From contig NZ_QAXS01000008.1 in assembly GCF_003053565.1 (NCBI RefSeq), forward strand, positions 1-64,000: a stretch of DNA of 64,000 nt, read 5' to 3'. Each line of letters starts with the position of its first letter. The first letter of the stretch is position 1. The translations under genes were made by a program, and so were the position numbers. The DNA comes from Halanaerobium saccharolyticum (GTDB lineage: Bacteria; Bacillota; Halanaerobiia; Halanaerobiales; Halanaerobiaceae). A model generated the notes under the pieces. The model saw only the letters and a list, made by a program, of their open reading frames with translations. It was not told where the DNA came from and did no database searches. Positions 1-64,000 of this stretch are shown here, piece by piece.

Positions 1-59
1 AAAGGATAAGGTAGTGACTGAATATTCTGTAGATAGTATATGTTCTCAATAACTTAAAT

Positions 60-317
60 TTGACAATGCTTAAATATTTTTATGCAATGCTAGTGGGTTT
101 AGATAAACTGCTCAAAAGCAGGAATCAGAATCTGGAGAATAATTCAGCCGCAATTTCAAAAGAAGAGCTCTGGCAGCAGTTAGAAGAAATTCCTGCAGCC
201 TGTATTGGCCCGGTAACGGCTGCTAAGGCGGAAGAATACGGACTTAATGTTAAAATAACGGCAGCTGAATATACAATAGAAGGTCTATTTGCTGCAATTT
301 CAGCATATTATTCCTAA
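60..317 (+). pseudogene. hemD: Uroporphyrinogen-III synthase C-terminal remnant
   Basis: The last 40 or so residues (ACIGPVTAAKAEEYGL, then [11 protein letters not shown]) match the conserved C-terminal end of uroporphyrinogen-III synthase, which closes the tetrapyrrole ring. A normal enzyme has about 250 residues. Here only 85 can be read in this frame, and in-frame stops lie just upstream (12-14, 15-17, 30-32). A HemD-like stretch (KVVTEYSV) occurs in another frame at 8-31 and ends at a TAA at 50-52. The gene therefore looks broken by a deletion or frameshift, although the rest lies outside the window and a sequencing error is possible. It sits directly before hemB, the usual place for hemD in a siroheme operon. 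Confidence 0.55.
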
Positions 318-334
318 AGGGAGGTTTATATAAA

Positions 335-1306
335 ATGGATTTAAATATAAGGCCGAGACGACTGCGCAGTTCTCAAGGTATTAGAGATTTAGTCAGAGAA
401 ACAAATTTAACTGCCGCAGATTTTGTTAAACCACTATTTGTAGTAAATGGTCAAAATATTAGGGACGAGATTCCTTCAATGCCGGCCAACTATCATTTAT
501 CGCTGGATAATTTGGAAGCGGAAGTTCAGAGGCTTGTCGAGCTGGGGATTAAAGCAGTAATACTATTTGGACTACCCGAATATAAGGATGCAGAGGGTTC
601 AAGTGCCTGGCAGCAGGATGGAATAGTTCAGCAGGCAGTTAAAGGACTAAAAAAGAAGTTTCCAGAGCTGCTGGTTATTACTGACCTCTGCCTATGTCAG
701 TATACAGATCACGGCCACTGCGGCATTTTAGAAGCGGGAAAAATTAAAAATGATGCAACTTTAGAAAGACTGGCAAAAGTTGCTCTCTCCCATGCTGAAG
801 CAGGAGCTGATCTAATAGCTCCATCTGATATGATGGATGGAAGGGTGGCTAAGATTCGTCAGGTTTTAGATCAAAATGGCTTTAAGGAAGTTGGAATTAT
901 GGCTTATTCAGCTAAATACCATTCTGCCTTTTATGGACCTTTTCGTGATGCTGCTCATTCGGCACCGGGAGAGGGTGACCGCAGCAGCTATCAGATGGAC
1001 GCTGCAAATTCTGATGAGGCTTTACGAGAGATGGAGCTCGATATTGCAGAAGGAGCAGATATTATTATGGTTAAACCTGCTTTATCCTACCTGGATATTA
1101 TTAAGCAGGCCAGTGATAATTTTAAGCTGCCGGTTGCTGCCTATAATGTAAGTGGTGAATATGCGATGGTAAAAGCGGCAGCAGAAAAGGGCTGGCTGGA
1201 TGAAAAAAGTGTGGCCCTGGAAATTTTGACTTCGATCAAAAGAGCGGGGGCAGATATAATAATTACCTACTGGGCGGACAGTGCTGCTGGCTGGCTTAAG
1301 GAGTAA
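335..1306 (+). CDS. hemB: Delta-aminolevulinic acid dehydratase (porphobilinogen synthase)
   Basis: This enzyme condenses two molecules of 5-aminolevulinate to porphobilinogen in the cytoplasm. At 323 aa it has the normal family length. The zinc-type cysteine cluster [13 protein letters not shown] lies near residues 117-129. The two active-site lysines are visible in [16 protein letters not shown] (near 193) and MVKPALSY (near 246). The ATG has a strong GGGAGG ribosome site. It follows the hemD remnant by 17 bases and precedes hemL, forming a tetrapyrrole operon. With a siroheme sulfite reductase just downstream, siroheme is the likely main product. Assignment is secure. Confidence 0.97.
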
Positions 1307-1395
1307 TTTAAGATGAGCAGCAGCTAATTTTATTTGGCAGGTTAAATATAAATATTTTATTTAAGTTTAAGAATATCAGCTAGGGAGTGATTTTA

Positions 1396-2697
1396 ATGGA
1401 TAAGGAAAGAAAAAAATCAGCTAAAGCTTTTAAAAAAGCAGAGAGGGTAATCCCCGGTGGGGTCAACAGTCCTGCCAGAGCTTTTTCTGCAGTTGAGATG
1501 GATCCTATTTTTATTGAAAGAGGAGAGGGAGCCTATCTCTACGACATTGACGGCAACAAATATTTAGATTATGTTAACTCCTGGGGACCGATGATTCTGG
1601 GCTATAATCCACCCCAGGTGCAGAAAAAATTAAAAAAACAACTTAAAAAAGGGACAAGTTTTGGGGCGCCAACTGAAGTTGAGACAGAAATTGCAGAGTT
1701 GATAGCAGATTTTTACCCGGCTGTTGATAAGGTGCGGATGGTTAATTCAGGTACAGAAGCCACGATGAGTGCGATCAGGCTGGCTCGTGGTTATACAGGT
1801 AGAGACAAAATAGTCAAACTGGAAGGCTGCTATCACGGGCATGGAGACAGTCTTTTAGTTGATGCAGGTTCTGGCGTGGCAACTTTAGGGATCAAAGGCA
1901 GTCCTGGAGTTACCGAAAGTATTGCTAAAGAAACTATAGTAGTACCCTATAATGATCGAGAAGCTGCAGAAAAAGTTTTTGCAGAATATGGATCTGAGAT
2001 TGCAGCAGTTATCCTGGAACCGGTGACCGGAAATATGGGAGTTATCGCTCCTGAGCCAGGTTATCTGGAATATCTGCGTCAGATCACCCGTAAAAATGAA
2101 GCTCTTTTGATTTTTGATGAGGTAATGACAGGTTTTCGCCTTGCCCGCGGCGGAGCACAGGAACTCTATGGCATTGAGGCCGATTTAAGTACTTTTGGTA
2201 AAATTATCGGTGGGGGAATGCCAGTTGGTGCTTATGCCGGCAGGAAAGAAATCATGGACTATGTTTCTCCTGTTGGTCCGGTTTATCAGGCTGGAACCCT
2301 GTCCGGAAATCCAATGGCCATGCAGGCAGGGCTTGCTACTTTAAAAGAATTAAAAAATAAGAAGGTATATTCAGAGCTGGAAGCAAAAGGAGAAAAATTG
2401 GAAGCAGGATTTAAAAAGAATATCGAAGAACTTGGTTTTCCTGCCTACTTTAATCGGGTTGGGTCTATGTTCACTCTGTTTTTTAGAGCCAAAAAAGTTA
2501 AAAATTATCAGGATGTTAAAAGCTGCAGGCAAAAATTATTTGCGGCCTATTTTAAGGCAATGATTGAACAGGGTATTTATTTACCACCCTCTCAATATGA
2601 GGCCAATTTTATTTCACTGGCTTTAAGTGAAGAGGATCTGGAGAAAACAATATCTGCCAATTACCAGGCTCTGAAAAAAATAAAGGCTGAATTATAA
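1396..2697 (+). CDS. hemL: Glutamate-1-semialdehyde 2,1-aminomutase
   Basis: PLP enzyme that moves the amino group of glutamate-1-semialdehyde to give 5-aminolevulinate, the substrate of the preceding hemB. The N-terminal [13 protein letters not shown], the [14 protein letters not shown] segment and the PLP lysine in [14 protein letters not shown] (about residue 269) are all typical, and the length (433 aa) is normal. I chose the ATG at 1396 because GGGAG lies 8 bases before it. An in-frame GTG at 1387 overlaps that ribosome site. It shows that the cell uses the C5 (glutamate) route. The stop overlaps the next start (TAATG), so the two genes are translationally coupled. Confidence 0.96.
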
Positions 2698-3125
2698 TGG
2701 GAAAAGCATTAGTAATAGTCTGTCACGGTAGTAAGAGCAAAAAAAGTAGTCAGGAAATAAAGTCATTACTTGCTAAAATAAAAAAGATTAATCAAAATAT
2801 AGCCAGGGAAAAGGGAGAAGTACCAGATGACAGGACAAATAAAGAAAATTATTTTGAGATTGCAGCGGCTTTCCTGGAATTTGCCGATCCTCAGTTAGAA
2901 AAAACTGTACAGAGTCTCTATCAAAATGGGATTAAAAACCTCGATATTTTGCCTCTCTTTATCTTTGCAGGCTATCATCTCTGCCAGGACTTACCACAGC
3001 GGCTGGAAAAATTGGAGGTAGAACTTACGGGTTTAAATTATAAAATTCTTAATCATCCTGCCCACTATGATGACTTTGCCTCATATATTTTCGACAAGGC
3101 TTTGAGCGAGATTTCTAAAACTTAA
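2697..3125 (+). CDS. CbiX/SirB-type sirohydrochlorin chelatase (small form)
   Basis: At 142 aa this has the size of single-domain CbiX/SirB-type chelatases, which insert iron (or cobalt) into sirohydrochlorin. The N-terminal VIVCHGSKSKKS and the second histidine motif LFIFAGYHLCQDLP match the two metal-handling segments of the family. The start overlaps the hemL stop by one base. Located between tetrapyrrole genes and the siroheme-dependent sulfite reductase, it most likely makes siroheme, but cobalt chelation for cobalamin cannot be excluded from sequence. A low-complexity lysine-rich stretch near residues 15-45 is less conserved. Confidence 0.8.
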   Translation: MGKALVIVCHGSKSKKSSQEIKSLLAKIKKINQNIAREKGEVPDDRTNKENYFEIAAAFLEFADPQLEKTVQSLYQNGIKNLDILPLFIFAGYHLCQDLPQRLEKLEVELTGLNYKILNHPAHYDDFASYIFDKALSEISKT

Positions 3126-3133
3126 AATTAAAA

Positions 3134-3149
3134 TGTAAATTATTTTACA
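3134..3149. promoter_or_regulatory. Inverted repeat TGTAAA-N4-TTTACA, candidate operator
   Basis: A perfect 6-bp-arm inverted repeat sits 7 bases before the -35 box of the first sulfite-reductase promoter. Spacing and position (centred about 50 bp before the likely transcript start) fit a CRP/FNR-class activator site. The protein is unknown, and the AT-rich setting makes chance possible. Confidence 0.35.
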
Positions 3150-3156
3150 AATATTA

Positions 3157-3185
3157 TTGACATCCGGGAACTAATAAGGTATCAT
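3157..3185 (+). promoter_or_regulatory. Sigma-A type promoter P1 of the sulfite reductase operon
   Basis: TTGACA (3157-3162), a 17-base spacer and TATCAT (3180-3185). This is a near-consensus housekeeping promoter upstream of the sulfite reductase and is the best candidate for driving the sir-metY-aprAB operon. Confidence 0.7.
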
Positions 3186-3219
3186 AACTTTAAGCTAAAA
3201 CCGAACAAATCTATAGGGA

Positions 3220-3247
3220 TTGACATATAAATTAAAATAGGTATATG
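3220..3247 (+). promoter_or_regulatory. Possible second promoter P2 of the sulfite reductase operon
   Basis: TTGACA (3220-3225), a 16-base spacer and TATATG (3242-3247). The -10 box lies only about 14 bases before the coding start, so a transcript from here would have a very short leader and might carry little of the ribosome site. It is weaker than P1. Confidence 0.4.
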
Positions 3248-3260
3248 AGAGGTGAATCTG

Positions 3261-5600
3261 TTGACTGAAAATATTTTTAAAATTCCAGAGTCGATCAAAG
3301 AAGATACGGAAAAATTCAAGAGTAGTTTAGAGCAGTTTCTGGCAGGTGATCTGTCGGCAGAAAGATTTAAGGGACATCGAGTACCAATGGGAGTTTACGG
3401 TCAGCGCGGTGATTTCAAAAAAGAAAAATATATGGTTAGAGTCAGGGTTCCGGGCGGATTTTTAACAGTGGACCAGCTGCAGCTTCTGGCTGAGTTGAGT
3501 AAAGAGTATGGAGTTGGTTATTTACATTTTACAACCCGGCAGGATATTCAGATCCATCAGGTCGAAATAGAGAAGAGTGCAGAAATTTTAGATAAACTTT
3601 TAGCAACTGGACTAAGCCCCCGTGGTGGTGGCGGGAACACAGTCCGTAACATTATGAATTCTCCTGCAGCAGGGGTTGATCCAGAGGGCAGTTTTGATAC
3701 AACCCCTCACTGCCTGGCCCTGAGTGAATATTTACTATCATCCCGTTCATCCTTTAATCTTCCCCGAAAATACAAGATTGCCTTTTCGGTAAGCAACAAA
3801 GATAAAGGACTGGCAACAGTCAATGATCTTGGTTTTATTGCAGCATTCAAAAATGGGAAACGCGGTTTTAAGGTTTATGCAGCTGGTGGGATGGGAAATA
3901 AGCCGGCAGTGGCTTTTAAATTAATAGACTTTGTAACCGAAGATAAAATTTTTGCAGTTGCTGAAGCAATTAAAAGATTATTTGACCGCTATGGAGACCG
4001 AAGCAACAGACATCAGGCGCGTCTTCGTTTTGTTCGCCGTCGTTTTGGCGAGGATAAATTTAGAGAATTATTTTTTGATTACTATAAAGAAGTATTAGAA
4101 GCAGCAGAAAAGGGAGAGCTGGAATTTATTGATCTTAATTATTACCGGCAAAAAATAGAACCTGTAAAAGATTCTCCTATCCTGGAATTAAATCCCCTTA
4201 AAGGAGATATGAATTATCAGGAAGTGATAGATTTAATTGAGCTCAGCAAAAAATATCACTTAAACTTAAGGACTACCAATCAGCAGGGGATTCTGCTTAG
4301 AGGAATTGATACTGCTCAGCTGAAGAAAATAAAATCAGAGCTGAGGAATATCAATTATAGCTGGCTTGATTCCCGAGCACTTTCTGCAGTAGCCTGTAAA
4401 GGAGCATCTACCTGCAGACTTGGTCTCTGTCATTCCCCCAATCTGGCAGAAGCAATTAGAGAAGAGCTTTTAAATCTGGATGAGGATATTAGAAAACTTT
4501 TACCCCAGATTTATATCAGCGGCTGCCCTAACTCCTGTGGCCAGCATCATATAGGAAAAATCGCCTTTGAAGGTAAAGCTAAACGAGAAAACGGCAGACT
4601 GATTCCCTATTATACCCTGCTGCTGGGAGCTGAGGTGAGTGAAGCTAATACCATTTATGCCAGGAGAACAGTTGACCTTCCGGCCAGAAGAATTCCCTCT
4701 TTTTTAGCTCGGACTGCAGAAACCCTGGCCGAGCAAAAAGATTACAGTTTGGAAGCTTTCAATCAGTATCTAAGCAGTGGTGGTCTGGAAATAATAACAG
4801 CTCTTGCTGAGGAGTATACTGAGATTCCTGCCTATAGCTCTGAACCTGATTTTTATAAAGACTGGGGTCAGGCTGAAGACTTTTCTCTGGCTGGTAGAGG
4901 TCCAGGAGAATGCGGCACCGGAGTAATTGAAATTGTAAAACTTGATCTCAACCGGGCAGAAAAAGCATATCAGAAAGGAATTGCTAATAAAGATAGTGAC
5001 AGCTTATATCAGGCCATAATTGCTGCAGCTCGCTCATTATTAATTGTCCGTGGAGTTGATACTGAAAAAGATAGAATAATCATTAAAGAATTTAAAGAAA
5101 AATTTATTGATTCTAACTGGGCTGCCGCTTCCGCAGAGAGTCTTCTGGATTCTGCTCTTGATTATCGCCTGGGTGACCTAAAAGAACTTTCAACTCAGAG
5201 TGAGCAGATACTGGCCCTGATTGAAAGAGTAAAGGCACTTTTTAATTCTCTAAATTCCAGTCTGGAATTTACAATTTCCAAAGCAGCTCAAGCTGAAGCT
5301 GCTGAAAAAGAAAGCAGAGGAAAGGAAAAACAGGCAGCTGGAAATAGTGAAAATGAAGATAATAACTTACAGGAAGAATTTAGACTTAAAGACTTAAGAG
5401 GAGTTAAATGTCCTATTAATTTTGTGAAAGCAAAACTATTTTTGGAGCCGCTGCCGTCAGGTGAAATAGTAGATTTTTATCTTGATTCAGGAGAGCCAAT
5501 AAAAAATGTTCCCGGGAGTTTAGAAAATGAAGACCATCAGATACTAAAAAAAGAAAAGCAGGAAGAAGGCTACTACTTACTGCGGGTAAAGAAAGCCTAG
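3261..5600 (+). CDS. Siroheme sulfite reductase with C-terminal TusA-like domain
   Basis: Ferredoxin-type nitrite/sulfite reductase that reduces sulfite to sulfide using siroheme and a 4Fe-4S cluster. The two ferredoxin-like half domains (about 55-125 and 310-370) flank siroheme-binding regions. The cluster cysteines are visible in ACKGASTCRLGLC (about 378) and SGCPNSCGQHH (about 421). The protein is far longer (779 aa) than a plain enzyme of about 550 aa. After residue 555 comes an all-helical segment resembling HEPN-type domains (low confidence), an acidic linker, and from about 708 a TusA/SirA-like sulfur-handling domain (DLRGVKCPINF, with the Cys-Pro motif). I chose TTG at 3261 because GAGAGGTG lies 6 bases upstream; an in-frame GTG at 3252 overlaps that site. 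First gene of an operon with metY and aprAB. Confidence 0.9.
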   Translation: MTENIFKIPESIKEDTEKFKSSLEQFLAGDLSAERFKGHRVPMGVYGQRGDFKKEKYMVRVRVPGGFLTVDQLQLLAELSKEYGVGYLHFTTRQDIQIHQVEIEKSAEILDKLLATGLSPRGGGGNTVRNIMNSPAAGVDPEGSFDTTPHCLALSEYLLSSRSSFNLPRKYKIAFSVSNKDKGLATVNDLGFIAAFKNGKRGFKVYAAGGMGNKPAVAFKLIDFVTEDKIFAVAEAIKRLFDRYGDRSNRHQARLRFVRRRFGEDKFRELFFDYYKEVLEAAEKGELEFIDLNYYRQKIEPVKDSPILELNPLKGDMNYQEVIDLIELSKKYHLNLRTTNQQGILLRGIDTAQLKKIKSELRNINYSWLDSRALSAVACKGASTCRLGLCHSPNLAEAIREELLNLDEDIRKLLPQIYISGCPNSCGQHHIGKIAFEGKAKRENGRLIPYYTLLLGAEVSEANTIYARRTVDLPARRIPSFLARTAETLAEQKDYSLEAFNQYLSSGGLEIITALAEEYTEIPAYSSEPDFYKDWGQAEDFSLAGRGPGECGTGVIEIVKLDLNRAEKAYQKGIANKDSDSLYQAIIAAARSLLIVRGVDTEKDRIIIKEFKEKFIDSNWAAASAESLLDSALDYRLGDLKELSTQSEQILALIERVKALFNSLNSSLEFTISKAAQAEAAEKESRGKEKQAAGNSENEDNNLQEEFRLKDLRGVKCPINFVKAKLFLEPLPSGEIVDFYLDSGEPIKNVPGSLENEDHQILKKEKQEEGYYLLRVKKA

Positions 5601-5620
5601 TATTTTAAAGGAGTGAGAAG

Positions 5621-6859
5621 ATGAGTAGAGAATATCAATTTGAAACCAGATTATTATTATCTAATAACAGAAATGAATATGGAGCTGTAAACAGAGCAAT
5701 TTATCAGACAAATGCCTTCGAATATGAAACAGCAGAAGAACTGGAAAAAGTATTTGCAGGTCAGGCTCAGGGCTATAATTACACTCGGGTAGGAAACCCC
5801 AGCAATAATGAATTTGAAGAAAAGATGAAAGAGCTGGAAAATGGAATTGGAGCTTTAAGCACAGCTTCCGGGATGGCTGCTATTGCCGCGGCTGTCTTAG
5901 CACTAGTTGAAGCCGGTGATGAGATTGTGGCCGGGAATAGTCTTTTTGGTGGGACCTACAGTTTTTTTAAGGATAATCTTAAAGACTGGGGTGTTAAATG
6001 TAATTTTGTAGAGACAACTGAGTTAGAGCAGTATCAGCAGGCTATTAACCCCAAAACAAAACTAATTTATATCGAAACGGTGGGAAATCCAAAGCTGGAT
6101 ATTCCAAACATTAAAAAAATAGCAGAAATTGCTCACCAGCATGGATTACCCCTGATCCTGGACAATACTCTAATGACCCCTTATCTTTTTCAGGCTAAGG
6201 AGTATGGAGTTGATGTAGTAGTTCATTCAACTTCAAAATTTATCAATGGCAGCTCCAATTCTATCGGAGGAGCTGTTGTTGATACAGGCAATTTTAATTG
6301 GGCTGAAAGTGACAATCCGCTGCTGGCAGATTATTTAAAATTTGGTCCCTTTGCCTATCTGGCCAGACTGCGTCAGGATATATTTCGTAATCTGGGTCCC
6401 TGTGCAAGTCCTTTTAATTCCTATCTTAATAATCTGGGGGTTGAAACTCTGGCGCTGCGGATGGAAAAACACTGTTCTAATGCATTAGAACTGGCCCGAT
6501 TTTTTGATTCTAATTCGGCAATCAAAGGGGTGAATTATCCGGGGCTTAAGTCAAATCCATACCATCAGCTGGCAGCCGAGCAGTTTAATAATCATTTTGG
6601 TGGGCTTTTGACTTTTGAAGTCGGGAGTAAAAAAGAGGCTTTTAAAGTAATTAATGAGCTGAAGATTGCCAAAAATCTTTCCAATTTGGGTGGCTTGAGA
6701 ACTCTTGTAATTCATCCGGCTTCAACTATCTATCACAAACTTTCAGAATCAGAAAAAAGAGTTCTTGGAGTCACTCCGGCTTTGATTAGAGTTTCGGTAG
6801 GAATTGAAAGTGCCAGAGATATTATCGAAGACTTCAGTCAGGCACTGGAAAAGCTGTAA
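5621..6859 (+). CDS. metY: O-acetylhomoserine sulfhydrylase (Cys/Met metabolism PLP enzyme)
   Basis: PLP enzyme of the Cys/Met metabolism family that joins O-acetylhomoserine with sulfide, or with a protein thiocarboxylate in some bacteria, to make homocysteine. At 412 aa it has MetY-like length. YNYTRVGNPSNNEFE near residue 50 and the PLP lysine in VVVHSTSKFINGSS (about 205) are characteristic. It follows the sulfite reductase by 20 bases with its own ribosome site (AAAGGAGTGAG), which places sulfide production and sulfide fixation in one transcript. Close relatives include cystathionine gamma-synthase; the operon context and the long FNSYLNNLGVETLALR segment favour the sulfhydrylase. Confidence 0.9.
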   Translation: MSREYQFETRLLLSNNRNEYGAVNRAIYQTNAFEYETAEELEKVFAGQAQGYNYTRVGNPSNNEFEEKMKELENGIGALSTASGMAAIAAAVLALVEAGDEIVAGNSLFGGTYSFFKDNLKDWGVKCNFVETTELEQYQQAINPKTKLIYIETVGNPKLDIPNIKKIAEIAHQHGLPLILDNTLMTPYLFQAKEYGVDVVVHSTSKFINGSSNSIGGAVVDTGNFNWAESDNPLLADYLKFGPFAYLARLRQDIFRNLGPCASPFNSYLNNLGVETLALRMEKHCSNALELARFFDSNSAIKGVNYPGLKSNPYHQLAAEQFNNHFGGLLTFEVGSKKEAFKVINELKIAKNLSNLGGLRTLVIHPASTIYHKLSESEKRVLGVTPALIRVSVGIESARDIIEDFSQALEKL

Positions 6860-6869
6860 GGAGGGAAAA

Positions 6870-8594
6870 ATGAAGAAGGAAGTTTTAAAAACAGACCTGC
6901 TTATAGTTGGAGGTGGAGCAGCCGGCTCATATGCTGCAGTTACTGCCCGTCGGGAAGATCCAGAACTGGATATTACAGTAATAGAAAAGGCCCATATTGA
7001 CCGCAGCGGCTGTCTGGCAGCAGGTATAAATGCCATCAACGCCTATCTGAATCCGGGTGAGACTCCAGGGTCCTATCTGCACTATGTTAAAGATGATTCT
7101 TATGGGCTGGTTCGGGATGACCTGGTCTATTCTATCGGCCAGGGCCTAAACAGGGTGACCGAAGAAGTTGAAAGCTGGGGACTTGAAATTTTAAAAGATG
7201 AGGATGGTAATTATTTAAAAAGAAGTTCCCGCAGTATCAAAATTAATGGTGAAAATTTTAAACCTATTTTGGCCAGAAAAGTTAGAAAAAGTAGAATTAG
7301 AATTTTAAATAAAACAGCTGCTCTAAACTATATTGTCCAGGATAATAGAGTCTGCGGAGTTTTTGCTCTAAATTTAAAGGAAGACAAATTTTATACAATT
7401 AAGGCTAAAGTGGTAATCTGTACCACAGGCGGTGCGGCAGGGATTTATAAGCCAAATAACCGGGGGCAGGCCAAACATAAGATGTGGTATCCTCCCTTTA
7501 ATACAGGTGCCGGTTATGCAATGGGAATTAGGGCAGGTGCTGAGATGACAACTTTTGAGATGCGTTTTGTGGCATTACGAGTAAAAGATGTGATCGCACC
7601 TACCGGCAGCTTTGCCTTTGCCGGGGGCAGACAGATCAACTCTCAGGGAGAGGAATATCTAAAAAAATTCAGCAGAATCACCACTTCTTTGAGGCTTTTC
7701 GCTACAGTTGAAGAAAATAGAAAGGGGAGAGGCCCCTGTTATCTTGATCTCGGTCATTTAGATCTGGATAAAAAGGAAAAATTAGCCCGCTCATTACTGG
7801 GCATGTGTCCGGGAATGGTCTTAAAGTGGGAAGATCAAGATTTAGACTTATCGGAACTTAAGGTAGAGATAGAAGGAACAGAACCATATATTGTTGGTGG
7901 GCACTGTCAGTCAGGTTATTGGATTGATTCAAATCGCCGTACAACACTCCCGGGCCTTTATGCAGCCGGCGATGTTGCCGGAGGTGCCCCAAAAAAATAT
8001 GTCACCGGAGCATTTGTTGAAGGAGAAATAGCAGCCAGATCAGCAGTTGAGGAATTAAAAAAGCTGCCGCAAAATTTTTTAGAATTAAATATAACCGAGT
8101 TAATTGCTAATGAATATAATCGAGTTTCCAGTTTTCTTAATAGAGAAGAAGGACTGGAAGCTGAGGTGCTGGAAGATAAGCTGCAGCAGATTATGGAAAT
8201 TTATGCTGGTGGTAGAAGCCAGTATTATAGACTGGAAGCTGAAAAACTGCTTATGGCGAGAAGAAAATTGAATGAATTGAAGGCTGAAACTGTGAATTTA
8301 AAAGCCGATACTTCCCGCGAGCTGCTGGCTGTTCAGGAAGTGATTGAAAGAATTGAAGTTGCCGAAGTATTAGTTGAGCATCTGCTTTACCGTAAGGAGA
8401 CTCGCTGGCCCGGATATCAGAGTCGGGTTGATTTTCCGGATCGAAAAAAAGAATGGCGGAAATTTGTTAATTCCAGACTAAGAACTGAAAATAATGAGCT
8501 TGAAATTATCGAAAGAAAATATAAAAGTTTAGGGGATTATGCGGCATTCAAAGACTATGATCAAGCTGATTTTTATCTTGAATATAATCTCTAA
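6870..8594 (+). CDS. aprA: Adenylylsulfate (APS) reductase alpha-like flavoprotein
   Basis: FAD-dependent member of the fumarate reductase/AprA family; the expected reaction is APS + 2 electrons -> sulfite + AMP. The FAD-binding VGGGAAGSYAA is at the N terminus. DRSGCLAAGINAINAYL followed by YVKDDSYGLVRDDLVY closely resembles the AprA substrate/FAD region, and GLYAAGDVAGGAPKKYVTGA closes the FAD site. At 574 aa it is a little shorter than dissimilatory AprA (about 650). ATG 6870 was chosen for its GGAGGG site. A ferredoxin resembling AprB follows, and no PAPS reductase is present in the window, so this pair is the likely sulfite-forming step. Fumarate reductase or aspartate oxidase is less likely. 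Confidence 0.82.
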   Translation: MKKEVLKTDLLIVGGGAAGSYAAVTARREDPELDITVIEKAHIDRSGCLAAGINAINAYLNPGETPGSYLHYVKDDSYGLVRDDLVYSIGQGLNRVTEEVESWGLEILKDEDGNYLKRSSRSIKINGENFKPILARKVRKSRIRILNKTAALNYIVQDNRVCGVFALNLKEDKFYTIKAKVVICTTGGAAGIYKPNNRGQAKHKMWYPPFNTGAGYAMGIRAGAEMTTFEMRFVALRVKDVIAPTGSFAFAGGRQINSQGEEYLKKFSRITTSLRLFATVEENRKGRGPCYLDLGHLDLDKKEKLARSLLGMCPGMVLKWEDQDLDLSELKVEIEGTEPYIVGGHCQSGYWIDSNRRTTLPGLYAAGDVAGGAPKKYVTGAFVEGEIAARSAVEELKKLPQNFLELNITELIANEYNRVSSFLNREEGLEAEVLEDKLQQIMEIYAGGRSQYYRLEAEKLLMARRKLNELKAETVNLKADTSRELLAVQEVIERIEVAEVLVEHLLYRKETRWPGYQSRVDFPDRKKEWRKFVNSRLRTENNELEIIERKYKSLGDYAAFKDYDQADFYLEYNL

Positions 8595-8677
8595 GCAATT
8601 AATAAAGAAGCATATGACCTAAAGAATTATATGATTTATAAATGAGCCTTAATTTCAAAAAGGAGAGTGAAGTGTTA

Positions 8678-8983
8678 ATGGCAGTTAAAATTGATAAAAA
8701 CATCTGTGATGGCTGTCCTGATTACAATCAGGGTCGCTGTGAGAGAATCTGTCCCGGTAGTTTGATTTCGAAACAGGGAAAAAAAGCAAAAATTATAAGA
8801 CCCGAAGAATGCTGGGATTGTGCAGCCTGTGTTAAAGCCTGTCCCCGCAATGCCATTAGTCTTTACCTGCCCGAGGAAGTTGGAGGCCGGGGAACAGAGT
8901 TAAAAGTTCAGCAGAAAAATAAGCGTTCAATCTGGATTTTTGACAGAGAAGATGGAAGCAGAAAAGTATACAAAACTGGTTAG
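8678..8983 (+). CDS. aprB: APS reductase beta-like ferredoxin, two 4Fe-4S clusters
   Basis: A small iron-sulfur protein whose two Cys clusters (CDGCPDYNQGRCERICP and CWDCAACVKACP) have the unusual first-motif spacing of AprB. It also keeps the AprB-like tail after the second cluster, including a tryptophan-containing strand (IWIFDREDGS). It should pass electrons to the flavoprotein encoded just upstream. ATG 8678 is chosen because it starts the conserved region; an in-frame GTG at 8672 is better spaced from AGGAG and would add two residues. It lacks the long C-terminal clamp of some dissimilatory AprB proteins. Confidence 0.82.
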   Translation: MAVKIDKNICDGCPDYNQGRCERICPGSLISKQGKKAKIIRPEECWDCAACVKACPRNAISLYLPEEVGGRGTELKVQQKNKRSIWIFDREDGSRKVYKTG

Positions 8984-9011
8984 TGCCAGGTTAAAGAGAA
9001 ATATTTCACTT

Positions 9012-9047
9012 GTACCAGGTACAAAAAGGCCTTTTTGTACCTGGTAC
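9012..9047. repeat. Perfect 36-bp palindrome, copy 1 of an intergenic repeat family
   Basis: Eighteen bases (GTACCAGGTACAAAAAGG) followed at once by their exact reverse complement. Related palindromes are at 60616-60649 and 63526-63557. The 21 bases ending just before this copy (8988-9010) include GGTTAAAG and end in TTTCAC, the same spacing as the flank found after the other two copies. There is no U-tract, so it is not a standard terminator, although its transcript would fold strongly between aprB and the E1 gene. Confidence 0.85.
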
Positions 9048-9084
9048 CTATAAAATGGTACCGATAATTAAAGGAGGACAATAA

Positions 9085-10107
9085 ATGAGCATAAATATTA
9101 CTGTTAATGGAGAAGAAAAAGAGATTAGAGAGGGGTTGAATCTGGCTGAGCTGCTGGCTGAGCTGGAGGTCGATCCTGAGGTGACTGTTGTCAAATTAAA
9201 TGAGGCCATGGTTCCCCAGGGAGAACTGGCAGAAAGAGATCTTGAGTCAGGTGACAATATTGAATACATATTTTTTATGGGAGGAGGGGCTTTTGATTTA
9301 ACTGAAGAAGAAATTGAGCGCTACAGCCGCCATATTATTCTAAAGGACCTGGGAGGTACAGGCCAGCAGAAGATTAAAGAAGCTAAAGTACTGGTAGTTG
9401 GAGCAGGAGGACTTGGTTCTCCTGTTGCCTTTTATCTGGCAGCTGCCGGTGTTGGAACTTTAGGTCTGGTTGACAGCGACCATGTAGATCTGACAAATCT
9501 CCAGCGGCAGATTCTTCATACAACTGAGGATACAGGCCGGCCCAAGGTCGAATCGGCCCGCGAAAAACTGGAAGCTATGAATCCAAATGTTGAGGTAAAA
9601 ATATATAATCAGTATCTAAATAAGGATAATGTGGAGTCGATTATTGCCGATTATGACATTATAGTGGATGGTGTCGATAATTTTCCCACCCGCTATCTTT
9701 TAAATGATGCCTGTGTAATGGCCGAAAAACCGCTGGTTGAGGCCGGGATTCTGCAGTTTTCAGGTCAGCTGACAACTATTATGCCGGGAGAGGGACCCTG
9801 CTACCGCTGTATTTTTGCTGAACCGCCAAAAGAAGGTGCGATCCCGAGCTGTCAGGAAGCTGGAGTTCTGGGAGCAATTGCCGGTACAATTGGAACCCTG
9901 CAGGCAACAGAAGTTTTAAAGCTGATTACCGGGATTGGCAGACCACTTGTCGGCAGAATGTTAGTTTATGATGCAAAGGATCTTTCCTTTAGAGAAGTTG
10001 AGGTCAAAAGAAGTAAAAAGTGTGATGTCTGTGGTGAAGAGCCGGTAATAACAGAGCTGATGGAATATGAATTAAGCTGTAATCTGCACCAGCAGGCAGA
10101 GGCATAA
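9085..10107 (+). CDS. Sulfur-carrier (ThiS/MoaD-like) fused to E1-like adenylyltransferase (MoeB/ThiF)
   Basis: Residues 1-68 form a beta-grasp sulfur carrier (INITVNGEEKEI...DNIEYIFFMGGG). The diglycine motif that is normally the C terminus is here internal, at about 66-68. From about 75 the chain is an E1-like enzyme: SRHIILKDLGG, the nucleotide-binding GAGGLGSP (about 107), the DHVDLTNLQRQ motif, PSCQEAGVLG, and zinc cysteines CYRC (about 239) and CDVCG (about 313). Such enzymes adenylate the carrier's C-terminal glycine so that it can take up sulfur as a thiocarboxylate. A JAMM peptidase follows 21 bases later and could release the carrier. The setting next to metY argues for homocysteine or cysteine synthesis rather than thiamine or molybdopterin. 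Confidence 0.9.
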   Translation: MSINITVNGEEKEIREGLNLAELLAELEVDPEVTVVKLNEAMVPQGELAERDLESGDNIEYIFFMGGGAFDLTEEEIERYSRHIILKDLGGTGQQKIKEAKVLVVGAGGLGSPVAFYLAAAGVGTLGLVDSDHVDLTNLQRQILHTTEDTGRPKVESAREKLEAMNPNVEVKIYNQYLNKDNVESIIADYDIIVDGVDNFPTRYLLNDACVMAEKPLVEAGILQFSGQLTTIMPGEGPCYRCIFAEPPKEGAIPSCQEAGVLGAIAGTIGTLQATEVLKLITGIGRPLVGRMLVYDAKDLSFREVEVKRSKKCDVCGEEPVITELMEYELSCNLHQQAEA

Positions 10108-10128
10108 GCACTGCAAAGGAGGAAGTCA

Positions 10129-10551
10129 ATGTCAAAATTAATTCTCAAAAAAGAAGATTATCAAAAGATTTTAGAGTATTCGCGGCAGCATAAACCGGTA
10201 GAAGCCTGTGGAATTATAGCGGGGATTATTGATCAGGATGCAGGGAAATATTTTTCAACAAAGGTTTATTTAATGGAAAACACCAAAAACAGTCCCGAAC
10301 ATTATCTGATGGAGCCGGAAGAGCAATTTGATGTTTTTAAAGATATGAGAGAAAATGAGCTCGATTTGATTTCAGTATTTCATTCTCATCCTCATTCACC
10401 AGCTCGACCTTCTCAGGAAGATATTGAAATGGCTAATTATAAAGAAGCTATCTATTTAATAATTTCTCTGCAGCAGGAACAGGAAGATTTTAGAGCCTAT
10501 TTTATTCAGGATGAGCAGCCTCAGGAAATTGAAATTGAAGTTGAAATTTAA
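10129..10551 (+). CDS. JAMM/MPN+ zinc metallopeptidase
   Basis: 140-residue protein of the Mov34/JAMM family, zinc isopeptidase-like enzymes. The metal motif is complete: glutamate in VEACGIIAG (about 25) and HSHPHSPARPSQED (from about 85), giving the H-x-H-x7-S-x2-D pattern. Bacterial members of this size trim residues after the diglycine of sulfur carrier proteins, as in CysO/Mec of mycobacteria or the HcyS/HcyD pair of Wolinella. Its partner is almost certainly the ThiS-like domain encoded directly upstream. The gene has AAGGAGG before ATG and ends the operon; no clear terminator was seen after it. Confidence 0.88.
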   Translation: MSKLILKKEDYQKILEYSRQHKPVEACGIIAGIIDQDAGKYFSTKVYLMENTKNSPEHYLMEPEEQFDVFKDMRENELDLISVFHSHPHSPARPSQEDIEMANYKEAIYLIISLQQEQEDFRAYFIQDEQPQEIEIEVEI

Positions 10552-10659
10552 ATTATATTATACGAAGTGGAGCAGTCCTGAAATATTAATTGGCGAAACT
10601 CTTTTAACATGACTCTTTTTCAACCGTCAGCCTTCCTTAAAAATCAGACCAAATATTAT

Positions 10660-10689
10660 TTGCCAACCAGGATCAATATGCGGTATAGT
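10660..10689 (+). promoter_or_regulatory. Probable promoter of the first coiled-coil gene
   Basis: TTGCCA (10660-10665), an 18-base spacer and TATAGT (10684-10689), 40 bases before the ATG at 10730. The spacer is one base longer than ideal. Confidence 0.5.
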
Positions 10690-10729
10690 AAATGCACATG
10701 GAGATTAGGAAGAAGGGCAGGTGAATCAG

Positions 10730-11197
10730 ATGTCAGAAGCTAAAATTTTAGAGATGCTTGTTAGCCGTTTTGACCAGCTTGATAAGAGTTTGGATAATAA
10801 ATTTGAACAAATCGATAAGCGCTTTGACCAGATAGACAAACGACTTGATGATCACGATAAGCGATTCGATCAGATAGATAAACGGCTTGATGATCATGAT
10901 AAGCGTTTCGATCAGGTTGATCAACGATTTAACAGTATTGAAACGAAATTAGCTGAACATGATCAGCGCTTTGATAAGCTGGATAATGTTCTTGCAGAAC
11001 AGGATATTAAATTCTTTAATATCAATAAAACATTAAAAAAACACAGTAATCAACTTGATGAGCTGAATTATACAATTAATAAGATTCACGATCAAACTGC
11101 CCGCCTGAGCCTGGAACAGGGCAAACTGGCAATGAAAATTGATCAGCTGAAAAACTCGAGTACAGAAAAGGATGAGAAAAAGCTCAATAGTATCTAA
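10730..11197 (+). CDS. Heptad-repeat coiled-coil protein, function unknown
   Basis: 155 aa, predicted almost wholly alpha-helical and cytoplasmic, with no signal peptide or membrane segment. Residues 12-85 carry 7- and 14-residue repeats of the type FDQIDKRLDDHDKR, giving a regular coiled coil rich in Asp, Lys and Arg; two 14-residue units are almost identical at DNA level (10831-10916). The C-terminal half (FNINKTLKKHSNQLDEL...) is a less regular helix. ATG 10730 has AGGTGA 5 bases before it. A second protein of the same kind lies beyond cysC, so the two bracket the cysDNC genes. I do not recognise a function; oligomeric scaffold proteins look like this. Confidence 0.7.
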   Translation: MSEAKILEMLVSRFDQLDKSLDNKFEQIDKRFDQIDKRLDDHDKRFDQIDKRLDDHDKRFDQVDQRFNSIETKLAEHDQRFDKLDNVLAEQDIKFFNINKTLKKHSNQLDELNYTINKIHDQTARLSLEQGKLAMKIDQLKNSSTEKDEKKLNSI

Positions 11198-11240
11198 AAA
11201 TTATAAAATGATAATAAGGTAATTTTAAACTTAAATATAA

Positions 11241-11276
11241 GGAGCAGTTTCCTTTTTTCAAGGGGCTGCTCTTTTT
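11241..11276 (+). terminator. Rho-independent terminator after the coiled-coil gene
   Basis: GAGCAG pairs with CTGCTC (inner CCTT/AAGG also pair) and is followed by TTTTT. It separates the coiled-coil gene from cysD. Confidence 0.75.
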
Positions 11277-11443
11277 AGATAAGTCTTGTTTTTAGGGTCA
11301 ACTTTTGATAAAATCTAATTAATTGAAATTAAGTCGTTAAAGCTCAAGAATTCGATATTATTCGACATTTGAGTGATTATCATATCGGGTATTACTAATA
11401 ATTTCCAGGTACCCGGTACTTAGATAGACAAGGAGGGTCAATT

Positions 11444-12325
11444 TTGGATCATTTAGACAAATTAGAAAGCAGAAGTATTCATATTTTAAGAGAAGCGTAC
11501 AGTGAATTTAATAATATCTGTATGCTGTGGTCAGTTGGTAAGGACTCAACAGTTATGCTCTGGCTGGCCAGGAAGGCGTTTTTTGGACATGTTCCAATTC
11601 CACTGGTACATATTGATACCAGCTACATGATTCCCGAGATGATTGAACACCGGGATAAGCTGGCAAAAGAGTGGAATCTGGATATGATTTACGGCCAGGA
11701 TGAAGAAACACTGGCAGCAGGAGATACCTTTCCTAATGGGAAAGCAACTCACTTAGAATGCTGCGGCCGCTTAAAAACAGCTGCCCTTAAAAATACCTTA
11801 AATGGTAACTGGCGCCGCTACAGATACAATCATAATAAGGACGAATACGAGCTGGACAGCAATCGTGAACCCTACACAGGGGTAATTGTTGGTGCCAGAG
11901 CAGATGAGGAAGGTTCCCGTTCCAAAGAGAGATATTTTTCTCCCCGGGACCGCAACAATGACTGGGATATTGGCGATCAGCCGCCAGAATTCTGGGATCA
12001 GTACAAGACAGATTTTGCTCCCGGTACCCATGTTAGAATTCATCCCCTTTTAGACTGGACTGAGCTTGATGTCTGGGAATATATTCAGCGCGAAAAGATA
12101 CCAATGGTCTCTCTATATTTTGACCAGGGTGAAGGTAAACGCTATCGCTCTTTAGGCTGTGCTCCCTGTACTGAGCCGGTAGAATCTACAGCCTCCACAG
12201 TTGATGAGGTAGTAGAAGAGCTTAAAACAGGTAAATTTGCCAATATCGCTGAGCGAGACGGCAGAGCCCAGGATAAAGAAGATGGTGGCGGTTTAGAAGA
12301 ACTGCGCAAAGACGGATATATGTAG
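11444..12325 (+). CDS. cysD: Sulfate adenylyltransferase subunit 2 (CysD)
   Basis: Catalytic subunit of ATP sulfurylase, which makes APS from sulfate and ATP. The PP-loop [17 protein letters not shown] is at about residue 30. [27 protein letters not shown] and the C-terminal [20 protein letters not shown] segment match CysD along the full 293 aa. The TTG start is supported by AGGAGG 7 bases upstream. It is followed 6 bases later by its GTPase partner cysN and then by cysC. No clear sigma-A promoter was found in 11277-11443, although transcription should start there because a terminator precedes it. Confidence 0.95.
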
Positions 12326-12331
12326 GAGGTA

Positions 12332-14146
12332 GTGATGAATAATAAAACAGGAGAACAGGACTTAAATTTAGTAATTGCAGGCCATGTTGACCACGGTAAA
12401 AGTACAATCATTGGTAGAATGCTGGCAGATACAGATTCTCTGCCGGACGGCAAATTAGAACAGGTAAAGGAGACCTGCCGCAAAAATTCCAAGCCTTTTG
12501 AATATGCTTTTTTACTTGATGCACTAAAAGATGAGCAGGCACAGGGAATTACTATTGATTCGGCAAGGGTCTTTTTTCAGACAGATATGAGGCAGTATAT
12601 AATTTTAGATGCCCCGGGTCATATTGAATTTCTAAAAAATATGGTAACCGGAGCCGCCAGAGCAGAAGCTGCTTTACTGGTAATCGATGCATCCGAAGGA
12701 GTTAAAGAAAACTCCCGCCGCCACGGCTATATGCTCTCGATGCTCGGCATCAAACAGATTGCAGTAGTGGTAAATAAGATGGATTTGGTTGATTATGATG
12801 AGAATACATATAATCAGATTGTAGAAGAATATACAGACTTTCTGGCTGAAATTGGACTGGAAGCAGAGCGCTTTATCCCGGTCAGCGGAATGCTTGGAGA
12901 TAATGTAGCTGACAGATCAGAAAACATGCCCTGGTTTGAAGGTAAAACTGTTTTAGAGCAGCTGGACAGCTTCGAAAATGCTGCCCTGCCTCACAATAAA
13001 CCCTACAGAATGCCGGTTCAGGATGTCTATAAATTTACCAAAGGTGGAGATGACCGCCGGATAGTTGCTGGAACAGTGGCAGCTGGTGAATTAAATGTCG
13101 GTGATGAAGTTGTTTTCTATCCTTCCGGTAAAAAGAGTACTGTTAAGACAATAGAAGGTTTTAAAGAAGATAAACAGCATAAGGTTAAGGTCGGTAAAGC
13201 AACCGGTTTTACCCTGGATGAGCAGATATATATTACCCGCGGGGAATTAGCTTCCCGAGCTGATGAAGCTGAGCCTAAAGTTTCAGCAAGAATCAAGGCC
13301 AATCTTTTCTGGCTGGCCCGCCAGGATTTAGTTAAGGATAAGGTCTATCATCTAAAACTTGGAACAACTAAAGTTAAGGCCCGTCTGGAAAAAATCAACA
13401 GAGTAATTGATGCTTCCAACTTAAATCAGGATGAAGCCAAAGAAAAGATTGAGCGCCACGATGTGGCTGAGGTTGTCTTTAAACTTGATCGGGCGATGGC
13501 TTTTGATCTGGCCGGAGAGATTGAAGAGACCAGCCGCTTTGTAGTTGTCGATGACTTTGAGATTGCCGGTGGTGGAATTATCTCTGAAGCTATGGAAGAT
13601 GAGCAGAGCTGGGTTCGAGAAAAGGTAATGCGCCGTAACTACAACTGGGAACAGTCCTTAATCAGCCGTGAAGATAGAGCAGAAAAGTATAATCAGAAAT
13701 CAACTCTAATCTTGATTACTGGAGAAGAGGATGTTGGTAAAAAGCCAACTGCTAAAGCCCTGGAGAAGAGATTGTTTAATGACGGTAAGGTAGTCTACTT
13801 CCTCGGTATTGGTAACCTCCTCTATGGTGTTGATGCTGATATTAAAAATGGAAATAATGATAACAATAAAGAAGAACATCTGCGCCGTCTGGCTGAGGTT
13901 TCTCACTTAATGCTCGATGCAGGAGCTATTTTAGTTGTAACAGCTGTTGAGCTGAGCCAGTCCGATTTAGAGCTGATCAAAACAACAGTTAACCCACAGC
14001 AGATCGAGATAGTCTGGCTCGGAGATAGAGTGACAACTGATTTAGAGTTTGACCTCCATATTCCGGAGTTTACTTCAGAAGCTGAAGTTTCAGCTCAGAT
14101 TAAAGGCCTGTTACAGGACAGGGGGATTATCTTTAGACCATGGTAG
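12332..14146 (+). CDS. cysN: Sulfate adenylyltransferase GTPase subunit (CysN) with decayed APS-kinase-like domain
   Basis: EF-Tu-like GTPase that drives APS formation by CysD. GTP motifs are clear: GHVDHGKST (about 17), DAPGHIEF, and NKMDLVDYD, followed by two beta-barrel domains to about residue 430. The extra C-terminal 145 residues (about 458-604) align in layout with APS kinase, but the P-loop has become [10 protein letters not shown] and the DGDNLR motif is GIGNLLYG, so catalysis is unlikely. An intact, separate cysC overlaps the end of this gene by 7 bases. The tail may be a structural leftover of a CysNC bifunctional enzyme or may bind nucleotide for regulation. Confidence 0.93.
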
Positions 14147-14715
14147 ATAACATTAAGTGGCATTTAGGTGAAATTGATAAGGCTGCCCGGGAGGAACTTT
14201 TAGGGCAGCAGGGAATGGTTCTCTGGTTTACCGGACTTTCGGGCTCCGGTAAATCTACCATTGCTGTTGAGGTAGAAAAGAAGCTTTACCGAAGAGCTAA
14301 AGCCTCCTACCGCCTTGATGGTGACAACCTGCGCTTTGGTTTAAATAAGGATCTCGGTTTTACAGCTGAGGACAGAGAGGAGAACATCCGCCGGATCGGT
14401 GAGGTGGCTGCTTTATTTGCTGATGCCGGCTTAATTACCCTGGCTTCTTTTATTTCTCCCTACCGCGCCGGCAGAGAAGCTGCCCGTCAGGCTGCAGGAG
14501 CAGAAAATTTTAAAGAAATTTATGTTAAAGCCAGTGTGGAGGCCTGTGCTGAACGAGATCCCAAAGGACTCTACGAAAAGGCCAAAAAAGGTGAGATCGA
14601 AAACTTCACCGGGATATCTGCTCCTTATGAGGAGCCGGAAAATCCTGATCTGGTAGTGGATACTGAAAAATTGAGCCTTGAAGAATCAGTTAAGCTGGTG
14701 CTGGGACTGGTTTAA
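14140..14715 (+). CDS. cysC: Adenylylsulfate kinase (APS kinase)
   Basis: Phosphorylates APS to PAPS. At 191 aa it has normal single-domain length. The intact P-loop GLSGSGKST is near residue 32, followed by [46 protein letters not shown] and [13 protein letters not shown], all family hallmarks. It overlaps cysN by 7 bases. No PAPS reductase (CysH) gene is in the window; sulfite seems to come from APS through the AprAB-type enzyme, so PAPS may serve another use or a distant cysH. The same odd combination of cysC with apr-type genes is known from clostridia. Confidence 0.95.
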
Positions 14716-14940
14716 AACGTGCAACTACCGTTTACCGAACCAATTTTTACCAAAATTAATCCTGGCTGGATTGCAATTTATTTTTTTATTATTAAACTAT
14801 AAAAAAATTTCAAGCCTTATTTATCTTTCCATTTCCTTGCCAATTAATCTTCAAAGTAATATAATAAACTTAGTAAATAATAAATTGATATAGATTTTAA
14901 AAGTTTATGGAGAACAGGTAGGAAGGAGAGTGAAAATGAG

Positions 14941-15423
14941 GTGGCTGAAGATAAAACTTTAAATTTAATCCTTTCTAAACTTGAAGATCTGGATACTAAA
15001 GTTGACAGAATGGATTCTAAGTTTGATAAATTGGATACTAAAGTGGATAAGTTATCTGATCGATTTGATAAATTAGATTCTAAAGTTAGTAAATTAGATT
15101 CTAAAGTTAGTAAATTAGATTCTAAAGTTAGTAAATTAGATTCTAAAGTTGCTGCTCTAGATTCCCGAGTTGATAGCCTGGAAGTTAACCTTTCAAACTT
15201 CAGGGGGGAATTCAATAATTTTAGAAGTGAGACCAATGAAACTCTGTCCCGGATAGAGAAGAGAGTTAATGCTACATTTGATCAGGTTGGAGGGCTTAGC
15301 GAATACAGAACTAAAACTGAAGCTCAACTCGACAACATTGAATCTGACATGTCCTATTATGCCCGTAAACAGATTGAAAACGAAAAAGAAATATATAAAT
15401 TAGAACGAAAAATGGCAAAATAG
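14941..15423 (+). CDS. Heptad-repeat coiled-coil protein, paralogue-like, function unknown
   Basis: 160 aa, all-helical and soluble. Residues 5-85 are an almost perfect run of heptads (KLDSKVS repeated), encoded by 21-bp tandem DNA repeats. The second half (FRGEFNNFRSETNETLSRIEKR...ARKQIENEKEIYKLERK) is a mixed coiled coil. Its style matches the protein encoded before cysD, and the two bracket cysDNC. The start is puzzling: the long frame begins with GTG at 14941, but the ATG best placed after AAGGAGAG (14936) is in another frame and stops after 8 codons. A strong terminator follows. Function not recognised. Confidence 0.65.
   Translation: MAEDKTLNLILSKLEDLDTKVDRMDSKFDKLDTKVDKLSDRFDKLDSKVSKLDSKVSKLDSKVSKLDSKVAALDSRVDSLEVNLSNFRGEFNNFRSETNETLSRIEKRVNATFDQVGGLSEYRTKTEAQLDNIESDMSYYARKQIENEKEIYKLERKMAK
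15070..15153 (+). repeat. Tandem 21-bp repeat, four units
   Basis: Units begin at 15070, 15091, 15112 and 15133. The first three are identical, and the fourth differs only in its last three bases. Each unit encodes one KLDSKVS heptad, so copy-number changes would lengthen or shorten the coiled coil without shifting the frame. Confidence 0.95.
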
Positions 15424-15432
15424 CAGCTTTTA

Positions 15433-15467
15433 AGCCTCTCCTGCAGGCAAAAACGGGAGAGGTTTTT
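15433..15467 (+). terminator. Rho-independent terminator
   Basis: CCTCTCC (15435-15441) pairs with GGAGAGG (15456-15462), followed by TTTTT. It ends the second coiled-coil gene and separates it from the permease gene. Confidence 0.88.
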
Positions 15468-15515
15468 CGGTCTTTTAGAAAGCTGAATTAATCTGGGAAA
15501 AAGGAGGGATTCAAG

Positions 15516-17441
15516 TTGCTTGAAATGAAAAAATTAATTTTTATTATAGCTCTTCTGGCCTTAACAGCAGTGTTTTTAAGCACAGGATTTGTTGGAGCAG
15601 CAGAGACTTATCCTCAAGCCGATTTGAATCCCCCTTTATTTACCAGTAATGTTGCTGTAGTAATTTTTTTAATAGCTCTTGTCCTGGTTTTGTTTATCTG
15701 GGAGCCGCTTCCAATAGGAATTATTGCCATCTCAATCCCTGTAATTCTGATTGCCTTAAAAAGCTGGACAAGGGTTTCTGCTGAGCAGGCATTATCCGGT
15801 TTTAGTAATAATGCGACCGTAACTGTTATGGCAATGTTTGTAATAAGTAGAGGTATTCAAAATAGTGGTGCTGTAGAAATTTTAGGCAGTAAAATAGAAG
15901 CTTTTTCTGGAAATAATAAAAGGAAGCAGATCGGCTCTATTACAGCTTTAACAGGTTTTATGGCCAGTGCCATTAATAATACTCCGGTAGTAGCAGCTTT
16001 TATTCCAATGGTAACCTATCTGGCAAGGAGGACAAAAATTTCTCCTTCAAAACTATTAATTCCACTTTCTTATTCGGCCATGCTCGGGGGTACAATAACC
16101 TTATTTGGAACCTCAACTAATATTTTAGCCAGCGAAGTTTCGGCAAGATTAATTAACCATCCCTTTGGTGTATTTGAATTTACTAAACTGGGGATTATAG
16201 CTTTTTTAGTTGGTTTTATATACTTAATTACAATCGGCTACTATTTAATTCCGGAGCGGATCTCAGCTGAAGATAAAGACTTATTGGAAGGCTATGAGAT
16301 GGATCAATTTTTAACTGAGGTAGAGATAGAAAAAGATTCCCTCTTATTAGGCCGGAGTATTGGTCAGGTTTTTAAAGAAATAGAGCTGGATATAGATATA
16401 GTTCAAATCACGAGAGAAGATGAACAATTTATGGAACCCTTAAGTGTAAAAACTATCAGAGCCGGTGATCATCTGGTTATTAAAGGCGAAAGAAAAGTCC
16501 TGTCAGATTTTACAGCAGAAAAAGGGATCAAATTATTAACTGAAATTCGAGTTAGTCAGAATAAATTGGAGGATTCCTTGCAGGGACAAAAAGTTGTAGA
16601 ATTAATTGTCTCTGATAATTCGTTTGTAGAAGGTAAAACTATTAATCAGGTTCATTTTCTTGAGCGCTATAATGCTACTTTATTGGCTATTCGACATGGT
16701 GAAAAAATTAGACATAATGAGTTAAAAAATTTCACTCTAAGATCAGGAGATGTTTTACTTCTTTTAGTTACGAAGTCTACTCTGGATAGATTAGAAAAAA
16801 ATAAGAATTTTATGATTGAAAGAGAAGTTAGTGAAGAAGCAGTTTATCAATTTGCAGATATCGCAACCGGTTTATTAATTATAGGGACAGTGATTGTACT
16901 GGCTGCCTTAAATCTTGTTTCGATTGCGGTTGCAACTTTAGGTGGGGTGGTGGCTATGGTAGCGACATCTCTGGTGGATCCCAAGGAAATTTATGAAGCT
17001 ATAAACTGGGAGGTCTTTTTTTTACTGGCAGGTTTAATACCTTTAGGAGTTGCAATTGAAGAGACCGGAACGGCAGGATTTATCGCCTATCAGTTATTAA
17101 GAGTAACCGATATCTTCCCACCGCTAATAATTCTCAGCCTTTTTTACCTGTTTACAGCAGTCTTAACCAGTGTGATCAGCAATAATGCCAGTGTAGTACT
17201 GATGATTCCTGTTGCAGTAGGGGCAGCCACCCAACTGGGAGCCAATCCTTTTGCTTTTGTTTTGACGGTAACTTTTGCCTCCAGCTCGGCCTTTTTAAGT
17301 CCCATCGGTTATCAGACTAATCTAATGATTTATGGTCCTGGTGGCTATAATTTTAAAGACTTTATAATCGCTGGTACTCCATTATTAATTTTACTATCAA
17401 TCATCATCCCTGTTTTTATAAGTCTATTTTGGGGAATCTAA
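15516..17441 (+). CDS. SLC13-family permease with two TrkA-C (RCK_C) domains, probable sulfate transporter
   Basis: 641-residue membrane protein. After an N-terminal signal-like helix come about five transmembrane helices, then two soluble TrkA-C domains (about 265-345 and 350-430), then the remaining helices. SAINNTPVVAAFIPMV and FGTSTNILASEV in the first half, and SVISNNASVVLMIPVAVGA in the second, are the re-entrant-loop signatures of DASS/SLC13 carriers. Permeases of this build transport sulfate, selenate or dicarboxylates. Directly downstream of cysDNC, sulfate is the best guess. TTG 15516 has AGGAGG 8 bases before it, whereas the ATG at 15525 is too far away. It is bordered by terminators on both sides. 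Confidence 0.85.
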   Translation: MLEMKKLIFIIALLALTAVFLSTGFVGAAETYPQADLNPPLFTSNVAVVIFLIALVLVLFIWEPLPIGIIAISIPVILIALKSWTRVSAEQALSGFSNNATVTVMAMFVISRGIQNSGAVEILGSKIEAFSGNNKRKQIGSITALTGFMASAINNTPVVAAFIPMVTYLARRTKISPSKLLIPLSYSAMLGGTITLFGTSTNILASEVSARLINHPFGVFEFTKLGIIAFLVGFIYLITIGYYLIPERISAEDKDLLEGYEMDQFLTEVEIEKDSLLLGRSIGQVFKEIELDIDIVQITREDEQFMEPLSVKTIRAGDHLVIKGERKVLSDFTAEKGIKLLTEIRVSQNKLEDSLQGQKVVELIVSDNSFVEGKTINQVHFLERYNATLLAIRHGEKIRHNELKNFTLRSGDVLLLLVTKSTLDRLEKNKNFMIEREVSEEAVYQFADIATGLLIIGTVIVLAALNLVSIAVATLGGVVAMVATSLVDPKEIYEAINWEVFFLLAGLIPLGVAIEETGTAGFIAYQLLRVTDIFPPLIILSLFYLFTAVLTSVISNNASVVLMIPVAVGAATQLGANPFAFVLTVTFASSSAFLSPIGYQTNLMIYGPGGYNFKDFIIAGTPLLILLSIIIPVFISLFWGI

Positions 17442-17486
17442 AAAATAGCTAATCAACTGTTTCCCGCTGACTATTTTAATAAAATT

Positions 17487-17536
17487 AAACCTCCTTTCAA
17501 ATTGAGTGGTTAAGCTCAGTTTAAAGGAGGTTTTTT
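17487..17536. terminator. Strong terminator between convergent genes
   Basis: CCTCCTTT (17490-17497) pairs with AAAGGAGG (17523-17530), followed on the + strand by TTTTTT. AT-rich flanks could let it also stop transcripts of the minus-strand Wzz gene ending at 17568. Confidence 0.88.
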
Positions 17537-17567
17537 AGTTAAGCTAAAAGTTTAGATTTTATATCTA

Positions 17568-18794
17568 TTATTCATATTTACTCAAATCAGCATTGTTAAT
17601 AAATTCTTTAAAAAATACTAAGAAAACAGATAACATTAAACCTAAAACAGCTGCTATAGCAATATTCAACTTTTTATTTGGTGAAACTGGTATTTCATTA
17701 ATGTTTGCTTGCGAAATTATATCAATAGTATAATTCTTACCAGCCAGGCTCTGGTTATTATTTTCATACTGATTAACAGCTGTTTGGTAATTATTTCTGC
17801 TGTTTTTTAATTCATTATTTAAAACTTCCTGTTGTTCTTCTAAATTAATAATTTTTTCTTCAAGACTAATTATTTGATTTCTGAGATTTTCTATTTCATT
17901 TCTTTTATTTTCTAAATCACTTTTTAAAACTGATATTTGTTGATTGATGCTATTTTCTCTGCTAGTTAAATTATTATATTGTGGATTTAAAAATTCATTC
18001 TTAGTAGTTAAAAGATTAATTAACTCATGATCTGGATTAATACTCTGCAGTTTATTTAAACTTTCGTTTGAGATACTTTCTTCTCTAACTAAAAATTTAT
18101 CTGTCCTTTTTAATTGTTGTTTAACAATTCCTAATTCTACATTTTTATTCTTTAAGTTATTATTAAGATCTATAATATTTTCTTCTAAATTAACCAGTCG
18201 ATTTTCCTTTCTACTTAATCTTGATTTCATAAGACTAATATTATTCTCAGCTTGGAATTGATTATATTTTGTTAAATCATTTATATACTGCTGATAATCA
18301 TTATCTTTTTTATTTTCTAAAGAGCTTAAGTAGTTATTGTTGTTTGTTTCTAAGTAATTATAAACTTCATTACTAAATTTATCAAACCAATCATTTAAAA
18401 TTGAGGCAGCCAATTCGGGGTCATTTTCAGTATAACTTAATTTAATAAATCTATTTTCATCTTCTGTGGTTATTTTTAATTTATTAGTTAAAAAAGAATT
18501 GCTATCTTTATCAGGATAATAGCTATTTGAAATTTCCTCTAATAATTGATTTTTTTGAAAGAAATTTATGTACTCATCTTTATTTACATTTTCCCCATTA
18601 ACCAATTTAAAATTTGGTGCAATAAATGTTAATTCAGACTTATAACTTTCCTCCATTATAACGAAACTGGCAAATGCTGCTATAAAAATAAATAATAAAG
18701 TTATCCCTATAATCATAAACTTGTTTTTATATAATAAATACAAATATTCTACTAAATCAATTTCATATTCATCATAATAATTGTCCTTTTCCAT
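17568..18794 (-). CDS. Wzz-type chain-length determinant / polysaccharide co-polymerase
   Basis: 408 aa with a transmembrane helix at each end (about 26-48 and 378-398) and a long coiled coil between (about 170-345). The N-terminal EIDLVEYLYLLYKNKFMI and the EIPVSPNKKLNIAIAAVLG segment before the second helix are the classic Wzz pattern. Such proteins set the length of surface polysaccharide chains at the inner membrane. No glycosyltransferase, Wzy, Wzx or tyrosine kinase gene is adjacent, which is unusual. It is downstream of a small membrane-protein gene, with AGGAGAG before its ATG. Its protein is Asn-rich and AT-rich compared with flanking genes, possibly a sign of separate origin. Confidence 0.82.
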   Translation of the reverse strand: MEKDNYYDEYEIDLVEYLYLLYKNKFMIIGITLLFIFIAAFASFVIMEESYKSELTFIAPNFKLVNGENVNKDEYINFFQKNQLLEEISNSYYPDKDSNSFLTNKLKITTEDENRFIKLSYTENDPELAASILNDWFDKFSNEVYNYLETNNNNYLSSLENKKDNDYQQYINDLTKYNQFQAENNISLMKSRLSRKENRLVNLEENIIDLNNNLKNKNVELGIVKQQLKRTDKFLVREESISNESLNKLQSINPDHELINLLTTKNEFLNPQYNNLTSRENSINQQISVLKSDLENKRNEIENLRNQIISLEEKIINLEEQQEVLNNELKNSRNNYQTAVNQYENNNQSLAGKNYTIDIISQANINEIPVSPNKKLNIAIAAVLGLMLSVFLVFFKEFINNADLSKYE

Positions 18795-18807
18795 TTTTTT
18801 ATCTCTC

Positions 18808-19026
18808 CTAACCTATATTAATTAATGTATTATCACCATATTTAATTTTTATTTTTTTCTCTGGCTTAAATATAATCAGCAAAACCCCAAAAATAACTGT
18901 TGTGATTATGAATAAAGAAAATAAAAGTGTGTTAGAAACCATGAAATTAATTAAAGATAAGATCGCCATCAAGAAAAAAATTAAAAATGAAAATAGGTAA
19001 GATTTCACAGTGATTTCATTATTCAT
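18808..19026 (-). CDS. Small two-helix membrane protein, function unknown
   Basis: 72 aa with two hydrophobic helices (about 10-28 and 32-54) and a basic, probably cytoplasmic tail (FKPEKKIKIKYG). AAAGGAGGGGG lies before the ATG, and a well-formed promoter is about 130 bases upstream, so it is very likely translated. It is co-transcribed with the Wzz-type gene 13 bases downstream. It might assist that protein, but the sequence itself gives no family clue. Confidence 0.7.
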   Translation of the reverse strand: MNNEITVKSYLFSFLIFFLMAILSLINFMVSNTLLFSLFIITTVIFGVLLIIFKPEKKIKIKYGDNTLINIG

Positions 19027-19410
19027 AAAGTACCCCCTCCTTTTACTGCTCTTAAAAAATCCTCTTTATTTTTTGATAAATTACTTTTTTATTACATGGA
19101 AAGTTAAAGCGATAATTTTTATCAGCTTTTCCCTAACATATACAAATTTTATTATAACATGATATTATTTTACTTACAATAAAAAATAGCCTATACGCAA
19201 AACAATACAAAATTCGATAAAATACATCATTTGAATTTAAGAGATTTCTTTTCAGAAATAATTATTTAACTTTGCAAATTTAAAACTGAGGTTATTGTTT
19301 TTGAATTTTTTTATAAGTTAAAGAAGGAATTAAACTAAATGTGAAGAACATATATTATATATTGATATACTTAATAATATAGTAAAACTTCAAAAAGGAG
19401 AGATGATCTT
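19027..19410. other. AT-rich divergent intergenic region
   Basis: 384 bases with no plausible gene. It contains the minus-strand promoter at 19151-19179 and, before the plus-strand gene, a run of overlapping TATA-like words (19350-19385) in which I cannot choose one -10 box. No repeat family member, terminator or RNA gene was recognised. Confidence 0.6.
19151..19179 (-). promoter_or_regulatory. Extended -10 promoter for the small membrane protein and Wzz genes
   Basis: Read on the minus strand: TTGTAA, a 17-base spacer and TATAAT preceded by TG-T, the extended -10 element. Confidence 0.75.
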
Positions 19411-19923
19411 ATGAGCAATTCAAAAATAAGGGCTAGCTTTGTGAATGGGGAAATAGAAATTGTTGGAGAAGATAGTTTTGTAAGAGATCATGTTGAGCTA
19501 TTTGAAAAGACAATTGAAATAATGGCAAAGAGCCATAAGAATTCTGTTAATAATGAAATAGCTACTTCTTCAAAAAACAATAAAGAGCTTAAAGAAGAAT
19601 CTAATAAAAAAGAAATAACTTTAGAAATTACAGATTCTTTTGGAGAATGGTTCCAAAAATTCAAGAAAGATTTGACAGAAAAAGATAAGGCTTTAATTGC
19701 AGCTTATTATATCCAAAAAAATTCTTCTGAAGAAGAGTTCAAAACAATTAAAGTAACAAGAGCTTTAAAAGAGTATGGAATTAGTTTATCTAATACTTCT
19801 CTCTATATAAGTAGTCTAAAAAAATATAAGTATATCTTTCCCACTGAAAAAAGAGGTAATGTAAAGTATTATAAAATTTCCAAAGATGGTGAAAATTATT
19901 TAGAATCTTTAATTAGAGAATAA
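19411..19923 (+). CDS. Unknown protein with winged-helix-like C terminus
   Basis: 170 aa, no signal peptide or membrane segment. The N-terminal 35 residues (IRASFVNGEIEIVGEDSFVRDHVELFEKTIE) look like a small beta-hairpin plus helix. A charged linker (about 50-75) follows. Residues 85-168 resemble a winged helix: helices around DKALIAAYYIQKNS and VTRALKEYGISLSN, then the wing-like FPTEKRGNVKYYKISKDG. It could be a DNA-binding or adaptor protein, but I do not recognise the family. AAAAAGGAGAG before the ATG is a strong ribosome site. It stands alone between a divergent and a convergent gene. Confidence 0.7.
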   Translation: MSNSKIRASFVNGEIEIVGEDSFVRDHVELFEKTIEIMAKSHKNSVNNEIATSSKNNKELKEESNKKEITLEITDSFGEWFQKFKKDLTEKDKALIAAYYIQKNSSEEEFKTIKVTRALKEYGISLSNTSLYISSLKKYKYIFPTEKRGNVKYYKISKDGENYLESLIRE

Positions 19924-19979
19924 AAAATAGTATATTTATATCATCTTATTGAAAATTTTAATTTTAATCCTGACAGGTC

Positions 19980-20759
19980 TTATTTGCCAGGATTTTTATT
20001 TACATACTCCTTCACCCGCTGATATATCTCTTCAGCTCTCTCATTCTGCTCCATCGAATCATAAATAACCTCCAGATATCCCCGCTCCTTAATAATCTCA
20101 ATTGTCTCCTTAAAATTAATATCATAGATCCAGCCGAGCTGCATTACTTTTAAATCATTGATTGTCTCCAGTTTATCATAGTTAATTGACTCTCGCTTTA
20201 ACACTTTTTGATAAATTTCATCCTGAATCTCCGGCTCAGTCGATAGTTTAATCACATAATCTTTCTGGCTGCGGGTTTTATACCTTTCCACAAAAATATT
20301 AAAAATATCCAGTTTGTCGGCATCTCTGATCAGTCGAGCAAAAAACAATTCCTCATCACTGGCAAATAGTTCCGGGCTCAGGTCAGCTTTATTATGCTGC
20401 TCAACAGCTTTGAAAATTATATTCTGCTTACTTTCAGCTAAAGAGTCAGTTAAACTGCTTTCCTTAATTACTTCAACTCCCAGCTGACCGTGGTCCTCTG
20501 ATTTATAATCGGAAAAAGTCTTATACTTTTTATACTGTTTAAAACGGCCGATATCATGGAGGAGTGCAATTATTCTGGCCAGGTTTTCTTCCTCCTCAGT
20601 TACTGTCATGCTGCTAATGATCTCTTCCATATTTTTAACCACCCTTTTACTGTGGTCAATTTTGAGCTGAATATTTTTCTGATCCTTTTCAGTTTCCAAA
20701 TTGAACTGCTCTGTATATGAATCAAAGTATTTTTTAGTCTGCTGATATAATTCATTCAT
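19980..20759 (-). CDS. HD-domain metal-dependent phosphohydrolase
   Basis: 259 aa. The HD signature is complete: H in LKIDHSKRVV, HD in IALLHDIGRFKQY, the histidines in SEDHGQLG and VEQHNK, and aspartate in LIRDADKLDIFN. Enzymes of this group hydrolyse nucleotides or other phosphomonoesters; the substrate cannot be read from sequence. GAGGAGG before the ATG and a TTTACA-N17-TATAAT promoter support expression as a single gene. It converges on the unknown gene ending at 19923. Confidence 0.85.
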   Translation of the reverse strand: MNELYQQTKKYFDSYTEQFNLETEKDQKNIQLKIDHSKRVVKNMEEIISSMTVTEEEENLARIIALLHDIGRFKQYKKYKTFSDYKSEDHGQLGVEVIKESSLTDSLAESKQNIIFKAVEQHNKADLSPELFASDEELFFARLIRDADKLDIFNIFVERYKTRSQKDYVIKLSTEPEIQDEIYQKVLKRESINYDKLETINDLKVMQLGWIYDINFKETIEIIKERGYLEVIYDSMEQNERAEEIYQRVKEYVNKNPGK

Positions 20760-20788
20760 CTTAAAAACCTCCTCTAATCCTGTCTTCT

Positions 20789-20817
20789 ATTATAATTTAG
20801 ATTATTCTTTTTGTAAA
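20789..20817 (-). promoter_or_regulatory. Promoter of the HD hydrolase gene
   Basis: On the minus strand: TTTACA (20817-20812), a 17-base spacer and TATAAT (20794-20789), about 30 bases before the start codon. Confidence 0.7.
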
Positions 20818-20923
20818 TTAATTAAGTTACATTAAGCCCGCGCAGAATCATTAAAGGTAAATCAGTACTTTTAGAGAAATATAGCTTCAGGAATCAATTT
20901 CACGATAATTTATTGAGGAAGTG

Positions 20924-21643
20924 ATGCAGTTGCAGAAAACAGTTTATATAACAGGTGCGGATAGAGGTCTGGGTTTTGCCCTAACAAAGAAATTTTTAGA
21001 AGCAGGTTATTTTACTTTCGCCGGTCGCTACTTAGAAGAATGGAACTGGCTGGCTGAGCTGCAGACTGAGTATCCAGAAAACTTAAAACTGGTCGATCTG
21101 GATTTAGACTCTGACAGCTCAATCAAAAAGGCCGCAGCAGAAATAGCTAAAAATACTGATTCACTTGATATTTTGATCAATAATGCCGGGATTTTTGCTC
21201 CGGATGTCGATGATATTTTAGGAGAGCTAGATTTTGAGATAATGGAAAAGATGTACAGGGTTAATTCCCTGGGCCCGCTTAAAGTCACTCACTCGGTTAT
21301 AGAATTACTGCTTAAAGGGGAGAAAAAGCTTTTAATAAATATTTCCTCGGAGGCGGGGAGTATTGCTGACTGTCCGCGGAAAAAGGAATATGGTTATTCG
21401 ATGTCCAAGACGGCAGTTAATATGCAGTCTAAAATAATTCAGAATCACCTGCAGGAAAAAGGCTTAAAAGTCTTTGCCCTCCATCCGGGCTACCTTAAAA
21501 CCTATATGCTGGGTGATAAAAATGAAGAAGCTGATATTGAGGCAGCAGAGTCTGCAGCTGAGATATTCAGGCGCTTTGTTGAAGCAAGAAAAGACTATCA
21601 GAAAATCTATTATGATTATCAGGGAAATCAGCTTTCCTGGTAG
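20924..21643 (+). CDS. Short-chain dehydrogenase/reductase (SDR)
   Basis: About 239 aa, Rossmann-fold NAD(P)-dependent oxidoreductase. The cofactor loop is TGADRGLGFAL. NNAGIFAPD, the serine in LINISSEAGSI and the YSMSKTAVN (YxxxK) catalytic pair are present. It resembles the sniffer/C-factor-like branch of SDRs, whose substrates are unclear. The start is uncertain: ATG 20924 is very close to GAGGAA, while the in-frame TTG at 20930 is better spaced and keeps the full Rossmann fold. It is followed by a strong terminator, so it is monocistronic. Confidence 0.85.
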   Translation: MQLQKTVYITGADRGLGFALTKKFLEAGYFTFAGRYLEEWNWLAELQTEYPENLKLVDLDLDSDSSIKKAAAEIAKNTDSLDILINNAGIFAPDVDDILGELDFEIMEKMYRVNSLGPLKVTHSVIELLLKGEKKLLINISSEAGSIADCPRKKEYGYSMSKTAVNMQSKIIQNHLQEKGLKVFALHPGYLKTYMLGDKNEEADIEAAESAAEIFRRFVEARKDYQKIYYDYQGNQLSW

Positions 21644-21679
21644 TGTAGTAAGCCTTAGAAAAGTTTAATTGTAAGCTTT

Positions 21680-21728
21680 AATTCCTCTTCTAATTGGAGT
21701 AACAAAACTGATTGGAAGAGGAATTTTT
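21680..21728 (+). terminator. Rho-independent terminator after the SDR gene
   Basis: ATTCCTCTTC (21681-21690) pairs perfectly with GAAGAGGAAT (21715-21724), followed by a T run. Confidence 0.88.
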
Positions 21729-21850
21729 CTATTATTAGAAGGATTTTAACAATCTACAGCGAAATATAACATGTAGTGTCTTTTTTTATTTAATATTAAA
21801 AATTTTCATAATATTTTAATAAATTGACCAAATTACAAGGAGGAGTGACA

Positions 21851-23422
21851 ATGTTGAGAAGATTATTCGTTTGGTTTTTGCTGACAGCGCTTGTTTTTAC
21901 TCTGACCGGATCGGTTATGGCAGACAGTCACGAAGGAGAGTATGGTGGAACCTTGATTTATGCTCAGGGAGCAGATGCGGATGCCTTAGATCCTCATATG
22001 ACTACCCTCGGCAACTCGGCTGATGTTATTGTCAATGTTTTCGATGGTCTGGTTCGCTTTAAGGCAGGAACCACAGAGATAGAACCTGCACTTGCCACTG
22101 ACTGGGAGATTTCGGATGATGGTCTGGAATATGTTTTTCATTTAAGAGAAGGTGTTGAATTCCATGACGGCTCACCTTTTAACGCAGAAGCTGTAGTTTT
22201 TGATATTGAGCGCCAGCTTGATCCTGACCACCCATACTATCTTGAAGGTTCTTATCCTTATGCCGGCTTTTCTCTGGGAATGATCGACGAGGTAAGAGCA
22301 GTTGATGAATATACAGTTGAATTTACTCTCGAAAATCCATATGCTCCCTTCCTTAAAAATCTGGCCATGTTTGCAACTATGATTGTCAGTCCGGAAGCAG
22401 TTAAAGAATATGGAGAGGATATCTTTAAAAATCCAGTTGGAACCGGTGCTTTTAAGTTTGTGGAATGGGTTAGAGATGATCATATTACTTTAGAGGCAAA
22501 TGAAGATTACTGGGATGGCCGACCTTATCTAGATGAGCTGATTTTTACAGTTATTCCAAATAATCAGACCCGCCTTCTGGAATTAGAAGAGGGCAATATT
22601 CATCTGATGGAAGGTCTAAATCCTACTGATATTGAAAGAGTAAGAGATAACGAAGAGCTTGATTTACTGGAAGCTCCGGGCTTGAACATTGGTTATATTG
22701 CTCTGCATAACGAAAAAGAGCCCTTTGATAATAAAAATGTGCGGAAAGCAATGAACTATGCAATCAACAAAGAAGAAATCGCTGAATATCTGATGGGAGG
22801 ACAGGCAACTGTTGCCAAAGGACCTCTACCTCCAACAATCTGGTCTTATGATGAAAGTCTGGAAGGCTATCCCTATGATCCAGATGAGGCCAAAAGGCTG
22901 CTCGAAGAAGCTGGTTATGGTGACGGTTTTGAATTTACTCTCCGCACCTATTCTGCACCAAGGTCATATAATCCAGTTGGCGCCAGACTGGCAACTGCTG
23001 TCCAGCAGTATTTAAGTCAGGTTGGAATAGATGCTGAGATAGAACAGCTCGAATGGGGTACCTATATTGAAGAAGGTAAAGCCGGTAAGCATACAGCTGC
23101 CTTTTTTGGCTGGATTGCTGACAATGGTGACCCGGATAACTTCTTAAATGTATTCTTTAATTCTGATAATCGCGGTTCAACCAACCGGGCTTTCTATGTT
23201 AATGAGGAAGTTGACAGATTATTAGAAGAAGCTCAGCAGATTACAGATGAAGCTGAAAGAGAAGAGATATATCAAGAAGTTCAGCAGATTATTGTTGATG
23301 ATGCACCATTTGTCTTCTTAAATCACATGAAGATGCAGATACCTATCAGAAAAGATGTAGGAAATTATGTGCTTTATCCAACTAATAATAAGTATTTCCA
23401 CAAAGTATGGTTGGAAGAGTAA
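21851..23422 (+). CDS. Peptide/nickel-type ABC transporter substrate-binding protein
   Basis: 523-residue family 5 solute-binding protein (DppA/OppA type). A Sec signal peptide covers about residues 1-25 (ending GSVMADS), with no lipobox cysteine, so the mature protein is probably free in a periplasm. TLIYAQGADADALDPHMTT, EYVFHLREGVEFHDGSPF and NKEEIAEYLMGGQATVAKGPLPP are family hallmarks. ATG 21851 is chosen for AAGGAGGAGTGA just before it; a more upstream TTG at 21824 would spoil the signal peptide. Two permease genes follow. Substrate could be peptides, oligosaccharides or a metal chelate; the family does not decide. Confidence 0.92.
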   Translation: MLRRLFVWFLLTALVFTLTGSVMADSHEGEYGGTLIYAQGADADALDPHMTTLGNSADVIVNVFDGLVRFKAGTTEIEPALATDWEISDDGLEYVFHLREGVEFHDGSPFNAEAVVFDIERQLDPDHPYYLEGSYPYAGFSLGMIDEVRAVDEYTVEFTLENPYAPFLKNLAMFATMIVSPEAVKEYGEDIFKNPVGTGAFKFVEWVRDDHITLEANEDYWDGRPYLDELIFTVIPNNQTRLLELEEGNIHLMEGLNPTDIERVRDNEELDLLEAPGLNIGYIALHNEKEPFDNKNVRKAMNYAINKEEIAEYLMGGQATVAKGPLPPTIWSYDESLEGYPYDPDEAKRLLEEAGYGDGFEFTLRTYSAPRSYNPVGARLATAVQQYLSQVGIDAEIEQLEWGTYIEEGKAGKHTAAFFGWIADNGDPDNFLNVFFNSDNRGSTNRAFYVNEEVDRLLEEAQQITDEAEREEIYQEVQQIIVDDAPFVFLNHMKMQIPIRKDVGNYVLYPTNNKYFHKVWLEE

Positions 23423-23431
23423 TCAATCTAG

Positions 23432-23458
23432 ATGGGGGTAGTCTGATGCTGCCCCCAT
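23432..23458 (+). other. Stem-loop between binding-protein and permease genes
   Basis: ATGGGGG pairs with CCCCCAT across a 13-base loop. A weak T-rich stretch follows (TTAATCTTTT), so it may partly terminate or may stabilise the upstream message and give more binding protein than permease. Confidence 0.65.
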
Positions 23459-23479
23459 TAATCTTTTGGGGTGAGGAAA

Positions 23480-24484
23480 ATGTTTAATTATATTTTAAGA
23501 AGAGTGCTGCTTTTGATTCCACTATTGCTGGCAATTTCAGTTGTAGTTTTTTTTATGATTCATTTAATTCCGGGAGATCCGGTGCAGATCATGCTCGGCG
23601 ATAAGGGAACTGAAGAAGATGCTGCTCGTTTGAGGTCAGAACTTGGTTTTGACCAGCCGCTGCACATTCAGTATTATAAGTTTTTAACTAATTTGGTCCA
23701 GGGAGATTTAGGAAGGTCGATTAGAAACAGGAATCCGGTGATCAATGAGATTGGAGCTGCTTTTCCGGCTACAATCGAGCTGACAGTTTTAAGCATGATT
23801 TTTGCCAGCATTATTGGCATTGCCGCAGGGATTGTTTCTGCCATTAAACAGTATTCCCTGATCGATAATCTGACAATGGTCGGGGCTCTGCTTGGGATTT
23901 CAATGCCGGTGTTCTGGGTGGGGATGATGCTGATGCTGATTTTTGGAGCCAGACTTGGCTGGCTGCCGATTTCAGGCAGGATTTCCCGAGTAACGGATTT
24001 GGAAGTTATCACAAATTTTTATCTTTTAGACAGTATTCTTACTCAAAACTGGGCTGCTTTAAGGAGTACTTTCTCTCATCTGATTTTACCGGCAATTACC
24101 CTGGCTACTATTCCGGTGGCGATGATTGCCCGGATGACCAGATCAACCACTTTAGAAATTTTAAATCAGGACTATATCCGTACAGCCAGAGCCAAAGGCT
24201 TACCCGAAAAAGTTGTGATTTTAAAGCACGTGCTTAAAAACTCTTTAATTCCGGTGGTGACCATTATCGGGCTCCAGTTCGGAAGTTTTTTGGGAGGAGC
24301 TGTTTTAACCGAAACAGTATTTGCCAGAGCGGGAGTGGGCCGGCTTTTGATCAATGGAATCCTGGGCAGGGATTTTCCGGTGATTCAGGGAGCCGTAATT
24401 TTTATTGCTTCATTTTTTATTTTTATTAATCTGATAGTGGATATACTTTATTCCTATCTTGATCCGCGGATCCATTATTCTTAA
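23480..24484 (+). CDS. ABC transporter permease, DppB type
   Basis: 334-residue membrane protein with about six helices. LIPGDPVQIMLGDKGT near residue 33 and the EAA-like loop DYIRTARAKGLPEKVVILKHVLKNSLIPV are the DppB signature. It forms half of the membrane channel with the next gene product. ATG 23480 is preferred to the GTG at 23471 because GGGGTG lies 6 bases before it. It is translated after the stem-loop that follows the binding-protein gene. Confidence 0.92.
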   Translation: MFNYILRRVLLLIPLLLAISVVVFFMIHLIPGDPVQIMLGDKGTEEDAARLRSELGFDQPLHIQYYKFLTNLVQGDLGRSIRNRNPVINEIGAAFPATIELTVLSMIFASIIGIAAGIVSAIKQYSLIDNLTMVGALLGISMPVFWVGMMLMLIFGARLGWLPISGRISRVTDLEVITNFYLLDSILTQNWAALRSTFSHLILPAITLATIPVAMIARMTRSTTLEILNQDYIRTARAKGLPEKVVILKHVLKNSLIPVVTIIGLQFGSFLGGAVLTETVFARAGVGRLLINGILGRDFPVIQGAVIFIASFFIFINLIVDILYSYLDPRIHYS

Positions 24485-24500
24485 ACAGGAGGTGTAAATC

Positions 24501-25385
24501 TTGGCGAATTTAACAGGAATGACTGAAGAAAAAAGAATTAAAAGTGAGAGTTTATGGACCATTTCTTTTAGGAGAATGCGTAAAAATAGAACTGCAATTG
24601 CCGGTATTATAATTCTCTTTATCTTTGCTGTAATTGCTATTTTTGCTCCTCTGATTGCCCCTTATGACCCCTTTGAACAAAATTTTATCACGTCTTTTAG
24701 GCCGCCCTCAGCGGAGAATTTTTTGGGTACAGATGAGTTTGGTAGAGATGTTTTCAGCCGAATTATCTATGGGGCCAGGATTTCCCTGCAGATTGGTTTT
24801 GTTTCAGTTTTTATTTCTCTGATTTTAGGAGTCAGTCTGGGCCTGGTTGCCGGCTATTACGGTGGCTGGATTGATATGCTGATTATGAGGATTATGGATC
24901 TGATGCTGTCCTTTCCCTATATTCTGCTGGCTCTGGTTATTATGTCAATTTTAGGACCGGGGATTTTTAACGCGATGATTGCAATTGGTATTGTCTATGT
25001 ACCTCAGTATGCCCGGATTGTGCGCAGCTCGGTTTTATCGGTTAAAAAGAAAGAATATGTAATGGCTGCTCAGGCGCTGGGGGCCAGTGATTTAAGAATT
25101 ATTTTAAAACATGTTTTTTTAAATTCAATGGCTCCAATTATCATCCAGACTACTTTAAGTATTGGTCGGGCGATTATTAATGCTGCTGGCTTGAGCTTTC
25201 TAGGCCTTGGTGCACAGCCGCCAACACCTGAGTGGGGAGCGATGCTCAGCAACGGCCAGGACTTTTTAAGAAATGCACCCTGGATAGCAACTTTTCCCGG
25301 GATAGCAATTGCCCTTTTGGTGCTTGGTTTTAACCTGGTGGGCGATGGCTTTCGGGATGCTTTTGATCCGAGATTGCATAAGTGA
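24501..25385 (+). CDS. ABC transporter permease, DppC type
   Basis: 294 aa with the N-terminal cytoplasmic tail and first helix typical of DppC (FRRMRKNRTAIAGIIIL), then APYDPFEQNF, LGTDEFGRDVFSRIIYGAR and the loop YVMAAQALGASDLRIILKHVF. TTG start with AGGAGGTG upstream. Partner of the preceding permease. The two ATPase genes (DppD, DppF) that usually follow are missing; a terminator comes next. The importer must borrow ATPases encoded elsewhere. Confidence 0.92.
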   Translation: MANLTGMTEEKRIKSESLWTISFRRMRKNRTAIAGIIILFIFAVIAIFAPLIAPYDPFEQNFITSFRPPSAENFLGTDEFGRDVFSRIIYGARISLQIGFVSVFISLILGVSLGLVAGYYGGWIDMLIMRIMDLMLSFPYILLALVIMSILGPGIFNAMIAIGIVYVPQYARIVRSSVLSVKKKEYVMAAQALGASDLRIILKHVFLNSMAPIIIQTTLSIGRAIINAAGLSFLGLGAQPPTPEWGAMLSNGQDFLRNAPWIATFPGIAIALLVLGFNLVGDGFRDAFDPRLHK

Positions 25386-25420
25386 TTCAAAGTAAAATAT
25401 TATATACAAGACAGAAAATC

Positions 25421-25463
25421 AACTCTTCTTAAAGTTATCAAAACCTTTGAGAAGAGTTTTTTT
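25421..25463. terminator. Bidirectional terminator
   Basis: AACTCTTCTTAAAG pairs with CTTTGAGAAGAGTT (one G-T pair), then TTTTTTT. It lies between the dpp-type operon and the convergent AraC gene. Confidence 0.85.
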
Positions 25464-25475
25464 ATATAATTATTT

Positions 25476-26348
25476 TTAGTCATTAAAAAACTGATATTTT
25501 TCTATTGAAGATCTTTCTTTTTGATATTCTTGAGGAGAAACCCCGACTTCTTTTTTAAAAGCTCTGTAAAAAGTTGAATAATCACCAAAATTTAATTGGG
25601 AGCAGACTTCACTGCAGCTGTTATTGTCAAGCAGCAGTCTTTTGGCTGTCATGATTTTTTTGTAGTGGATATAATGAATAATTGAAACCCCGGTGTGTTT
25701 TTTGAAAATGTGTGATAAATAAGATTTATTTAAAAAGAATTTATCTGATAGAAAATCTAAAGAAAGAGATTTATTGATATTTTCATTGATATAAGTAATA
25801 ATATCTAAAATTCTTTCGTTATATCTTATAGTGTTATTTTCATTTTTTTCTTTTTGTGTAAATAGCTTATTGATTAAGATTAAGAGCTGAACAAAAATTG
25901 TTTCAATCATTATTTCTGATTCCTCGGTTTTCTGTTCTGCATATTTGGTTATTTTTTTAAAGTAATTATAAATTTCTTGATCTCGGTCATAGATTTTATT
26001 GTGATGTGCTTCTTTGCGATTTTCAAAACACTCAAGGAGATTGAAATCATAAGAATCATATTTTGATAAAACCCAGGGAAAAAAGTGGATAACAATTCTC
26101 TTATAGGGTATATCCTGATTGAAGATTGGTTTGTGGAGTTCACGATTATTCATTATTAAGAGAGTGTTTTTTTCTAATTCATAAGCATGTCCCTCTATAT
26201 AATAGGTAACGTCACCTTCCAAAAAATAAAATAGCTCATAAAAATCATGAAGATGCATATTAAATCTATCGGAGTCAGATATCACTTCTGATTTTTTATA
26301 AGTTACTTCTAAAAGGCTATTACTTAAATAGCAATCTTTGTCATTCAT
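25476..26348 (-). CDS. AraC-family transcriptional regulator
   Basis: 290 aa: an N-terminal cupin-like sensor (MHLHDFYELFYFLEGDVTYYIEGHAYEL) and a C-terminal double helix-turn-helix (SLDFLSDKFFLNKSYLSHIFKKHTGVSI...YSTFYRAFKKEVGVSPQEYQ). Members of this build usually activate sugar-use genes after binding a sugar. The ATG at 26348 is supported by GGTGAG; a longer frame to 26402 lacks a ribosome site. It is divergent from the glycan-use operon starting at 26572, its probable target. That operon's -10 box has no recognisable -35 box, which fits activator dependence. Confidence 0.9.
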   Translation of the reverse strand: MNDKDCYLSNSLLEVTYKKSEVISDSDRFNMHLHDFYELFYFLEGDVTYYIEGHAYELEKNTLLIMNNRELHKPIFNQDIPYKRIVIHFFPWVLSKYDSYDFNLLECFENRKEAHHNKIYDRDQEIYNYFKKITKYAEQKTEESEIMIETIFVQLLILINKLFTQKEKNENNTIRYNERILDIITYINENINKSLSLDFLSDKFFLNKSYLSHIFKKHTGVSIIHYIHYKKIMTAKRLLLDNNSCSEVCSQLNFGDYSTFYRAFKKEVGVSPQEYQKERSSIEKYQFFND

Positions 26349-26445
26349 GTTAATCTCACCAACTTTCTTTTGCTTAATTATATTATACCTAAAGAATTGC
26401 AATATTTAAAGCAGAAAACTCAAAGCGGCAACAAAATTATTGTTA

Positions 26446-26451
26446 TATAAT
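26446..26451 (+). promoter_or_regulatory. -10 box (TATAAT) of the glycan-use operon
   Basis: TATAAT at 26446-26451 lies 120 bases before the first gene. No acceptable -35 box is found 16-18 bases upstream (AAGCGG), suggesting dependence on the divergent AraC-type activator. The assignment is tentative in this AT-rich region. Confidence 0.35.
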
Positions 26452-26571
26452 TAATTACAGAATGAATTTTCGAATAATTTGGAATAAAGAAGTTAAAAAT
26501 GAATTTAAAGTAGTCAATAGGAAAATCATTTTTAATAATATATTGTTTCAGGGAAAGGGGAATATATTAAC

Positions 26572-29028
26572 TTGTTAGAATATAAAATTGAAAAAGATGA
26601 TTTTTTAAATCACTGGAAAATATCAAAATTGAAAGAGGAAAATTATAAGTCAGCTCCAGATACCATGGAAGCTAAAATAGATAATTCCTGGCTGGATGAA
26701 GGGTTTTCTATTCATCAGTATCCCTGCAGAAAAGAATTCTTATCTGAATATAAAACAAAAGAAATTGATTTTAATAATGATTTATCAATGGCTGATATTT
26801 ATTTTCCATTTGGAAATCCCAAAGTTGAAAGGTCATGGTTTTGGTTTCTTCCAACTTATTTGGAGAGCTGGGCTGAATCTCAGTTAAAAGTTCCAAAAAG
26901 TAGAGAATATGAATTTGAATTAAAAACCTGTGGAGGAGTTAAAATCTGGGTTAATGGTAAAGAAGTTATTGACTTTAGACCTTATACCAGAAATATTGAA
27001 AAGACAGAGAAATTTTCAATTAAATTGGATAAAGGAAAGCATAAAATTAAAGTGTTTTTTAATGATTTAGCAGAAAGAGATACCTTATATTATTTTTCTC
27101 TGCAGTCAAAAAATAAACTTACTATAAAACAGCTTATTGAAACGGAAAACGATTTGTCAAAGTTAAAAGATATTGAAAATCTTTTGGAAAGTGCTCACTT
27201 TAAAGAGGACACATACAAAAAAGGAGAAATCAAACTGCATTTCTCAGATTCATTTTCTAAAACTTTAAAACTTAAAATTGAGGCTGGTGGAGACTTTATA
27301 GATTTTATAGAGGGAGCTAAAAAAACAGTAGTTCTTCCTAAAGATAAAAAAGAAGTTGAAATTGGAAATGTTAATGAATATCCGATGGGCTTTAATCATA
27401 TTAAGATATCAATTCTTATAAATAATGACTTAAAAATGAGTAAGCATTTAACTTTGCAGGTTTATCAAAAAGAACTTCTTTTTCCAGCAGCAGATAATCT
27501 GGATACAAGAAAAGAAAATAGTTTAAACTTTATTATAGAACATGGAGAATCGATCGCTCAGAAGGCACTTGCAATGGTAGCTAAGAAAAAAGAGCTTAAG
27601 GAAGCTAAAAAAATATTAATCAATGAATTAGAAGGGATAGAGAAAAGAAAAGACTGTAGTGATTTTTATTTAGTACCAATTTTATGGTTATGGATTAAAT
27701 TTAGAGGTGAAGTATTTGATCAAAATTTTTGGAATTATACTGAAAAAGTAATAAGAAATTTTAGGTACTGGATTGATGAAGAGGGCAATGATGTTATGTG
27801 GTACTTTAGTGAAAATCACGCTCTGCTCTTTCATGTATCCGAACTGTTAGCTGGCCAAATATTTCCCGAGAAAGAATTTGCTAATGCAGGTATTGAAGGA
27901 AAAGCTCATTATTTGAAAGCTAAAGAGCGGCTGGAAGAATGGTTTCAAAGATTTTTTGCAGAGGGTTTTTCGGAGTGGAATTCAACTGCTTATATTCCAA
28001 TAGATTTGATAGGGTTTTTTGCTCTTTATGAATTGGCAGATGACAAAGCTTTAAAGAAACTGGCGAAAAAAGCTATAGATATGACTTTTGAATTAATTGC
28101 TTATAACAGTCACCATGGTTTAATGGCCTGTTCTCACGGTCGGAGTTATGAAAAAGAACTTAAGGGTAGATATGTAAATTATACAAATGCTCTGAGTCGA
28201 GTTTCCTGGGGTGTAGGATATTTAAATGAAGCAACAAATGCTCAGGCACTCTATTGTCTTTCAGATTATAAACCTAATCCTGAACTTAAAAAATATGTTG
28301 ACTGGGATAAAGCGGAAAGTATGATCTTTAAAAATACTCAGGGTAAAAATAATTTTGTAGATTTATATCTGTATAAGAATAGAGATTATTTAATAACTTC
28401 AGCCTTAGACTTTAAACCGGCAAAAAAAGGTTATCAGGAACACATAAACCAGCTAACTATAGATGCTGAAGCATTGTGCTGGGTAAATCATCCCGGTGAA
28501 AATGTTAAAATAGGTTTTGGTAGACCATCCTACTGGGCTGGAAATGGTTATCTCCCTAAAGTTGCTCAGTATAAAAATGTTCAGTTTCTGCTTTTTGATA
28601 TTGCAGATGAGCATCCTGTTGATTTTACTCATGCCTATTTTCCCACTTATGCTTATGATGAGTATTTAGAAATAGAAAACTATTATTTTGCCCGTAAAGA
28701 TAGTGCATTTTTTGCCATAACTGCAGCTAATAAGCTTAATTTAGCTGCAGCTGGTATTAATCAGGATAGAGAATTAAAATCAGCTGGCAGAAAAAACAGT
28801 TGGCTTATCAGGGCAGCTAATAGGGATGAGTTTAATTCATTTGAGAATTTTATTGAAGAGATATCTAATTCTTTTTTAGATATAAAGGAGCAGGAGATTA
28901 ATTTTAATGATCCTAAACATGGCAGATTTAAATTCAACTGGAAAGATAATTTACTTTTAAATGATGAGCCCATAGAAATAGAGCATACAGATCCAGGCGG
29001 AAAGTTAATTATAGATAAAAAACTGTAA
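26572..29028 (+). CDS. Large protein of a glycan-use operon, probable carbohydrate-active enzyme of unknown family
   Basis: 818 aa, cytoplasmic (no signal peptide). Residues 85-185 look like a beta-sandwich or galactose-binding-like module (VKIWVNGKEVIDFRPYTR...KGKHKIKVFFND). Residues 330-570 are helical and rich in motifs seen in alpha/alpha-toroid enzymes (YFSENHALLFHVSELLAGQ, EWNSTAYIPIDLIGFFALYE, HHGLMACSHGRSY), with conserved-looking Glu, His and Tyr. The rest resembles the beta-rich tail of polysaccharide lyases and related hydrolases. I cannot name the family. Being first in an operon with a sugar importer and a GH31 suggests intracellular action on an imported, perhaps uronic-acid-containing, oligosaccharide. 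TTG start with a distant AAAGGGG. Confidence 0.8.
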   Translation: MLEYKIEKDDFLNHWKISKLKEENYKSAPDTMEAKIDNSWLDEGFSIHQYPCRKEFLSEYKTKEIDFNNDLSMADIYFPFGNPKVERSWFWFLPTYLESWAESQLKVPKSREYEFELKTCGGVKIWVNGKEVIDFRPYTRNIEKTEKFSIKLDKGKHKIKVFFNDLAERDTLYYFSLQSKNKLTIKQLIETENDLSKLKDIENLLESAHFKEDTYKKGEIKLHFSDSFSKTLKLKIEAGGDFIDFIEGAKKTVVLPKDKKEVEIGNVNEYPMGFNHIKISILINNDLKMSKHLTLQVYQKELLFPAADNLDTRKENSLNFIIEHGESIAQKALAMVAKKKELKEAKKILINELEGIEKRKDCSDFYLVPILWLWIKFRGEVFDQNFWNYTEKVIRNFRYWIDEEGNDVMWYFSENHALLFHVSELLAGQIFPEKEFANAGIEGKAHYLKAKERLEEWFQRFFAEGFSEWNSTAYIPIDLIGFFALYELADDKALKKLAKKAIDMTFELIAYNSHHGLMACSHGRSYEKELKGRYVNYTNALSRVSWGVGYLNEATNAQALYCLSDYKPNPELKKYVDWDKAESMIFKNTQGKNNFVDLYLYKNRDYLITSALDFKPAKKGYQEHINQLTIDAEALCWVNHPGENVKIGFGRPSYWAGNGYLPKVAQYKNVQFLLFDIADEHPVDFTHAYFPTYAYDEYLEIENYYFARKDSAFFAITAANKLNLAAAGINQDRELKSAGRKNSWLIRAANRDEFNSFENFIEEISNSFLDIKEQEINFNDPKHGRFKFNWKDNLLLNDEPIEIEHTDPGGKLIIDKKL

Positions 29029-29047
29029 TTATTTACTTTTTTTACTA

Positions 29048-29071
29048 ATTAAATGGTTAAAACCATTTAAT
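29048..29071. promoter_or_regulatory. Perfect 11-bp-arm inverted repeat before a sugar-binding protein gene
   Basis: ATTAAATGGTT, two A, then the exact reverse complement, 82 bases before the binding-protein start. It has no T run. It may be an operator or an RNA hairpin separating the first gene from the highly expressed transporter genes. Confidence 0.55.
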
Positions 29072-29152
29072 ATAAATATTTCTTTAGAGAAAGGGGTGGT
29101 AGATTTTTAGTTGTTCTTTTATTTCTTAAAAAAATTTAGGGGGTTATATTTA

Positions 29153-30406
29153 ATGAGAAAAAATTTGTTTATTACGATTACTGCTTTGCTTTTAGTTGGT
29201 TTGATGGCTGTTCCAGCTTTTGCTCAGGAAACTGTTTTAGACTTTGTCTGGTTTAGTGATGGAGTAGAAGGTGAAGTATTAAAAGATATTATTGATGATT
29301 ATCAAGAAGAAAATCCAGACGTTGAATTTAACATTATTGAGGTACCATATAATGAACTAAATACTAAAATCAAGACTATGGTAGCTGGTGGAAACCCTCC
29401 AGATCTTGCCAGAGTATCAAACCCTGGTGAATTATCATCTGCCTTATTAAACCTTAATGATAGTATTGGGCAGGATTATTTAGATAACTTTGTAGAATCT
29501 ACTCACCCTTATGTAATGGTTGATGGAGAAATGTTGGCTGTACCAATTGATGTAACAGCAAATGGTATTATTTATAATAAAGACTATTTTGAAGCTGCTG
29601 GAATTGATGTTCCCGACACTGAAGAAGAATTAGATGATCTGTGGACCTGGGAAGAATGGGCTAATGCTCTAGAAAAAGTTGTTGAAGAATCCAATGCACG
29701 TTACGGTTTAGCTTATGATTACAGTCCCCACCGCTGGTCTACATTACTCTATCAGGCAGGCGGATCTTTCTTCTCTAAAGACTGGAGCGAAGTTACAATT
29801 AACTCACCTGAAGGTGAACGAGCTGTAGAATTTTTCGTTGAATTACATGATAGAAACATAATTCCTGAATCTATCTGGCTGGGTGGAGAAAACCCTAATA
29901 CACTTTTCCGTTCAGGTTTAACAGCAATGCATTTTGCTGGAAACTGGATGCTGACAAATTATCGTGATAATATTGAAAACTTTGACTGGGGAGTAGCTTA
30001 TATGCCTAAGGGCAAAATAAGATCTTCTGTAGTTGGCGGTAAATTTGTGGCAGGATTTAAAGATTCTGATAATAAAGAAGCTGCTGTAGATTTCTTAAAA
30101 TACTTCAGTTCGCAGAAAGTAAATGCTAAGTTCTGTGAAGAATCTCTATTCTTAAGTGCCAGAACAGATAACAGTAAGCTTAATTACTCATTTGGTTCTG
30201 ATATGTTTGAGATCTTCAGTAATGAATTAGCTGTATCTCCTCCAGAAGCAGGTTCTGATTGGGCTTATAACGAAGCAATGTCAAGAATTTACGATGACAT
30301 CAGACAAAATGTTGTAAAGTCAATTCAAAAAGAAATAACACCAAAAGAAGCTGTAGAAAATATTGAAGAATTAGCAGAATCAGAAATTGAAGATATGGAG
30401 AATTAA
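29153..30406 (+). CDS. Sugar ABC transporter substrate-binding protein (family 1)
   Basis: 417 aa, signal peptide about 1-24 (GLMAVPAFAQE), no lipobox. The fold is the MalE-type: DFVWFSDGVEGEVLKDIIDDYQ, GGNPPDLARVSNPGE, VPIDVTANGIIYNKDYF and the GNWMLTNYRD segment are typical of family 1 binding proteins for oligosaccharides. GGGGG precedes the ATG. A strong stem-loop and two MalF/MalG-type permeases follow, with no ATPase. The ligand is probably the oligosaccharide handled by the neighbouring unknown enzyme and GH31. Confidence 0.93.
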   Translation: MRKNLFITITALLLVGLMAVPAFAQETVLDFVWFSDGVEGEVLKDIIDDYQEENPDVEFNIIEVPYNELNTKIKTMVAGGNPPDLARVSNPGELSSALLNLNDSIGQDYLDNFVESTHPYVMVDGEMLAVPIDVTANGIIYNKDYFEAAGIDVPDTEEELDDLWTWEEWANALEKVVEESNARYGLAYDYSPHRWSTLLYQAGGSFFSKDWSEVTINSPEGERAVEFFVELHDRNIIPESIWLGGENPNTLFRSGLTAMHFAGNWMLTNYRDNIENFDWGVAYMPKGKIRSSVVGGKFVAGFKDSDNKEAAVDFLKYFSSQKVNAKFCEESLFLSARTDNSKLNYSFGSDMFEIFSNELAVSPPEAGSDWAYNEAMSRIYDDIRQNVVKSIQKEITPKEAVENIEELAESEIEDMEN

Positions 30407-30420
30407 AATAGATTATATTT

Positions 30421-30446
30421 CCTGGCCTGTTTTTAAACAGGCCAGG
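30421..30446 (+). other. Strong stem-loop between binding-protein and permease genes
   Basis: CCTGGCCTGTTT, two T, then its exact reverse complement (12-bp perfect stem). There is no T run, so read-through is expected. Such structures protect the upstream binding-protein message from decay. Confidence 0.85.
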
Positions 30447-30468
30447 ATAATTAATAAGGAGGCATTTT

Positions 30469-31344
30469 ATGTACAGGTGGAAAAAGAAGATAGCACCCTA
30501 TTTATTTGTATTACCCAACCTAATAATATTTGGAATATTTATAGTTTTTCCGGCCTTATTTGGTTTTTATGTTTCTTTTACAGAGTGGGATGTACTTACT
30601 TCTCCCGAATTTATTGGCCTTGGAAATTTTATTAAGCTTTTTCAGAGTGCAGAATTTTGGACTATTTTAAGCAGGACTTTAATTTATGTATTTTCTGTAG
30701 TACCAATTACCTTTGGCTTGAGTATGGTTTTAGCAATTATATTAGATAGAAATATTAAGGCAAAAGGTTTTTTTAGAGCTATATTTTATTTACCTACCAT
30801 GTTATCATTCATAGTTATTGGTGTTTCCTGGCGCTGGATACTTGGAAATAACTTTGGGATTTTAAATTACTTACTCGATTTAGCTGGAATGGCACCAGTT
30901 AACTGGCTCACAAATGCCACTACAGCAACTATTATGGTTATATTTGCCACAGTCTGGGCCCGAGTTGGATACTTTATGGTAATGTTTATTGCTGGACTGC
31001 AGGGGATTCCGGGAGTATATTATGAGGCTGCCAAAATAGATGGAGCCAGTAAATGGCAGCAGTTTAGGCATATCACCTTCCCTTTATTAAAACCAACCAG
31101 TCTGGTAGTTGTAGTTTTATCTACTATTCAGGCTTTTAAAATGTTTGGTTTAATTAAAGTTATGACTACAGGAGGCCCTGGAGATAGTACGACTTATTTA
31201 GTTCAAGAAATCTATCAGCAGGCCTTTCAGGTTGGAGATATGGGTTACGCCTCTGCTATGTCTGTAATGTTATTTTTAATCCTTGGTTTACTAACAATAG
31301 TACAATTTAAAGTATCTAATAGAGGGGGTAATGCATATGAATAA
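30469..31344 (+). CDS. Sugar ABC transporter permease (MalF/UgpA type)
   Basis: 291 aa with six predicted helices. LFVLPNLIIFGIFIVFPALFG at the N terminus and the EAA loop YYEAAKIDGASKWQQFRHIT, which contacts the ATPase, are characteristic. Ribosome site AAGGAGG. It pairs with the next permease, which it overlaps by 8 bases. The ATPase is presumably a shared MsmX/MalK-like protein encoded elsewhere. Confidence 0.93.
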   Translation: MYRWKKKIAPYLFVLPNLIIFGIFIVFPALFGFYVSFTEWDVLTSPEFIGLGNFIKLFQSAEFWTILSRTLIYVFSVVPITFGLSMVLAIILDRNIKAKGFFRAIFYLPTMLSFIVIGVSWRWILGNNFGILNYLLDLAGMAPVNWLTNATTATIMVIFATVWARVGYFMVMFIAGLQGIPGVYYEAAKIDGASKWQQFRHITFPLLKPTSLVVVVLSTIQAFKMFGLIKVMTTGGPGDSTTYLVQEIYQQAFQVGDMGYASAMSVMLFLILGLLTIVQFKVSNRGGNAYE

Positions 31345-32158
31345 TAAAGTTAAAAATATTCTGTGGTATGTAATTTTACTATCATTCAGTTTAATATTTG
31401 TTCTACCTATAATCTGGATTTTTATATCTTCTTTGAAAACCAGTAATGAAATTTTTTCCTGGCCGCCAACAATTTTACCTAATGAAGTAACTTTTTCAAA
31501 TTATATTACTGCCTTCAGTAAGGGTAATTTTGTTACTTATTTTAAAAACAGTATTTTTGTTGCTGTAACAGCAACAGCTTTGACTTTATTAATCAATTCA
31601 ATGGCAGGTTATGCTTTAGCCAAATTTGATTTCAAGGGCAATAAAGTAATTTTCTTTCTTTTTATTGCAACTTTAATGATCCCACTGCAGGTTATAATGG
31701 TTCCAATTTTTATAGTATTGAGAAATTTAGGTCTGTATAATTCACTTTGGGGAATTATAATTCCACCTGCTGCTACACCAACAGGAGTTTTTCTGGTTAG
31801 ACAGTATATGACCACAATTCCGGATGAGGTTTTAGAGTCAGCCAGAATTGATGGAGCTTCTGAATGGAGAATATTTTCAATGATAATTCTGCCCTTATCT
31901 AAACCTGTATTAACTGCTCTAACTATATTTTCATTTATGTGGAGATGGAATGATTTTCTCTGGCCTTTTGTAGTCTTAAGTACTGAAAGCAAATATACTA
32001 TTCAGGTAGCAATTGCAAATTTTGTTGGTCAGTTTTCTGTTGATTGGAATAGTTTATTAGCAATGAATATTGTGGCAATGATACCTGTATTATTAGTATT
32101 CCTCTTTTTCCAGAGATATTTTGTTAAAGGTATTGCTATGTCAGGTATGAAAATGTAA
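31337..32158 (+). CDS. Sugar ABC transporter permease (MalG/UgpE type)
   Basis: 273 aa, six helices, with FVLPIIWIFISSLKTSNEI, FPPT-like WPPTILPNEVTFSNY and the EAA loop VLESARIDGASEWRIFSMIILP, all typical of MalG-type subunits. ATG 31337 is preferred to the in-frame ATG at 31331 because GGGGG lies 8 bases before it. It overlaps the upstream permease gene, so the two subunits are co-translated. Confidence 0.93.
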   Translation: MNNKVKNILWYVILLSFSLIFVLPIIWIFISSLKTSNEIFSWPPTILPNEVTFSNYITAFSKGNFVTYFKNSIFVAVTATALTLLINSMAGYALAKFDFKGNKVIFFLFIATLMIPLQVIMVPIFIVLRNLGLYNSLWGIIIPPAATPTGVFLVRQYMTTIPDEVLESARIDGASEWRIFSMIILPLSKPVLTALTIFSFMWRWNDFLWPFVVLSTESKYTIQVAIANFVGQFSVDWNSLLAMNIVAMIPVLLVFLFFQRYFVKGIAMSGMKM

Positions 32159-32181
32159 ATAATGGTGTCTGGAGGTTTGTT

Positions 32182-34584
32182 ATGATTTTAAAAGAATATC
32201 CATTTAAATTGGATAAAGTTGAAGATAATATAATAACATTTGTAGATCAATTTAAAGACAAAAACAACTTGAAAGTTAAAGTATTTGTACTTGAAAAAGA
32301 TATTATAAGGGTAATGTTTATCAGAGATAAATTAACTATGGAAAAAACATGGATGGTAGCACCTAACTTAGCAGATGTCCCTTATCAGGGTAGAAATAAA
32401 TTTGATGTTTCTCCTTTTTCTCTACCTAAATATAATTATTATCAAAAGGAAGGTTCTTTTGTGGTTGAAACTGAGCGTCTAAGAGCTAAAATAGATTTAG
32501 ATGGGTTTAAAGTCACCTGGTATGCCAGACAGGGGAATGACTGGGTTAAAATTGCAGCTGATAGGAAAACTCAGAGTTATAATCTAAATCAGCATTTTGG
32601 TAGCGGAATTTATCATTACTTAGAAAAAGCTGAAAATGATAAGTATTATGGACTGGGTGAAAAAGCTGGAGAGATAGAAAAAAATGATAATCGTTACCGG
32701 ATGACTACTATTGATGCCATGGGTTATGATGCAGAAAAATCAGATCCACTTTATAAATACATACCGTTTTATATTACCAGAAATACTGAAAGTGAAATTT
32801 CCTATGGTCTTTTTTATGATAATTTGAGCGAAGCTGTATTTGACTTTGCCAGGGAAAAAGACAACTATCACGGTCATTATAGATACTATTTTGCTGAAAG
32901 CGGAGATTTAGATTATTATATGATTTTGGGACCTGAGATGAAAGCAGTGACCAGAAAGTTTTCCTGGTTAAGTGGGGAAAATATTTTTGAACCAAAATGG
33001 AGTCTGGGCTATTCTGGTTCAACAATGACTTATACTGATTCTCCCAATGCTCAGGAGGAATTGATGAAATTTATTGCAGACTGTGACCGCCATGATATTC
33101 CCTGTGACTCATTTCAATTATCATCAGGTTATACTTCAATTGATGATAAGAGATATGTTTTTAACTGGAACTACTCCAAAATACCTGATCCAGAAAAAAT
33201 GTCAGCAACTTTTAATAAAAATGGAATTAAACTCTGTGCCAATATTAAACCATGTTTATTAATAGATCATCCCAGATATGAGGAAGCAAAAGAAAAAAAT
33301 CTTTTTATTAAAAATGAAAAGGGAGAGGTAGAAGTTTCACAGTTCTGGGACAACCTGGGTTCTTATCTCGATTTTACTAATCAAGATACTGTAGACTGGT
33401 GGAAAGATAATGTGAAAAACCAACTGCTTGAATTCGGAATTGATTCTACCTGGAACGATAATAATGAATATGAGATCTGGTCAGATGATGCCTATGCGAA
33501 TGGTTTTGGCAGCAAAATAAATATGAATTTAATTAGACCTCTGCAGTCTTTATTGATGATGAAGTCATCATTTGAAGCTCAAAAGGAACATGCTCCCAAC
33601 AAAAGACCCTATTTGATTTCTCGCTCTGGCTGTCCGGGAATGGAACGCTATGTTCAGACCTGGTCTGGAGATAACTATACCAGCTGGAAAACTTTAAAAT
33701 ATAATATAAAAATGGGTCTGGGGCTTACTATGTCTGGAGTTTATAACTTTGGTCATGATGTTGGTGGTTTTGCTGGCCCGGCTCCTGAGCCTGAACTGCT
33801 TGTTAGATGGGTACAGAATGGGGTTTTTTACCCCAGATTTACTATTCATTCCTGGAATGATGATCAGAGTGTAAATACACCCTGGATGTATCAGGAAAGT
33901 GTTGATTCTATTAGAAAGGCAATTAAATTTAGAGAAAAAATTAAACCCTATTTATACAATCTTTTATATGAGTCTCATATAAATCACACCCCAATTATTA
34001 AACCAACCTTTTACGAGTTTGATGAACATAAAGCTTATAAGCAGGATTTAGAATTTATGCTAGGAGAATATATGCTGGTAGCTAATGTGGTTGAAAAGGG
34101 TGCAGAAAAAAGAAAACTTTATTTACCGGGGGATACAAGCTGGTATGAGTATAATACAAATAAGATCTACCAGGGAGGAGAAGAAATAATAGTTGATGTT
34201 TCCCTGGATACGATTCCACTCTTTATTAAGGAAGGTGCCATTATACCTATTCAGGATCAGGAGATATCCTTTGCTAATCATAAAAAAGAAAAAAGAGCTT
34301 TTATGATATATCCATTCCTTGATTCCGGTAAAGAAGAATATACTTTATTTGAAGATGATGGAGAGAGTTATAACTATTTAGATGGTGAATATAAGAAAAT
34401 AAAAATAGAGATGAAATCTGATCCAGCTAAAATAGTGCTCCAGCTAACTTCCAGGGGGAATTATAAGCTGCCTTATCAAGAAATTAAAATTTATTTCCCA
34501 GAATTTGAAGAGCGAAATATTATTATAAATAATGAGAGTGTTGATTTGGATCAAAATCATTCTACAACTTTAGTTTTAGAATAA
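32182..34584 (+). CDS. Glycoside hydrolase family 31 (alpha-glucosidase/alpha-xylosidase-like)
   Basis: 800-residue retaining alpha-glycosidase, cytoplasmic (no signal peptide). The N-terminal beta-sandwich (about 1-240) precedes a TIM barrel. The nucleophile aspartate lies in STWNDNNEYE (about 424), the acid/base aspartate in WSGDNYTSWKTL (about 495), and GHDVGGFAGPAPEPELLVRW is also diagnostic. C-terminal beta domains include FEDDGESYNY. Family members act on alpha-glucosides, alpha-xylosides, isomaltose or sulfoquinovosides; the sequence alone does not settle which. It follows the sugar importer by 23 bases and should trim the imported oligosaccharide. Confidence 0.92.
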   Translation: MILKEYPFKLDKVEDNIITFVDQFKDKNNLKVKVFVLEKDIIRVMFIRDKLTMEKTWMVAPNLADVPYQGRNKFDVSPFSLPKYNYYQKEGSFVVETERLRAKIDLDGFKVTWYARQGNDWVKIAADRKTQSYNLNQHFGSGIYHYLEKAENDKYYGLGEKAGEIEKNDNRYRMTTIDAMGYDAEKSDPLYKYIPFYITRNTESEISYGLFYDNLSEAVFDFAREKDNYHGHYRYYFAESGDLDYYMILGPEMKAVTRKFSWLSGENIFEPKWSLGYSGSTMTYTDSPNAQEELMKFIADCDRHDIPCDSFQLSSGYTSIDDKRYVFNWNYSKIPDPEKMSATFNKNGIKLCANIKPCLLIDHPRYEEAKEKNLFIKNEKGEVEVSQFWDNLGSYLDFTNQDTVDWWKDNVKNQLLEFGIDSTWNDNNEYEIWSDDAYANGFGSKINMNLIRPLQSLLMMKSSFEAQKEHAPNKRPYLISRSGCPGMERYVQTWSGDNYTSWKTLKYNIKMGLGLTMSGVYNFGHDVGGFAGPAPEPELLVRWVQNGVFYPRFTIHSWNDDQSVNTPWMYQESVDSIRKAIKFREKIKPYLYNLLYESHINHTPIIKPTFYEFDEHKAYKQDLEFMLGEYMLVANVVEKGAEKRKLYLPGDTSWYEYNTNKIYQGGEEIIVDVSLDTIPLFIKEGAIIPIQDQEISFANHKKEKRAFMIYPFLDSGKEEYTLFEDDGESYNYLDGEYKKIKIEMKSDPAKIVLQLTSRGNYKLPYQEIKIYFPEFEERNIIINNESVDLDQNHSTTLVLE

Positions 34585-34710
34585 ATTAATTTTTGATTAA
34601 TTAGGAAAATAGAGATATATTATGAAAATCTGTGGCTGGGAATTTAATATAATTAAATGACTGGCCCTTTTATTTAATGTTTTTTCTTAAATTTACTTGA
34701 GGAGTTTAAA

Positions 34711-36006
34711 ATGAATTTAAAAATAGATTATAATTCGTCTGATAAATTAGAAAGTTTATTAAAAAATAATGACTTTAAAATTAAATTAACTGGAAATTAT
34801 AATTCTTTAAAGCAGAGCTATGAAATCAAGGGTAGAAAAATTGATAACCGGCTGGCTATTCATCCAATGGAAGGTGCAGATGCCAATCCAGATGGTTCAC
34901 CTGGAATTTTAACCAAAAGAAGATATCTAAGATTTGCAGCTGGTGGTGCTGGTTTAATCTGGATGGAGGCAATTGCTGTAAATAAAAATGGTAGAGCAAA
35001 CAAAAAACAGTTATTTTTAAATGAAGACACTGTAGTTGATTTTAAAGACTTAAATAAATCAATTAAAGCGGAGGCAAAAAAAGCTGAAAGAAATCCATAT
35101 TTAATTGCTCAATTAACCCATTCCGGCCGTTTTGGAGAAAATAAAAATATTATATTCAGAGATGAGTATCTTGATAGTACTGCATATATTAAACAGGGTT
35201 TTCATAAATTAAAAGATCCTGAATTAGATAAAATAAAGAGTTATTATTTAAAGGCTGCCAGACTGGCCAAAAAAGCTGGTTTTGATGCTGTAGATATTAA
35301 GAGCTGTCACCGTTATTTAATTTCAGAACTACTGGCTGCTCATAAAAGAAAGGGTAAATATGGAGGCAGCTATCAGAATCGAGCAAGGTTTCTTAAGGAT
35401 GTTATTAAATTAATTAACGAAAATGTTGATATTGACCTTGCGGTAAGGTTAAATATTTATGATGCCATTCCCTATCCAAATGGCTGGTCGACAGACAGCA
35501 GGGGAAGAGAAAAATTAAGTGACTCTCAAAAACTATTAAACGAGCTCGATCAGCTTGGAGTAGAGATAATTAATGTTACTGCAAGTACCCCTTATTTAAA
35601 ACCGCATATAAATAGACCTTCTGAGAGAGGAAAATATAATCCACCAGAATCACCCATAAATGGTATAGTTCGTTTAATGAAATTAAATAGATTTACCCAA
35701 GAAAATTTTTCTGGGATAGTAATTGGAACTGGCTTCAGTTGGTTCAGACAGTTAGCACCAGATGTAATTGCAGCTATGATTGAAAAGGGGTGGATTACTG
35801 TGGCGGGGTTTGGAAGATTAGCCTTTGCCTATCCAGATTTTGCAAGGGATATAATTCAAAAAAACAAACTAGATCCTGATAAAGTTTGTCTTACCTGTAG
35901 TAAGTGTGCAAAATTAAAAGCGGCTGGTAGAAATTCAGGCTGTGTTATTAGAGATCGAGAGATTTACTTAGCTAGTTATAATAAATTAAAGAAAAGTCAA
36001 AAATGA
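34711..36006 (+). CDS. Old-yellow-enzyme family NADH:flavin oxidoreductase
   Basis: 431 aa, FMN-binding TIM barrel. LAIHPMEGADANPDG, RFAAGGAGLIWMEA, the substrate-side histidine in QLTHSGRF and ELLAAHKRKGKYGGSYQNRARF are standard OYE motifs, and a cysteine set TCSKCAKLKAAGRNSGC closes the protein. It lacks the C-terminal FAD/NAD domain of dienoyl-CoA reductases. Its place between GH31 and a sugar isomerase/dehydrogenase pair is unusual. It may reduce an unsaturated or keto sugar intermediate, an inference from context only. Ribosome site GAGGAG. Confidence 0.87.
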   Translation: MNLKIDYNSSDKLESLLKNNDFKIKLTGNYNSLKQSYEIKGRKIDNRLAIHPMEGADANPDGSPGILTKRRYLRFAAGGAGLIWMEAIAVNKNGRANKKQLFLNEDTVVDFKDLNKSIKAEAKKAERNPYLIAQLTHSGRFGENKNIIFRDEYLDSTAYIKQGFHKLKDPELDKIKSYYLKAARLAKKAGFDAVDIKSCHRYLISELLAAHKRKGKYGGSYQNRARFLKDVIKLINENVDIDLAVRLNIYDAIPYPNGWSTDSRGREKLSDSQKLLNELDQLGVEIINVTASTPYLKPHINRPSERGKYNPPESPINGIVRLMKLNRFTQENFSGIVIGTGFSWFRQLAPDVIAAMIEKGWITVAGFGRLAFAYPDFARDIIQKNKLDPDKVCLTCSKCAKLKAAGRNSGCVIRDREIYLASYNKLKKSQK

Positions 36007-36031
36007 CTAATATATAATGAGGGTGAATTAA

Positions 36032-36946
36032 ATGTATTATACAGGCTTTGCTGATGAGGCGGCAGATTCGATAGAAAAGCAGATACAAGTTACTAAGGAA
36101 TTGGGCTGGGAATATATAGAATCCCGCAATATTGATGGTACAAATCTTACCGATATTAGTGATGAAAAATTTGAAGAGGTAGCTGAAAAATTGAATGAGG
36201 CTGGAATTAAAGTTAATTGTTTTGGCAGTGCAGTTGCCAATTGGGGAAAAGATCCCAGAGATGAAGAATCTTTTAAAAAAAGTATGGAAGAACTTAAGCG
36301 AGCTATCCCCAGAATGCAGAGACTGGGTACCAAAATGATTCGAGGCATGAGTTATGGAATTCCGAAAGAACTCTCTCCAGATAATCCTGAATTGGAAGAC
36401 AAAATTATTGATAACTTAAAAAAAATGGTTAAAATGTGCGAGGATGCTGGAATTATTTACTTACATGAAAATTGTATGAATTACTTTTCTCAGTCCTATG
36501 AGAAAATGGATAAATTAATTTCTAAAATTGATTCCCCTAATTTTAAAATTGTTTTTGATACTGGAAATCCTTTGATGGCTGATAATAGAATAGGGGAACC
36601 TCCATATGGAAAACAGACAAGCTGGGAAGCCTATCAGCAATTAAAAGATGAAATTGCTTATGTACATATTAAAGATGGAACTTTTGTAAAAGAAACAGAT
36701 AGTATTTTTCCAGAGATGGATTACTGTTATCCAGGAGATGGTAATGGTGAGGTGAAAAAAATAGTTAAGGATCTGCTGGCAGATGGTTATGATGGTGGTT
36801 TTTCCATTGAACCTCATATGGATGCTGTTTATCATGAAGAGCGCGATAATAATCAGGATGATGCCAGGTATAATACTTACCTGGAATATGGAAAAAGATT
36901 TATGCAGTTAATGGAAGAGATCAAGAAAGAAGTTGAGGAGGATTAG
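36032..36946 (+). CDS. Sugar isomerase/epimerase-like TIM-barrel protein (AP endonuclease 2 superfamily)
   Basis: 304 aa. The xylose-isomerase-like metal site is readable: glutamate in YLHENCMNYFS (about 150), aspartate in IVFDTGNPL, histidine in YVHIKDGTF and glutamate in FSIEPHM. Enzymes of this superfamily isomerise, epimerise or dehydrate sugars and keto-inositols with a divalent metal. A Gfo/Idh dehydrogenase follows 7 bases later, so the two probably act in sequence. Substrate unknown. Confidence 0.87.
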   Translation: MYYTGFADEAADSIEKQIQVTKELGWEYIESRNIDGTNLTDISDEKFEEVAEKLNEAGIKVNCFGSAVANWGKDPRDEESFKKSMEELKRAIPRMQRLGTKMIRGMSYGIPKELSPDNPELEDKIIDNLKKMVKMCEDAGIIYLHENCMNYFSQSYEKMDKLISKIDSPNFKIVFDTGNPLMADNRIGEPPYGKQTSWEAYQQLKDEIAYVHIKDGTFVKETDSIFPEMDYCYPGDGNGEVKKIVKDLLADGYDGGFSIEPHMDAVYHEERDNNQDDARYNTYLEYGKRFMQLMEEIKKEVEED

Positions 36947-36953
36947 CTAGCAG

Positions 36954-38111
36954 ATGATAGAAATTAAGATTGGAATTATTGGTATTGGAAATATGGGCAG
37001 CAGCCATGCTAACTCTATAGTAAAAGATAAAGTTAAAAATGCAAAATTAACCGCTGTCTGTGATATTGATTCAGCCAGAATCAAATGGGCTAAGAATAAT
37101 CTTGATTCAGAAATTGAGTACTTTACTAATCCCCAAAGATTTTACCAGGAGGCAGATATTGAGGCTGTATTGATAGCTACTCCCCATTATGACCATCCTC
37201 CCCTGGCTGTTGAGGCATTTAAAAATGAACTCCATGTTTTAATTGAAAAACCAGCTGGAGTTTATACCAAAGCAGTCCGAGAAATGAACGAAACTGCTCA
37301 AAAAACAGATAAAGTTTTTGGGATTATGTATAATCAGCGAACCAGAGCTATTTATCAGAAGCTTAAAGAACTAATTGATTCGGGTGAGCTGGGAGAAATT
37401 AAAAGAACAAACTGGATTATCGACTGGTACCGTCCTCAAAGTTATTATAACAATGGCGGCTGGCGGGCAACCTGGGAAGGCGAAGGTGGTGGAGTTTTAT
37501 TAAATCAGGATCCACATCAGCTTGATTTATGGCAGTGGATCTGTGGAATGCCGAAAAAAGTTAGAGCCTTTGCTGAAAACGGTAAATATCATAATATAGA
37601 AGTAGAAGATGATGTTACAGCTTATGTAGAATATGAAAATGGAGCTACAGGTGTTTTTGTAACTTCAACCGGAATTGCCCCGGAAACTAATAGGCTTGAG
37701 ATTAGCGGGAATAAGGGTAAGATAATTGTTGAAAATAATGAGATTCATTTTAAGAGGCTAAGAACTCCAGAGAGAGAATTTAATCATGACTTTAAAGGTG
37801 GATTTGGCAGTCCAGAATGCTGGGAATGCAAAATACCGCTTGCAGGAGATAATCCTGAGCATTTAGGGATTTTAAATAACTGGATTGATGCAATTTTAAA
37901 TGGGGCAGAACTTATTGCTCCTGGTGAAGAAGGAATCAAAGGTTTAACAATTTCTAATGCAATGCACCTTTCTGCCTGGACAGATGATTGGGTTGAACTG
38001 CCGCTTGATGAGAATTTATTTAAGGAAAAGCTGGATAAAAAAATTGAAAATTCTACTTTTGTTAAAGAAAATATAGAAGCTGAAACTATGGATGTTGAGG
38101 GAACATTTTAA
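36954..38111 (+). CDS. Gfo/Idh/MocA-family oxidoreductase
   Basis: 385 aa. The N-terminal Rossmann domain shows GIIGIGNMGSSHA, ATPHYDHPPLA and the catalytic-site lysine in LIEKPAGVYT (about 98). The C-terminal domain has GGVLLNQDPHQLDLWQW, with the histidine/aspartate pair of active family members. Such enzymes oxidise or reduce a sugar hydroxyl with NAD(P). It shares the transcript with the TIM-barrel gene upstream and is followed by a strong terminator, so it ends the first glycan operon. Confidence 0.92.
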   Translation: MIEIKIGIIGIGNMGSSHANSIVKDKVKNAKLTAVCDIDSARIKWAKNNLDSEIEYFTNPQRFYQEADIEAVLIATPHYDHPPLAVEAFKNELHVLIEKPAGVYTKAVREMNETAQKTDKVFGIMYNQRTRAIYQKLKELIDSGELGEIKRTNWIIDWYRPQSYYNNGGWRATWEGEGGGVLLNQDPHQLDLWQWICGMPKKVRAFAENGKYHNIEVEDDVTAYVEYENGATGVFVTSTGIAPETNRLEISGNKGKIIVENNEIHFKRLRTPEREFNHDFKGGFGSPECWECKIPLAGDNPEHLGILNNWIDAILNGAELIAPGEEGIKGLTISNAMHLSAWTDDWVELPLDENLFKEKLDKKIENSTFVKENIEAETMDVEGTF

Positions 38112-38171
38112 AAGAATAATACTTTTGATAATTACTGAGAATAAAGAATAAATTGTTTCTTCCTTGGAAAG

Positions 38172-38206
38172 CCCTGTTCTTAAATTGTTAAAAGAACAGG
38201 GTTTTT
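38172..38206 (+). terminator. Rho-independent terminator ending the first glycan operon
   Basis: CCCTGTTCTT (38172-38181) pairs perfectly with AAGAACAGGG (38192-38201), then TTTTT. Confidence 0.92.
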
Positions 38207-38225
38207 AATTAAGCACTTAACATTA

Positions 38226-38231
38226 TATAAT
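38226..38231 (+). promoter_or_regulatory. -10 box (TATAAT) before the GH63-like gene
   Basis: TATAAT, 33 bases before the ATG at 38265. The sequence 17 bases upstream is a poor -35 box, so activation or weak basal expression is likely. Confidence 0.45.
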
Positions 38232-38264
38232 GACTATAGTAAAAAACATCAGGATGTGATAATT

Positions 38265-40958
38265 ATGAATATTGATAAGTTAAAAAATAGTTATGATCTG
38301 CAGCTGCCAACTTGGGGACCCTATACAAAAAAATATTTGGGTATCTCACATATAGCCGATCAAAAGCGGGGGATTCGCTTTGATCTCAGTGTTTTCCCTG
38401 GTTATTACAGAAGAAAAGTTAAAATTCCGAATGTAAGTTGGGAATCTGATTATCATCCCTGGGAAGCTGCCTCTGATTTAAAGTATTATTCTAATCGCCA
38501 TCAACTGGAATGGAAAGATAAGCTTTACTGTGATATTTCTTATTCAGAAATTGATGATCATTCGAGATTGATTAGATGTAATTGTGTTAATCACACAGAC
38601 TCGATTCAGAATATTGTAATGCATTTTATGGGATATATCAACTTACCCAAAAAAAGATTATTAAAAATAAATGCTGCAGCTGATTCAGTCTGGATAAATG
38701 CTTTAGAATATACTGAGCTAAAATACTCGAATCCAAGCCCACAGGACAATCTAATGCCTGATGGTTTATTAAGGGGCGAAGTCCATGAGCCAGAGTTTTT
38801 TGAGGGTACAGGTTTGGGGCGTGATTTTGGCAAAGATAAGGATGATAGAGTAAATTATGAGTTAAAATTAGAAAAAGATATTGATGATGCTGTTTTGTTA
38901 ATTAGATATCAAAATAAATCTGAGCAGGCACTTTCTTTTAATTTAGAAGGTATAATTGATAAAGAAATAGAGTTTCCAAGTGCTGAGAATGTAGGAATTA
39001 AAATGATTCAGCTTGGCAATCTACCTACGGGCGAACACAAAATCAAATTAATATCTAACAACGGTGGAGCTGAAATAAAAATTGATGGCTTTTTAGTAAC
39101 AGCTTTAAAAGATAAGAATAAAGTTAGTTTTACTGCAGAAGAACACAATCCAGTTCCCGAAGTGTTAGAAAAATTAAGAGATAATTCTCTTATATTAAAA
39201 TATGAAGATATTGATCAGTACTATGGAATAAAATGGTTTTATAATGATTTTGAAATTAGAGAATTTGAAAGCAATAATTTGGATTCTTTTATGAAAAGAA
39301 TGGTTCATGATCATGTTTCAAAAAAGTTAGTAGATGATGAAAATGGAAAGCCAGGAATGCACTATACAAATGTCTTTTTGCGCCCAATAACCATAGAAGC
39401 TAATTCGAGCCAGCTAATATATGGGATGGTGTGTAATGGAAGCCGCCAGGAGGTTGAAAGTAAGCTTAGCCACTTTAAATCAGATAAAGAAAATATGGAT
39501 GAGCTCTACAATAATGCTCGGGAAGATGCTTTTGAATTTAATCAGAAATTGGAAGGTGATAAGTATAAATTTAGTCAACAGAAGATGGCTGCTACTACAT
39601 TGACAAATGTGGTTTATCCAACTTATATTAGAAAAGGGTATATCAAACATTATCCTCCAGGGCGCTGGTGGGATTCATTATATACCTGGGATTCTGGTTT
39701 TATTGGTCTCGGTCTAAGCGAACTTGATGAGGATCGGGCGATTGAATGCCTCAATGCCTATCTGACTGAACCGGGTGATCAACACTCAGCTTTTATCCAT
39801 CACGGCAGTCCGGTTCCTGTACAAATTTATTTGTTTTTAGAACTCTGGAACAGATTACAGTCTAAAGAATTTTTAGAGTATTTTTATCCACGTTTAAAAC
39901 AATATCATCAGTTTTTAGCCGGTAGGCTGGGTAGTTCAACTACCAGAAACTTAAAATCAAATCTTTTAAAAACCTGGGATTATTTCTATAATTCTGGAGG
40001 TTGGGATGATTATCCAGCCCAGGTCTATGTCCATGATCAGAATCTGGAAGACAGAGTGACTCCTGTAATAAATACTGCTCAGGCAATAAGAACTGCTAAA
40101 ATATTAAAAATGGCTGCCTGGGAGCTCGGTCTGAAATCAGATATAGAAGAATTTGATCAGGATATCGATACTTTTACTAAGGCTCTACAAAAACACTCCT
40201 GGGATGAAGAATCCGGTTATTTTTCATATGTGCTTCATGATCAAAATGGTAAGCCAAAGAATATTTTAAAAGATAATACCGGTAAAAATTATAATATGGG
40301 ACTTGATGGAGTATCACCACTGGTTGCTGGAATCTGTAATCAGGATCAAGAAAAAAGATTAATCGATAAGTTGTTTTCTAAAGAAAGAATGTGGACAGAG
40401 ATTGGAATTTCTACAGTAGATAAAACCGCTCCTTATTACAAAAACGATGGCTATTGGAACGGGTCAGTCTGGATGCCACACCAGTGGTTTATCTGGAAAA
40501 CTCTTCTTGATTTAAATAGAGCTGACCTAGCCTATAAAATTGCTATTACCGGTCTTGAACTCTGGCAGAACGAAGTAGATAAATCATATTCATGTTTTGA
40601 ACACTTTCTGCTGCAGTCAAAAAGGGGGGCAGGCTGGCATCATTTCAGCGGGCTATCTACCCCGGTCATGAGCTGGTTTGCTGCTTATTTCACAGCAGGG
40701 AAATTGACTGTAGGTTTTGATACCTGGGTTATTAATCAGGAATTTAAAAATGATAATAGTTCTCTGGAAGCCAGGCTCAGAATATTTGGTAATAATGATG
40801 GTGTAAATATTACCGTTTCGCTTAATTCAAGTAATGAATATAATGTTCTCTGGAATGGTAAATTGATCAAACATGAGGCTATTAAAGGTGGTATTCTAAA
40901 TATTCAAATTCCTGGGGGAGAGTTCGAAGGTGATTTAGAGGTTTTAAAAGCTGAATAA
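38265..40958 (+). CDS. Clan GH-G (GH63/GH37-like) alpha/alpha-barrel glycosidase
   Basis: 897 aa, no signal peptide. An N-terminal beta-sandwich (about 1-330), which includes a segment like a carbohydrate-binding module (GEHKIKLISNNGGAEIKIDGF), is followed by an alpha/alpha toroid from about 430. Motifs such as GRWWDSLYTWDSGFIGLGLSE (about 467), GGWDDYPAQVYVHDQN with a likely acid aspartate (about 579), YWNGSVWMPHQW (about 730) and SCFEHF match GH63-type and related trehalase-like enzymes. Sub-specificity is unknown. ATG 38265 follows AGGATGTGA. It is first in a unit with GH130, which suggests a manno- or glucoside-containing substrate. Confidence 0.8.
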   Translation: MNIDKLKNSYDLQLPTWGPYTKKYLGISHIADQKRGIRFDLSVFPGYYRRKVKIPNVSWESDYHPWEAASDLKYYSNRHQLEWKDKLYCDISYSEIDDHSRLIRCNCVNHTDSIQNIVMHFMGYINLPKKRLLKINAAADSVWINALEYTELKYSNPSPQDNLMPDGLLRGEVHEPEFFEGTGLGRDFGKDKDDRVNYELKLEKDIDDAVLLIRYQNKSEQALSFNLEGIIDKEIEFPSAENVGIKMIQLGNLPTGEHKIKLISNNGGAEIKIDGFLVTALKDKNKVSFTAEEHNPVPEVLEKLRDNSLILKYEDIDQYYGIKWFYNDFEIREFESNNLDSFMKRMVHDHVSKKLVDDENGKPGMHYTNVFLRPITIEANSSQLIYGMVCNGSRQEVESKLSHFKSDKENMDELYNNAREDAFEFNQKLEGDKYKFSQQKMAATTLTNVVYPTYIRKGYIKHYPPGRWWDSLYTWDSGFIGLGLSELDEDRAIECLNAYLTEPGDQHSAFIHHGSPVPVQIYLFLELWNRLQSKEFLEYFYPRLKQYHQFLAGRLGSSTTRNLKSNLLKTWDYFYNSGGWDDYPAQVYVHDQNLEDRVTPVINTAQAIRTAKILKMAAWELGLKSDIEEFDQDIDTFTKALQKHSWDEESGYFSYVLHDQNGKPKNILKDNTGKNYNMGLDGVSPLVAGICNQDQEKRLIDKLFSKERMWTEIGISTVDKTAPYYKNDGYWNGSVWMPHQWFIWKTLLDLNRADLAYKIAITGLELWQNEVDKSYSCFEHFLLQSKRGAGWHHFSGLSTPVMSWFAAYFTAGKLTVGFDTWVINQEFKNDNSSLEARLRIFGNNDGVNITVSLNSSNEYNVLWNGKLIKHEAIKGGILNIQIPGGEFEGDLEVLKAE

Positions 40959-40999
40959 GAATTGAAAAAAATGACTTTAAAATATTGGAGGCAATTTGA

Positions 41000-41980
41000 A
41001 TGAAACTAAATAAACAATATAATACATTACCACTGATAAAACGAGATGGGAAAAATCCCATTTTGACAGCTGAGCAGGTCCCCTATGAAGCGACTTTATT
41101 ATTTAATCCTGGTGTAGCTAAGTATAAAGAAGGCTATGTAATGGTATTTCGAAATGACTACGGAAAATTTGATGGAGAAATTTTTGATGGTACTAATCTT
41201 GGCCTGGCTTTTAGTGAAAATGGAATTGACTGGGAAGTTATGCCTGATCCCTGTTTTAGTCTAAAGAATGATGAAATTACCAGGGTTTATGATCCAAGAA
41301 TTACTCCTATAGATGACCTGTTTTATCTTTCGTTTGCAGTGGATACATTACATGGAATTAGGGGAGGTATAGCTGTAACTGAAGATTTTAAGAATTTTGA
41401 GGTTTTAAGTATGTCTGTCCCAGATAATCGCAATATGGTACTGTTTCCCGAGAAAATAAACAATAAATATTTGCGTCTGGAAAGGCCTTTTCCTGTATAC
41501 GGTAAAAAGGAAGAAGAAGCTTTTGATATCTGGATTTCAGAATCACCGGATTTAGTATACTGGGGTAATTCGAGCTTATTACTTGGTAGTGATGAAGTAC
41601 CTTACTGTAATAGCAAAATCGGGCCGGCGGCTCCCCCGATTAAGACTGAAAAAGGCTGGTTAACCACATTCCATGTAGTTGATTATGACGCCAGGAGAGG
41701 GAAGAATGGCTGGGAAGATAACTGGAAAAAGCGATATACTGTCGGTTTAATGCTTTTGGATCTGGAGGATCCTTCTAAAGTAATAAGTATTTTAGATAAA
41801 CCTCTGATGGTTCCTGAAGTAGATTATGAGATAAAAAATGGTTTTAGAAACAATGTTATTTTTCCCTGTGGAATGATATTAGAAGACAATGAGGAAGTTA
41901 AAATCTATTATGGTGCTGCAGATACTGTTATAGCATTAGCAACTGCTGACCTTAATGATTTGCTAACTCTTATGATATAA
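41000..41980 (+). CDS. GH130-family glycoside phosphorylase/hydrolase
   Basis: 326 aa five-bladed beta-propeller of GH130. RVYDPRITPIDDLFYLSF carries the conserved aspartate (about 97). KIGPAAPPIKTEKGWLTTFH gives the lysine and histidine that bind phosphate in the phosphorylases, and the C-terminal KIYYGAADTVIALATADL is also a hallmark. Most characterised members phosphorolyse beta-mannosides, releasing mannose 1-phosphate; some hydrolyse instead. Cytoplasmic. It follows the GH63-like gene by 41 bases with its own GGAGG site. Together they indicate intracellular breakdown of a mannose-containing oligosaccharide, an inference from the family. Confidence 0.88.
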   Translation: MKLNKQYNTLPLIKRDGKNPILTAEQVPYEATLLFNPGVAKYKEGYVMVFRNDYGKFDGEIFDGTNLGLAFSENGIDWEVMPDPCFSLKNDEITRVYDPRITPIDDLFYLSFAVDTLHGIRGGIAVTEDFKNFEVLSMSVPDNRNMVLFPEKINNKYLRLERPFPVYGKKEEEAFDIWISESPDLVYWGNSSLLLGSDEVPYCNSKIGPAAPPIKTEKGWLTTFHVVDYDARRGKNGWEDNWKKRYTVGLMLLDLEDPSKVISILDKPLMVPEVDYEIKNGFRNNVIFPCGMILEDNEEVKIYYGAADTVIALATADLNDLLTLMI

Positions 41981-42002
41981 AGTTATTATTAAATTACTAA
42001 CC

Positions 42003-42033
42003 TATCTTTTAATAAATCTGGTATTAAAAGATA
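42003..42033. promoter_or_regulatory. 12-bp-arm inverted repeat overlapping the promoter of the DUF2264 gene
   Basis: TATCTTTTAATA, a 7-base loop and the exact reverse complement. It could terminate GH130 transcripts (a weak T-rich stretch follows) or be an operator, because its right arm covers the -35 region of the next promoter. Confidence 0.55.
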
Positions 42034-42043
42034 TTCTTAGTTT

Positions 42044-42052
42044 TGTTATAAT
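42044..42052 (+). promoter_or_regulatory. Extended -10 promoter of the DUF2264 gene
   Basis: TG-T-TATAAT (42044-42052). The -35 position holds only TTAAAA, inside the right arm of the inverted repeat. Confidence 0.55.
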
Positions 42053-42083
42053 TAGAGTAAATATTTTAAATAAGGGGATTTTT

Positions 42084-43226
42084 ATGACAGATCGAAAGTT
42101 CTGGTTGAAAACGATGCTCAAAATTATTGATCCAGTTTTAGAAAACTTAAGCCAGCAGAAATTGAAAGTTAAGATGCCGGTTGAAGGTGAAACTGAAAGA
42201 GTTAAATTTAGCTATCTGGAAGCCTTTGGCCGCACTTTAAGCGGTATTGCTCCCTGGCTTGAACTTAATTCTAAAAATATTGATTTAAACCAGCAGGAAA
42301 AGAAAGATTTAGAAAATTATAGTGACCTTGCAAGAAAATCAATCAAAAATGCTGTTGATCCGGAATCAAAAGATTATATGATTTTTAGTGATCAAATCAG
42401 ACAGCCTCTAGTTGATACAGCTTTTCTGGCTCAGGCGATAATCAGAGCCCCTGAGGAACTCTGGCAAAAACTTGATTCTGAAACTAAGGAAAATCTTGTG
42501 ACAGCTTTAAAAAGCAGCCGCCAGATTAAACCATATTACTGTAACTGGCTTCTTTTTTCGGCGATGGTAGAAACAGCACTGGCTTTTATGGGAGAAGATT
42601 ATGATTCAGTTCGAATAGATTATGCAGTAAGAAAACATCAGGAATGGTATCTCGGGGATGGGGTCTATGGTGATGGTCCGGAATTTCACTTTGATTATTA
42701 TAACAGTTTTGTGATTCAGCCGATGCTGCTCGATATCATCAGGGTGATGAAGGATAAGAATGCAGAAATTGCTGAGCTGGAAGCAGAAGTTTTAAGCAGA
42801 GCCAGGCGTTATGGGGAAATTTTAGAAAAAATGATTGCCGCTGACGGCAGTTATCCACCGCTCGGCCGCTCTATTACCTACAGATTTGGAGTCTTTCAGT
42901 TATTATCACAGCTGGCTCTAAATAAGGAACTTCCTGAATCTTTAAATCAGGCACAGGTGAGAACAGCTCTGACTGCAGTAATCAAAAAAGTGATGTCTAC
43001 AGATAATGTCTTTGATCAAAATGGCTGGCTTAATATTGGTCTTTATGGTAAACAGCCTGATTTAGGTGAACACTATATTAATACAGGCAGTCTTTATCTG
43101 GCCACTGAGGTCTTTTTAGCTCTGGGCCTTCCTGAGAATTCAGAATTCTGGTCAGCTCCAGCAGAAGCCTGGTCTGCTAAAAAAATCTGGTCTGGAGAAA
43201 ACATGGCTGCAGACCATGCACTTTAG
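42084..43226 (+). CDS. DUF2264-family protein, probable alpha/alpha-toroid carbohydrate enzyme
   Basis: 380 aa, no signal peptide. The N-terminal FWLKTMLKIIDPVLENLSQ and EAFGRTLSGIAPWLEL, the central NWLLFSAMVETALAFMG, YGDGPEFHFDYYNSFVIQPMLLDI and SYPPLGRSITYRFG are DUF2264 motifs. It has only the catalytic-like toroid half; many relatives carry an extra C-terminal beta domain and reach about 600 aa. Members are common in plant-polysaccharide loci and are thought to act on uronic-acid-containing fragments, but the specific activity here is unknown. It has its own promoter and a terminator, so it is monocistronic. Confidence 0.82.
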   Translation: MTDRKFWLKTMLKIIDPVLENLSQQKLKVKMPVEGETERVKFSYLEAFGRTLSGIAPWLELNSKNIDLNQQEKKDLENYSDLARKSIKNAVDPESKDYMIFSDQIRQPLVDTAFLAQAIIRAPEELWQKLDSETKENLVTALKSSRQIKPYYCNWLLFSAMVETALAFMGEDYDSVRIDYAVRKHQEWYLGDGVYGDGPEFHFDYYNSFVIQPMLLDIIRVMKDKNAEIAELEAEVLSRARRYGEILEKMIAADGSYPPLGRSITYRFGVFQLLSQLALNKELPESLNQAQVRTALTAVIKKVMSTDNVFDQNGWLNIGLYGKQPDLGEHYINTGSLYLATEVFLALGLPENSEFWSAPAEAWSAKKIWSGENMAADHAL

Positions 43227-43253
43227 ATAAAATATTGTATATTAAATGGAAAA

Positions 43254-43300
43254 ATGCTCCCTGAGTGAAGAGTGCTAAACAACTTCATTTTAGGGAGCAT
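43254..43300 (+). terminator. Terminator after the DUF2264 gene
   Basis: ATGCTCCCT (43254-43262) pairs with AGGGAGCAT (43292-43300), with an inner TGAAG/CTTCA stem, then TGTTGTTATT. Confidence 0.8.
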
Positions 43301-43391
43301 TGTTGTTATTAATATCTGGACTCTGATTTTTTTCATAATTTTTAAAATATTTTAGGAAAAAATAAAGGAATTTATTCTATGATGACTAATA

Positions 43392-43418
43392 TATAATAGA
43401 GTAATTGTACGTACAATT
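43392..43418 (+). promoter_or_regulatory. Promoter -10 box followed by AraR-type operator
   Basis: TATAAT (43392-43397) is followed at once by the perfect palindrome AATTGTACGTACAATT (43403-43418), which would cover the transcript start. The core TTGTACGTACAA is the B. subtilis AraR operator core and recurs at 44598-44609. The likely repressor is the GntR/LacI chimera at 49791-50885. Confidence 0.75.
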
Positions 43419-43442
43419 AAATAAGAAAAGAGGAGAATTAAT

Positions 43443-44525
43443 ATGAGCCAGATTGATTTTGCTATTGTTGGTGGAGGCTGGCGGAGCAAATTTTATTTAA
43501 GAATTGCCAGAGCTTTACCGGCTCAATTTAAGGTTTGTGGAATGGTAGTCAGGGATGAAAGCAAAGGACAGATTATTGAAAATAAGTGGGGAGTAAGCAC
43601 TTACCGAAATATTGATCAGCTGTTAAAAGAAAAAAGCCCAGATTTTGTAGTGGTTGCGGTTTCCTGGTCTGCTGCCCCGAAAATAAGTATCGAATTGGCT
43701 AAAAGGAAGATAGCAATTTTATCAGAAACTCCACCGGCACCTGATTTAGAGGGATTAATTGAGTTATATAACTTACTGCAAGAATATGAAGCCAGATATC
43801 AGGTAGCAGAACAGTATCATCTGCAGCCTCTGCATGCTGTCAGGATTGGAATTGTTGATTCAGGTCTGCTGGGAGATCAGATTAACCAGGTCCAAATTTC
43901 AGTCTGTCATGACTATCATGCTATAAGTTTAATCAGGAAATTTTTAGGGATTAAATTTGAAAATGTTAAAATTTCAGCTCAAAAATTTGAAACTCCACTG
44001 ATTGCTGGCCCGGATTTTGAGGGAAATCCAGAAATTAAGCAAGAGAAAATTTCTGAGCAAACTATAGCCACCCTTGATTTTGGCGATAAAATGGCCTTAT
44101 ATGATTTTAGTGATGATCAGTATTTTTCTTGGATTCGTGATTTGCGGTTATTGATCAGGGGAGAAAGAGGAGAAATTAATAATAAGAGAGTTAAATATTT
44201 AAAAGATTTTAAAACACCAGTTGAATTTGATTTAAAAAGAATGAACGCTGGCGAAGATGGTAATTTAGAAGGTTATTATTTAAAAGGGATACTGGCAGGA
44301 AAAGATTGGATTTATAAAAACCCTTTTATACCTGGAAGAATAACTGATGATGAGATAGCAATTGCCAGTTGTTTAAAAAAAATGAGTTCTTTTGTTGAAG
44401 GCGGAAAAAGATTTTATAGTTTTGCAGAGGCTGCTCAGGATCATTATCTTTCTCTATTAATTAAAGAATCAATCGATAAAAATCGAACTGTAGAGTCCAG
44501 ACAGCAGCCCTGGGCAGAACAATAA
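43443..44525 (+). CDS. Atypical Gfo/Idh-family protein lacking the EKP lysine
   Basis: 360 aa. The N-terminal Rossmann domain begins DFAIVGGGWRSKFYLRIARAL, and the fold follows Gfo/Idh throughout. The usual catalytic EKP motif is replaced by SETPPAPD (about 98-105), so the active-site lysine is missing, and the second-domain motif is CHDYHAISLIRKFLG instead of the standard GGG...D.H..D. It may use another residue, have a different chemistry, or be a sensor. It is the first gene of the AraR-controlled block with a sugar importer and GH42. GAGGAG ribosome site. Confidence 0.82.
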   Translation: MSQIDFAIVGGGWRSKFYLRIARALPAQFKVCGMVVRDESKGQIIENKWGVSTYRNIDQLLKEKSPDFVVVAVSWSAAPKISIELAKRKIAILSETPPAPDLEGLIELYNLLQEYEARYQVAEQYHLQPLHAVRIGIVDSGLLGDQINQVQISVCHDYHAISLIRKFLGIKFENVKISAQKFETPLIAGPDFEGNPEIKQEKISEQTIATLDFGDKMALYDFSDDQYFSWIRDLRLLIRGERGEINNKRVKYLKDFKTPVEFDLKRMNAGEDGNLEGYYLKGILAGKDWIYKNPFIPGRITDDEIAIASCLKKMSSFVEGGKRFYSFAEAAQDHYLSLLIKESIDKNRTVESRQQPWAEQ

Positions 44526-44597
44526 TATAAAAATTAAAAATATTTTTAAAAATAAAGGATTTATTTTATCGATGGTGAATATTAATAATAGTGTTAT

Positions 44598-44609
44598 TTG
44601 TACGTACAA
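44598..44609 (+). promoter_or_regulatory. Second AraR-type operator, before the sugar-binding protein gene
   Basis: TTGTACGTACAA, identical in its 12-base core to the first site. A further half site (TAGTACAAT) follows 2 bases later. It coincides with a possible -35 box (TTGTAC) for the transporter genes, a position fitting repression. Confidence 0.7.
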
Positions 44610-44706
44610 TAGTACAATTATATTTATAACAATTATTTTATATATATAAGGGGGGGTTACTAAATTTATTTTTGCATTCCAAAAAAATTTAAGGAGGATA
44701 TTAATA

Positions 44707-45966
44707 ATGAGAAAGATGACATTTATAATTGCTGTTCTTTTAGTTTTAAGTCTTAATTTTACTGTGATGGCCCAGGAAGTTGTGACTGTTGAGGCCTGGA
44801 GTATTGCTGCTGACGGTCTGGCTGAAATAATACCAGCTTTTGAAGAGGAAACTGGTATCAAAGTTGAACTTAAAAAGACTGAAAATGCCACAATGAAACA
44901 GAACTTATTATTATCATTAAATGCAGGTACTGGAGCTGCAGATGTAGTTTTGATGGAAGATTTTTGGGCTCCAAGGTTTTTAGATACTGGAGGATTTGTT
45001 GATATTACAGATAGAGTGGAAGAGCATTATGGTAAATTTTTGGAATTTAAATGGGATCCAATCGAAATGAATGGTAAGTATTATGGAATGCCCTGGGATA
45101 TCGGCCCTGTAGGCTTATTTTATCGCAGAGATCTCTTTGAAGAAGCAGGTTTGGAATCAGATCCGGAAGCAGTTGCTGAAATGCTCTCTACCTGGGAAAA
45201 ATATTATGAGGTTGCAGAGAAAATCAAATCAGAAACTGGAACATATATGCTGGCTTATGGAAAATCAAATTATGATAATCGAATGTTCCAAAATATGCTG
45301 CAGCAGCAGAATCTTGGCTACTTTGATGAGACTGGAGAGGTTCTAATTGATCACCCTCAGGTAATTGAAACTGCTAAATATATTAACCAACTGTGGGAAG
45401 ATGATCTGGCACTTGATGCAGCCGAATGGACTACCGGCTGGTATGCAGCTATTGAAACAGGCGAAATTGCTACTGTGGTATCCGGTTCCTGGCTCGGAGG
45501 ATTTTTAAAAGGCTGGATTGCACCAGAACATGATGGAGTCTGGGGAGTAGTTCCTCTGCCTGCCTGGGAAGAAGGAGTAAGGACTGCAAATAATGGTGGT
45601 TCATCCTTATATATTACCAATCAGGCTGAAAATGTAGATAATGCTTTTAAATTTATCGAATATGCATTAACTCGCAATGAACCACAGCTGGCAATGTATG
45701 AAAGTCAGGATTTATTCCCATCCTTAACTTCAACTTATGAGGCAGACTTATTTGAAAAACCGGATCCATATTTTGGTGGGCAAAAACAGCGACAAACTTT
45801 TGCAGAACTGGCAGAAGATATAACTCCTTTCTATTTCACTACTGATTTTGATGAAGCAGCAACTTATGTGTCAAATGCTTTTGAAGAAATAGCACTTGGA
45901 GCAGAGGTTGAAGAGGAATTTAAAGACGCTGCTGAAAAAACTAGAAGAGAAACTGGACGCGACTAA
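44707..45966 (+). CDS. Sugar ABC transporter substrate-binding protein (family 1)
   Basis: 419 aa with signal peptide about 1-23 (LSLNFTVMAQE) and no lipobox. VTVEAWSIAADGLAEIIPAFEEETGIKVEL, NAGTGAADVVLMEDFWA and YGMPWDIGPVGLFYRRDLFEEAG are typical MalE-like features. AAGGAGG precedes the ATG. It is under the second AraR-type operator and is followed by a stem-loop and two permeases. The neighbouring GH42 suggests beta-galactosides or arabinogalacto-oligosaccharides as ligand; this is inference. Confidence 0.93.
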   Translation: MRKMTFIIAVLLVLSLNFTVMAQEVVTVEAWSIAADGLAEIIPAFEEETGIKVELKKTENATMKQNLLLSLNAGTGAADVVLMEDFWAPRFLDTGGFVDITDRVEEHYGKFLEFKWDPIEMNGKYYGMPWDIGPVGLFYRRDLFEEAGLESDPEAVAEMLSTWEKYYEVAEKIKSETGTYMLAYGKSNYDNRMFQNMLQQQNLGYFDETGEVLIDHPQVIETAKYINQLWEDDLALDAAEWTTGWYAAIETGEIATVVSGSWLGGFLKGWIAPEHDGVWGVVPLPAWEEGVRTANNGGSSLYITNQAENVDNAFKFIEYALTRNEPQLAMYESQDLFPSLTSTYEADLFEKPDPYFGGQKQRQTFAELAEDITPFYFTTDFDEAATYVSNAFEEIALGAEVEEEFKDAAEKTRRETGRD

Positions 45967-45980
45967 AAAGCAGTTATTAT

Positions 45981-46015
45981 AGTCAGGACAGTATTCTAAG
46001 TAAACTGTCCTGACT
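45981..46015 (+). other. Strong stem-loop between binding-protein and permease genes
   Basis: AGTCAGGACAGT pairs exactly with ACTGTCCTGACT (12 bp). Followed by TTAATTTAT, too weak for full termination. Confidence 0.85.
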
Positions 46016-46053
46016 TAATTTATATTATTTATTATCTTAACTGAGGAGCTAAA

Positions 46054-46920
46054 ATGATGAAAAAAAATAAAAGTGGATTAATCTTTACTTCACCATTTTA
46101 TATACTTTTTTTAACTTTTATGGTTTATCCAATTCTTTTTTCTTTTTATTTAAGTTTTAATAAATGGAATGGTGTTGGAGAAATGGAATGGGTTGGCCTG
46201 GCTAACTACATCAATTTATTTAGGGATGATCTTGTCTGGAAGTCTATGTTTAACGCCCTGTTTTTCTTTTTTACATATGTACCTGTAATGTTATTTTTAG
46301 CTTTAGTCCTGGCTGTGTTTTTAAATAGTAATATTAAAGGGAGAGGATTTTTTAGAGCAGCTGTTTATCTGCCCAACATCACCTCCTTAGTAGCGGTGGC
46401 CTTTACTTTTCAACTATTACTGGATAAAAATTATGGACTTTTAAATATGTTTTTATCCTATCTTGGAATTTCATCAATTAACTGGCTGGGAACCCCCCTT
46501 GGAGCCAGATTAAGTATTGATATGTTAATGATCTGGAGGTGGCTTGGTTATAATACAATTATTTTGCTGGCCGGACTGCAGTCTATTCCGGAGGAAATGT
46601 ATGAGGCGGCAATTATTGATGGAGCCAGTAAAGTTCAAAGTTTTTTCAGAATCACTGTTCCCTTAATGAAACCAGTTTTATTATTTACCCTTGTCCTCTC
46701 AACAATTGGAACTTTTAGAATGTTTACTGAGGTTTTTATTTTAACAGGTGGAGGGCCGGCTAATTCTACCTTAACTCCTGTAGTCCATTTATATAATACA
46801 GGTTTTAACTGGTTCAAATTTGGCTATGCATCCAGTATCACTTATTTAATTATTCTGATTACACTTATTTTATCAATGGTGCAGATGAAACTTTTAAATG
46901 AAAAGGAGGTAAAAAGTTGA
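46054..46920 (+). CDS. Sugar ABC transporter permease (MalF/UgpA type)
   Basis: 288 aa, six helices. FYILFLTFMVYPILFSFYLSF and the EAA loop MYEAAIIDGASKVQSFFRIT identify it. Ribosome site GAGGAG. It ends by overlapping the TTG start of the partner permease gene (TTGA arrangement), so the two are co-translated. Confidence 0.93.
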   Translation: MMKKNKSGLIFTSPFYILFLTFMVYPILFSFYLSFNKWNGVGEMEWVGLANYINLFRDDLVWKSMFNALFFFFTYVPVMLFLALVLAVFLNSNIKGRGFFRAAVYLPNITSLVAVAFTFQLLLDKNYGLLNMFLSYLGISSINWLGTPLGARLSIDMLMIWRWLGYNTIILLAGLQSIPEEMYEAAIIDGASKVQSFFRITVPLMKPVLLFTLVLSTIGTFRMFTEVFILTGGGPANSTLTPVVHLYNTGFNWFKFGYASSITYLIILITLILSMVQMKLLNEKEVKS

Positions 46921-47735
46921 AGCGGTTAAATAAATTTATCATGTATTTGATTTTAACTCTAACAGTTATCATAACAATTTTACCTTTTATCTGGATGATA
47001 AGTGCTTCCTTTAAAGATATTAGAGAAATCTTTAGTTATCCTCCAACTATTATTCCGGATAATTTTTCTTTTAGTAATTATCTTCAGCTTTTTGCTGAGT
47101 ACCCTTTTGCCAGAAATATTTTTAACAGCACTTTTATCGCAGTCACAGCCACCACCGGTTCTCTATTCTTTTGTACTCTTGGCGGTTTTGGTTTTGCCAA
47201 ATTTGATTTCAAATTTAAAAATCAACTGTTTTTAGTCTTGATTGCTTCCATGCTAATTCCACCGCAGAGTATTATGATTCCTTTATTTTTGGTATTTAAA
47301 AGGATCGGCTGGGTCAATACGTTTTATCCCCTGATTGTTCCCGGTCTGGCAAATGCTTTTGGTATCTTTTTTATGAGGCAGTATATGACTTCTATTCCAG
47401 ACAGTCTGATTGAAGCAGCCAGAATTGATGGAGGCTCTGATTTTTATATATTTCTTAAAATAATTGTTCCAATTGTCAAACCAGCTTTAGCAACTTTAGG
47501 TATTATCTTTTTTATGAACTCCTGGAATGCCTTTGTCTGGCCTTTAATAATCCTGCAGGATATAGAACTGCAGACTATTCCCGTGGTTTTAACAAATCTT
47601 CAGGGAGTAATTTATACACCCTATAATTTAATTATGGCGGGATCAGTGATCAGTATCATTCCATTATTTGTTGTCTTTATGTTTATGCAGCAGTATTTTA
47701 TTTCGGGTATTACAGCGGGAGCGGTAAAACAATAA
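46917..47735 (+). CDS. Sugar ABC transporter permease (MalG/UgpE type)
   Basis: 272 aa with LPFIWMISASFKDIREIFSYP at the N terminus and the EAA loop LIEAARIDGGSDFYIFLKI; about six helices. TTG start after AAAAGGAGG. It completes the second sugar importer. No ATPase gene is nearby, as for the first importer. Confidence 0.93.
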   Translation: MKRLNKFIMYLILTLTVIITILPFIWMISASFKDIREIFSYPPTIIPDNFSFSNYLQLFAEYPFARNIFNSTFIAVTATTGSLFFCTLGGFGFAKFDFKFKNQLFLVLIASMLIPPQSIMIPLFLVFKRIGWVNTFYPLIVPGLANAFGIFFMRQYMTSIPDSLIEAARIDGGSDFYIFLKIIVPIVKPALATLGIIFFMNSWNAFVWPLIILQDIELQTIPVVLTNLQGVIYTPYNLIMAGSVISIIPLFVVFMFMQQYFISGITAGAVKQ

Positions 47736-47762
47736 ATTAAATTTTTGAGGGAGATGAGTTTA

Positions 47763-49745
47763 GTGAAAAAAAATATTGAAGAATTTTTGTACGGAGTCTG
47801 TTATTATCCAGAGCACTGGGAAGATGAAATTATAGAAGATGACCTGAAGAGAATTAAAGAAGCCGGATTAAATGTTATTAGAATGGGCGAGTTTGCCTGG
47901 TCAAAATATGAAGTGGAAGAGGGAGTATTTAACTTTGATTTTTTAATCTCAGCTGTTGAGTTAGCTTCAAAGTATGGTCTGAAAGTAATCTTAGGAACTC
48001 CTACAGCTACGCCGCCTGCCTGGTTAACCAAAAAGTATCCTGAATCTCTGGCAGTTACTTATGACCGCAAGGTTATGCATCATGGTTCACGTCAGCATGT
48101 TAATCACACTTCTAAAAAACTTAGAGAATTATCAAAAAGAATAGTTAGAAAAATGGCTGAGGAATTTAAAGATTATGATAACGTTATTGGCTGGCAGATA
48201 GACAATGAATTAAACTGTGGGCTTGAACTAAGTTATGCTGATTCTGATGCTGAGGCCTTTAGAAAGTGGTTGAAAAATAAATATGGAAGCCTTAAAGCTT
48301 TAAATAAAGCCTGGGGAAATGTTTTTTGGAGTCTTGAGTTTACAGACTGGGAACAGGTTTCAGTTCCAAAGCCAACTCCAACTAAAGAAAACCCGAGTCT
48401 GCTTTTAGATTACAGGCGTTTTTACTCAGATATGACTATCGAATTTTCAAATCTGCAGACTGAAATTTTAAGAGAAGTAACACCTGATAAGTTTATTACC
48501 CATAACGGACTCTTTAATGTGATTGATTATGATAAATATATTAAAGAAGGCCTGGATTTCTTATCCTATGATTCCTATCCTCATTTTGGCGAGCGAAATA
48601 AAGTTGGTGACGGGAAAAAATGGAGTAGAAATTTATCTAGAGTTAGAGGCTATGATAATAAATTTATTGTCATGGAACAGGCTTCGGGACCTGGTGGCCA
48701 GGTTGATTATTTATTACCAACCCCAGAACCAGGACAGCTGCGCCTCTGGTCCTATCAATCAATAGCTCACGGTGCTTTTGGCATCCTACATTTCCGCTGG
48801 CGAACCTGTCCTTATGGTGCAGAAGAACTCTGGCATGGAATTTTAGACTATGACAATCAGGATAACCGCCGCTTAAAAGAGGTAAAGCAGCTTGCGGCAG
48901 AACTAAATAAATTTGGTGACATATTTTTGGAAGCAGAAACCCAGGCAGATGTTGCTATTTTAAGTGATTTCGATAATAAAATGAATGATCAAATTGAAAC
49001 CTATATTAAAAGTGACGAAAATGAGATTTATCAGGGGCTGAGAGCAGAAAATATTAGTGTTGATATTATTAGTGATATCGAACTGATTGATAATTATCAG
49101 CTGGTTTTTTGTCCCCGAATGATGATTATAGATGATTCGATGCTTGCTAAATTAAAGGCTTTTGCTAAAGCCAGCGGGACTCTTGTTTTTACTGCCCGCA
49201 GTGGTATAAAGGATAAGAACAACCATTATTACCGCCAGGAATTCCCCGGTAAAATAAGAGAGCTAGCCGGAATAAGTATCAGAGATTTTACAGTTATTCC
49301 AGAAAAGGAATATGAACAGGGCATAAAATTCGATCAGGAGCTATTAAAACCAGAACAATTTGTGGAGGTCATAGAACCTGATACTGCTCAATCGATTGCA
49401 AATTATACAAATAGATATTATAATAAACAGACAGCTATAAGTGAAAATAGTTATGGAGCCGGAAAAGTTATCTATTATGGATCATTCTTTAATAAAGATG
49501 GTGTGAGAAAAGTAATTAAGAAGCTTAAAGATGATCTTAATCATCATAAATTCGGTGAGATTCCAGAAGAAGTAGAAGTAGTAAAACTTCTTTCCGGTGA
49601 TAAAATTTACTATTTATTATTAAACTATAGTGATCAAGCTGTTAGAATTGATTTAGATTCAGAATATATAAATTTACTTACAGAAAAAAAGGTAAAAAAA
49701 GTAATAGAAAAGTATGAAGTAGTATTAATAAAAATGGATCAATAA
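47763..49745 (+). CDS. Glycoside hydrolase family 42 beta-galactosidase-like
   Basis: 660 aa, cytoplasmic. The TIM barrel opens with YGVCYYPEHWEDEIIEDDL and GTPTATPPAWLTKKYP. The acid/base glutamate is in GWQIDNELNCG (about 147), and the nucleophile glutamate in VMEQASGPGGQ (about 304). The middle Rossmann-like domain and the C-terminal beta domain are present. GH42 enzymes release galactose, some also alpha-L-arabinopyranose, from imported oligosaccharides. GTG 47763 is chosen because GAGGGAG lies 9 bases upstream; longer in-frame starts at 47745 and 47754 overlap that site. Confidence 0.92.
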   Translation: MKKNIEEFLYGVCYYPEHWEDEIIEDDLKRIKEAGLNVIRMGEFAWSKYEVEEGVFNFDFLISAVELASKYGLKVILGTPTATPPAWLTKKYPESLAVTYDRKVMHHGSRQHVNHTSKKLRELSKRIVRKMAEEFKDYDNVIGWQIDNELNCGLELSYADSDAEAFRKWLKNKYGSLKALNKAWGNVFWSLEFTDWEQVSVPKPTPTKENPSLLLDYRRFYSDMTIEFSNLQTEILREVTPDKFITHNGLFNVIDYDKYIKEGLDFLSYDSYPHFGERNKVGDGKKWSRNLSRVRGYDNKFIVMEQASGPGGQVDYLLPTPEPGQLRLWSYQSIAHGAFGILHFRWRTCPYGAEELWHGILDYDNQDNRRLKEVKQLAAELNKFGDIFLEAETQADVAILSDFDNKMNDQIETYIKSDENEIYQGLRAENISVDIISDIELIDNYQLVFCPRMMIIDDSMLAKLKAFAKASGTLVFTARSGIKDKNNHYYRQEFPGKIRELAGISIRDFTVIPEKEYEQGIKFDQELLKPEQFVEVIEPDTAQSIANYTNRYYNKQTAISENSYGAGKVIYYGSFFNKDGVRKVIKKLKDDLNHHKFGEIPEEVEVVKLLSGDKIYYLLLNYSDQAVRIDLDSEYINLLTEKKVKKVIEKYEVVLIKMDQ

Positions 49746-49790
49746 TTAAATTAACTGAGTCCAGTAATGACTATTTTAGGAGAGATTAGT

Positions 49791-50885
49791 ATGGCATCAG
49801 CAAATGATTTACCCAAGTATTTAAAACTAAAAAATACAATAATTGAGAGAATAAATAGAGGAGTCTATAAACCTGGAGATAAATTGCCTACCGAAAATGA
49901 ATTAGCTTCTGAATTCGATATTAGTCGGCATACAGTTAGGAAAGCAATGGATATTCTGCTTAATGAGGGACTGGTATCCAGGAAAGCAGGTTTAGGAACT
50001 TTTTTAAACAAGAGTTCAAAAAAAGAGACAAAATTAATTGGCTTTATTAGTCTCAATGTGCATGACTATATTTTTTCAGATATCTTTAATGGTATCGAAA
50101 CTGTTCTGCATGACAAGGGATATCAAATTCTCCTTTCCAGTTCTCAAAGTGATCAGGAGCGTGAAAAAACTATTCTGGAAGAGCTTTTAAAAAAGAATGT
50201 AGATGGTCTGATTATTGAGCCTGCCCATAGTGCAATCAGTTATCCTAACATTGGCATCTTAGAAAGATTTGTTAATAGTGAAATTCCAGTAGTTATTCTT
50301 GATAGTAAGTTTGATAATAAAAATTTTCATTATGTCGGTCTGGATGATGTTAATGGAGGTTATTTAGCAACAAAGGCTTTAATTGATTTAGGTCATAAAA
50401 ATATTGCTATGATTTATAGTAAGGTGCATCTACCTTTAATTGATAGATTTAAGGGCTATAAAAAAGCATTAGAAGAAGAGGGACTTCCAATTTATTTAGA
50501 TCATGTAAAAGAATGTTCACATACTGAGTTAGAAGATGTGACAGAATTTGAAAATCAGCTCAAAAACGCTGTGACTGAAATAATGGGCTGTACTAATCCT
50601 CCTTCAGCGATTTTCTGTGTTAATGATCAATTTGCTGTTAGAGTTAAGTCAATTTTAGAGAAAATGGGTTATCAGGTTCCGGCAGATGTTTCTTTAATTG
50701 GTTATGATGATTCTAATCTAGTCAAGCTGGACAATATATCTATTTCTTCTGTTGCCCACCCTAAAGAGCTGGCCGGTGAAAAAGCCGCCAGAATAATCCT
50801 GGACTGTATAAATAATCAGAGTTCAGCTTTTAAAGAAGACATTATATTTACCCCAAAAGTAATTTTAAGAGATTCTGTAAAATAG
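49791..50885 (+). CDS. AraR-like transcriptional repressor (GntR DNA-binding, LacI-type sensor)
   Basis: 364 aa chimera: a GntR winged helix (about 5-72: GVYKPGDKLPTENELASEFDIS, HTVRKAMDILLNEGLVSRKAG) joined to a LacI/periplasmic-type sugar-binding domain (IGFISLNVHDYIFSDIFNGIE ... ADVSLIGYDDSNL). This is the AraR design of B. subtilis, where arabinose releases the repressor from TTGTAC-type palindromes. Exactly such palindromes stand before the first gene and the transporter of this block, so it probably autoregulates the block. ATG 49791 is supported by AGGAGAG. The inducer could be arabinose or another sugar liberated by GH42. Confidence 0.9.
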   Translation: MASANDLPKYLKLKNTIIERINRGVYKPGDKLPTENELASEFDISRHTVRKAMDILLNEGLVSRKAGLGTFLNKSSKKETKLIGFISLNVHDYIFSDIFNGIETVLHDKGYQILLSSSQSDQEREKTILEELLKKNVDGLIIEPAHSAISYPNIGILERFVNSEIPVVILDSKFDNKNFHYVGLDDVNGGYLATKALIDLGHKNIAMIYSKVHLPLIDRFKGYKKALEEEGLPIYLDHVKECSHTELEDVTEFENQLKNAVTEIMGCTNPPSAIFCVNDQFAVRVKSILEKMGYQVPADVSLIGYDDSNLVKLDNISISSVAHPKELAGEKAARIILDCINNQSSAFKEDIIFTPKVILRDSVK

Positions 50886-50911
50886 TCAATAAAATAAAGA
50901 TAATAAATTAA

Positions 50912-50958
50912 GGCTGCTCTTATAAATCAGAATTAGCTTACTGATTTAGGGAGCAGCC
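50912..50958 (+). terminator. Stem-loop terminator after the AraR-like gene
   Basis: GGCTGCTC (50912-50919) pairs with GAGCAGCC (50951-50958), with inner AAATCAG/CTGATTT. The tail CTCTAATAAAA is poor in T, so termination may be incomplete. Confidence 0.65.
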
Positions 50959-50983
50959 CTCTAATAAAAAACTGTAATCTTAT

Positions 50984-51238
50984 TTACTCAAAATCAAGTA
51001 CCATACTCTTAACATTTACCCCACCAATTGACTTCAATTCTGCCTCCAGTGCCTCAACTTCAGTATTATCAGCAGTAATATCCAAAATAATCATTCCTTC
51101 ATCAGCACAGTTGCTGCTTTCGTGCATTCCCAATCTGGTTTTAATTATACAGCCGTGTTCTGTCAGGATTTTCTGAACTTCCGGAGCGGCATCAGTTCTC
51201 TTGTCAATTAAAATTGCCATAATTGTAGAATCATTCAT
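50984..51238 (-). CDS. TM1266-like ACT-fold protein (iron-only hydrogenase system regulator family)
   Basis: 84 aa. IMAILIDKRTDAAPEVQKILTEHG, the IKTRLGMH turn, MIILDITADNTEVEALEAEL and GGVNVKSMVLDF match the small ferredoxin-like ACT/NikR-C-fold family usually found near [FeFe]-hydrogenase maturation genes. It lacks a separate DNA-binding domain. GGGAGTGAT precedes the ATG at 51238. No hydrogenase gene is in the window, so it is an orphan here; its role is not established. It is divergent from the ROK regulator. Confidence 0.72.
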   Translation of the reverse strand: MNDSTIMAILIDKRTDAAPEVQKILTEHGCIIKTRLGMHESSNCADEGMIILDITADNTEVEALEAELKSIGGVNVKSMVLDFE

Positions 51239-51340
51239 TAAAATCACTCCCTGTTGAGATAGTTAAAAGTACTACTTTATTATTTATCTACAAAAACTAA
51301 ATTTCCTCTAAGAAAAGAAATTAAACAAAAATAAAACTAA

Positions 51341-51374
51341 TTTGTTTGACTTTCGAACAAATATTAATTATAAT
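51341..51374 (+). promoter_or_regulatory. Promoter and overlapping operator of the ROK regulator operon
   Basis: TTGACT (51346-51351), a 17-base spacer and TATAAT (51369-51374) make a strong promoter. TTTGTT (51341-51346) and AACAAA (51356-51361) form an inverted repeat, with inner GA/TC also symmetric, covering the -35 box. This is in the style of XylR/NagC operators and is probably used for autorepression by the ROK protein. Confidence 0.7.
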
Positions 51375-51460
51375 CAAATTGAAGTAAAAATATTTTTTTA
51401 AATAAAATATTCAGAAAATAAAAACTATTAAATATATTATCTCTAAAGAAGGGAATTACT

Positions 51461-52723
51461 ATGGAAGCAAAAGACAGCAAAAAAATTTTTGGCTGGTCCG
51501 GTCCGGCAGCAGGAGCAGCAATTTTTAGAATCATCAAAGAGATCGGACCACTTTCGAGAACTGAGATAGTAAAACAGACCGGTTTATCAAAATCGACTGT
51601 CAGTGTTCACACCAAAAAACTGCTGGAAATGGGTCTGATCAAAAAGGAAAAAGAAAAAACTGATAAAGCCGGCAGTGTGGGGAGAAACCGGCAGCTGCTT
51701 AAATTTGCCAAAAACAATGGTTATATTATAGCTATTGATCTCGGGGCAACAGGCTTAAATGTAGCGCTCTGTAATCTAGATGCTGAAATTATTGAAATGA
51801 AGGTCAGTGATATTTTAGTCAACAGCGGGCCCAAAAAAGTTATGAATAAAATTGACCAGCTGATAAAAGAACTTCTGGAGTCAAATCAGCTTGAGCAAAA
51901 AAAGATTTTTGGGATTGGAATGGGGGTTCCGGGTCCGGTTGAATTTTCTAAGGGTCTGCCGGTATCACCACCAATTATGCCCGGCTGGCACTTAAGCCCC
52001 TTAAAACAGATTTTACAGGAAAAATATAAATGTCCCGCTTTTATCGATAATGATGTTAATGTGATGGCAGTAGGAGAAAAACACGCAGGTCTGGCTCAGG
52101 ATGTTTCCAACTTTATTTTTATCAAAATTGGAACCGGAATTGGGGCCGGCATAATCTGTGAAGATAAACTTTACCGCGGCTCTAAAGGTTGTGCTGGAGA
52201 TATTGGTCATATTGGAATCGAAGGTGAGGAAGAATTATGTCCCTGCGGCAACCGGGGCTGTCTGGAAATAGTAGCAGCCGGACCGGCAATTGCCAAAAAA
52301 GCAAAAGCAGCCGCTAAAAATCGAGAAAGTGAAATTCTATTAAAGATTTTAAATAAAAAAGGAGATCTAACAGCTAAAGATGTAGGAGAGGCAGTCCGCA
52401 GAAATGACCTGGCTGCCATTAATATAGTCAAAAACAGCGGTCAAAAAATTGGCCAGGTTGCTTCTAGACTGGTTAACTTCTACAATCCATCTTTAATAAT
52501 TATCGGGGGAGGGGTTGCTAAAATCGGGAATCATCTAATTTCTGCAATCAAAGAGGAGGTGCTGCGCCGTTCTACTTCACTTGCTGTACAGGACTTAAGA
52601 ATCGAATTATCACAAAAAAATGACGAGATTGCTGTGATTGGAGCTGCTGCGATGGCGGTCAACGAAATTTATTCCCATGATAATGTAACTGAAATGATGT
52701 ATTTAGATGGCAGCAGCAAATAA
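51461..52723 (+). CDS. ROK-family transcriptional regulator (XylR/NagC type)
   Basis: 420 aa: N-terminal winged helix (about 20-75: GPLSRTEIVKQTGLSKSTVSVHTKKLLEMG), then an actin/hexokinase-like sugar-binding domain (IAIDLGATGLNVALCNL, FIKIGTGIGAGIICEDKLYRG) with the zinc motif CPCGNRGCLE (about 260). Such regulators usually repress sugar genes until a sugar binds. It starts the long operon that continues to 60605, preceded by a strong promoter with a palindromic operator. An active kinase role is unlikely because it has a DNA-binding domain. Confidence 0.92.
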   Translation: MEAKDSKKIFGWSGPAAGAAIFRIIKEIGPLSRTEIVKQTGLSKSTVSVHTKKLLEMGLIKKEKEKTDKAGSVGRNRQLLKFAKNNGYIIAIDLGATGLNVALCNLDAEIIEMKVSDILVNSGPKKVMNKIDQLIKELLESNQLEQKKIFGIGMGVPGPVEFSKGLPVSPPIMPGWHLSPLKQILQEKYKCPAFIDNDVNVMAVGEKHAGLAQDVSNFIFIKIGTGIGAGIICEDKLYRGSKGCAGDIGHIGIEGEEELCPCGNRGCLEIVAAGPAIAKKAKAAAKNRESEILLKILNKKGDLTAKDVGEAVRRNDLAAINIVKNSGQKIGQVASRLVNFYNPSLIIIGGGVAKIGNHLISAIKEEVLRRSTSLAVQDLRIELSQKNDEIAVIGAAAMAVNEIYSHDNVTEMMYLDGSSK

Positions 52724-52746
52724 ATGAGCTCAAAGGAGGTGTGATT

Positions 52747-53565
52747 TTGAAAAGAATAATCGCTGTAAACTCAAATACCTACCACGGATTTTCACTTAAA
52801 GATGCTATTTCAGGGATCAAAGCAGCTGGCTTTAACTACATTGAACTTACTGCTACCAAGGGCTGGACAGAACATGTTTTTCCTACCATGTCTTTAAATG
52901 AATTATATGAGGTCGAAGAGCAGCTGATTGAGGCCGGCTTAACTCCAATTTCTTTAAGCGGCCACACCAATCTAATGGACAATAATCGCCTTGATGATTT
53001 TATTGCCAATATCAGGCTGGCCCATTTTTTTGGTTGTAAATATATAATTTCTTCAATTGGAGAGGCCCATCTTGAAGATCAGGCTGAGCTTTCTGATCAG
53101 AAGACTGCGGAAAATATTAAAACTTTAATTCCCTACCTCGAAGATTACGGTCTGATTTTAGGTCTTGAAAATCACGGCAAACATGGAACGGGAAAGCAGC
53201 TTAAAAAAATTGTTGACCTGATTGACTCTGAGCGAGTTGTAGTCAATTATGATACGGCCAATGCAATTTTTTATGGAGAAGAAAACCTTGATTTAAAAGC
53301 TGATTTGAAGTTTGCCCTGGACAAAGTTGGCCATCTGCACTTAAAAGATAAGGCGGGTGCTCAAAAAGAGTGGAATTTTCCCGCTCTGGGCAGAGGAAAT
53401 ATTGACTTTAAGCCGCTATTTAAGCTATTAAAAGAAAGTGAGAATAATTCACCTTTCAGTATTGAAATAGAATTTAGAGAGGACGGCCCTGCAGATCTGG
53501 CAGAGGTTAATCAGGCAGTCAAAGATTCCTATCAATTTTTAAAAGAAGCTGGTTTTAAACTCTGA
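52747..53565 (+). CDS. Sugar isomerase/epimerase-like TIM-barrel protein
   Basis: 272 aa, AP endonuclease 2/xylose-isomerase-like superfamily. Metal ligands are visible: glutamate in LILGLENHGKHG, aspartate in VVVNYDTANAIFYG, histidine in VGHLHLKDKAG and glutamate in SIEIEFRED. The RGNIDFKPLF loop is also typical. TTG 52747 lies 7 bases after AAAGGAGG. It shares the ROK transcript, and a Gfo/Idh gene follows. It could isomerise or dehydrate a keto-sugar or keto-inositol; substrate unknown. Confidence 0.87.
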   Translation: MKRIIAVNSNTYHGFSLKDAISGIKAAGFNYIELTATKGWTEHVFPTMSLNELYEVEEQLIEAGLTPISLSGHTNLMDNNRLDDFIANIRLAHFFGCKYIISSIGEAHLEDQAELSDQKTAENIKTLIPYLEDYGLILGLENHGKHGTGKQLKKIVDLIDSERVVVNYDTANAIFYGEENLDLKADLKFALDKVGHLHLKDKAGAQKEWNFPALGRGNIDFKPLFKLLKESENNSPFSIEIEFREDGPADLAEVNQAVKDSYQFLKEAGFKL

Positions 53566-53629
53566 TTTTAAGTTTCTATCTCAAAAATCAAAATTATCAG
53601 CTGCAGCAAATGAGGAAGGGAGGTAGTGA

Positions 53630-54598
53630 ATGCAAAAAGTTGTAATTGTTGGTGTTGGTGGGATGGGGACAGTTCATTTTAATAATTACGCTCAGATAGA
53701 AAAGGCAGAAGTTAAAGCAGTTGTCGGTCCTTCGGAAGCTGACAAAAAGCAGGCTCAAAAATGGGGAGTCAAAATTTATTCGGACTTAGAAAAGCTACTG
53801 GCTGCAGAAAAGATCGATCTGGTTGACATCTGTACTCCGACTTTTTTACATGTTGAGTATGCTCTGCAGGCTTTAAATGCCGGGAAAAATGTCATCATTG
53901 AAAAGCCGATTGCCCTGCACCGGGAAGATGCAGATAGAATTTTTGCCCTGGCAGCTGAAAAAAATGCTCAGGTTTATGTCGGTCAGGTTCTTCATTTTAC
54001 CAGAGAAGTAGAAATTCTAAAAGAAGCAGTTAAAAGCAAAAAATACGGCCGGGTACTGGATGCCTATTTTACCCGCCTGACTGCTGCTCCTGACTGGTCG
54101 GCTGGCGGCTGGCTCTTTGATAAAGAAAAGAGTGGTCTGCTGCCCTTTGACCTGCACATCCATGATCTTGATCTGATTATCAGTCTTTTCGGCAGACCGG
54201 AAAGCTACAGTTTTAATGCTGCCGGCAGCAGGGGCGGTAAGTTTAAGGAACACTACCGCTTTAATTATAATTTTGGTGAGCTAAATGTGGGGGCAGAAGC
54301 GGCCTGGTACAATGCCAGTTACCCCTTTACAGCCCGCTGGCGTGTCTACTTTGAAAAAGGGCTTTTAGTCAACGAAGAAAAACTGATTTTTTATCCTGCA
54401 GAGGGAGAGCCGGTTGAATTTGAAACAGCCCAGGAACCAAAAATTGAAACCGGAATTAATTTACCGCCAACTGCAATGTTTTACCATGAGCTTTCCCATT
54501 TTATTGAATCAGCGGAAAAGGGTATTCCCACTGATCGGATGACAGAAGAGGAATTAATTACCACAGTTGAAATTTTAGAAGATATAGCCGAGCTCTAA
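53630..54598 (+). CDS. Gfo/Idh/MocA-family oxidoreductase
   Basis: 322 aa, compact member. VIVGVGGMGTVHFNNYA binds NAD(P), VIIEKPIALHREDA contains the catalytic EKP lysine, and LLPFDLHIHDLDLIISLFG carries the conserved aspartate/histidine pair. It is placed between a TIM-barrel isomerase and the ribose-type importer, with a GGGAGG site. It probably oxidises the imported substrate or reduces an intermediate. A short CAGCAG/CTGCTG repeat in the gap after it is too weak to call a terminator. Confidence 0.92.
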   Translation: MQKVVIVGVGGMGTVHFNNYAQIEKAEVKAVVGPSEADKKQAQKWGVKIYSDLEKLLAAEKIDLVDICTPTFLHVEYALQALNAGKNVIIEKPIALHREDADRIFALAAEKNAQVYVGQVLHFTREVEILKEAVKSKKYGRVLDAYFTRLTAAPDWSAGGWLFDKEKSGLLPFDLHIHDLDLIISLFGRPESYSFNAAGSRGGKFKEHYRFNYNFGELNVGAEAAWYNASYPFTARWRVYFEKGLLVNEEKLIFYPAEGEPVEFETAQEPKIETGINLPPTAMFYHELSHFIESAEKGIPTDRMTEEELITTVEILEDIAEL

Positions 54599-54702
54599 TA
54601 GTATTCTGAGCAGTTAAAGAAGATATTCAGACAGGGGTTTTAACAGCAGTATTAGCTGCTGGATTTGATAGAGATTTTCAATTAAAAAGGAGGAAATTTA
54701 TT

Positions 54703-55641
54703 ATGAAAAAGGCTTTAGTGTTTTTGGTTGTTTTTTCTCTCTTGGTAACTCTTGTTTTAGCTGGCAGTGTAAGTGCTCAGGATAAGCATAAGATAGGTAT
54801 TTTAGCCCCTGCTGTTACTCACGGCTGGGTAGCTGCTGTTGCCTATCATGCCGAAGCTCGTTGTGAAGAGCTTTCTGACGAGATTGAATATCGGATTCAG
54901 ACCAGCAGCAATGCTTCCGAGATGACCTCTCAGCTTGATGATCTAAAAACCTGGGGTGCAGAAGCAATAGTTGCCTTCCCTCAGTGGACTGGAATGGAAG
55001 TTCCAATTCAGATGGCTATTCAGGATGGAGTTGAGGTTGTAAACTTTGACATCAAGATTGATGTTGATGGAGTTTATCGGGTAGCTGGAGATAACTATGA
55101 TATGGGAGTTCAGGGAGCTCACTATATCTCAGATAAAATCGGAAATAAAGGTACAGTTGTGATTTTAGAAGTACCTACAGCCGGTTCAGTTTCCGAGCTC
55201 CGCAAAGAAGGTTTTTTAGATACCCTGGATGAAATTGGTGCTGATTATGAACTTCACACCTATGCAACTCAGTTTACCAGAGAAGCAGGTTTAAGTGATA
55301 TGTCAGATATTTTAATCAGACACGACCAGATCGATGCTGTTTATTCGATGGATGATGAAACTTCAATTGGTGTTTTAAAGGCAATCGAAGAAGCCGGCCG
55401 CGAAGATATCAAAGTAGTCACCGGTGGTGGCGGTATGCAGGAATACTTCGAAATGATGCCCGAAAACGAAGATATCTGGATTCAGTCAGCCCTTTATTCA
55501 CCTGCAATGGTTAAAGACGCTGTTGACATGGCAGTCGATATTTTAGAAGGAGAAGAGGTACCAGAAGAAAAAATTATTCCAACAACTATAGTTGACCGTA
55601 CAAATTACAAAGAGTTCTTAGATCCAGATTCTCCTTATTAA
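54703..55641 (+). CDS. Ribose-type ABC transporter substrate-binding protein (family 4/2 periplasmic)
   Basis: 312 aa, signal peptide about 1-26 (LVLAGSVSAQD), no lipobox. IGILAPAVTHGWVAAVAYHAEARCEEL, QLDDLKTWGAEAIVAFPQ and AVYSMDDETSIGVLKAIEEAG are typical of RbsB/TorT-like sugar and polyol receptors. AAGGAGG precedes the ATG. The gene heads a complete ABC importer with ATPase and permease downstream, separated by a strong stem-loop. Ligand is unknown; such receptors bind pentoses, hexoses, inositols or autoinducer-2. Confidence 0.92.
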   Translation: MKKALVFLVVFSLLVTLVLAGSVSAQDKHKIGILAPAVTHGWVAAVAYHAEARCEELSDEIEYRIQTSSNASEMTSQLDDLKTWGAEAIVAFPQWTGMEVPIQMAIQDGVEVVNFDIKIDVDGVYRVAGDNYDMGVQGAHYISDKIGNKGTVVILEVPTAGSVSELRKEGFLDTLDEIGADYELHTYATQFTREAGLSDMSDILIRHDQIDAVYSMDDETSIGVLKAIEEAGREDIKVVTGGGGMQEYFEMMPENEDIWIQSALYSPAMVKDAVDMAVDILEGEEVPEEKIIPTTIVDRTNYKEFLDPDSPY

Positions 55642-55711
55642 AATCAATTAGTATAATTCACCAGACTCTATTTAATCGCAATTTGATAGAGAAGTTAAAT
55701 ATCTAAGTAAG

Positions 55712-55740
55712 TCAGAGGTTGTGGATTCCACAGCCTCTGA
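55712..55740 (+). other. Strong stem-loop between binding-protein and ATPase genes
   Basis: TCAGAGG (55712-55718) pairs with CCTCTGA (55734-55740), with an inner TGTGGA/TCCACA stem. TTTCAATT follows, so partial termination is possible. Confidence 0.85.
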
Positions 55741-55764
55741 TTTCAATTGACGGGATGTGATTAA

Positions 55765-57285
55765 ATGAAAATAGAAATAAAAAATATCGATAAGGCTTTT
55801 GGTGCCATTGAGGCAGTCAAGGATGTTTCTTTTTCAGTTTCTGGAGGCGAAGTCTGTGCTCTAATTGGAGAAAATGGTGCCGGCAAATCAACTCTGATGA
55901 ATATTCTGGGAGGAGTGCTGCCTGCCGACCGCGGTGAAATCTTAATTGACGGCCAGCAGGTTAATTTTCAGAAACCTGCAGATTCTCTGAATGCGGGAAT
56001 TGCCTTTATTCACCAGGAATTAAATTTGATCAATGATCTTCCTATTTATGAGAATATGTTTATCGGGCGGGAGCTGAAGAAAAAAGGCAGAATCTTAGAT
56101 TTAGAAAAAATGATTGCCAGAACCAAGGAAGTTTTTGACCAGATGGAAATTGACCTTGATCCTAAAACGATGGTCAGAGATCTTGATACCTCCTATAAGC
56201 AGATTGTTGAGATTTCGCGAGCAATTATGATGGATGCCTCGATTATCATTATGGATGAGCCGACAACTTCCCTTACCGATCAGGAAATTGAGCGAGTTTT
56301 TGAGATGATGAAGACCCTAAAAAAACAGAATGTAGGAATAGTTTTTATTTCTCATAAACTAAATGAGGTTATAGAATTCTGTGACCGCTACTCGGTTTTG
56401 AGAAATGGTGAACTGGTGGCAGAGGGAATGGTCAGCGAGGTTAATGTTGACCAGCTGGCGAGAGCAATGGTCGGGCATGAGCTGAGAACTGAATCGCTGC
56501 AGCGAAAAACCGAGTCCGGCAGAGAAGTGCTACGGGCTGAAAATTTAAGCTATAATAATGATTTTAAAAATATTTCTTTCAGTGTACATCAGGGAGAAAT
56601 CCTCGGAGTGACCGGTCTTTTAGGAGACGGCAGACAGGAACTCTTCCAGGCTATTTTTGGCAGTGGGCAGATTGAAGCCGGAGAACTTTATTTAAATGAT
56701 CAGCAAGTAGAGATCAAAAATACTACCGATGCCCTGCAGAAGGGGATTGGCTATCTGCCGCGGGACCGGAAAGAAAATGGAATTATCAAAGATATGGATA
56801 TTTTTGAAAATGCTTCAATAGTGACCTGGCCTTTATTTGATAACTTTGGAATTATTGACCGGGAAAAACAGGAGCAGGAATTTAAAGAGCAGGTTGAAAG
56901 ACTTAGAATCAAGATGGGAGCAAAAAATGATTCCATCAATAGCCTCTCCGGAGGTAATCAGCAGAAAATTGTGCTTGCCAAATGGTTAATTGCAAACCCG
57001 GAAATATTTATTCTGGATAACCCGACTCAGGGTGTTGATGTGGGGGCAAAAGAGGATATTTATGATATTATTTTGGAGCTGGCTGCAGAGGGAATCGCCG
57101 TGGTTATTTTATCCAGTGAGGCCAAGGAGATTATTCGGATCTGTGATCGGGCCCTGGTGATGTATCACGGAGTAATTCAGGGAGAGCTGAGTCAGGCTGA
57201 GATGAGCGAACACGAGATTATGCGGCTGGCAACAGGAGCCAGTTTAAATTCAGTGCAGGAGGGGGCAGAAGATGCAGAAAAATAA
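55765..57285 (+). CDS. Ribose-type ABC transporter ATPase (tandem nucleotide-binding domains)
   Basis: 506 aa with two ABC modules, as in RbsA/MglA. The first has Walker A GENGAGKSTLMNILGG (about 36) and Walker B IIIMDEPTTSL. The second has the relaxed GLLGDGRQELFQ in place of Walker A, the signature SLSGGNQQKIVLAKWL and FILDNPTQGVDVGA. It powers the import system with the adjacent permease, whose start it overlaps by 14 bases. Gene order binding protein - ATPase - permease is standard. Confidence 0.95.
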   Translation: MKIEIKNIDKAFGAIEAVKDVSFSVSGGEVCALIGENGAGKSTLMNILGGVLPADRGEILIDGQQVNFQKPADSLNAGIAFIHQELNLINDLPIYENMFIGRELKKKGRILDLEKMIARTKEVFDQMEIDLDPKTMVRDLDTSYKQIVEISRAIMMDASIIIMDEPTTSLTDQEIERVFEMMKTLKKQNVGIVFISHKLNEVIEFCDRYSVLRNGELVAEGMVSEVNVDQLARAMVGHELRTESLQRKTESGREVLRAENLSYNNDFKNISFSVHQGEILGVTGLLGDGRQELFQAIFGSGQIEAGELYLNDQQVEIKNTTDALQKGIGYLPRDRKENGIIKDMDIFENASIVTWPLFDNFGIIDREKQEQEFKEQVERLRIKMGAKNDSINSLSGGNQQKIVLAKWLIANPEIFILDNPTQGVDVGAKEDIYDIILELAAEGIAVVILSSEAKEIIRICDRALVMYHGVIQGELSQAEMSEHEIMRLATGASLNSVQEGAEDAEK

Positions 57286-58321
57286 CAAACAGAATTCAGA
57301 ACAGGGATTTAAGCATTGGTTTATCAAAAAGTGGTCCACTGAGCCAATTTTCAGCACCGGGATTGCTCTGATAGTGATGATTATTTTACAGACCTGGAGT
57401 CTTGGTTTTGATTATGATTCTTTTGGCAGCTGGTTTTTCACCTGGACTAATAACTGGATTAATATTCTGCGGAATAATGCCGGGGTTGGTCTGATAGCGC
57501 TAGGCATGTCCTTTGTTATCATGTCAGCCGGGATTGACCTTTCAGTTGGTTCGACAATGGTGGCAGTTGGAGCAGCCTTGATGATGCTGATCGATAGAGG
57601 CCCCAATGGGATTTTAATAAATTTAGGAATCGAAGGGATTCCGGCAATTTTAATTGCAATTTTAGTCTCACTTGCCTTCGGCTATTTTCTGGGCAATTTA
57701 AATGGGATTTTAATTACCAGGGGAGGAATACCACCCTTTGTGGTAACTCTGGCTACAATGAAGCTCTACCGCAGTGTAACCCAGCACTTTATGCAGGGCT
57801 ATAACCCGCGGGTGCCGCTTGAGTTTTTGCCGATTTCAAACTTTCAGATCGGCAGGTTTCGCATGATGCCCATTATTTACTGGCTTTTGATTGCAGCAGT
57901 ACTATATTTTATGTCCAAGCGGACGACCTTTGGCCGCCAGATAATTGCTGTCGGCTCCAATGAGCGCTCGGCCAATCTGTCTGGAGTTAATGTCAAAAAA
58001 GTTAAGCGCCGGGTTTATGCGATTACTGGACTGCTGGTCTCCTTTGCGGCAATTATTCAGGTTTCCCGGATCGGTTCGATGGATTATGCCAATGCCGGCA
58101 GCGGTTATGAGATGGAAGCTATCGCGGCGGCTGTTGTTGGTGGAACCAGTATGAGTGGTGGTCGGGGAACGGTTATCGGCACCTTACTTGGTGTTTTAAT
58201 TATCGCTGTTATGAATAACCTGCTCAATCTGCTCGGGGTACCGCCATTTCTCCGCGAAGCTTTTAAGGGCCTAATTCTAATCGGAGCAGTTTTAATGCAG
58301 AAAAAACAGAAAACAGTTTAA
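57272..58321 (+). CDS. Ribose-type ABC transporter permease
   Basis: 349 aa with about 8-10 hydrophobic helices. MSAGIDLSVGSTMVAVGAA and ITRGGIPPFVVTLATM are RbsC-family hallmarks, and the C-terminal half has GVNVKKVKRRVYAITGLL and VVGGTSMSGGRGTVIGTLLG. It probably forms a homodimeric channel. Start overlaps the ATPase gene by 14 bases after GGAGGGGG, so it is translationally coupled. Confidence 0.95.
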   Translation: MQKNNKQNSEQGFKHWFIKKWSTEPIFSTGIALIVMIILQTWSLGFDYDSFGSWFFTWTNNWINILRNNAGVGLIALGMSFVIMSAGIDLSVGSTMVAVGAALMMLIDRGPNGILINLGIEGIPAILIAILVSLAFGYFLGNLNGILITRGGIPPFVVTLATMKLYRSVTQHFMQGYNPRVPLEFLPISNFQIGRFRMMPIIYWLLIAAVLYFMSKRTTFGRQIIAVGSNERSANLSGVNVKKVKRRVYAITGLLVSFAAIIQVSRIGSMDYANAGSGYEMEAIAAAVVGGTSMSGGRGTVIGTLLGVLIIAVMNNLLNLLGVPPFLREAFKGLILIGAVLMQKKQKTV

Positions 58322-58385
58322 TTTTTAAATAATTTTTATTCTAAAAATATCTTTTATTTAAGCGACCAGAAAAGGATGTGATCTG

Positions 58386-59531
58386 ATGTCAAAGCTTAAA
58401 GTTGGAATTATTGGTACAGGTTTTGTTGGAGCAGCCCATGTTGAAGCTTTGAGGAGACTCGGTAAGGTGGAAGTCAGAGCAGTTGTAGCCAGCAGCCTCG
58501 AATCTTCAAAAAAGGCGGCAGAAAAGTTGAATGTTCCGGCATATTATGCTGATTATCAGGAAATGCTGGCAGAAGAAGAGCTGGATGTAGTCCACAACTG
58601 CACACCCAACTACCTTCACTTTCCGGTTAATAAGGCTTTTTTGGAGGCGGGAGTCCATGTTTTTGCCGAAAAACCACTGGTGATGAATACAAAAGAAGGC
58701 AGCGAGCTCTTAGAAATCATCGCAGACAAAAACATATATGCCGGAGTGAATTATAATTACCGCCACTATCCTCTGGTTAAAAAGATGCAGAATCAGGTGC
58801 AGGAGGAGCTGGGAAAACTCTTTCATATTCAGGGACATTACCTGCAGGACTGGATGCTTTTTGAAAACGACTACAGCTGGCGGGTTGATCCAGAAAAAGG
58901 TGGGAAATCGCGAGTTGTGGCTGACATCGGCTCTCATTTCTGTGATCTCTTGCAGTATCTGACCGGCAAGAAAATAAAGCGCTTAATTGCTAATACAAAA
59001 ATTGTGCATCCGGAGCGGAAAAGACCGCTTTCTGAAGTGAAAAGTTTTGCCCGGGCAGAAAAGGAAGTAGAATACGAAAGCTACCAGGTGGAGACAGAAG
59101 ATTATGCCTCTGTGCTTTTTGAACTCGAGGATGGCACAGCCGGTAATTTTACTGTTTCTCAGGTTGACGCCGGCCACAAAAATGATCTTTTTATCGAGAT
59201 CAGCGGCAGCAAAAAAAGCTTGAGCTGGTCCCAGGAAAAGGCCAACCATCTTTTTATTGGTCATCGGGAAGAGGCCAATCAGGATTTAGTTCGCGATCCT
59301 TCACTTTTAGAGGGAAAGGCTGCCGAGCGCTGCTATTACCCGGGCGGTCATATTGAGGGCTGGTCTGAAGGCTTAAAGAATTCAATTAAAGATTTTTATG
59401 ACTGCATCCTGGCTGCTGGGGATCCGGCTGATTATGACTTTGCCACTTTCGCTGACGGCCAGCAGGAAGTAAAGATTACCGAAGCCATCTTAAAAAGCAG
59501 TCGGGAGCAGAGCTGGGTGGAAATAGACTAG
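58386..59531 (+). CDS. Gfo/Idh/MocA-family oxidoreductase
   Basis: 381 aa. GIIGTGFVGAAHVEAL binds the cofactor, VFAEKPLVMNT carries the EKP lysine (about 99), and GKSRVVADIGSHFCDLLQYLTG gives the aspartate/histidine pair. The insert NYNYRHYPLVKKMQ...HYLQDWMLFENDYSWRVD marks a subfamily that often pairs with the TIM-barrel protein encoded next. It is the second dehydrogenase in this operon and likely handles a different step from the one at 53630. AAGGATGTGAT before ATG. Confidence 0.92.
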   Translation: MSKLKVGIIGTGFVGAAHVEALRRLGKVEVRAVVASSLESSKKAAEKLNVPAYYADYQEMLAEEELDVVHNCTPNYLHFPVNKAFLEAGVHVFAEKPLVMNTKEGSELLEIIADKNIYAGVNYNYRHYPLVKKMQNQVQEELGKLFHIQGHYLQDWMLFENDYSWRVDPEKGGKSRVVADIGSHFCDLLQYLTGKKIKRLIANTKIVHPERKRPLSEVKSFARAEKEVEYESYQVETEDYASVLFELEDGTAGNFTVSQVDAGHKNDLFIEISGSKKSLSWSQEKANHLFIGHREEANQDLVRDPSLLEGKAAERCYYPGGHIEGWSEGLKNSIKDFYDCILAAGDPADYDFATFADGQQEVKITEAILKSSREQSWVEID

Positions 59532-59615
59532 CCAAATATTTGTAAGCAATTTTGAGCTTGATTTGACTGATTAATTTCAAAAATTTAAATAGCCAATTGA
59601 AAGGAAGTGTTGACT

Positions 59616-60605
59616 ATGGGACGCAAAGTAACGCTATTTACCGGTCAGTGGGCAGATATGAAATTTGAGAACTTAGCTCAGACCGTCAGTGAAATCGGTT
59701 ATGATGGTCTGGAAATTGCCTGCTGGGGAGATCATTTAGATGTTCAGAAAGCGGCAGAGGAAAGTTCCTATGTAGAAAAGAAACTGGAGATTCTGGATAA
59801 ATATCAGCTCGGGGTCTGGGCCATCGGTAACCATCTCGCCGGTCAGTGTGTGGGTGACCGCTATGATCCCCGCCTTGATAATTTTGCCCCGGAAAAGTAT
59901 GCAGGCAAACCCGCTGAAATTAGAAAATGGGCTGTAGAGGAGATGCAGCTGACAGCGGTGGCTGCCAAAAACCTTGGTGTGGATACAGTTACCGGTTTTA
60001 CCGGCTCTCCAATCTGGAAGTTTTTCTACTCCTTTCCTCAGACTACGCAGGAGATGGTCGAAGAGGGCTTTGAGCGGATAGTTGAGCTCTGGAATCCAAT
60101 TCTTGATGTTTTTAAGGAAAATGGAGTTAAATTTGCCCTCGAAGTTCACCCTACAGAAATTGCCTTTGATTTTTACACAACCGAAAAGCTGCTGGATAAG
60201 TTTGACTGGCGGCCTGAATTTGGAATCAACTTTGACCCGAGCCATTTAATCTGGCAGGGGCTGACTCCCCATCTCTTTTTGCGGGATTTCAGTGAGCGAA
60301 TCTATCATGTGCATATGAAGGATGCGGCAGTAACTCTAAACGGCAGAGAAGGTATTTTAGGATCTCATCTCCCCTTTGGTGACCGCCGCCGCGGCTGGGA
60401 TTTCCGTTCGCTCGGCCACGGAGACATCGACTTTGATGAGATTATCCGCGAACTTAACGAAATGAATTACACTGGCCCCCTTTCAGTAGAATGGGAAGAC
60501 AGCGGGATGGACCGGATCTATGGTGCCCGGGAGGCACTCAACTTTGTCCGCGAGATTGACTTTAAACCCTCCGATCTGGCCTTTGATGACTCAATGGAGA
60601 AATGA
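59616..60605 (+). CDS. Sugar isomerase/epimerase-like TIM-barrel protein
   Basis: 329 aa. Metal ligands are clear: glutamate in KFALEVHPTEIAFDFY (about 172), aspartate in GINFDPSHLIWQG, histidine in IYHVHMKDAAV and glutamate in LSVEWEDSGMDRIYG. The long HLPFGDRRRGWDFRSLGHGD loop is highly characteristic of one subgroup in this superfamily, usually next to a Gfo/Idh gene. ATG 59616 is preferred to GTG 59607 because AGGAAG lies 8 bases before it. Last gene of the operon; a palindromic repeat and a terminator follow. Confidence 0.9.
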   Translation: MGRKVTLFTGQWADMKFENLAQTVSEIGYDGLEIACWGDHLDVQKAAEESSYVEKKLEILDKYQLGVWAIGNHLAGQCVGDRYDPRLDNFAPEKYAGKPAEIRKWAVEEMQLTAVAAKNLGVDTVTGFTGSPIWKFFYSFPQTTQEMVEEGFERIVELWNPILDVFKENGVKFALEVHPTEIAFDFYTTEKLLDKFDWRPEFGINFDPSHLIWQGLTPHLFLRDFSERIYHVHMKDAAVTLNGREGILGSHLPFGDRRRGWDFRSLGHGDIDFDEIIRELNEMNYTGPLSVEWEDSGMDRIYGAREALNFVREIDFKPSDLAFDDSMEK

Positions 60606-60615
60606 TATTTTATTG

Positions 60616-60649
60616 AACCAGGTCCAAAACGACCGTTTTGGACCTGGTT
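60616..60649. repeat. Palindrome, copy 2 of the intergenic repeat family
   Basis: AACCAGGTCCAAAACG, AC, then the exact reverse complement (16-bp arms). It is followed by the shared flank: the final GGTT runs into AAAG, and TTCAC ends 13 bases after that AAAG (60665). Confidence 0.9.
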
Positions 60650-60684
60650 AAAGTGCGATGATTCACAAATAGAATTTTACTAAT

Positions 60685-60715
60685 CCCTTCTGGCTCTTAT
60701 CAGCAGAAGGGTTTT
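60685..60715 (+). terminator. Terminator of the ROK-controlled operon
   Basis: CCCTTCTG (60685-60692) pairs with CAGAAGGG (60704-60711), followed by TTTTCTTTT. Confidence 0.9.
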
Positions 60716-60836
60716 CTTTTGAATGAATTTTAGATAGAGGAATTTTCCAGATTATAAAGAATTATTAAAATAACAGCCTAAATATCAATTAAATTTGTTA
60801 GCTGGCAAAATAGATAAATAGAGAGGGGCGATGATT

Positions 60837-63518
60837 TTGGCAGAGGAATATTATCAGGAAAAAATTGATTCAATCATTAAAAACTTCAATACTGACCCGG
60901 AAAGTGGACTTAGTTCAGAGGAATTAAAAAAGAAGAAAGAAGAACATGGGCCCAATAAGCTCCGGGAATCAGAGGGAGTTTCTTTCTGGAAAATTCTTTT
61001 AAATCAGCTTAAAGATTTGATAATTATAATTTTAATTATTGCAGCTGTACTTGCCTTTTTGATCGGAGATACTCTGGAAGGCTATGCAATTCTTGCAGTC
61101 ATTGTCTTTAACACAATTATCGGCTTTGTGACTGAATACCAGGCCCAGAAGGCAGTCGCTTCTTTAAAAAATGTTTTGAGCAAAAAGGCAATGGTAATTC
61201 GGGAAGGCAAGAAGGAAGAAATCGAAGCTGTTGATCTGGTACCGGGAGATATTATCTTTATCGAAGAAGGAGATCAGATACCGGCAGATGCAAGACTGAT
61301 TGACTCCAATAATTTAACTATTAATGAAGCTTCGCTGACCGGAGAATCCGAAAGTGTGGCCAAAGAGGCAGAGGCAGAGTTTGATTCGGAAAAAACACTG
61401 GCTGAAAGAAATAATATGATCTACATGGGAACAACAGCCGCCCGCGGAAAAGGAAAGGCAGTGGTTACTGCAACTGCAGAGGATACAGAAATCGGTAAAA
61501 TTGGCGCCATGCTGGATGAAACTAAGGAGGGGAAAACTCCGCTTGAAAAAAGACTGGAGAGGCTCGGTAAATCCCTGATAAAAATTACCCTGGTGGTAAT
61601 TGCTGTGCTGACAGTGCTCGGAATTGTTATGGGACGCCCGGTCTATGATACAGTTAAGACTGGAATTGCCCTGGCAATTGCTGCCGTTCCCGAAGGCCTG
61701 CCGATAATTGCAACTGTAACCCTTGCGATCGGGATGAAGAAGATGGTCGAGCATCAGGCTCTGGTCAGAGAACTTCTGGCAGTTGAAACTCTGGGTTCAG
61801 TTACTACAATCTGTACCGATAAGACAGGCACAATCACTGAAAATCAGATGACACTGCGGAAAATTTATCTAAATGACCACTTAATTGAAATTAGCGGTAC
61901 CGGCTATCAGCCGGAAGGTGATTTTCTGCTTGAGGATGAGAAGATTGAGCCGGGAGCTGAGGCGAGTCTGGAGCTGACATTAAAAGCAGCACTGCTATGC
62001 ACTTCAGCTGAGTTAACTAAAGAAGATGGTGATTATAAGGTTCTCGGAGAGGCTACAGAAGGTGCTCTTTTAACTGCCGGCAGGAAGGCTAACTTTTCCA
62101 AGGAGAGTTTAAAAGAAGAGGGTTATCAGAAGCTGGCCGAAATTCCCTTTAACTCAGACTATATGTATATGGCAGTCAGCTATGCCCTGCCTGATGGCAG
62201 AGAACACCTTTATCTAAAAGGTTCACCGGATGTGGTGATTGAAATGTGTGATTCGATTATGATCAACGGTGAAAAAGAGGAATTAACTGAGGCTAAAATT
62301 GATGAAATTCAAGCCAGAAATAAGAAGCTGGGGGAAGAAGGCCTCCGCATTCTGGGAGTTGCCTATCAGGAAGGGAATAATTTAGATTCGGAAGAAAAAC
62401 TGCAGACTGAGATTGAAAGCTCTCTCACTTTTCTGGCCCTGACAGCAATTATTGACCCACCAAGGGAGTCAGTAAAGGAAGCTATAAAAGAAACTAAAAA
62501 AGCAGGAATCAAAACAAAAATGATCACCGGTGACCAGATGGATACAGCTGCTGCTATTGCTAGAGAAGTGGGGATTGCAGGCAGTGATAATGTAATCAGC
62601 GGTCAGCAGATTTCTAAAGCTTCTGCTAGTGAGTTAAGAGAACTGATTAAAAATAATTCTGTTTTTTCGCGGGTTACCCCGAAGAATAAACTGCAGATTA
62701 TAGAAGCTTTAAACGAAGAAAATGAAGTTACTGCCATGACCGGTGATGGTGTAAACGATGCTCCAGCCCTTAAAAAGGCAGATATTGGGGTTTCAATGGG
62801 CAAAAGGGGAACCTCAGTTGCCAGAGAGGCCTCGGATATGGTACTTTTGGATGATGATTTTGCCACAATTGTAACTGCGGTGCGCGAAGGCAGGGTTATA
62901 TTTGATAATATCCAGAAGTTTATCTACTTTCTCTTTTCCAACAATTTGAGCAAGATAATTTATATTTTCTTAGGTATCATCTTCAATCTGCCGCTGCCGC
63001 TTCTGGCAATGCAGATTCTCTGGATTAATGTGGTGATCGATGTTTTCCCGGCCCTCTCACTGGCCTGGGAAAAAGAAGAGGATAATATTATGGAGCGGGA
63101 GGCTACAACTGAAAGAAATATCATGGATAAGGCTTTTAAGAAAAAAGTTGGCCTGCACAGTCTGATTCTGGCAGCAGGACCGATGCTCTTATACCTCTGG
63201 GCCTTAAATGGCAGCTACAGTCTGGAGATCAGTCGGACTCTAAGTTTCAGCTCACTGGCCTTTATTCAGCTGTTCCATGTTTTCAATGCCCGCCGCAAAT
63301 CAGGTTTGGCCTTTGATAAAACTGTTCTGGAAAATCATTATCTCTGGCTGGCGGTAGGAGTTGGAATAGTATTTCAGCTGGCAGCAATTTATTTAGCACC
63401 ACTGCAGAATATACTTTCTACAGTGGCTATCCCAGCAGAGTTGTGGCTGCCGACAGCTGTAGCGATTATTCTGCCAATGCTGATCATTCAGTTGATCAAT
63501 GTTTTTGCAGGTAGATAA
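60837..63518 (+). CDS. Cation-transporting P-type ATPase, Ca2+ (PMR1/SERCA-like) type
   Basis: 893 aa. The N-terminal cation ATPase domain is followed by TGESESVAKEA (about 166), the M4 motif AIAAVPEGLPIIA with the Ca2+-ligand glutamate (about 281), the phosphorylation site CTDKTGTITENQM (about 327), the nucleotide-binding domain, TGDGVNDAPALKKADIG (about 634) and six C-terminal helices. M6 reads QILWINVVIDVFPALS, which keeps the Asn and Asp ligands of Ca2+ pumps. The P2-type pump probably exports Ca2+ or Mn2+. TTG 60837 is preferred because GAGGGG lies 8 bases before it; ATG 60831 is too close. Confidence 0.92.
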   Translation: MAEEYYQEKIDSIIKNFNTDPESGLSSEELKKKKEEHGPNKLRESEGVSFWKILLNQLKDLIIIILIIAAVLAFLIGDTLEGYAILAVIVFNTIIGFVTEYQAQKAVASLKNVLSKKAMVIREGKKEEIEAVDLVPGDIIFIEEGDQIPADARLIDSNNLTINEASLTGESESVAKEAEAEFDSEKTLAERNNMIYMGTTAARGKGKAVVTATAEDTEIGKIGAMLDETKEGKTPLEKRLERLGKSLIKITLVVIAVLTVLGIVMGRPVYDTVKTGIALAIAAVPEGLPIIATVTLAIGMKKMVEHQALVRELLAVETLGSVTTICTDKTGTITENQMTLRKIYLNDHLIEISGTGYQPEGDFLLEDEKIEPGAEASLELTLKAALLCTSAELTKEDGDYKVLGEATEGALLTAGRKANFSKESLKEEGYQKLAEIPFNSDYMYMAVSYALPDGREHLYLKGSPDVVIEMCDSIMINGEKEELTEAKIDEIQARNKKLGEEGLRILGVAYQEGNNLDSEEKLQTEIESSLTFLALTAIIDPPRESVKEAIKETKKAGIKTKMITGDQMDTAAAIAREVGIAGSDNVISGQQISKASASELRELIKNNSVFSRVTPKNKLQIIEALNEENEVTAMTGDGVNDAPALKKADIGVSMGKRGTSVAREASDMVLLDDDFATIVTAVREGRVIFDNIQKFIYFLFSNNLSKIIYIFLGIIFNLPLPLLAMQILWINVVIDVFPALSLAWEKEEDNIMEREATTERNIMDKAFKKKVGLHSLILAAGPMLLYLWALNGSYSLEISRTLSFSSLAFIQLFHVFNARRKSGLAFDKTVLENHYLWLAVGVGIVFQLAAIYLAPLQNILSTVAIPAELWLPTAVAIILPMLIIQLINVFAGR

Positions 63519-63525
63519 GTTTGGT

Positions 63526-63557
63526 ACCAGGTCCAAAACGGCCGTTTTGGACCTGGT
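63526..63557. repeat. Perfect 32-bp palindrome, copy 3 of the intergenic repeat family
   Basis: ACCAGGTCCAAAACGG followed directly by its exact reverse complement. The same flank as copy 2 follows: GGTTAAAG, then TTTCAC ending 13 bases later (63573). It starts 7 bases after the stop of the P-type ATPase gene. Confidence 0.92.
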
Positions 63558-63592
63558 TAAAGTATATAATTTCACAATATATTTTTAATTAA

Positions 63593-63632
63593 TTAATCGC
63601 CTATTTACGATTAACGATAACTATGCTATACT
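63593..63632 (+). promoter_or_regulatory. Extended -10 promoter with inverted repeat, before the ArsM-like gene
   Basis: TTTACG (63604-63609), a 17-base spacer and TG-C-TATACT (63624-63632). TTAATCG (63593-63599) and CGATTAA (63608-63614) are exact inverted copies overlapping the -35 box, a possible repressor site. No arsR gene is visible. Confidence 0.55.
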
Positions 63633-63650
63633 ATTTCCCAGGAGGGATTA

Positions 63651-64000
63651 ATGATGCAGAAATCAGAAGCAGAAATAAAAGAGAAGGTAAAGGAAAATTA
63701 CAGTCAGGTAGTAGAAGAGAATAAGAGCAGTGGCTGCTGCAGCTCTTCCTGCTGTGGAAGCTCAGCCAGGGAAGAGGCTCGGGCAAAAGAACTGGCAGAA
63801 AAAATGGATTACAGTCAGGATGATCTGGAATCAGCTTTTGCAGAAGCAAATTATGGTCTCGGCTGCGGCAACCCGGGTGCAATTGCTAATTTAAAAGCAG
63901 GAGAAACTGTTTTAGATTTAGGCTGTGGAGCCGGTTTTGATGTCTTTTTAGCTGCCCGTAAAGTAGGAAATAAAGGAAAAGTGATTGGTATTGATATGAC
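63651..64000 (+). CDS. arsM: Arsenite methyltransferase (ArsM-like), 5' part only
   Basis: The first 116 residues are in the window and the gene runs off its end. A cysteine-rich stretch [11 protein letters not shown] (about 27-37) is followed by [19 protein letters not shown] and the SAM-binding [20 protein letters not shown], then VIGIDM. These match ArsM enzymes, which methylate trivalent arsenic with S-adenosylmethionine. AGGAGG lies 5 bases before ATG 63651 (8 before the second ATG at 63654). It has its own promoter; no arsR or other arsenic gene is seen upstream. Confidence 0.85.

Follow-up and report, generated by a model that had tools for sequence, protein, structure and literature searches.

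Genes and features at the locus

The stretch of DNA that was analysed (64,000 nucleotides from Halanaerobium saccharolyticum, referred to below as the window) carries the following features, positions being those of the window.

335-2697: hemB and hemL, upstream
2697-3125, + strand: CbiX-like sirohydrochlorin chelatase, probable siroheme supply
3261-5600, + strand: SiR-HEPN-TusA fusion protein, 779 aa; TTG start, with an alternative in-frame GTG at 3252
3261-4805, + strand: siroheme/4Fe-4S sulfite reductase core, residues 1 to ~515; cluster Cys 379, 385, 422 and 426, SiR-type Lys172
4893-4913, + strand: GRGPGEC motif (residues 545-551), in which the core of the reductase ends; its last residue is the invariant Cys551
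4914-5255, + strand: HEPN-fold helical domain, ~residues 552-665, RX4-6H RNase motif absent (profile and predicted fold)
5271-5381, + strand: linker rich in Glu and Lys (residues 671-707), predicted to be mostly disordered
5382-5594, + strand: TusA/SirA domain, residues 708-778, pathway signature CPINF (Pfam, predicted fold, tree)
5409-5411, + strand: codon of Cys717, presumed persulfide cysteine of TusA (translation; conservation)
5621-6859, + strand: MetY-type O-acetylhomoserine sulfhydrylase
6867-8594, + strand: AprA-like flavoprotein (adenylyl-sulfate reductase alpha; NF005331, 1e-242)
8642-8983, + strand: AprB-like ferredoxin
9085-10107, + strand: ThiS-ThiF (HcyS-HcyF type) fusion, junction MGGG-AFDLT
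10129-10551, + strand: JAB/JAMM peptidase (HcyD type)
10721-11197: small protein with heptad-like repeats (FDQIDKRLDDHDKR)
11444-14715, + strand: CysD, CysN and CysC, for the activation of sulfate (names given from the sequence; related clusters have homologues in this order)
14941-15423: small protein with heptad-like repeats (KLDSKVSKLDSKV)

The fusion gene is an open frame without a stop. Its TTG codon at 3261 is directly preceded by a good ribosome site (gagaggtg), and a promoter-like sequence (TTGACA-17-TATCAT, 11/12), one of the region's two best matches, lies at 3157-3185; no Rfam elements were found in positions 1-18000. The organism's own genome (3.2 Mb, 98.7% complete) contains a single copy of the fusion, its only other TusA match being a protein of 204 aa, and close named relatives, Halanaerobium congolense and H. 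saccharolyticum, show 73–74% identity.

The CbiX-like chelatase, HemB and HemL genes upstream are consistent with siroheme supply. The SiR, MetY, ThiS-like carrier, E1 and JAB are encoded together (3261-10551), and this set is conserved elsewhere. The ThiS-E1 fusion is in frame, with the junction FMGGG-AFDLTEEE, and the ThiF-type E1 is without a rhodanese domain according to Pfam. In every ThiS examined MGGG is followed by extra residues, separate ThiS proteins of the cluster ending in MGGG plus one to several residues; in the ThiS-E1 fusion, the JAB peptidase would thus need to free the E1 to expose a Gly-Gly end. This assimilatory cluster has an AprA/AprB-like pair (6867-8983) and not a thioredoxin-type PAPS/APS reductase, and the pair recurs in related clusters. 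The two heptad-repeat proteins, which flank the CysD/CysNC genes, gave mostly weak coiled-coil matches in Pfam.

Domain structure of the fused protein

A sulfite reductase carrying a helical and a TusA-like domain had been described for this gene in an earlier, sequence-only reading, and this arrangement was confirmed by the Pfam detection of two NIR_SIR halves, characteristic of a two-lobed siroheme reductase, and of TusA, together with a HEPN fold in the helical segment. The tail, previously put at about 225 residues beyond the reductase, extends for about 265 residues after the core. The four siroheme/4Fe-4S ligands (C379, C385, C422, and C426) are invariant among 18 fusions, and Lys172 of the active-site motif NLPRKYK is invariant in 30 aligned proteins, the spinach nitrite reductase having Asn at this position of the alignment. 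The residue at position 172 is one that we take to distinguish sulfite from nitrite reductases and, judged by the cluster cysteines and Lys172, the fusion core is a siroheme reductase of the sulfite and not of the nitrite type. Foldseek groups the fusion model with NirA, plant SiR and NiR, and E. coli SiR.

For the helical segment, the HEPN profile match of the window protein alone was weak (0.018–0.065, under the cut-off); the same profile matched 10 of 16 relatives, with a best value of 3.5e-6, and the family profile recovers genuine stand-alone HEPN proteins, partners of MNT nucleotidyltransferases, at ~1e-9. The AlphaFold2 model, built on an alignment of 30 proteins, had a mean pLDDT of 87 and places the five main tail helices at ~552-663 of the protein (model numbers are lower by four). 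When predicted alone, the tail matched the solved HEPN structure 2hsb over 110 residues with a Z-score of 13.0, a value of ~13 being one that helical bundles may reach by chance. The profile search and the fold together identify the segment as HEPN. HEPN domains are often RNases. Among the 18 fusions, neither the RX4-6H ribonuclease motif nor any His within the HEPN domain was conserved; as the motif is absent, a reading of this domain as an RNase was dropped, and we read it as structural, a probable non-catalytic spacer. A phage search with the HEPN region gave no matches.

The linker that follows has a pLDDT of <50 over most of its length, and among the 18 fusions its length ranges over 15–48 residues and its identity over 0–32%. 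Over the same alignment the HEPN and TusA domains are conserved equally to the SiR core while the linker drifts; between H. congolense and the window protein, the identity is 76% for SiR, 75% for HEPN, 86% for TusA, and 27% for the linker.

The TusA domain and its phylogenetic position

The Pfam TusA family (PF01206) matches residues 711-778 with an E-value of 1.4e-13 (50.9 bits vs. a cut-off of 28.6), and it matches 14 of 14 tails. The predicted fold has the order E-H-E-H-E-E, with the Cys-Pro ahead of the first helix and C717-P718 invariant, and the predicted tail resembles the solved TusA/SirA structures 3hz7, 3lvj and 1dcj with Z-scores of 11.7, 11.6, and 11.3. Structure prediction thus bears out the TusA fold that had been suggested for the tail (Z ~12 to solved TusA/SirA), and the cysteine of its VKCPINF motif, which had been placed at about residue 708, is residue 717.

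The residue C717 and the CPx[NT]F core around it are invariant in 18/18 fusions and are retained in the separate TusA proteins of the pathway. The pathway members read CP[IMLV][NT]F, whereas nearly all other TusA proteins read CPxP. In a tree of 61 TusA domains, all pathway members formed one clade (98/89) with the other TusA proteins outside, and the fused domains formed a single clade (96/87) within it; the alignment contained few columns and the inner forks are weak. The simplest reading of these sequences is that the SiR-TusA fusion arose once. C717 is the presumed carrier of sulfur as a persulfide. An orphan TusA of 86 aa that resembles the fused domains (56% to that of the window) was observed beside a truncated AprA in another genome (G293; locus L046, 8731-10052), in which no full SiR and no JAB were found and which looks to contain a decayed cluster.

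Distribution of the fusion and its gene linkage

In our phylum sample, the fusion is present in 19 genomes from 10 bacterial families, and it is patchy within the order (7 of 38 genomes). One of these fusions (G120) is cut by contig ends, and the conservation alignment comprised 18 fusions. The contig scan of genomes found three Halanaerobium relatives; phyla beyond the window's own were sampled via plasmids, and the searches aimed at other classes covered three genomes each. The best plasmid SiRs of other phyla carried HEPN but no TusA, or stopped at the GEC motif. That the fusion is a product of chance or of annotation is ruled out by the occurrence in 19 genomes and by a tail that is as conserved as the core. 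No described SiR-TusA or SiR-HEPN fusion was found among the open-access papers searched.

The genes for ThiS, ThiF, and JAB flank the fusion wherever the locus is of sufficient length, with the exception of one genome (G036), and MetY, AprAB, and CysDNC are often also nearby. JAB is present in 18 of the 19 fusion genomes vs. none of 11 relatives without the fusion, although these genomes are related and the counts are not independent. In the near-complete genome G036 the fusion is present without JAB, and no ThiS/ThiF was seen nearby; it stands alone (L037, 8939-11287) amid transporter genes and unrelated ones, and there the domain may serve another acceptor.

In 26 other loci, chosen mostly for the proximity of TusA and SiR and thus showing recurrence but not true frequency, the pathway TusA is a separate gene that adjoins or lies near a small SiR, often overlapping the end of the SiR gene, and ThiF is found in nearly all of them. 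This small SiR is non-orthologous, ~290 aa in length, with added ferredoxin-type cysteines. Several of these loci have the order ThiS-ThiF-JAB-SiR-TusA-MetY-AprAB-CysDN, the same set as in the window. The linkage of TusA with two different reductases, as a neighbor and as a fusion, indicates that TusA probably works with sulfite reduction here, and we regard it as the strongest evidence for such a role in this pathway. The connection to the downstream thiocarboxylate system, which the sequence-only reading had offered as an example, is now strongly supported by the gene context and by the pathway-specific TusA clade.

A second invariant cysteine at the end of the reductase core

The 18 fusions share exactly six invariant cysteines, viz. 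the four cluster ligands, C717, and C551, a second invariant tail cysteine that was overlooked in the sequence-only reading. The AlphaFold2 model has low confidence at the loop of C551. This cysteine is also present in SiRs without TusA, and hence it is not tied to that domain. Two SiRs from Persicobacteraceae have GVGECAG or EVGECAG, then HEPN, and then stop, and a plasmid SiR from Thermus oshimai (L154, 7983-9707) without HEPN or TusA stops at GRGECAV, two residues past the cysteine; this end may be a mobile C-terminal cysteine arm. Sulfite reductases that bear this motif occur in Bacillota, Bacteroidota, and Thermus; the other Bacillota SiRs examined lacked it. No assigned role for the C-terminal GEC cysteine of SiRs was found in the literature. 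Located where the core ends, C551 is a candidate relay or trap for sulfur.

Proposed function and alternative explanations

The domain order, conservation, fold predictions, gene linkage, and TusA clade described above are drawn from the sequences, and from them we infer every chemical step of the following scheme. In established chemistry, a ThiF-type E1 adenylates a ThiS-type carrier, and a sulfur nucleophile then forms the thiocarboxylate. The reading that we favor, with a probability slightly better than even, is that the fusion is the assimilatory SiR of a protein-thiocarboxylate pathway for homocysteine, with its TusA carrier in cis and persulfide transfer via C717. Sulfate would be activated by CysDNC and reduced to sulfite by the AprAB-like proteins, and the siroheme would reduce sulfite; the tethered TusA would accept S0-level sulfur, which Cys717 would hold as a persulfide and which Cys551 might relay. 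Its disordered tether, behind the non-catalytic HEPN spacer, would let TusA swing out and pass the sulfur to the ThiS/HcyS domain, whose C-terminus would have been adenylated, on the E1 (ThiF/HcyF) that lacks rhodanese. JAB would trim HcyS, and MetY would form homocysteine from HcyS-thiocarboxylate and O-acetylhomoserine. The sequence-only reading had suggested that newly made sulfide could be bound as a persulfide and handed on with no free sulfide released. Since the conversion of sulfide (S2-) to a persulfide needs an oxidant, capture of an S0-level species from the siroheme before full reduction is likelier, and S0-level sulfur is the likelier cargo unless the TusA domain does something else. 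In a single study that contradicts the textbook view, assimilatory SiRs were reported to make S0 first and sulfide secondarily (Cao et al., 2026; PMC13188885), and a persulfide route is chemically plausible if zero-valent sulfur is released in this way. The question of free sulfide vs. protein-bound S0 in sulfate assimilation has thereby lately been reopened (PMC13188885). The operon E1 proteins were earlier noted to be without rhodanese, with SirA always present and proposed to substitute (Iyer et al., 2006; PMC1779556). The pathway and a carrier role for SirA/TusA have therefore already been proposed, and what is new is the fused form and the invariant C551. The more specific suggestion that C551 and the tethered C717 intercept S0 in cis and channel the persulfide to the ubiquitin-like carrier, so that free sulfide would not be obligatory, is fairly unlikely.

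An explanation that does not call for a sulfur-carrying cysteine is that the SiR makes free bisulfide, with TusA acting as a docking or local-concentration device whose cysteine is dispensable for transfer. In established ThiS/HcyS chemistry, bisulfide alone is able to attack the acyl-adenylate. Krishnamoorthy and Begley reportedly described the Wolinella pathway in 2011 with Sir supplying its sulfur as bisulfide, and a carrier may thus not be required; the long and variable linker is what is expected of a tether. The G036 genome, where the fusion occurs apart from JAB, ThiS, and ThiF, counts against the favored reading. However, pure docking needs neither C717 nor the CPx[NT]F core, whose invariance in the fusions and retention in the separate proteins were noted above, and we consider this explanation possible but not probable. 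C551 and C717, as the only invariant non-cluster cysteines, could instead form a pair that removes S0 as a trisulfide or persulfide in the manner of DsrC, with the reduction stopping at four electrons. The placement of the GEC motif, at the close of the core in Thermus and ahead of HEPN in Persicobacteraceae, agrees with this, as do the known transfer of an intermediate from DsrAB to DsrC (PMC10229431) and the reported S0 release by assimilatory SiRs (PMC13188885). But C551 occurs in SiRs without TusA, so that C717 is not always needed, its loop is of low confidence, and homology to DsrC was not seen, a Pfam scan to E 1 having found no DsrC profile in the whole protein or the tail; such a pair appears improbable.

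A further reading of the HEPN domain is that the fusion is an enzyme acting on RNA or in regulation, whose TusA would serve the thiolation of tRNA. Many HEPN domains are indeed RNases, and E. coli TusA serves tRNA 2-thiouridine synthesis (PMC6225789), but the lack of a conserved RX4-6H motif or His in this domain and a gene neighborhood of sulfate assimilation make this very improbable. A natural fusion of reductase and carrier beside the genes for its acceptor, as favored here, makes the proposed route testable by single cysteine mutants.

Comparison with known systems

The cluster resembles that of Wolinella succinogenes (HcyS, HcyF, HcyD, MetY, Sir) in that genes for a ThiS-like protein, an E1-like protein, JAB, MetY, SiR, and sulfate activation are clustered, and in a ThiS whose GGG is followed by residues that would have to be trimmed. 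It differs from it in that its large SiR carries TusA and HEPN as fused domains, in that its ThiS and E1 form one protein, and in the carrier proposed here in place of the bisulfide reported for the Wolinella scheme. The gene set is the same as in the type 4e operons (ThiS/MoaD, JAB, E1, SirA, sulfite reductase, OAH sulfhydrylase) of Iyer et al. (2006; PMC1779556), in which SirA is separate, the fusion reported there being ThiS-SiR in actinobacteria. With E. coli TusA and the IscS-TusA complex (1dcj, 3lvj) the domain shares its fold and the Cys-Pro motif, but it has CPx[NT]F, belongs to its own clade, and its predicted donor is a siroheme enzyme and not a cysteine desulfurase. As in DsrC with DsrAB, a protein cysteine would take sulfur from a siroheme sulfite reductase, although this is an analogy only: the proteins have no sequence relation, and here the carrier is in cis to an assimilatory enzyme. 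In the TsuA(YeeE)-TsuB(YeeD) fusion (8k1r), a TusA-like domain is likewise joined to its own sulfur supplier, which in that case is a thiosulfate transporter.

Follow-up and report, generated by a model that had tools for sequence, protein, structure and literature searches.

An old-yellow-enzyme-type flavoenzyme in a sugar-oxidation/elimination operon of Halanaerobium saccharolyticum: a possible reductive step in uronate use

Gene content of the locus

The window analysed here is a stretch of 64,000 nucleotides from Halanaerobium saccharolyticum (contig NZ_QAXS01000008.1, positions 1 to 64,000). As an earlier note on this DNA had placed them, eight ORFs lie between positions 26572 and 38111; in the ORF list all eight are open, closely spaced and on the same strand. 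Beyond 38111, where the stretch marked in that note stops, the operon continues to at least 44525 with four more genes on the same strand, for GH900, GH130, DUF2264 and a second Gfo/Idh protein. Promoter and terminator scans of the locus gave results at chance level. The genes are as follows.

25476..26402, minus strand: AraC-type regulator, divergent from the operon (Pfam HTH_18/AraC_binding)
26572..29028, plus strand: P818, 818 aa, of unrecognised family; PA14 domain, and a predicted helical core followed by beta strands
29111..30406, plus strand: SBP1, solute-binding protein of a carbohydrate ABC importer (Pfam SBP_bac_1)
30469..31344, plus strand: ABC importer permease (ORF; named by sequence look)
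31331..32158, plus strand: ABC importer permease (ORF; named by sequence look)
32182..34584, plus strand: GH31 alpha-glycosidase-type enzyme (Pfam Glyco_hydro_31 domains; PDB matches)
34711..36006, plus strand: OYE-type flavoenzyme with a CxxCxxCx11C cluster and Lys replacing a substrate-binding His (Pfam Oxidored_FMN; alignment)
36032..36946, plus strand: APE1, xylose-isomerase-like TIM barrel, candidate 3-keto-glycoside lyase (Pfam AP_endonuc_2; Gfo/Idh fusion)
36954..38111, plus strand: GfoA, Gfo/Idh/MocA dehydrogenase, relative of glucuronide-3-dehydrogenase (PDB 8tdi)
38256..40958, plus strand: GH900, MGH1-like/trehalase-type glycoside hydrolase (Pfam MGH1-like_GH; 80% ortholog in the G005 locus)
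41000..41980, plus strand: GH130 mannoside phosphorylase-type enzyme (Pfam Glyco_hydro_130)
42084..43226, plus strand: DUF2264 protein (former GH154), candidate uronate dehydratase (PDB 9o4u, 8oi4)
43443..44525, plus strand: GfoB, second Gfo/Idh dehydrogenase (Pfam GFO_IDH_MocA)

A 93% identical copy of the regulator adjoins the P818 ortholog in the related genome G005, and homologs of the first and second permeases (54% and 57%, respectively) lie beside P818 in genome G096 in identical order. The idea that GH31 is an alpha-1,4-glucan lyase that forms anhydrofructose was rejected as a first choice, because the protein matches alpha-glycosidases in the PDB with 255-260 bits and glucan lyases with 91.

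The dehydrogenase/lyase pair

The isomerase/dehydrogenase pair of the earlier note is present, and its dehydrogenase can now be identified: GfoA matches PDB 8tdi, 'glucuronide-3-dehydrogenase', with E=1.3e-91, and by this similarity it probably acts as the sugar 3-dehydrogenase of a C3-oxidation/elimination route. APE1 belongs to the xylose-isomerase-like fold family and in the PDB matches only tagatose 3-epimerases, and these weakly; elsewhere in the same genome an APE1-type TIM barrel is naturally fused to a Gfo/Idh domain. In view of this fusion and of the likeness of GfoA to 8tdi, we consider the core of the operon to be the known sequence of oxidation at C3 and elimination.

A 2024 Nature paper reportedly describes the P2B11 glucuronide-3-dehydrogenase system, to which 8tdi, a close relative of GfoA, belongs. 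APE_C29, from the OYE operons of another family (f64), matches 8tcs, 8tcd and 8tct at about 1e-20, and we know of no OYE in the P2B11 system. The levoglucosan pathway LgdA/LgdB1/LgdB2/LgdC, as far as the consulted part of its description goes (PMC7676230), resembles the locus in having a Gfo/Idh 3-dehydrogenase with a neighbouring lyase and in oxidation followed by elimination; it finishes with hydration and reduction, whereas the locus has an OYE and no second TIM barrel at GfoA. No second APE or second Gfo gene adjoins GfoA anywhere in the locus, GfoB being placed apart. A rule that the OYE replaces the hydratase, so that a single TIM-barrel gene stands beside GfoA if an OYE is present, was tried, and two such genes do occur in the OYE-free loci L128, L197 and L199. 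The rule was dropped because other OYE-free loci also have a single one.

A candidate uronate dehydratase

BcGDH, formerly placed in GH154, is described in the part of the report consulted as a beta-D-glucuronate dehydratase that yields 4,5-unsaturated ends, with GH88 receiving the product (PMC12269599). The DUF2264 protein of the locus matches PDB 9o4u and 8oi4 with E values of 1.5e-92 and 2.6e-108, respectively, and aligns with BcGDH end to end. Nine of the ten active-site residues probed in BcGDH (E74, R78, N176, N177, W178, F181, Y229, R285, Y289 and Y354) are identical; the exception, N176, is Cys here and Thr in 8oi4. The protein is thus a candidate uronate dehydratase forming a 4,5 double bond. 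Unlike the BcGDH case, the genome of the locus has no GH88 above the cut-off; nor has it GH105 above the cut-off, and PL22 and KduI/IolB are absent, while control genomes gave matches in the same searches. KduI/IolB-family genes are present in the relatives G004, G005 and G011. Outside the order, no DUF2264 gene was found beside GfoA in loci L126, L129-L137 and L139-L141.

The 818-residue protein

P818 does fall outside the named families, as the earlier note had said. Its sole Pfam match is the PA14 domain (residues 102-170), with no catalytic domain; its NCBIfam match covers only a few residues and scores far under the cut-off; and the PDB gave no match by sequence and only unrelated profile hits with E 0.23 or worse. 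A known hydrolase was rejected on these grounds, no matching family having been found. Kinship with Hepar_II_III or DUF2264 was likewise unsupported by profile comparison, since hhalign, working with thin profiles, gave probabilities of 0.1-0.4% against A3, A4 and A6 and 2.2% against a 560-aa family. Three motifs (NH, GF.E..S..Y and GRS) are shared with DUF2264 by resemblance and are a lead only. A scan of viral contigs revealed no relatives of either P818 or the OYE.

The structure prediction proposed in the earlier note gave low-confidence models with toroid-like rows, neither of which had a Foldseek match at E<=0.001. For the first model (498 residues, pLDDT 42.6), the VIA rows, with Z up to 8.2, contain toroid glycosidases as well as helical proteins that have no relation to them; heparinases are not listed, which excludes nothing. 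The second, a single-sequence model of residues 325-580 (pLDDT 63, pTM 0.67), has GH76 as its best row (Z 9.1, rmsd 4.0, 215 aligned) and alginate lyases at Z 7.5-7.7, all within the chance range for helical proteins. This weak evidence suggests that P818 may be an (alpha/alpha) toroid.

The earlier note had raised P818 as a possible source of an unsaturated or keto sugar. P818 is present in only 2 of 31 relatives and 5 of 398 genomes of the phylum, and lies in the OYE operon in only 2 of 41 OYE loci, adjoining the OYE in one unrelated genome. Since it is so rare, it is not the obvious source, and the putative DUF2264 dehydratase is the better candidate. There is close to an even chance that P818 is simply an exo-glycosidase belonging to a new (alpha/alpha)-toroid family, making no unsaturated sugar and leaving the uronate chemistry to other genes. 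The GH76 row, chance-range as it is, favours such an enzyme, as does G096, where an AraC-ABC-P818 cassette stands alone without other genes matching our panel. Against it, the pattern NH ... GxFxExxSxxY looks more lyase-like, with the reservation that it was picked after the sequences had been seen; it is conserved in the P818 relatives and in the 560-aa family, which in G005 lies next to the OYE, and a scan of 1085 proteins gave it otherwise only in one of the two PF07940 heparinases.

Features of the OYE

The flavoenzyme is assigned by Pfam to Oxidored_FMN (PF00724) over residues 38-381, scoring 84.8 bits where the cut-off is 27; its family profile gave no PDB match at 1e-30. In OYEs of the YqjM class a pair of His residues binds the substrate carbonyl and is followed by a Tyr (HxxHGY). 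The aligned motif here is K-S-C-H-R-Y, in which the second His and the Tyr are kept and, in contrast to the YqjM class, Lys takes the place of the first His. Residue counts showed this Lys, K197, in all 41 sequences of the subfamily; therefore, we regard the protein as a member of PF00724 but not as a classical OYE. C393, C399 and C411 are found in 41/41 and C396 in 40/41 of the sequences, and these four Cys would be able to bind a predicted 4Fe-4S cluster.

The barrel and the C-terminal Cys cluster are shared with the FadH/2-enoate reductase branch, the likeness to FadH being based on the spacing of the cluster. That branch has an FAD/NAD(P)H domain, whereas no such domain is fused to the OYE of the locus (431 aa) in Pfam searches. 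Among its relatives, L086 carries a fused Fer4_20 plus Pyr_redox_2 region and L087 a fused Pyr_redox_2 region, and in L068 a GltD-like gene lies upstream of the OYE. The enzyme most likely reduces a conjugated C=C bond in a keto-sugar acid.

Genomic company of the OYE

Operons were tallied for 41 of 43 distinct OYE places, leaving out G182 (contig end) and L091 (G356; no OYE frame by blastp); L066 (a Subdoligranulum record) and L018 (broken OYE) are also outside the tally. Genes were labelled by blastp hits scoring at least 50 bits against a panel of the locus proteins and cluster representatives, partly checked with Pfam; the labels UxaA/B/C, KDG kinase, KDPG aldolase, GH28, GH51, GH2, RhaB and NfnA were given by sequence look. 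A Gfo/Idh, Zn-ADH or SDR gene was found in 30 of the 41 operons, against 2 of 20 control regions of 20 kb in which such a gene lay anywhere; the analyst set the controls at round coordinates, using 14 of the OYE genomes. The grouping with sugar/alcohol dehydrogenases is thus more than chance, and the OYE is no stray gene in sugar operons.

The earlier note had named two refuting results, a match of the large protein to a known simple hydrolase family and the lack of the OYE in related operons; neither was obtained, and the OYE is present there. At the orthologous place in G005 the OYE, APE1, GfoA, GH900 and DUF2264 (86%) are kept. The OYE occurs in 13 of 31 relatives, including all 8 with a GfoA match, and in three loci of family f64 it accompanies APE, GfoA (64-65%) and Gfo genes. 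Of 23 loci examined with GfoA of more than 40% identity, only five have the OYE in the same operon; since most GfoA operons do without it, GfoA chemistry in itself does not require it.

In most OYE operons there are uronate or sugar-acid genes but no GfoA or DUF2264, which would fit a free sugar acid as the shared substrate; a fumarate-reductase-like flavoprotein is found in 17/41. It could accordingly be argued that the OYE has no role at the glycosidic bond and acts after release, on a sugar acid that is already free, keto-deoxy or unsaturated, and common to pectin, uronate and aldonate pathways. UxaB/UxaC/UxaA-like genes in 5-7 of the 41 operons point that way, together with IlvD/EDD (3 operons), KDPG aldolase (3), KDG kinase (3) and TTT transporters (5), often without glycosidases. 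However, in the locus and in G005 the OYE gene immediately precedes the lyase/3-dehydrogenase pair and has glycosidases around it, and the locus operon showed no recognisable KDG-type genes; we hold that alternative to be rather unlikely. It is improbable that the OYE is carried in sugar operons as a flavin reductase of general use (stress, quinone, redox balance) with no role in the pathway: OYE-family enzymes are promiscuous and the gene is alone in its transcription unit in some loci (L072, L081), but the excess of dehydrogenase neighbours over the controls and an altered active site invariant across the subfamily both speak against it.

Proposed pathway and its meaning

Our main reading, to which we give a probability of about 0.4, is that the OYE reduces an unsaturated keto-sugar acid delivered by the dehydratase, the 3-dehydrogenase and the lyase. 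The sequences themselves show the gene content, the close homologies, the conserved residues, the co-occurrence and the lack of the canonical families; in this model we infer the substrates, the order of the steps, the direction of the OYE reaction, the cofactors, the electron donor and the role of P818. A uronate-containing oligosaccharide, a more likely substrate than the oxidised disaccharide of the earlier note, would be imported by the ABC transporter and dismantled in the cytoplasm, with neutral sugars removed by hydrolases and a phosphorylase (GH31, GH900 and GH130). DUF2264, and possibly also P818, would put a 4,5 double bond into the uronate residue, GfoA would oxidise the C3 hydroxyl to a ketone, and APE1 would expel the aglycone through elimination; the product would be an alpha,beta-unsaturated keto-sugar acid. 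As an FMN/4Fe-4S ene-reductase receiving electrons from NAD(P)H via a GltD/Nfn-type partner, the OYE would then reduce the conjugated C=C bond, and the carbon would enter central metabolism without GH88/GH105, PL22 or KduI. The setting of the OYE, a sugar-oxidation/elimination operon, is one in which a conjugated double bond is to be expected, which supports the earlier note on this point.

A bolder proposal is that a dedicated FeS-OYE subfamily with a carboxylate-suited Lys pocket hydrogenates the conjugated C=C bond of 3-keto or 4,5-unsaturated uronides supplied by a dehydratase and a 3-dehydrogenase/lyase pair, and that P818 founds a new family of exo-acting uronate lyases or dehydratases feeding it; we regard this as speculative and unlikely. 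A reductive branch of that kind would replace the GH88/GH105-KduI outlet and would be previously undescribed.

In the open-access literature searched, no paper linking an OYE to glycoside or uronate breakdown was found, and on these searches alone the OYE step is not described. In the part consulted of PMC3870299 an NADH-flavin oxidoreductase serves only as a housekeeping control, and the part consulted of PMC10628242 describes elimination and hydration and mentions no reductase of the OYE kind. The possible new route of the earlier note is new only in part: C3 oxidation/elimination and the uronate dehydratase are largely known chemistry, and the OYE step and the 818-aa family are the new part.

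In the usual picture, glycans are broken down by hydrolysis or lysis and isomerases then take over; redox and elimination routes have recently been added to it. With this gene set, a few purified proteins would be enough to test the model directly. If sugar 3-dehydrogenases regularly have an ene-reductase as partner in many genomes of the phylum, a whole step is being missed by current annotation, unsaturated uronates could be used even by organisms without GH88/GH105, and biocatalysis would gain a new class of enzymes, able to reduce keto-glycals or unsaturated keto-uronides.

Extent of the operon

The window is contig 8 of a 3.2-Mb draft genome that is 98.7% complete. The genome is likely from Halanaerobium or a near relative, going by an 80% identical 560-aa protein that Halanaerobium saccharolyticum shares with G005, a genome of the window's own genus. 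By ORF calling and Pfam searches, all eight plus-strand genes described in the earlier note between 26572 and 38111 were found where it had placed them. The same-strand operon goes on past 38111 to at least 44525; another ABC importer and a GH42 gene come next. The genes considered here are:

26572-29028, +, 818-residue protein (P818)
32182-34584, +, GH31
34711-36006, +, old-yellow-enzyme-type flavoenzyme (OYE)
36032-36946, +, AP_endonuc_2 TIM barrel (APE1)
36954-38111, +, Gfo/Idh/MocA dehydrogenase (GfoA)
38256-40958, +, MGH1-like enzyme (GH900)
41000-41980, +, GH130
42084-43226, +, DUF2264 protein (former GH154), beyond the eight genes
43443-44525, +, second Gfo/Idh dehydrogenase

A genome of the same genus, G005, keeps OYE, APE1, GfoA and GH900 in order, followed by an ABC importer and DUF2264 (86%), and the genes lying downstream of this locus, ROK-APE2-GfoC-Rbs-GfoD-APE3, show that it is the ortholog of the window's. 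In the window, 51461-60605 encodes a ROK regulator, a ribose-type ABC importer, and two genes each of the TIM-barrel isomerase type and of Gfo/Idh. The stretch is syntenic in G005 at about 80-92% and probably serves another pathway, for a cyclitol or a sugar. Elsewhere in the window are two short heptad-like-repeat proteins (10721-11197, RFDQIDKRLDDHDK; 14941-15423, KLDSKVSKLDSKV) and a low-GC stretch, 16001-20000 (0.283 vs about 0.40 on its left side), with a chain-length-determinant-like protein at 17568-18794.

The APE1-GfoA pair

The best PDB match of GfoA was 8tdi, named glucuronide-3-dehydrogenase (E=1.3e-91; next match 1.8e-36). The functions of APE1 and GfoA are tied together by a relative of APE1 (75%) in the same genome, which is fused to a Gfo/Idh domain in a single 693-aa frame (L138:9454-11532). 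The pair also occurs without OYE in the operon at seven loci (L125, L127, L128, L197, L198, L199, L200), and some of these have one more Gfo as well as an additional TIM barrel, APE_C29. The APE_C29 of locus L067 matches 8tcs, 8tcd and 8tct at about 1e-20, structures which we take to be from the same study as 8tdi. In gene make-up these enlarged loci resemble the levoglucosan pathway, given in PMC7676230 as oxidation, elimination, hydration and reduction. Taking together the 8tdi match, the fusion and the levoglucosan-like loci, we read the pair as most likely a C3-oxidation/elimination module of a known kind.

DUF2264, a candidate source of unsaturated uronates

Among PDB entries, DUF2264 matched 8oi4 at 2.6e-108 and, at about 1e-92, 9o4u and 9nwf, which are structures of a glucuronate dehydratase. 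PMC12269599 shows that this dehydratase turns GlcA into a 4,5-unsaturated end, to be taken off by GH88, and proposes the whole of GH154 as a dehydratase family. In our alignment, nine of the ten residues mutated in that study are identical in the window protein, the exception being N176, which is Cys.

Family searches of the window's own genome, in which control genomes gave matches, found no PL22 and no KduI/IolB (PF04962), and only a partial, below-cut-off match to GH88/GH105 (PF07470; E=7.9e-5). Since DUF2264 is present and these families are absent or below cut-off, the genome can apparently produce 4,5-unsaturated uronates yet seems to lack the usual outlet for them. The relatives are mixed: DUF2264 occurs in 5 of 41 (G000, which is the window's genome, G004, G005, G011 and G022), three of which carry PF04962 genes.

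The OYE subfamily and its settings

The window OYE is Oxidored_FMN by Pfam, but belongs to a separate branch, found in 13 of 31 relatives and, in a phylum-wide sample of 398 genomes, in 30. Residues were counted in an alignment of 14 relatives and then of 41 sequences. Where YqjM-type enzymes carry their first substrate-binding His, all 41 have Lys; the second His is kept in 40 and the Tyr in 41. A CxxCxxCx11C cluster, kept throughout except for one Cys in one sequence, resembles that of FadH. At L018:10001-10630 (Halanaerobium saccharolyticum) an internally deleted remnant leaves query residues 17-100 and 356-423, and at L088 (family f64) the gene is broken into two frames.

The window OYE has no electron-input domain. 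The OYE of L086 (9270-11978) is fused to a Fer4_20 and Pyr_redox_2 region and that of L087 (8042-10675) to a Pyr_redox_2 region, likely the donor module missing from the window protein; at L068 a GltD-like gene (Pfam-checked) and an Nfn-like neighbour (by sequence look) lie upstream of OYE with one Gfo gene between. The fusions and the L068 arrangement suggest that the reduction is driven by NAD(P)H via a split flavoprotein.

Operons were defined as same-strand runs with gaps of at most 300 bases, and 41 of 43 known OYE loci were tallied, leaving out G182 (contig end) and L091 (no OYE frame). The partners were Gfo/Idh (19), fumarate-reductase-like flavoprotein (17), Zn-alcohol dehydrogenase (12), APE-type TIM barrel (10) and SDR (7). 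At least one of Gfo, Zn-alcohol dehydrogenase and SDR was present in 30 of the 41, against 2 of 20 control 20-kb regions of the same genomes, where they were sought anywhere. Within the order, the commonest setting is an ABC importer, Gfo and OYE, then UxaB/UxaC/UxaA-like and GH28-like genes, by sequence look a pectin/galacturonate layout. Three loci of family f64 (L067, L068, L069) carry OYE, APE_C29, a GfoA ortholog (64-65%) and a further Gfo, Gfo_C3. All eight relatives with a GfoA match, among 31, have OYE (a raw count that ignores kinship), but the two share an operon in only 5 of 23 GfoA loci examined, which counts against a fixed bond.

A recurrent set (L070, L071, L073, L076, L079, L082, L083, L084 and others) joins OYE to a fumarate-reductase-like FAD flavoprotein and a Zn-alcohol dehydrogenase; it often adds SDR, IlvD/EDD, URO-D, KDPG aldolase and carboxylate transporters, and has the look of a distinct sugar-acid pathway. 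The same subfamily has another glycan setting at L021 (1824-4037) and L027 (5922-8105), where the operon includes a GH112 gene of the lacto-N-biose phosphorylase type, Pfam-checked in L027 only.

The 818-residue protein

The earlier note reasoned that a flavin reduction would fit if P818 yielded an unsaturated or keto sugar. P818 gave no recognised catalytic domain in Pfam or NCBIfam and no PDB match by sequence or profile. A signal peptide is not evident by eye, and an AraC-ABC importer-P818 cassette is common to the window and G096, a genome of another family, beside which no other gene matched the comparison panel. Because of the cassette and the lack of an evident signal peptide, P818 probably acts on an imported oligosaccharide. 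The sole independent link to OYE is in G237, where two P818 homologs directly follow Zn-alcohol dehydrogenase, FAD flavoprotein, OYE and Gfo. The P818 ortholog of G005 (76%) stops about 160 bases short of a contig end.

Across seven relatives, the positions without variation are, among others, N415-H416, Y474, G523-R524, Y606, Q622, H624 and R651. The pattern NH-(35-62)-GxFxExxSxxY occurs in the P818 relatives and a 560-aa family and is absent from the rest of 1085 scanned proteins; it is also in one of two PF07940 heparinases and none of three weaker PF07940-type proteins. The 560-aa family (80% identical between Halanaerobium saccharolyticum and G005) adjoins OYE in G005 and L018. It stands upstream of OYE both at L018 (8396-10075), where the protein is intact beside the OYE remnant, and at L020 (4376-6055), whose member has no Pfam match. 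Kinship of P818 with this family or with the heparinases was unsupported by profile comparison. Modelled from the single sequence, the helical domain (pLDDT 63, pTM 0.67) matched GH76 best (Z 9.1, rmsd 4.0, 215 aligned) and alginate lyases at Z 7.5-7.7, all within the chance range for helical proteins; a toroid is plausible, and P818 may be a lyase or a hydrolase.

Proposed route

P818 is a less likely source of the unsaturated sugar than DUF2264 together with C3 oxidation and elimination. The hunch that OYE takes part in an unsaturated- or keto-sugar route is better supported than could be known from the window. The chemistry surrounding OYE is already known, and in the open-access literature searched we found no OYE step within C3 oxidation/elimination or uronate breakdown.

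In the route that we propose, a uronate-bearing oligosaccharide would be taken up, GH31, GH900 and GH130 would strip neutral sugars, DUF2264 would dehydrate the uronate end, GfoA would oxidise the uronide at C3, APE1 would split the glycoside by elimination, and OYE would reduce the conjugated keto-sugar acid so formed. A 4,5-unsaturated uronide oxidised at C3 would become a strongly activated enone, and C1-C2 elimination would yield another; both would be chemically suitable OYE substrates, and Lys197 of OYE could bind the substrate carboxylate. The GH130 of the window and a GH38 present in G005 hint that the glycan may contain mannose; a glucuronomannan would be one guess.
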